Origin: Candidatus Stramentimicrobium fermentans
GTDB lineage: Bacteria; Atribacterota; Phoenicimicrobiia; Phoenicimicrobiales; Stramentimicrobiaceae
Assembly: GCA_012520575.1 (NCBI GenBank)
Contig: JAAYOB010000024.1
Coordinates: 1 to 16,555, forward strand
Reading direction: 5' to 3'
DNA length: 16,555 nucleotides
The translations under genes were made by a program, and so were the position numbers. Positions within the stretch are counted from its first letter, which is position 1, and every line of letters begins with the position of its first letter. This document shows positions 1-16,555 of the stretch, piece by piece. A model generated the notes under the pieces. It searched no databases and was not told the DNA's origin. It worked only from the letters and a program-made list of their open reading frames with translations.

Positions 1-1
1 A

Positions 2-184
2 GAAGCTATAGAAAATGTATTGAAAGCTGCTAATGAAGCAAAAATTGCAGTCGGAATAAGCGCTAAAGATGCAATTGTAGCTCAGAAAAGAGTTCAGCAG
101 GGCTTCTTGTTTATACCTATTGGTAAGAATGATTTGAATTTATTTGGGTCGGCTTGCCGCAAAATCTTAAACGAGTTGAAATAA
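2..184 (+). CDS. HpcH/HpaI-type aldolase, C-terminal fragment
   Basis: Only the last 60 codons and the stop (182-184) are inside the window; the gene starts upstream. The frame reads through a helix rich in Ala, Lys and Glu, then GISAKDAIVAQKRVQQGF, FIPIGKND and a closing helix ending NELK. This is the arrangement of the C-terminus of class II HpcH/HpaI aldolases: a helix, a Gly strand, 'A..G..f..ig.D', then a final helix. Members cleave or form 4-hydroxy-2-oxo acids using a divalent metal, giving pyruvate and an aldehyde. The metal and substrate residues lie upstream and cannot be checked. A citrate-lyase-beta relative is possible. The gene is followed by a 374-base gap, so it is probably not closely coupled to the transketolase downstream. 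Confidence 0.6.
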   Translation, partial: EAIENVLKAANEAKIAVGISAKDAIVAQKRVQQGFLFIPIGKNDLNLFGSACRKILNELK

Positions 185-558
185 AAATTAATAATAATCT
201 TACCCTTTTGAACAGAGCGAAATTTTATTAAATTTGTTTTATTTAATGTCTTTAATTTTATACCTTTAATGATCTTTGAAGCATTTAAAGTAATTAACAA
301 TATTAAAAATATTGTTAAGCAAAGAGGAACATAAGATGAGAACAAGAAGGTTATATTAGATAAATTGAAAAGTTGGGATAATTTGATAGATTTTATAATT
401 TGTTTTTCCATAAGCAAAAATTTAGAATTGTCTGAAATATTTTATTATTAGTGCATATTATTAATTGTACTAATTATAAGTTTAGGTCAACATAGTTTTA
501 TATTGTTTTAATAAGAAATATAACTTAAAATAATTAATAGCCAATTAAGGAGGCAATC
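185..558 (+). other. AT-rich intergenic region upstream of the transketolase
   Basis: This stretch of 374 bases holds no convincing gene. It contains a perfect 11-base inverted repeat at 294-318 (listed separately), a consensus-like -10 hexamer TATAAT at 394-399 with a poor -35 candidate TTGGGA at 373-378 (spacing only 15), and a Shine-Dalgarno AAGGAGG at 547-553 that serves the ATG at 559. In DNA this rich in A and T, -10-like hexamers occur often by chance, so no promoter is called. I see no hairpin plus T tract that would terminate the aldolase gene. Confidence 0.6.
294..318. repeat. Perfect 11-base inverted repeat with AAA spacer, possible operator
   Basis: The left arm is TTAACAATATT (294-304), the spacer AAA (305-307) and the right arm AATATTGTTAA (308-318). 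The symmetry is perfect and ends abruptly on both sides. It lies 240 bases before the transketolase start and 110 bases after the aldolase stop. No T tract follows, and an all-A/T stem with one G:C pair per arm would be a weak terminator. Binding by a dimeric regulator is therefore the more natural reading, but no regulator gene is visible in the window. Confidence 0.45.
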
Positions 559-2589
559 ATGCCAATTGTCGATTCCAAAACTGGGGAAATAAAAAAAGAT
601 TATTCACTGGAAGAATTAGTAGAAAAAGCAAAAGAGATGAGAGCTTACAGCATGGTTGCTATAACTGTAGCCGGCTCCGGCCATACCGGAGGGTCGCTCT
701 CTATTACAGACATAGCTGCCGCCTTATATTTAAAGCATATAAATCATGATCCCGCTAACCCAGAATGGAATGAACGAGATCGGGTTTTCTGGTCTATAGG
801 TCACAAGGCGCCGGTGATCTATGCTGCTTTAGGGTTAGCCGGCTATTTTCCCATTGCAGAGATGGTGAAATTGAGGAAACTTTGGTCCGGTTTTGAAGGA
901 CATCCCAATCGGTTTACGGTGCCGGGTATTGAACTTTCCAGCGGTTCTTTAGGGCAAGGTTTGGGAGTAGCGGTGGGCTGCGCTTTGAATGGACGCTTAG
1001 AGAAAAAAAATTACAAAGTGTTTTGTATCTTAGGGGATGGAGAACTGAATGAAGGTTCAGTATGGGAAGCGATTATGTCTGCCGCCCATTATCGGTTGGA
1101 TAATCTTATTGCAATCGTTGACCGTAACCGTTTACAGATAGATGGTCCTACCGAAGAAGTTATGAAATTGGAGAACTTGTCAGATAAATGGCAATCTTTC
1201 GGCTGGCAGGTACTGGAGGTGGATGGACATAGCATGGCAGAAATACTCTCTACCCTGAAGAAGGCCAGTGAAATCAAAGGGAAGCCCATAGTTATTATTG
1301 CCCATACTATCAAAGGTAAAGGCGTTTCCTTCGCTGAGAACGTGGTAGGTTACCATGGTATATGTCCTAAAGATGGGCTAACCGGTGCAGAATCACTAAA
1401 GGGAGCCTTACAAGATATTGATGCCCCAGGTTTTGATCAGAAAAAAGTGGATCAGTTGCTTAAAATCGCCTGTGATTATCAGGAAAAAGTAAATCGCCAA
1501 GTGGAAGAGTCACTGCCTAAATTCAGTAAAAATTACTGGTGGAACAGTGAAGATATAATGAGGGTCGAGATGATTCCTACCCGCAATGGTTTTGGAGATG
1601 CCATTGCAGAATTAGGGGAGTCATCAGAGGTGGTCACTTTTGGGGCTGATATAACAAGCTCAATCAAGATGGACCAGTTTTATGCTAACAACCCCGAGAG
1701 AAAAGAACGTTTTTTTCAGATGGGCATAGCAGAGCAGAACATGACCGTGGCAGCTGCCGGTTTTGCCAAAGAAGGCAAGACGGCTTTTATCGGCTCCTAC
1801 GGTGTTTTTGTTACAGGCAGAAATTGGGACCAGATAAGGACTACACTTTGTTACAATAATTTCAATGTAAAAATAGTCAATGCCCATGGTGGATTGTCGG
1901 TCGGCCCGGACGGTGCAACCCATCAAGCCCTGGAAGAAATTAGCAACATGTATTATCTGCCCAATATGCGTATTATTGTTCCTGCTGACTCCATTGAGAC
2001 TAAAAAAGGTACTTTCTATATTGCTAATATTCCGGGACCGGTAACAATTCGTTATGCTCGGGAGGCCACGCCGGTTGTTACAACTAAACATACTCCTTTT
2101 CAATTTGGTATTGCGAATATTATCCGCTTCAGAGCAGAAAAAGAAGATTTTGTGGAAGCTTTTGAAACACAACTAAGTACAGAATATCAGAATGAGGAAG
2201 AAGATATTGCTCTGATTGCCTGTGGTCCCATGGTTGCGGAAGCTATGAGGGCTGCTTATATTCTTAAAAAAGAATTAAATTTAGAGTGTAGGGTAATAAA
2301 CATACATACTGTTAAACCTATTGATAAAGAGGCTATAATCAGGGCTACTCAGGAAATAGGAGTTCTGCTTAGTGTAGAAGAACATCAGAAGGGTGGGTTT
2401 GGTAATATTGTGGCAGGAGTGATTGCTACCGAAAAAAAAGCTTATAGTGTACCTTTTCTTTTTGATATGATGGGTGTAAATGATGAGTTTGGGTTATCCG
2501 GAGCCCCCTGGGAATTGCTAAAAGTATTTGGTCTGACTGCCGAGCATATAGCGAAAAGAGCTATAGAACTATATCACAGCAAAAAATAG
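559..2589 (+). CDS. tkt: Transketolase, single chain with split-type N-terminal sequence
   Basis: Encodes 676 residues. It is a thiamine-diphosphate enzyme that moves a two-carbon ketol unit between sugar phosphates in the cytoplasm. The pyrophosphate domain carries GSGHTGG (H42), SIGHKAP (H82), SSGSLGQG and the metal/ThDP motif GDGELNEG at 159-166 (D160, N164). The pyrimidine domain follows a linker at about 300-335 and has the catalytic glutamate in GIAEQNM (E392), then HGGLSVGPDG (H443) and GATHQ (H455). A C-terminal domain follows to the end. The start is set by AAGGAGG at 547-553. Motifs such as SSGSLGQG, DRNRLQIDG and KGKGVSF are typical of two-subunit transketolases, yet both halves are one chain here. 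It may use an unusual acceptor, as its neighbours are catabolic rather than pentose-phosphate genes. Transketolase is near certain over DXP synthase. Confidence 0.95.
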   Translation: MPIVDSKTGEIKKDYSLEELVEKAKEMRAYSMVAITVAGSGHTGGSLSITDIAAALYLKHINHDPANPEWNERDRVFWSIGHKAPVIYAALGLAGYFPIAEMVKLRKLWSGFEGHPNRFTVPGIELSSGSLGQGLGVAVGCALNGRLEKKNYKVFCILGDGELNEGSVWEAIMSAAHYRLDNLIAIVDRNRLQIDGPTEEVMKLENLSDKWQSFGWQVLEVDGHSMAEILSTLKKASEIKGKPIVIIAHTIKGKGVSFAENVVGYHGICPKDGLTGAESLKGALQDIDAPGFDQKKVDQLLKIACDYQEKVNRQVEESLPKFSKNYWWNSEDIMRVEMIPTRNGFGDAIAELGESSEVVTFGADITSSIKMDQFYANNPERKERFFQMGIAEQNMTVAAAGFAKEGKTAFIGSYGVFVTGRNWDQIRTTLCYNNFNVKIVNAHGGLSVGPDGATHQALEEISNMYYLPNMRIIVPADSIETKKGTFYIANIPGPVTIRYAREATPVVTTKHTPFQFGIANIIRFRAEKEDFVEAFETQLSTEYQNEEEDIALIACGPMVAEAMRAAYILKKELNLECRVINIHTVKPIDKEAIIRATQEIGVLLSVEEHQKGGFGNIVAGVIATEKKAYSVPFLFDMMGVNDEFGLSGAPWELLKVFGLTAEHIAKRAIELYHSKK

Positions 2590-2608
2590 GAGAAAATAGA
2601 ACTTAAAA

Positions 2609-2986
2609 ATGAAAAAAATTTTAATAGAAGTAGATAATATTAAAGTAAGAGCGAAATTGAATGACAGTACAACGGCTGAAAAGATATGGGATTTATTGCC
2701 TCTGGAAGGAAAAGTAAATACCTGGGGCGATGAGATATACTTTTCCATCGGCGCTAAAATTGACTTGGAGCAAGGTGCGAGCGCTGTTGTTTCCATAGGG
2801 GATTTAGCTTATTGGCCGCCGGGAAATGCTTTTTGTATTTTTTTTGGAACAACTCCTGCTAGCATTGGTGCTGAAATAAGGGCAGCCAGTGCCGTTAATA
2901 TTTTCGGTCATATTATTGGTGATTATGAAGCGTTTAAAACGGTTAAGCCGAGTACAAGTATTATAATTACAAAAATCACCAATTAA
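2609..2986 (+). CDS. Cyclophilin-like fold protein (TM1367 family)
   Basis: Encodes 125 residues with no signal peptide or membrane segment. The sequence matches the small bacterial cyclophilin-like family typified by Thermotoga TM1367: LNDSTTAEKIWDLLP near residues 18-32, WGDEIYF near 39-45, and GDLAYWPPGNAFCIFFG near 64-80, which is the family's best-marked block. These proteins have a cyclophilin beta-barrel but lack the usual peptidyl-prolyl isomerase active site, and their role is not established. The gene begins 19 bases after the transketolase stop, with AGGAGA at 2588-2593 overlapping that stop codon, so the two are probably co-transcribed. The Shine-Dalgarno to ATG spacing is long (about 15). 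Family assignment is firm; function is unknown. Confidence 0.82.
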   Translation: MKKILIEVDNIKVRAKLNDSTTAEKIWDLLPLEGKVNTWGDEIYFSIGAKIDLEQGASAVVSIGDLAYWPPGNAFCIFFGTTPASIGAEIRAASAVNIFGHIIGDYEAFKTVKPSTSIIITKITN

Positions 2987-3071
2987 AAAAGAAAAAAGGA
3001 GGGGATAAAAGGATAAAGTTTCGTTGTTCCCTAGGTTCCATTTAAATGATTAAAGAAAGGATTCTAATTAG

Positions 3072-4022
3072 ATGAAAAAAAATATTGTTTTATTGTTAAT
3101 TATTTGCTCACTATTTGTTTCAATAAATGGGTTTGCAACAGAGAATTATCCTACAAATCCGATAAGAATAATTATTCCCTTTAATCCCGGCGGAGGATCA
3201 GACATACTTACAAGAGCCGTTGATAAATATTTAAATCTTGAACAACCGCGTGTTTTAATTTATATACCAGGTGCCTCAGGGTTGCTTGGAGCCATGGAAA
3301 CACTTAAAGCACAACCGGATGGCTATACCATACTTGCACATAATTCTAATAATATTGTTGCACAATATCTTTCGGATGCAACAGATATTATGTTATGGAG
3401 AGAGCTTGAACCCATTTGTGATATAGTTATGGACCACACAGTCCTAACCACTAACAAGATGACCGGCTGGACCAAATTTGAAGATGCTCTGAATTATGCA
3501 AAAGAAAACCCCGGTAAACTGACATGGGGAGTAACTGGAGCAAGAGGTCTATCAGCAGTCAATATGCTAATGGTTCAGGAGGCAACTGGCGTAAAGTATC
3601 AAATGGTTCCTTATGATGGGGGGGCTGCTACAAGAACTGCTCTTTTAGGTGGACATATTGATCTGGAAACTACTACCGTTTCAGATGCTCGCGCTGTTAT
3701 AGAAAGTGGAGACGCAATCCCGTTAGCGGTACTAGACGATACAAGATCTCCTTTTTTACCGGATGTGCCAACATTACAGGAAATCGGTTATGATGTTTTG
3801 GCGTTTCAACCTAGATCATATTATGCACCCCCAGGTACACCCGAAGCTATCATAAAAAAACTAGCTGCGGCGTTTGAAGAAGTTTCTAAAGAAGAAGGTT
3901 TTATTAAAGATATGGAAGAATTATATTTAGTTGTACGATTTAGAGGCCCAGAAGGTTCAGGCCAGGTTTCTGAAGATATGTACAATGATTGGAAACCAAT
4001 ATTTGACCGCTATTTCCAGTAA
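3072..4022 (+). CDS. tctC: Tripartite tricarboxylate transporter substrate-binding protein (TctC/Bug family)
   Basis: Encodes 316 residues, normal for the family. Residues 1-22 are a signal peptide: MKKN, a hydrophobic core and a likely cut after GFA. There is no lipobox cysteine at the cut, so the protein should be soluble in a periplasm. The mature N-terminus has the family block IRIIIPFNPGGGSDIL (31-46), and later PGKLTWG, PYDGGAATRTALLGGHIDL and FLPDVPTLQEIGYD, all characteristic of Bug proteins. It should capture a carboxylate or related small anion and hand it to TctA/TctB. The start has AAAGAAAGG about 10 bases upstream. The rest of the transporter follows, but only after a decayed insertion element. 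The ligand cannot be predicted: Bug proteins bind many organic acids. Confidence 0.93.
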   Translation: MKKNIVLLLIICSLFVSINGFATENYPTNPIRIIIPFNPGGGSDILTRAVDKYLNLEQPRVLIYIPGASGLLGAMETLKAQPDGYTILAHNSNNIVAQYLSDATDIMLWRELEPICDIVMDHTVLTTNKMTGWTKFEDALNYAKENPGKLTWGVTGARGLSAVNMLMVQEATGVKYQMVPYDGGAATRTALLGGHIDLETTTVSDARAVIESGDAIPLAVLDDTRSPFLPDVPTLQEIGYDVLAFQPRSYYAPPGTPEAIIKKLAAAFEEVSKEEGFIKDMEELYLVVRFRGPEGSGQVSEDMYNDWKPIFDRYFQ

Positions 4023-4045
4023 CATATCTAAGTTTAAGCAAGAAC

Positions 4046-4067
4046 TCCCCACCCGTAAGGGTGGGGA
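4046..4067. repeat. IS200/IS605-type left-end stem-loop
   Basis: A perfect 9-base stem, TCCCCACCC (4046-4054) and GGGTGGGGA (4059-4067), closes a GTAA loop. It begins 24 bases after the tctC stop and ends 50 bases before the transposase start. G/C-rich hairpins of this form mark the ends of IS200/IS605 elements, where TnpA recognises them. No T tract follows, so it is not a typical intrinsic terminator, although a hairpin placed just after tctC could still protect or limit the transcript. Confidence 0.65.
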
Positions 4068-4117
4068 TGAGAACAAGTTCCTGTATCATCCGTACGCACT
4101 TTGATATAGACATAGGC

Positions 4118-4516
4118 ATGAAACTCAGAGATCGAGCCCATACTGTATACCATATAGTCCGGATAACACTTATCCACAGTGTGATACTCTTTAAAGTTGT
4201 CCAAGACTACCTCACAAGATAAAACTCTTAGAGGTAAGGGAATATTATACGGATTGGAGTTCTTAGAAACCGGCCGGCGTAGACTTTAATCACATTCACT
4301 TTTATATATTGAATATCTGCTTAAATACACAGTGAGTAAATAGTGTATCCTAAAGCACTGCGACAAAAGCCCAATTGCTTAAAGAAGGCCTGCTGGGACG
4401 ATAAAGGTATCTGAGCGAATGGTTATTCTGCCTTAACTGTCGGCATCAATGAGAAAGTCATACTGGCATGTAAGAAAAAGATACGGAAAAGACAGATTTT
4501 ATTAGTTGATGAATAG
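4118..4516 (+). pseudogene. tnpA: Broken IS200-type transposase TnpA (Y1 HUH family)
   Basis: Pieces of the transposase appear in order in all three frames. From ATG 4118, MKLRDRAHTVYHIV gives the family's N-terminal block, stopped at 4220-4222. A second frame from about 4222 has VREYYTDW and GVDFNHIHFYI, containing the His-hydrophobic-His metal motif (HIH, 4291-4299). A third frame from 4320 has LKYTVSK followed by a stop. The first frame returns from 4358 with LRQK, LKKACWDDKGI, a stop where Trp is expected, then ANGYSALTVGINEKVILACKKK and a final TAG at 4514-4516. The total span of 399 bases matches an intact gene of about 133 codons. The expected catalytic tyrosine, in the helix after GINEKVI, appears to be Cys. 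With at least three frameshifts and several stops it cannot make active protein. Confidence 0.8.
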
Positions 4517-4520
4517 GAGG
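4515..4520 (+). promoter_or_regulatory. Ribosome binding site deciding the TTG start of tctB
   Basis: AGGAGG lies five bases before TTG 4526. It overlaps the transposase-frame stop codon TAG (4514-4516). That stop is in the same frame as tctB, so no longer tctB protein is possible. The next in-frame ATG is at residue 21 and would remove most of the first membrane segment, which supports the TTG. Confidence 0.7.
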
Positions 4521-4525
4521 GTGTT

Positions 4526-5050
4526 TTGGTAAATATTAAAAATGACTTAATATTAGGTAGTGCAATTTTTATTTTTAGTCTTTTCATGCTGACGGAGAGT
4601 AAAAAAATTCCTTCGGGCATTCTTGACGAACAGATTGGTTTTGTTGCGAGTCCAAAAGGATATCTAATTGTTATTGCATCTGTGTTACTATTGCTATCTA
4701 GTATTTTATTATTAAAAACTATAAGAGCTATGTATTTAAATAAAGGATGGATTAAAACAAGTAAAGAAATATTTCTGCCCAAAGAAGTATTTATTTCGAT
4801 GATCTTATTATTATTTTTTGTTTCTACACTTAATATTTTTGGATTTTTTCTTAACAGTTTTATCTTATTAGTAATTACTATGACAATTTACTATCTGAAA
4901 GAAAAGAATGTGGATGTGAACAATAAGAAGCAGTTAGCCTCATTGATACTAAAGTTTTCTATATTGTCAATCATTAGCTTAATTGCAATTCAACAGGTTT
5001 TTGTCAGATTATTAAATGTTTATTTGCCTACCGGAATTTTAGGATTTTAA
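4526..5050 (+). CDS. tctB: Tripartite tricarboxylate transporter small membrane protein (TctB)
   Basis: Encodes 174 residues, close to the usual TctB length. Hydrophobic stretches lie at about 8-23, 46-64, 87-102, 104-124 and 139-160. The layout, and the C-terminal block VFVRLLNVYLPTGILGF, are those of the TctB (DUF1468) family. TctB pairs with the large TctA protein in the inner membrane and is needed for substrate transport powered by an ion gradient. It is read from TTG with a good Shine-Dalgarno just before it. TctB sequences diverge widely, so the assignment relies on topology, the C-terminal motif and position between tctC and tctA. The region upstream is a fossil insertion element, so the original tctC-tctB junction has been replaced and co-transcription may now be weaker. 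Confidence 0.85.
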   Translation: MVNIKNDLILGSAIFIFSLFMLTESKKIPSGILDEQIGFVASPKGYLIVIASVLLLLSSILLLKTIRAMYLNKGWIKTSKEIFLPKEVFISMILLLFFVSTLNIFGFFLNSFILLVITMTIYYLKEKNVDVNNKKQLASLILKFSILSIISLIAIQQVFVRLLNVYLPTGILGF

Positions 5051-5108
5051 AATAAGCGAGTTTTCTTTTAAATTCTTTTTATCAATATTTGCCATAATCT
5101 TTAACAAA

Positions 5109-5120
5109 AAGGATGGTGAT
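5109..5120 (+). promoter_or_regulatory. Strong ribosome binding site for the TTG start of tctA
   Basis: AAGGATGGTGAT is close to the full anti-Shine-Dalgarno complement AAGGAGGTGAT, and ends five bases before TTG 5126. An ATG overlapping this site (5129-5131 region) is out of frame. This supports TTG as the start, the second TTG start in this transporter. Confidence 0.65.
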
Positions 5121-5125
5121 AATTT

Positions 5126-6631
5126 TTGAATGTTCTGCTGGAGGGATTTAAGTTTTTTCTAAATGATCCTTATACAATTTTAATTCTCATTTTTGGTGTC
5201 TTTTTTGGCATAATATTCGGATGTATTCCCGGACTGACCGCCACTCTCGGAATAGTACTTTTAATACCCTTTACTTATGTGATGTCTGCAGAATTAGGAT
5301 TGGCATTATTGATCGGAATTTATGTTGGGGGAATTAGTGGGGGCTTGATAACTGCAATTTTAATCAATATACCTGGTACACCTTCATCCATGGTCACGTG
5401 TTGGGATGGTTATCCAATGGCAAAAAAGGGATTAGCAGGCAGTGCACTATCACTAGGCGTCTTTGCATCACTGGTTGGTGGCACCTTCTCCGCTCTTGCC
5501 CTAATTTTCATTGCACCTCCGCTATCTAAAATTGCATTAAAATTTGGAAGTTGGGAATATCTTTCACTTATGTTATTAGGGATGAGTGTTGTCATTATGA
5601 TGACAGCAGACAACCCTTTAAAGGGGTTTATATCAGCATTTATAGGCATTGCTTTAGCAATAGTGGGAATTGATACTATCTCGGGGGTTTCCAGATTAAC
5701 CTTCGGCTTTTGGCAGCTTCAGGCCGGCCTTGAAGTGGTAGCTATTTCCATGGCTTTTTTTGCTGTCAGAGAAATGCTTGTACAAGTTAAAGGTTTTTAT
5801 TTGCATTCAACTATAGAGCAAAGAACTATTGAGGACAAAATTCCATTAATCCCCGATCGTGAAACCTTGAGAAATACAGGCCCAGCTTTTTTAATAGGGT
5901 CAGTGTATGGGACAATAATCGGTATGCTGCCCGGTGTAGGGCAAACCACGGCTGCTATGTTAACATACAATGCTACCAGGCAAATTTCTAAAAGGCCTGA
6001 TGAATTCGGAAAAGGAACTCCGGAAGGCATTGTCGCTTCTGAAACAGCTAATAATGCAGTAAATGGGGGTGCTTTAATTCCGCTTCTGACTCTGGGCATA
6101 CCGGGTGATATGGTTACGGCAGTACTGATTGGTGGTCTTATGATTCAAGGTATTAGACCAGGCCCATTACTATTCAGAACTAATCCTACGGTTGTAGGAA
6201 CAATTATGGTAGCTTATTTTTTAGCAAATATATTCATGTATATTTTGGAACTAGGTTTTATGAGAGTATTTGTTAAAATAATTAAGGTACCTCTTTCTAT
6301 TCTTTTCCCAATAATATTAATTTGCTGCATAATAGGCGTATATGCTCTTAATAATCGTGTTGCAGATTTATGGATTTTAGTGATATTTGGAATTATCGGT
6401 TACTTTTTGACCGAATGTGACGTCCCCATGCCGCCACTGATTTTAGGGTTTGTATTAGGCCAAATGGTCGAAAGAACTTTTAGGACCGCAATGTATGCAT
6501 CAGCAGGAGACCTGTTAGATTTTTTAAACCATCCTATCGCTTTGTCAATACTAATTATTTCTGTAATACTGGTACTAAAACCGTACCTTCCGAATATAGT
6601 AAAAATATTTAAAAATCAAATACCGGGGTAA
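5126..6631 (+). CDS. tctA: Tripartite tricarboxylate transporter large membrane protein (TctA)
   Basis: Encodes 501 residues, the usual TctA length, almost wholly hydrophobic with many membrane segments. The first half has GCIPGLTATLG (32-42) and NIPGTPSSMVTCWDGYPMAK (81-100). The second half repeats the theme with GMLPGVGQTTA (266-276) and PLLTLGIPGD, the internal duplication typical of TctA. TctA forms the translocation path in the inner membrane and works with TctB and the TctC binding protein. The start codon is TTG, backed by a near-perfect ribosome binding site. It lies 75 bases after tctB, a gap with no terminator visible. The conserved loops are intact, so the transporter should be functional despite the insertion element upstream of tctB. 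Confidence 0.95.
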   Translation: MNVLLEGFKFFLNDPYTILILIFGVFFGIIFGCIPGLTATLGIVLLIPFTYVMSAELGLALLIGIYVGGISGGLITAILINIPGTPSSMVTCWDGYPMAKKGLAGSALSLGVFASLVGGTFSALALIFIAPPLSKIALKFGSWEYLSLMLLGMSVVIMMTADNPLKGFISAFIGIALAIVGIDTISGVSRLTFGFWQLQAGLEVVAISMAFFAVREMLVQVKGFYLHSTIEQRTIEDKIPLIPDRETLRNTGPAFLIGSVYGTIIGMLPGVGQTTAAMLTYNATRQISKRPDEFGKGTPEGIVASETANNAVNGGALIPLLTLGIPGDMVTAVLIGGLMIQGIRPGPLLFRTNPTVVGTIMVAYFLANIFMYILELGFMRVFVKIIKVPLSILFPIILICCIIGVYALNNRVADLWILVIFGIIGYFLTECDVPMPPLILGFVLGQMVERTFRTAMYASAGDLLDFLNHPIALSILIISVILVLKPYLPNIVKIFKNQIPG

Positions 6632-6695
6632 ATCTATAAATTGAAATAAAATATAAGTAAAATACCTTAATTTAATAGGGTAGATAGGAAAAAAT

Positions 6696-7520
6696 ATGTC
6701 AAAAATAAAATTGAGTTATGTTGTTGCGACACCTGAACTGGCTATAAATGAAAATGTTACAGCTTATCAAGGAAAACTAGAAGAAGCATTTGAAAAACTT
6801 AAAATGCTCGGATATGACGGGGCAGAATTGATGCTCATTGATCCTAAGCGTTTAGAGTTGCAAGAAATTTTGAATTTATCTAAAAAATATGGAATAGAGA
6901 TACCTGTGATATGCACAGGAGAAGTTTTTGGACAAGAACACCTTTCGTTTATGGATCCAGATAAAAAGGTCAGAAATAATGCAATCGAGAGAATGAAAGA
7001 AATTATTGATTTTGCAGAACCGTTTGAAGCTCACGTCAATGTTGGTAGGCTTAGGGGCCGTTTTTACCCTGAAATACCTAAAGAAGAATCCCTAAGTTGG
7101 TTATACTCAGCTTTTGAACAGATTACCGATTATGCATCAGATAGAAATGTTTTTATAATTTTAGAGCCGATACCATACATCTTTTGTAACAATATCAACT
7201 CTACACAAGATGGCATAGAAGTCATTAAAAAAGTTAATAAAGATAATTTTAAACTTATGATTGATCTTATTAGTGTACACCTGGAAGATAAATCAATGGA
7301 AAGAAGCTTTAAAGAGGCCACACCTTATTTGAAACATATTCATATTTGTGATTCAAACCGATTAGCCCCGGGGTATGGGAACTTTGATTTTCAAAAAATT
7401 GTTTCTATAATAAAAAGCATAAACTACAGTGGCTACTTGTCCGTTGAGATAAAGCAATTCCCCGACAGAGATGTAATTCTAAAAGAGAGCATAGAATTAA
7501 TTAAACCGTTAATAAAATAA
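6696..7520 (+). CDS. Sugar phosphate isomerase/epimerase-like TIM-barrel enzyme (AP_endonuc_2 family)
   Basis: Encodes 274 residues, standard for the xylose-isomerase-like TIM-barrel superfamily. The expected metal ligands line up: E157 in IILEPIPY, D190 in MIDLISVH, H216 and D219 in KHIHICDSNR, and E251 in YLSVEIKQF. The early block MLGYDGAELML (about 37-47) is the usual second-strand signature. Relatives include hydroxypyruvate isomerase, ketose 3-epimerases, L-xylulose-5-phosphate 3-epimerase and some sugar-acid decarboxylases, so the reaction cannot be chosen from sequence. It lies 64 bases after tctA, with a modest AGGAAA before the ATG, and probably belongs to the same unit. Together with the upstream aldolase and transketolase it suggests catabolism of a sugar or sugar acid brought in by the TTT transporter. 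Confidence 0.88.
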   Translation: MSKIKLSYVVATPELAINENVTAYQGKLEEAFEKLKMLGYDGAELMLIDPKRLELQEILNLSKKYGIEIPVICTGEVFGQEHLSFMDPDKKVRNNAIERMKEIIDFAEPFEAHVNVGRLRGRFYPEIPKEESLSWLYSAFEQITDYASDRNVFIILEPIPYIFCNNINSTQDGIEVIKKVNKDNFKLMIDLISVHLEDKSMERSFKEATPYLKHIHICDSNRLAPGYGNFDFQKIVSIIKSINYSGYLSVEIKQFPDRDVILKESIELIKPLIK

Positions 7521-7797
7521 CATACATAATAAAACTTTATAACTCTTACGCGTGTTTATTAACAGAAAATGAAGTTGATGTAGTTTCAATTATGATAATA
7601 TATTATTATATTAATATACAAGAAATTTTAAAAATCATAGACTTCATATGATAGAAATTTTTGCTACTGACAATTATACTCTACTTGTCTTACAGAACAT
7701 AATTCATGATGAGGGGGGGGTGATTGGGTAGAATAAAACAAGCTATTTTTTAATTTCAATAAGCCAAAACATATTATTAAAAGGAGGATTATTTAAG
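7521..7797 (+). other. Intergenic region before livK with AT palindrome and G8 tract
   Basis: No gene is seen in these 277 bases. They hold an AT palindrome, TAATATA (7596-7602) and TATATTA (7607-7613) around TTAT, in a very AT-rich block where the livK promoter may lie (TTGATG at 7575-7580 is a possible -35). A run of eight G (7713-7720) follows and merges into an orphan Shine-Dalgarno-like GGGGGGTGAT without a good start codon. The real livK ribosome binding site, AAGGAGG, lies about 12 bases before ATG 7798. No terminator for the preceding gene is evident. Confidence 0.5.
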
Positions 7798-8928
7798 ATG
7801 TTATTTGGCAAAAGAATTACAAAACTTATAACAATAACAGTATTAACACTACTTGTAGTCGTTAGTTCTGCTGGAGCTGCAACATTTAAGCTCGGGGGTT
7901 TAGCAAACCTTAAAAGTGGCTATGGACAATCAATGGTTAGCGGTACCGCGTTAGCTATAAAAGAGATTAACGCAGCTGGTGGAGTTGATGGGGTAACGTT
8001 TTCGATTGATTGGCAGGATACCGAATCAAGTGCTGCTACCGGAAGAATGGCAGTACAAAAACTTATTTTTGATACCAAAATTGATGCTTTAATAGGCTGC
8101 CATGGCAGTACAGTTGTGCTGGCAGTTGAAGGATTAATTGCTGAAAATGAAATTGTTGAAATGGCAATGGGCAGTGCCTCCCAAGTTACCCAACTAGGCA
8201 ATCCTTGGTTGTTTAGAGTTAGGGAAGATGATGCCCTCACCGCAAAAGTGCTCGCCAATTTTACTGTTAATGAATTAGGATTAACCAAGATTGCAATTTT
8301 TCATATGTCGGAGCAATATGGAGTGGGCGGCAAAGATAATACGGTTGCAGCGTTAGCGGAATATGGTGTTGAACCTGTTGCAATAGAAGCACATAATCAG
8401 GGCGATGTTGACTTTTCTAGCCAGTTATTAAATATCAGACAGTCCGGTGCTGAAGCTATGATACTGTATTCCGGAATTCCTGATATTGGTATTTTGATTA
8501 AGCAAGCAAGGCAGCTTATACCCGGAATAGAAATTCTTAGCAGCAGCGTAGGAGCTACCGCACCCGCAATGGATGTTGCAGGTGAAGCAGGGAATGGTGT
8601 TTATGCTGTTGTTTCTTATAGTGAAGATAATCCAGATGAGAAGGTTCAAAAGTTTGTTCAAGCTCATGTTGAAGAATTTGGAGTGAAGCCATATGACTTT
8701 TTTGATCCTTTGGCATATGATGCTGTATACTTGCTTGCAGAGGCGATAAAAATTGCCGGTAGTACTGATCATGCTGCAGTACGAGATGCCCTTCATGAAA
8801 TACAAGGCTATAAAGGAGCTACCGGCTTGGAGTATTATGTCCAACCTAATGGGGAAACAATCAACGAATTACTGTTAATTCAAATTCAAGACGGTAAACA
8901 TCAAGTTGTTGATACCATCAAAGGCTAA
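7798..8928 (+). CDS. livK: Branched-chain amino acid-type ABC transporter substrate-binding protein (LivK-like)
   Basis: Encodes 376 residues, the normal length of periplasmic-binding fold type I proteins of the LivK family. Residues 1-27 are a signal peptide with a basic start, a long hydrophobic core and the cleavage-like SSAGA; there is no lipobox cysteine. The mature start (FKLGGLANLKSGYGQSMVSG, 30-49), then ALAIKEINAAGGVDGV and the VQKLIFDTKIDALIGCHGS region, are characteristic. It should trap a ligand outside the inner membrane for LivHMGF. The family binds amino acids but also amides, urea and aromatic acids, and the hydrolase genes downstream hint at an amide-type ligand. AAGGAGG precedes the ATG. 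A strong terminator directly follows, which would make this protein in excess of the membrane components. Confidence 0.93.
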   Translation: MLFGKRITKLITITVLTLLVVVSSAGAATFKLGGLANLKSGYGQSMVSGTALAIKEINAAGGVDGVTFSIDWQDTESSAATGRMAVQKLIFDTKIDALIGCHGSTVVLAVEGLIAENEIVEMAMGSASQVTQLGNPWLFRVREDDALTAKVLANFTVNELGLTKIAIFHMSEQYGVGGKDNTVAALAEYGVEPVAIEAHNQGDVDFSSQLLNIRQSGAEAMILYSGIPDIGILIKQARQLIPGIEILSSSVGATAPAMDVAGEAGNGVYAVVSYSEDNPDEKVQKFVQAHVEEFGVKPYDFFDPLAYDAVYLLAEAIKIAGSTDHAAVRDALHEIQGYKGATGLEYYVQPNGETINELLLIQIQDGKHQVVDTIKG

Positions 8929-8931
8929 TTT

Positions 8932-8982
8932 AATAAAGGGTGAGGGAGTAATTTTGGCTCCCTCACCCTTTATTTATTTTTT
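8932..8982 (+). terminator. Intrinsic terminator/attenuator between livK and livH
   Basis: A perfect 17-base stem is formed by AATAAAGGGTGAGGGAG (8932-8948) and CTCCCTCACCCTTTATT (8958-8974) around a nine-base loop, followed by a T-rich run ending in six T (8977-8982). This is a textbook factor-independent terminator. It starts three bases after the livK stop and ends 18 bases before livH, and no promoter is visible in between. It therefore most likely acts as a partial terminator, letting livK be made in large excess over the permease genes. Confidence 0.92.
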
Positions 8983-9000
8983 AAAACAACGAGGAATATT

Positions 9001-9885
9001 ATGGATATACAGATAGTAATGCAGCAAGTTATTTCTGGGTTGGCAATTGGATGTATCTACGGATTGATTGCATTAGGTTATAGTTTAATATTTAATGCAG
9101 TCGATGTTGTTAACCTTGCCCAGGGCTCATTCGTAATGGTTGGTGCATTTGTCTATGGGGCTTCATTTGTGAGATCATACGGTTGGCCGGCATTTCCTGC
9201 TTTTGCGGGCTTAATTATTGTCATGGCTGTATTCGGAATGGTTTGTGAGTTTTTTTTCTATCGCCCTCTTAGATACGCCCATGTTCGTACTAAACTGGTT
9301 GCTTTATTAGCGTTAAGCATGCTTTTAAATAATTTGGCTTTAATCATTTGGGGACCATATCCCATGGGATTAGAAGGTCCCTTCGGCACGAAGGTACTGT
9401 CAATTAAGGGAGCAACTATCCTCTACCAAAATATTTACATTATTGCCATTACAATACTCCTTCTTATATTGCAGTTCTACATCTTTTTTCACACAACCTT
9501 GGGAAAAGTTCTTCGAGCTGTAGCTCAAGATAAAGATACCGCTTCCCTTATGGGGATTGAGGCTAACCAAGCGGTTTCTTTTACCTTTGCCTATAGTTCA
9601 ATACTGGCTGGTATAGCAGGTATGCTCATAGCTCCCGTCTTCACAATCGGGACAGGATTATCCCAATTAGGATTTATGGGTTTTGGGGCTTGCATAATCG
9701 GTTCTTTCACAAATGTTTCCGGAGCCTTAATAGGGGGGATTATACTTGGTCTTTTCGAAATGTTTAGCGCTAGCTATATCTCATCTTTATACAAATCAGC
9801 AATTGTTTATCTTTTGATAATTGCGTTCTTATTGATGCGTCCACAGGGCTTGCTTGGTAAAAAGGAAGAAGTAAGTGGACTGTAA
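9001..9885 (+). CDS. livH: Branched-chain amino acid-type ABC transporter permease (LivH-like)
   Basis: Encodes 294 residues with about eight hydrophobic segments, typical of LivH. The first helices carry VISGLAIGCIYGLIALGYSL, followed by NLAQGSFVMVGAF, both hallmark LivH blocks. The cytoplasmic coupling region includes LGKVLRAVAQDKDTASLMGI, and the protein ends with the family motif LLMRPQGLLGKK. LivH forms the inner-membrane channel with LivM. GAGG lies just before the ATG. The gene follows the livK terminator and begins the tight block livHMGF. A complete gene with no oddities visible. Confidence 0.95.
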   Translation: MDIQIVMQQVISGLAIGCIYGLIALGYSLIFNAVDVVNLAQGSFVMVGAFVYGASFVRSYGWPAFPAFAGLIIVMAVFGMVCEFFFYRPLRYAHVRTKLVALLALSMLLNNLALIIWGPYPMGLEGPFGTKVLSIKGATILYQNIYIIAITILLLILQFYIFFHTTLGKVLRAVAQDKDTASLMGIEANQAVSFTFAYSSILAGIAGMLIAPVFTIGTGLSQLGFMGFGACIIGSFTNVSGALIGGIILGLFEMFSASYISSLYKSAIVYLLIIAFLLMRPQGLLGKKEEVSGL

Positions 9886-9925
9886 AAAGGATTGTTAAAG
9901 TAATCTATAAGGAGGAATATAAAAC

Positions 9926-10909
9926 ATGTTTAAAAAAGAACGCAATATTGCTCTAGCGATAATTTTTTTGATTTTAATTATTACTCCAATTTTTGATAGA
10001 GCACCCTACCATATATTTGTATTAAATATGGTTGCTATAAATATTATATTAGTCATGGCTTTAAACTTCATTTTGGGATTTGCCGGCCAAGTTTTTTTAG
10101 GAACTGTAGGGTTTTATGCTATCGCATGCTACTCTACTTCTTTGCTAACAGTTAACTATGGTCTCTCGTTTTGGCAGGCAGTTCCTTTTACAATAATTGT
10201 TACAAGTATTCTTAGTTTAATTTTGGGGTTACCGACATTAAAATTAAAAGGATTTTATCTAGCCCTCATGTCTTCAGGCTTCATATATATAGTGTTAGAT
10301 ATTTTAAGAAACTGGAAATCTTTCACTGGCGGTGTCTGGGGGATAATGGGAATACCCAGACCGTTTATTGGAACAACCCTTGTTAGATCCGACTTGCATT
10401 TTTATTTCATTGCAATTACCATCACATTGTGCCTGGCTATTTTTGCTGTATTAATTGAGGATTCCAAATTTGGTCGGGCTTTTAAGGCAGTTCGGGATGA
10501 CCAGTTGAGCTCTGAGATGTTAGGAATAAATTCTCATATGACAAAAGTGTTAGCTTTTGTAATGTGCGGTATTTATACTGGATTTGCCGGCAGTCTCTTT
10601 GCAAGTTTACAGGGATTTGTCAGTCCGGAGATGTATACCTTTGAGTTAAATGCAACGTACATGTGCATGTTGGTAGTCGGGGGACTAGGTTCTGTACCAG
10701 GTGCCGTTTTGGGGGCCACTGTCTTAACTATAACTACCGAATTATTACGATTTCTCAGAGAAAAATACCTTACCTTCTATGCATTATTAATTATTATTGT
10801 TCTTATTTACATGCCGGGAGGCATTATTACTTATGTTTACCAAATAATAGGCAGATTGTTTTCTCTAAAGAATAAGCCTTCACAAAAGGAGGAGATAAAT
10901 GTCAGATGA
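9926..10909 (+). CDS. livM: Branched-chain amino acid-type ABC transporter permease (LivM-like)
   Basis: Encodes 327 residues, hydrophobic throughout, partner of LivH. Family landmarks are the early NFILGFAGQVFLGTVGFYAI region (LivM blocks resemble 'G..GQ.SLG...F'), LGLPTLKLKGFYLALMS, FGRAFKAVRDDQLSSEMLGI and MLVVGGLGSVPGAVLGA near the end. A strong AAGGAGGA lies about 10 bases before the ATG. It lies 40 bases after livH, and its last 11 bases overlap the start of livG, so translation of the two is probably coupled. The C-terminal tail after the last helix is short and basic. Confidence 0.95.
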   Translation: MFKKERNIALAIIFLILIITPIFDRAPYHIFVLNMVAINIILVMALNFILGFAGQVFLGTVGFYAIACYSTSLLTVNYGLSFWQAVPFTIIVTSILSLILGLPTLKLKGFYLALMSSGFIYIVLDILRNWKSFTGGVWGIMGIPRPFIGTTLVRSDLHFYFIAITITLCLAIFAVLIEDSKFGRAFKAVRDDQLSSEMLGINSHMTKVLAFVMCGIYTGFAGSLFASLQGFVSPEMYTFELNATYMCMLVVGGLGSVPGAVLGATVLTITTELLRFLREKYLTFYALLIIIVLIYMPGGIITYVYQIIGRLFSLKNKPSQKEEINVR

Positions 10910-11687
10910 TATAATTTTAGATGTAAAAGATATAGGCCTCCATTTTGGTGGAGTAAAAGCCGTGGATGGTTTGAGCTTTTCAATCAAGAAAAACCAGATC
11001 CATGCCTTAATTGGCCCTAATGGCTCTGGAAAAACAACAACTCTCAACCTCATTACGGGGGTTTATCAACCCCAATGGGGTGAAGCAAATTTCGATGGAA
11101 AAAACATTTCCAGGATGCCAAGAGCAGACATTGCCAAAATTGGAATTACTAGAACTTTTCAAAATCTACGTATTTATAATACGCTAACCGTTTTAGAGCA
11201 TGTTTTGGTTGGTGATTATATAAATAGCAATACAGGTTTTTTTAGTAGTGTTTTTAAATTACCTGCAGGTAGATTGGATGAAAAAAGAGCCGTAAGTAAG
11301 AGTATGGAACTCTTAGAAAAGGTTGGGCTAGCAGATAAAGCCCATTCCTTGGCAACAAGCCTTTCTTATGGACAAAGGCGATTACTGGAAATTGGTCGAG
11401 CACTTGCGGTAAAGCCAAAATTGCTATTTCTTGATGAACCGGCTGCCGGCATGTCCAGTAACGAAATTGAGCAGCTTATTGAATTGCTGAGATTGCTCAA
11501 GAAAGAAGGCATGACCATAATGATTATTGAACACCGTATGAAATTAGTAATGAATGTAGCTGATTGGATAGTTGTACTTAATTATGGTAAAAAAATTGCT
11601 GAAGGCACTGCAGAGGAAATACAGAATCATGAAGAAGTAATAGAAGCGTATCTAGGCAAAAGCCACCAAAAGATAAGTGTAGCGTAG
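10899..11687 (+). CDS. livG: Branched-chain amino acid-type ABC transporter ATPase (LivG-like)
   Basis: Encodes 262 residues, a complete ABC ATPase. Visible motifs are Walker A GPNGSGKTT (39-47), Q-loop FQN (Q88), the signature LSYGQRR (155-161), Walker B LLFLDE (175-180) and the switch histidine in IIEHRM (H212). The segment AGRLDEKRAVSKSMELL after the Q-loop is the insertion that separates LivG from LivF. It powers import through LivHM as a heterodimer with LivF. The ATG lies inside the end of livM, with AAGGAGG (10886-10892) ahead of it. The final tail NHEEVIEAYLGK is typical of LivG. Confidence 0.96.
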   Translation: MSDDIILDVKDIGLHFGGVKAVDGLSFSIKKNQIHALIGPNGSGKTTTLNLITGVYQPQWGEANFDGKNISRMPRADIAKIGITRTFQNLRIYNTLTVLEHVLVGDYINSNTGFFSSVFKLPAGRLDEKRAVSKSMELLEKVGLADKAHSLATSLSYGQRRLLEIGRALAVKPKLLFLDEPAAGMSSNEIEQLIELLRLLKKEGMTIMIIEHRMKLVMNVADWIVVLNYGKKIAEGTAEEIQNHEEVIEAYLGKSHQKISVA

Positions 11688-11715
11688 TATAAGAAAGGGA
11701 AAGGAGTTTATATTA

Positions 11716-12423
11716 ATGCTAAAATTGGAAAATACTTGTGCTTATTATGGTCAAATTCAAGCTCTTCATGATATTAGTATAGAGGTTAAAAAAGGTGAAA
11801 TAGTATGTTTGATTGGTGCTAATGGAGCTGGGAAGACAACTACCATAAATACTATAACCGGATTTTTAAGAAGCTGTTCAGGAACAATTTCTTATTTGGA
11901 TCAAAATATCAGAGGCATGAGTATGTCCGCTATCGTTAAAAAGGGCATTTCATGTGTTCCTGAAGGAAGGCGCATTTTCCCAAAAATGACGGTAATGGAG
12001 AATCTGGAATTAGGGGCATATGTGCATAAAAAAGATTACTCCGGAACAAAGAACATTTTGGAAAAGATATGGGAAATGTTTCCTGTTTTGTATGAAAGGA
12101 AAAAACAGCTTGGTGGTACTCTAAGTGGCGGAGAGCAGCAGATGCTGGCAATAGCTAGAGCAATGATGAGCCGGCCAAAATTAATTCTTATGGATGAGCC
12201 TTCAATGGGTTTAGCGCCTATAATAGTTGAGCAAACATTTAAGTCAATTCTTAAAATTAAGGAAGAAGGCACCACAATTTTATTGGCAGAACAAAATGCA
12301 CAAATGGCTTTTGAAATTTCAGATCGTGCATACTTGCTTCAGACGGGAAATGTTGTTATGAGTGGTCCACCTTCTGAACTAGCATGCGATCCTCAGGTTC
12401 AGCAAACTTATTTAGGCGGGTAA
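11716..12423 (+). CDS. livF: Branched-chain amino acid-type ABC transporter ATPase (LivF-like)
   Basis: Encodes 235 residues, the usual LivF length. Motifs are Walker A GANGAGKTT (34-42), VPEGRRIFPKMTVMENL (81-97, a LivF hallmark), the signature LSGGEQQ (136-142), Walker B LILMDE (156-161) and AEQN (191-194) at the switch position. LivF proteins normally carry the EQN form there instead of histidine, so this is not a defect. It completes the importer. It lies 28 bases after livG with an AAAGGAG ribosome binding site, and 58 bases before the hydrolase genes, with no terminator between, so importer and hydrolases are probably one unit. Confidence 0.96.
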   Translation: MLKLENTCAYYGQIQALHDISIEVKKGEIVCLIGANGAGKTTTINTITGFLRSCSGTISYLDQNIRGMSMSAIVKKGISCVPEGRRIFPKMTVMENLELGAYVHKKDYSGTKNILEKIWEMFPVLYERKKQLGGTLSGGEQQMLAIARAMMSRPKLILMDEPSMGLAPIIVEQTFKSILKIKEEGTTILLAEQNAQMAFEISDRAYLLQTGNVVMSGPPSELACDPQVQQTYLGG

Positions 12424-12481
12424 ATACTATTTTGTTTAATATATAAATTAAATTCATTAGATTTAAAGGAGAATAAGAGAA

Positions 12482-13138
12482 ATGAATAACATGGTAGATT
12501 TGTTTAATAAAGCACGCATAGTAGATCTTTCTGAGAGGTTAGTTCCCGGAGAATATGACCGGAGACTGGAGATACGGCCTTTTAAAATATATGCTGGTGA
12601 AATCATGCATGATGTAGATATGATGAGTCATATAGGCACCCATGTGGAAGGCCCAAGTCATTACATTACGCCTTGTTTTAATAAAGATTCGAAGGACATT
12701 AGCGACTTACCCATACAAAAATTTTTAGGTGAAGGTATCTTTGCAGACCTCTCCGGTTTAGGACCCAAAGAAGCAATAAGTAGTAAATTTCTTAAAGAAA
12801 TTGGAGTAAAGAAAGATGATATAGTTATAATGGGTAATAGCAAATATATGGAAGAAGATAGAAATTATCTCGCGGCTGAAGCAGCAAAATGGATGGCAGA
12901 AATAGAAATCAAAATGTTGGGAATGGACCAAACTTTTCGAATTGAAGAAATATCCAGGCCATTAGATCAGATGTTTACTCACCGCTATTTATTGGAAAAA
13001 GATATACCAATCATAGAACGAATGACTAATTTATCAGACTTAAGGCAGAGACGATTCTTTTTTATAGGTATTCCAGTAGCGATTGTTGGATTGGACTCAT
13101 TTCCCATCAGGGCAATTGCTCTAGAAAATGTTATATAA
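12482..13138 (+). CDS. Cyclase-family metal-dependent hydrolase (kynurenine formamidase/isatin hydrolase superfamily)
   Basis: Encodes 218 residues, a usual length for this family. Near the N-terminus, VDLSERLVPGEY is followed by the metal-binding motif HIGTHVEGPSH at 50-60 (H50, H54, E56, H60). The family pattern is HxGTHxDxPxH; here the acidic position is Glu, not Asp. LGMDQT and the closing IVGLDSFPIRAIALEN resemble the family's C-terminal half. Known members hydrolyse amide bonds (arylformamide, isatin) using Zn or Mn. The first ATG is favoured by AAAGGAG 10 bases before it; a second ATG lies at 12491. The next gene overlaps its end by 11 bases if the ATG at 13128 is used. Placed after livF, it probably acts in the cytoplasm on the imported compound. 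The substrate is unknown. Confidence 0.82.
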   Translation: MNNMVDLFNKARIVDLSERLVPGEYDRRLEIRPFKIYAGEIMHDVDMMSHIGTHVEGPSHYITPCFNKDSKDISDLPIQKFLGEGIFADLSGLGPKEAISSKFLKEIGVKKDDIVIMGNSKYMEEDRNYLAAEAAKWMAEIEIKMLGMDQTFRIEEISRPLDQMFTHRYLLEKDIPIIERMTNLSDLRQRRFFFIGIPVAIVGLDSFPIRAIALENVI

Positions 13139-13814
13139 GGGTTTAAATAATTTGAATAAAAGAATCGGTCTAATCCATAGTAATAGAATTGCTATGGAGG
13201 TTCTGAATAAAGAAATTATTGCTAACTTAAAAGGTATAGATATCCTTAACTTTCTCGATGAGAGTATAGTGGTTGAGATAAGAAAGTCCGAAGGGATAAA
13301 CCCATTAGTGAAATCCAAATTTACTAGGATGGTTCAATCAGCTATTGAGACTTCAGTCGATTTGATTTTGGTTAGTTGTTCAAGTATTTCTTCTTTAACT
13401 CATAGTATGCCGGCTAATATATCGGTGCCGATAATTAATGTTTATGAATTGTTTTTTAAAGAGATGGTTAAAGGAGAATCACGTTTTTTAATCCTTGGAA
13501 CCGGCTCTTCAGCTATTGAAGCAGTAAAAAACGGCCTGGAAACAGAGAGTAGCAATACAAAAACAAAACCACTGATAAAGACAATTAACTGTATGCAAAA
13601 TCGTGAAAAGAAATTCCTTACTGGCTCTGATGAATACTATCAAAACATCGCTTTATCCATAGAAGATATATTATGTGAACAAAATTTCGATAAAGTGTTA
13701 TTGGCACAATTATCAATAATCCCTTCCATTAAATTTTTAAGAAAAGATTTACAAAAGAGAATCTTTAATGCAATTCCATTTGCAATCAAACATATTAAAA
13801 GAGTGCTTTACTAA
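13128..13814 (+). CDS. Asp/Glu/hydantoin racemase-family protein
   Basis: Encodes 228 residues from ATG 13128. From TTG 13152, which has AAGGG about 10 bases upstream, it would be 220 residues and begin MNKRIGLIHS, the usual start of this family. That start is the better candidate. The first active-site block LILVSCSSIS holds C84 (numbered from the ATG); VPIINVYE and FLILGTGSSAIEA follow as in the family. The second block, KVLLAQLSIIPS (189-200), has Gln194 where two-cysteine racemases have Cys. Members include aspartate, glutamate and hydantoin racemases, maleate isomerase and arylmalonate decarboxylase. A single-cysteine form may be a decarboxylase, isomerase or one-base enzyme instead of a racemase. 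It overlaps or abuts the cyclase-family gene, so the two are surely co-expressed. Confidence 0.75.
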   Translation: MLYKGLNNLNKRIGLIHSNRIAMEVLNKEIIANLKGIDILNFLDESIVVEIRKSEGINPLVKSKFTRMVQSAIETSVDLILVSCSSISSLTHSMPANISVPIINVYELFFKEMVKGESRFLILGTGSSAIEAVKNGLETESSNTKTKPLIKTINCMQNREKKFLTGSDEYYQNIALSIEDILCEQNFDKVLLAQLSIIPSIKFLRKDLQKRIFNAIPFAIKHIKRVLY

Positions 13815-13945
13815 CTGTGTTTTAATTGATAGGTAAAGATAAGATACATTTAGATAATATTGATTGATATGATTTGAGTAGATAATTGCTGAAATATTAA
13901 AAGTAAATTAATGCATTCGAAATTTTTATAATTGAGAGGTAAAAA
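13815..13945 (+). other. AT-rich gap before the M20 hydrolase gene
   Basis: These 131 bases carry no gene and no terminator. Promoter-like pairs (for example TTGATA 13826-13831 with TAGATA 13851-13856, spacing 19) are weak, so a separate promoter for the last two genes is possible but not supported. GAGAGG lies about 8 bases before ATG 13946. Confidence 0.35.
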
Positions 13946-15199
13946 ATGATTAATGCAAGTCTAATTGCAAAATTAAAAGAAACAACTTGTAAATATGAAA
14001 ATGAAATGGTTAGCTTATTAAGTAAGCTAGTTTCTATTCCAAGCGTTTCCGGCGAAGAAGCAGAGATGCAAAAGGCAGTATTTCAATTATTCTCATCATT
14101 AAAAGGAGAAACAACTAAAATCCCGATGAGGGAAAGCTTGCGAGAAGACCCTAAATATGCTTCGGGTGTCAATAGTGCTTTCGAAGATAGACCGCAAACC
14201 CGTTTTTTCTGGAAAGGTAAGGGTGGAGGCAAAAGTTTAATATTGTGTGCCCATACGGATGTTGTTCCAGCTGGAAACTGGAAGGAAGCCTTTAAACCCA
14301 AGATAGAAGGTGACCTGCTTTTTGGAAGAGGAGCAGTTGATGACAAAGGGTCGATTGTATCAATTTATTATGCTTTAAAAGCATTGCAAGAAATGAATAT
14401 AGAGCTCGAAGGAGATGTGGAGGTCCATTTAACAAACGAAGAAGAGGTAGGGATGGCCGGTGCCCTTGCTCTGGTTAGAGAAGGCTTTAAAGCTGATGGA
14501 GTTCTGGTTGCCGAACCAACAGACCATCAAATATTTGATGCCGGTAGGGGATGCCTACAGTTTATGATTGAAATAAAAGGTAAACAATCTCATCTTGGTA
14601 AAAAAAGATATGGTGTGAGTGCTATTGAAAAAGCATCCAAAATTATTGAATCACTTGTTCAATACGAAGACCACTTGATTGACATCGGAAGAGGTTATCC
14701 TCATTTCGAAAATTATAAATATCCCGGACAAGTCAATATAGGGAAAATTCATGGAGGAAGCTTTTTTTCGATAGTTCCAGATAATGTAGTACTAGAAGGG
14801 GGAGTGGGATTTTTACCTAATAAGGAATTAGAAGAAATTGAGACCGACCTTAAAAAAATTATTTTTGAGAATGAGGATGAATGGATTAAAAATAATACAA
14901 AAATTTACTTTGAAGGCCTCAAGAATGAACCCTATGCAATGCCTGATAACCACCCATTTACACTCAGTTTAAAAAACACATTGGAATCATTGGGAAGGAA
15001 AACAGATGTATTGGGTATGATGGCTTCTTGTGACGCAAGGTATTATTACAATCAGGGCAATATGCCTAGTATTGTTTACGGTGGAATAAATAACGGGCAA
15101 TCACATGCAGAAAACGAACATGTATATCTACCTGACATATTGGAAACAGCTGTTGAATATGCCTGCTTTATAATTAATTGGTGTAAAAAATATAATTAA
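13946..15199 (+). CDS. M20-family metallohydrolase (ArgE/DapE-type deacylase or peptidase)
   Basis: Encodes 417 residues, with the full di-zinc site of the M20 family. H103 lies in LCAHTDVVPAG, D132 in GAVDDKG, the catalytic/metal pair E166-E167 in NEEEVG, E190 in VAEPTD, and the last metal histidine H387 in GQSHAENEH. A dimerisation domain sits between about 195 and 310 (QFMIEIKGKQSHLGKKRYG begins it). These enzymes cleave amide bonds of N-acyl, N-succinyl or N-carbamoyl amino acids, or dipeptides. The ArgE/DapE-like form GRGAVDDKG is clear, but the exact substrate is not. No signal peptide is present, so it acts in the cytoplasm, presumably on the product of the imported ligand. The ThDP-enzyme gene begins 19 bases after the stop. 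Confidence 0.9.
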   Translation: MINASLIAKLKETTCKYENEMVSLLSKLVSIPSVSGEEAEMQKAVFQLFSSLKGETTKIPMRESLREDPKYASGVNSAFEDRPQTRFFWKGKGGGKSLILCAHTDVVPAGNWKEAFKPKIEGDLLFGRGAVDDKGSIVSIYYALKALQEMNIELEGDVEVHLTNEEEVGMAGALALVREGFKADGVLVAEPTDHQIFDAGRGCLQFMIEIKGKQSHLGKKRYGVSAIEKASKIIESLVQYEDHLIDIGRGYPHFENYKYPGQVNIGKIHGGSFFSIVPDNVVLEGGVGFLPNKELEEIETDLKKIIFENEDEWIKNNTKIYFEGLKNEPYAMPDNHPFTLSLKNTLESLGRKTDVLGMMASCDARYYYNQGNMPSIVYGGINNGQSHAENEHVYLPDILETAVEYACFIINWCKKYN

Positions 15200-15218
15200 T
15201 TAGAGGGGGATTTATACC

Positions 15219-16555
15219 ATGAAAACATGGGAACAAATTGCAAATATAGTAAAAGCCCAAGGGGTTGAATATGTATTTGGTATCGGTGATACTGACCTGC
15301 ATCTGTTTGCTGATCAATTGGATGGATTAACAGCTATAAACCTTCGCTACGAAGGATCTGCACCGCTTATGGCTATGGCATATTCTCGCTTAACCGGAAA
15401 GCCCGGAGTATGCAGTGGCAGTTCTGGGCCGGGAGTAGCCAGCCTAGTGCCAGGTGTGCTTGAGGCCTATTCGGGGTGTGTTCCCTTAGTTATCTTCGCC
15501 CCTTCAGTGGATCTGCAAACCGAAGGAATGGGTGAGTTCCAAGAATGTGATCAGAGAAAGATGATGGAACCCATAACCAAATGGAGTGAAAGAATTCCAT
15601 ATGTTGAAAGAATACCCTGGTTTGTGGAACGTGCTTTCTCAATTGCAATGAATGGTCAACCGGGTCCTGTCTTTCTGGAAATGCCCATCAATATTGGAGG
15701 AAAACTAACTAGCGGGATTATTGTTGATGCCGAACCTTATGAGGAGTATAGGACAATTCGCAAGATAAGGGTATCCGGAGATCCTGAATTAATATCACAA
15801 GCAGTTGAATTAATTTCTTTAGCAAAGCACCCTGTAGTGATTGCGGGAAATGGGGCGATATCTTCAGGGGCACAAGATGAGTTTAGAGAATTTATAGAAC
15901 TGCAAGGACTACCCTTTTTGACTACCCCTGGTGGAAGAGGAATAGTAGAGGAGACACACCCCTTGGCTTTGGGTGTATGCGGAATATATAGAACAGAGCA
16001 CGGTAAACAATATTATAAAGATGCCGATTTAGTTATCTCTATAGGAAGTAGAAACGAAGGTTTTCAATCACATAGCTTTGCAGATTTTCCTGATGGAGCA
16101 AAATTCTTACAGATTGACATATCTCCTTTCGAGATAGGGCGCCATTGGAAACCTGATGTGGCGGTAGTGGGAGATGCCAAGTTAGTATTACAACAGATTA
16201 ATACTGTAATTAGAGAAAAATATCCGGAGAAAGAGAATTATTTAGAAAGCATAAGAATAAAAAATCTAATTAAAAGTAAAAAGAATTATGAAAATCAGGT
16301 AGATAAAGAATGCTTAACAGAAGAAATTCCAATACCTGCTAAACGCATTGTTCATGAAGTAAGTCAGGTATTTGGCAAAAATACAATTTTAGCAAGCGAA
16401 AATGGATCTCAAGACACTTGGTCTTACTGTTATCCCTACTACACAGTTCAAGAGGGATCTATCTGTATACCCGTCGCTGAACAAACCTGCATGGGTATGG
16501 GGGTTGTTGGTGCCATCATAGCAAAACTAGTACGTCCTGACAAGAAATCAGTGTG
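15219..16555 (+). CDS. Acetolactate synthase-like thiamine diphosphate enzyme, 3' end outside window
   Basis: The frame is open from ATG 15219 to the window edge (445 codons); AGAGGGGGA lies before the ATG. The pyrimidine-binding domain covers about 1-165. Its catalytic glutamate is E45 in LRYEGSAPLMAMAYSRLTG, and SSGPGVAS follows. The middle domain covers about 185-330 (VVIAGNGAISSG, GGRGIVEETHPLALG, ADLVISIGSR). The pyrophosphate domain begins near 370 with ASENGSQDTW and PVAEQTCMGMGVVGA. The GDG...N metal motif should follow within about ten residues but lies beyond the edge. Relatives act on 2-oxo acids: acetolactate synthase, benzoylformate decarboxylase, glyoxylate carboligase. RYEGSA differs from the usual RHE of acetolactate synthases, and no regulatory subunit is near, so a catabolic decarboxylase or lyase is likelier than a valine biosynthesis enzyme. 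Confidence 0.88.
   Translation, partial: MKTWEQIANIVKAQGVEYVFGIGDTDLHLFADQLDGLTAINLRYEGSAPLMAMAYSRLTGKPGVCSGSSGPGVASLVPGVLEAYSGCVPLVIFAPSVDLQTEGMGEFQECDQRKMMEPITKWSERIPYVERIPWFVERAFSIAMNGQPGPVFLEMPINIGGKLTSGIIVDAEPYEEYRTIRKIRVSGDPELISQAVELISLAKHPVVIAGNGAISSGAQDEFREFIELQGLPFLTTPGGRGIVEETHPLALGVCGIYRTEHGKQYYKDADLVISIGSRNEGFQSHSFADFPDGAKFLQIDISPFEIGRHWKPDVAVVGDAKLVLQQINTVIREKYPEKENYLESIRIKNLIKSKKNYENQVDKECLTEEIPIPAKRIVHEVSQVFGKNTILASENGSQDTWSYCYPYYTVQEGSICIPVAEQTCMGMGVVGAIIAKLVRPDKKSV

Follow-up and report, generated by a model that had tools for sequence, protein, structure and literature searches.

A candidate accessory catabolic operon behind a Liv-type importer in an Atribacterota genome, possibly directed at an N-blocked or cyclic small acid

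Four genes that follow a Liv-type importer in this genome, encoding a cyclase-family hydrolase (cyc), a diverged Asp/Glu-racemase-fold protein (rac), an M20 metallo-deacylase (m20) and a ThDP-dependent enzyme (thdp), may form with the importer an accessory catabolic operon for an N-blocked or cyclic small acid. We put this reading forward tentatively, on the basis of sequence comparison. A hydantoin pathway, the analogy drawn in a preliminary description of this DNA, is not supported.

The window, i.e., the whole stretch of DNA that was analyzed, is the entire contig C2 (16,555 bases) from a bacterial bin of 1.58 Mb with 98% completeness. An archaeal origin was rejected, as no S8e ribosomal protein was found; a 16S gene was likewise not found in the bin. 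Contamination was ruled out as the source of the window, since in composition it ranks 41 among 47 stretches sampled from the genome and thus stays inside their spread. All 15 of its genes are carried on the plus strand; positions 7798–12423 belong to livKHMGF, after which cyc, rac, m20 and thdp come on that strand:

559..7520, plus strand: upstream run of transketolase, cyclophilin-like protein, TctC, TctB, TctA and IolO-like TIM-barrel epimerase, ending 277 bp before livK
7798..8928, plus strand: LivK-type substrate-binding protein (PF13458, 202 bits; anchors replaced in alignments, D to S and T to A)
8932..8974, plus strand: hairpin of 18 pairs followed by a T run, directly 3' of livK (pattern scan only)
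9001..9885, plus strand: LivH permease (PF02653)
9926..10909, plus strand: LivM permease (PF02653)
10899..11687, plus strand: LivG ATPase (PF00005 and PF12399)
11716..12423, plus strand: LivF ATPase (PF00005)
12482..13138, plus strand: cyclase-family metal hydrolase (PF04199; H50, H54, E56, H60, H167, E179)
13128..13814, plus strand: diverged Asp/Glu-racemase-fold protein with C84 and Gln194 (PF01177 at 30.5 bits, below the cut-off; alignments)
13946..15199, plus strand: M20 metallo-deacylase of the ArgE/DapE type (TIGR01910; metal-site motifs intact)
15219..16555, plus strand: ThDP-dependent enzyme of the acetolactate-synthase/oxalyl-CoA-decarboxylase superfamily, ended by the contig end (PF02776, PF00205; Glu45)

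Open reading frames were found exactly where the preliminary description had placed genes behind the importer, and profiles agreed with its family assignments, that of rac (PF01177) falling just under the cut-off; the gene order that it gave (cyclase, racemase-like protein, M20, then ThDP, directly after Liv) stands. The genes are closely spaced: 58 bp separate livF from cyc, cyc and rac overlap by 11 bp, and 131 bp and 19 bp precede m20 and thdp, respectively, so that from livH through thdp the intergenic gaps range from -11 to 131 bp. A purine-rich ribosome site is visible before most of the genes. Given the single strand and the tight spacing, it is plausible that livKHMGF, cyc, rac, m20 and thdp constitute one transcription unit. 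The hairpin with its T run between livK and livH is a candidate attenuator or terminator, which possibly sets the expression of livK above that of the remaining genes.

The cyclase scored 54 bits against PF04199 (cut-off 23), and alignment identified H50, H54, H60, H167 and E179 as invariant active-site positions, while position 56 is Glu, not Asp. The binuclear site of the kynurenine formamidase KynB consists of His50, His54, Asp56, His161 and Glu173, with His60 as the acid/base, and His54, Asp56 and His60 are strictly conserved in 336 KynB relatives (PMC4243253). The metal ligands of the window cyclase match this site (cf. PMC4243253) except for the Glu that replaces the bridging Asp56. As Glu56 is also found in the closest relative of the cyclase (48% identical, from an archaeal bin) and in several proteins from the same phylum, it can be taken as the mark of a subfamily rather than as an error. 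The cyclase resembles KynB, isatin hydrolase and metal-dependent hydrolases (PF04199; 8hmo, 1r61, 4co9, 4m8d) in its metal-site residues, its length and its best PDB matches, both by sequence, where the metal-dependent hydrolases 8hmo and 1r61 and KynB ranked at the top, and by a poor predicted model (pLDDT 50), which returned the same relatives first and isatin hydrolase lower. KynB itself (TIGR03035) was ruled out, both by Glu56 and by a score of 51.3 bits that is far under the equivalog cut-off of 223. Members of the subfamily with Glu for the metal-bridging Asp56 were observed at loci L034, L005, L006 and L007.

The racemase-like protein scored 30.5 bits against PF01177, for which the curated cut-off is 31; its relatives scored 68–71 bits, and blastp matches of rac to them were significant (down to 1e-13). 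No NCBIfam model matched. In an alignment that took in two racemases from the same genome (MurI and an Asp/Glu racemase) and two from related genomes, Cys84 of rac aligns with the N-terminal catalytic cysteine, the protein from the related genome G001 being offset, with its cysteine one column earlier. When rac was aligned by profile with glutamate and aspartate racemases of known structure, the N-terminal cysteine was confirmed. The column of the second cysteine is occupied by Gln194 (A-Q-L-S, as opposed to G-C-T-E, G-C-T-H and G-C-A-G in the racemases). This argues against hydantoin racemase and Asp/Glu racemase as assignments, since these require a catalytic cysteine in either half of the protein and rac keeps just one of the pair. 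In OpaE, the activity of Cys-to-Ser mutants fell to 4.8% and to 0.3% or less, indicating that both cysteines are needed for racemization (PMC12661438), and one-Cys members of the fold include decarboxylases such as AMDase (PMC4996985). Because racemization needs both cysteines and a lone cysteine goes with decarboxylation or one-sided chemistry, rac is probably not a racemase. It shares with the one-Cys superfamily members AMDase and EcL-DER the fold assigned by profile and the retention of one of the two cysteines; however, AMDase (Gly74/Cys188) and EcL-DER (Thr83/Cys197) keep the C-terminal cysteine, whereas rac shows the reverse arrangement, an N-terminal Cys and a C-terminal Gln. The predicted model of rac (pLDDT 34.5) was of no use, and a search for viral relatives of rac returned none.

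The Cys/Gln pair recurs in four relatives of rac from the phylum, and a Cys/His pair is present in two plasmid relatives. Together these proteins (L056–L059, L248:8040-8660 and L252:8007-8678) delineate a PF01177 subfamily with an N-terminal Cys and Gln or His for the second, which is repeatedly encoded next to GntR/TRAP, TIM-barrel, alcohol dehydrogenase or otnK/otnC genes and whose function is apparently undescribed.

The M20 protein scored 111 bits against PF01546 and 244.6 bits against the ArgE/DapE model TIGR01910, which is over the cut-off of 217.6, and its metal motifs are intact (HTD103, DDKG132, EEE165, EPT190, HAENE387). Carbamoylase/hydantoinase-type M20 proteins carry a motif of the HIEQG type. 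When the whole genome was scanned with TIGR01879 (hydantoinase/carbamoylase), four other M20 loci matched weakly and m20 did not match; an L-N-carbamoylase-type M20 was ruled out on this ground and because m20 has EPT, not HIEQG. By these profile matches, passing the ArgE/DapE cut-off and lacking a TIGR01879 match, m20 is classed as a general N-acyl deacylase type.

These assignments bear directly on the proposal that the genes serve hydantoin-type utilization, with the cyclase in place of the hydantoinase. The broad family order, a hydrolase, a PF01177 member and an M20 member clustered behind an importer, resembles that of hydantoin clusters, which combine a hydantoin racemase, a hydantoinase and an M20 L-carbamoylase. 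The window, however, has no hydantoinase gene, the PF01177 member has Gln at the second racemase cysteine, the M20 member is of the ArgE/DapE rather than the carbamoylase type, and a ThDP gene follows. The only near-full-length dihydropyrimidinase-like gene of the genome is on another contig (C45:66996-68333, L274), after an aspartase-like gene, and scored 315 bits against the D-hydantoinase model (cut-off 393). As the set is also not conserved, being unlinked in the phylum (see below), the hydantoin analogy fails on three counts, namely the second cysteine of rac, the type of m20 and linkage, and we consider this route highly improbable. A comparable set of roles is found in ectoine utilization, in which EutD opens the ring, EutA is a PF01177 protein and EutE is a deacetylase; the likeness to the window lies in the combination of a ring-opening hydrolase, a PF01177 protein and a deacylase, but rac matches no NCBIfam model and the hydrolase and deacylase of the window belong to other families (PF04199 and M20).

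In the alignment of LivK, the acidic residue that anchors the alpha-amino group is replaced by Ser and the Thr that anchors the alpha-carboxylate is replaced by Ala, roles that we take over from LivJ/Atu2422 (Atu2422 and pneumococcal LivJ) rather than from a structure of the window LivK. Both alpha-amino-acid anchors are present in two paralogues encoded by the same genome, the Liv proteins on contigs C44 and C6. This loss of the anchors fits an N-blocked ligand. Moreover, three of the five M20 genes in this genome (on C2, C17 and C44) adjoin Liv importers, for which a crude post hoc estimate of the chance probability is about 0.001. The replaced anchors and the adjacency of Liv and M20 genes together suggest a blocked amino group in the substrate. 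Hence, of the earlier proposal of an unusual, possibly amide-type substrate routed through a hydantoin pathway, the substrate survives as an inference, given a LivK devoid of the alpha-amino-acid residues, and the pathway does not. At the Liv/M20 locus on C17, 2-oxoacid:ferredoxin oxidoreductase-like genes lie nearby (read by eye from the sequence), and these neighbors fit amino-acid-derived fermentation.

In the mechanism that we propose for an accessory operon acting on an N-blocked or cyclic small acid, LivK would import a small carboxylic compound, the amino group of which is blocked by N-acylation or by inclusion in a ring; the cyclase-family enzyme would open or hydrolyze an amide or lactone; the M20 enzyme would take off the acyl group; the one-Cys rac would carry out a one-sided proton transfer, isomerization or decarboxylation rather than racemization; and the ThDP enzyme would cleave or condense the resulting 2-oxo compound. 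The statement in the preliminary description that no described pathway with exactly this set is known holds. Whether the genes define an undescribed route, comprising ring or amide opening by a Glu56-type cyclase, a lyase, decarboxylase or one-way isomerase step by the Cys/Gln rac, deacylation by M20 and carbon-chain cleavage by the ThDP enzyme, is more doubtful, and we regard it as rather unlikely.

The N and M domains of the ThDP enzyme are present, and the contig ends inside the gene. Its missing 3' end was sought among six TPP-C matches in the genome, none of which seems to be that end: one is partial and lies in the window's own transketolase gene, that on C4 lies in an open reading frame long enough to be complete, that on C17 comes after the oxidoreductase-like genes, and those on C11, C35 and C12 are well inside their contigs. 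None of the cut-offs of 25 listed equivalog models was passed. Glyoxylate carboligase has Val where ThDP enzymes otherwise have their catalytic Glu; since thdp keeps the Glu (Glu45, in RYEG), that enzyme was ruled out (199 versus 791 bits), as was an allantoin/glyoxylate route through Gcl and hydroxypyruvate isomerase, by Glu45 and by the M20 type.

The closest relatives of thdp count against the reading that we favor, as they and some PF01177 relatives occur in inositol or sugar-acid clusters. A close rival is an acid-sugar or cyclitol pathway, in which a sugar acid or an inositol derivative would be broken down jointly by the operon and by the tkt-cyp-tctCBA-epimerase genes that precede it: Tct and Liv would import the compound, the cyclase would open a lactone or ring, the TIM-barrel protein would epimerize, the ThDP enzyme and transketolase would cleave C–C bonds, and M20 would deacylate an amino sugar acid that carries an acyl group. 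In two related genomes, G001 from the same genus and G008 from the same family, the relatives of thdp (69–70% identical) are located after iolM-iolN-iolO, which are part of a run iolG-lacI-iolM-iolN-iolO (iolG being named in G008), and before a TRAP importer. The TIM-barrel protein of the window is nearest to IolO TM0416 of T. maritima, the upstream run contains TctABC, and close relatives of kdgK and eda are kept in this genome. PF01177 relatives of rac adjoin otnK/otnC in Agrobacterium vitis and Erwinia; these tetronate clusters share with the window a PF01177 protein that lacks the second Cys and, in A. vitis, TctABC and a TIM-barrel gene.

Several of these likenesses are incomplete. Unlike the Thermotoga-type inositol operons (iolG, iolM, iolN, iolO) of the related genomes, the window has a different importer, and iolG and iolN are missing from this genome, in which the match to iolM reaches only 27%. 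The thdp relatives of G001 and G008 are 91% identical to one another, compared with 69–70% to the window gene, which is accordingly a separate lineage and not a simple orthologue, and they stand about 400–500 bp from their flanking genes. The window has no otnK/otnC, and the tetronate-linked PF01177 proteins, only about 22% identical to rac, have His where rac has Gln. Liv importers and M20 deacylases would also be unusual in such a pathway. We therefore consider an acid-sugar or cyclitol substrate possible, although on the unlikely side, and the upstream run could belong either to the pathway of the genes from liv to thdp or to another one.

Two observations concern these neighboring genes in their own right. 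Thermotoga-type inositol operons with an attached ALS-like ThDP gene and TRAP importer were seen at L187, L188 and L189 (G001 and G008); the G008 copy of the ThDP gene is divided between the ends of contigs C132 and C22, which probably join. In the upstream run of the window, the cyclophilin-like protein (PF04126, 137 bits; 2609–2986) lies between the transketolase-family gene and tctC.

To return to the candidate operon for an N-blocked or cyclic acid, its gene set was not found elsewhere. Unlinked genes in relatives had been named beforehand in the preliminary description as one result that would refute its proposal. As judged by position among the matches listed and on draft contigs that are short, no two of the five families (cyclase, PF01177, M20, ThDP, LivK) came as near as 15 kb to one another in any of the phylum's 49 other genomes, an outcome that goes against that proposal. 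In these 49 genomes the cyclase, the PF01177 protein and the M20 protein have no close relatives, nor was the set repeated in 15 plasmid regions around cyclase and PF01177 matches, two of which are without annotation; Bosea and Salinigranum came nearest to it. A function shared by the five genes is thus not backed by linkage elsewhere. These results, and the unrelated genes that surround the close archaeal relative of the cyclase, would be expected if there were no common pathway and the genes, each with its own substrate, had become neighbors behind the Liv operon by chance. The single strand, the narrow gaps and the overlap of cyc and rac speak against this, as does a Bosea plasmid cluster in which a cyclase and an ALS-like ThDP gene share a strand, two genes apart; we judge chance assembly to be unlikely.

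Should the genes act together in a single pathway, this would identify a carbon source for an anaerobic lineage not yet in culture, probably the Atribacterota, which are common in subsurface sediment, and would give a function to the one-Cys racemase-fold subfamily that recurs in sugar-acid clusters; the present basis is one genome and one locus.

Among the plasmids, that of Salinigranum rubrum (L276) carries, on the strand opposite to its cyclase gene, Asp/Glu-racemase and aspartoacylase genes at a distance of 4–5 kb and aminopeptidase, AroM and DUF1177 genes at 6–8 kb.
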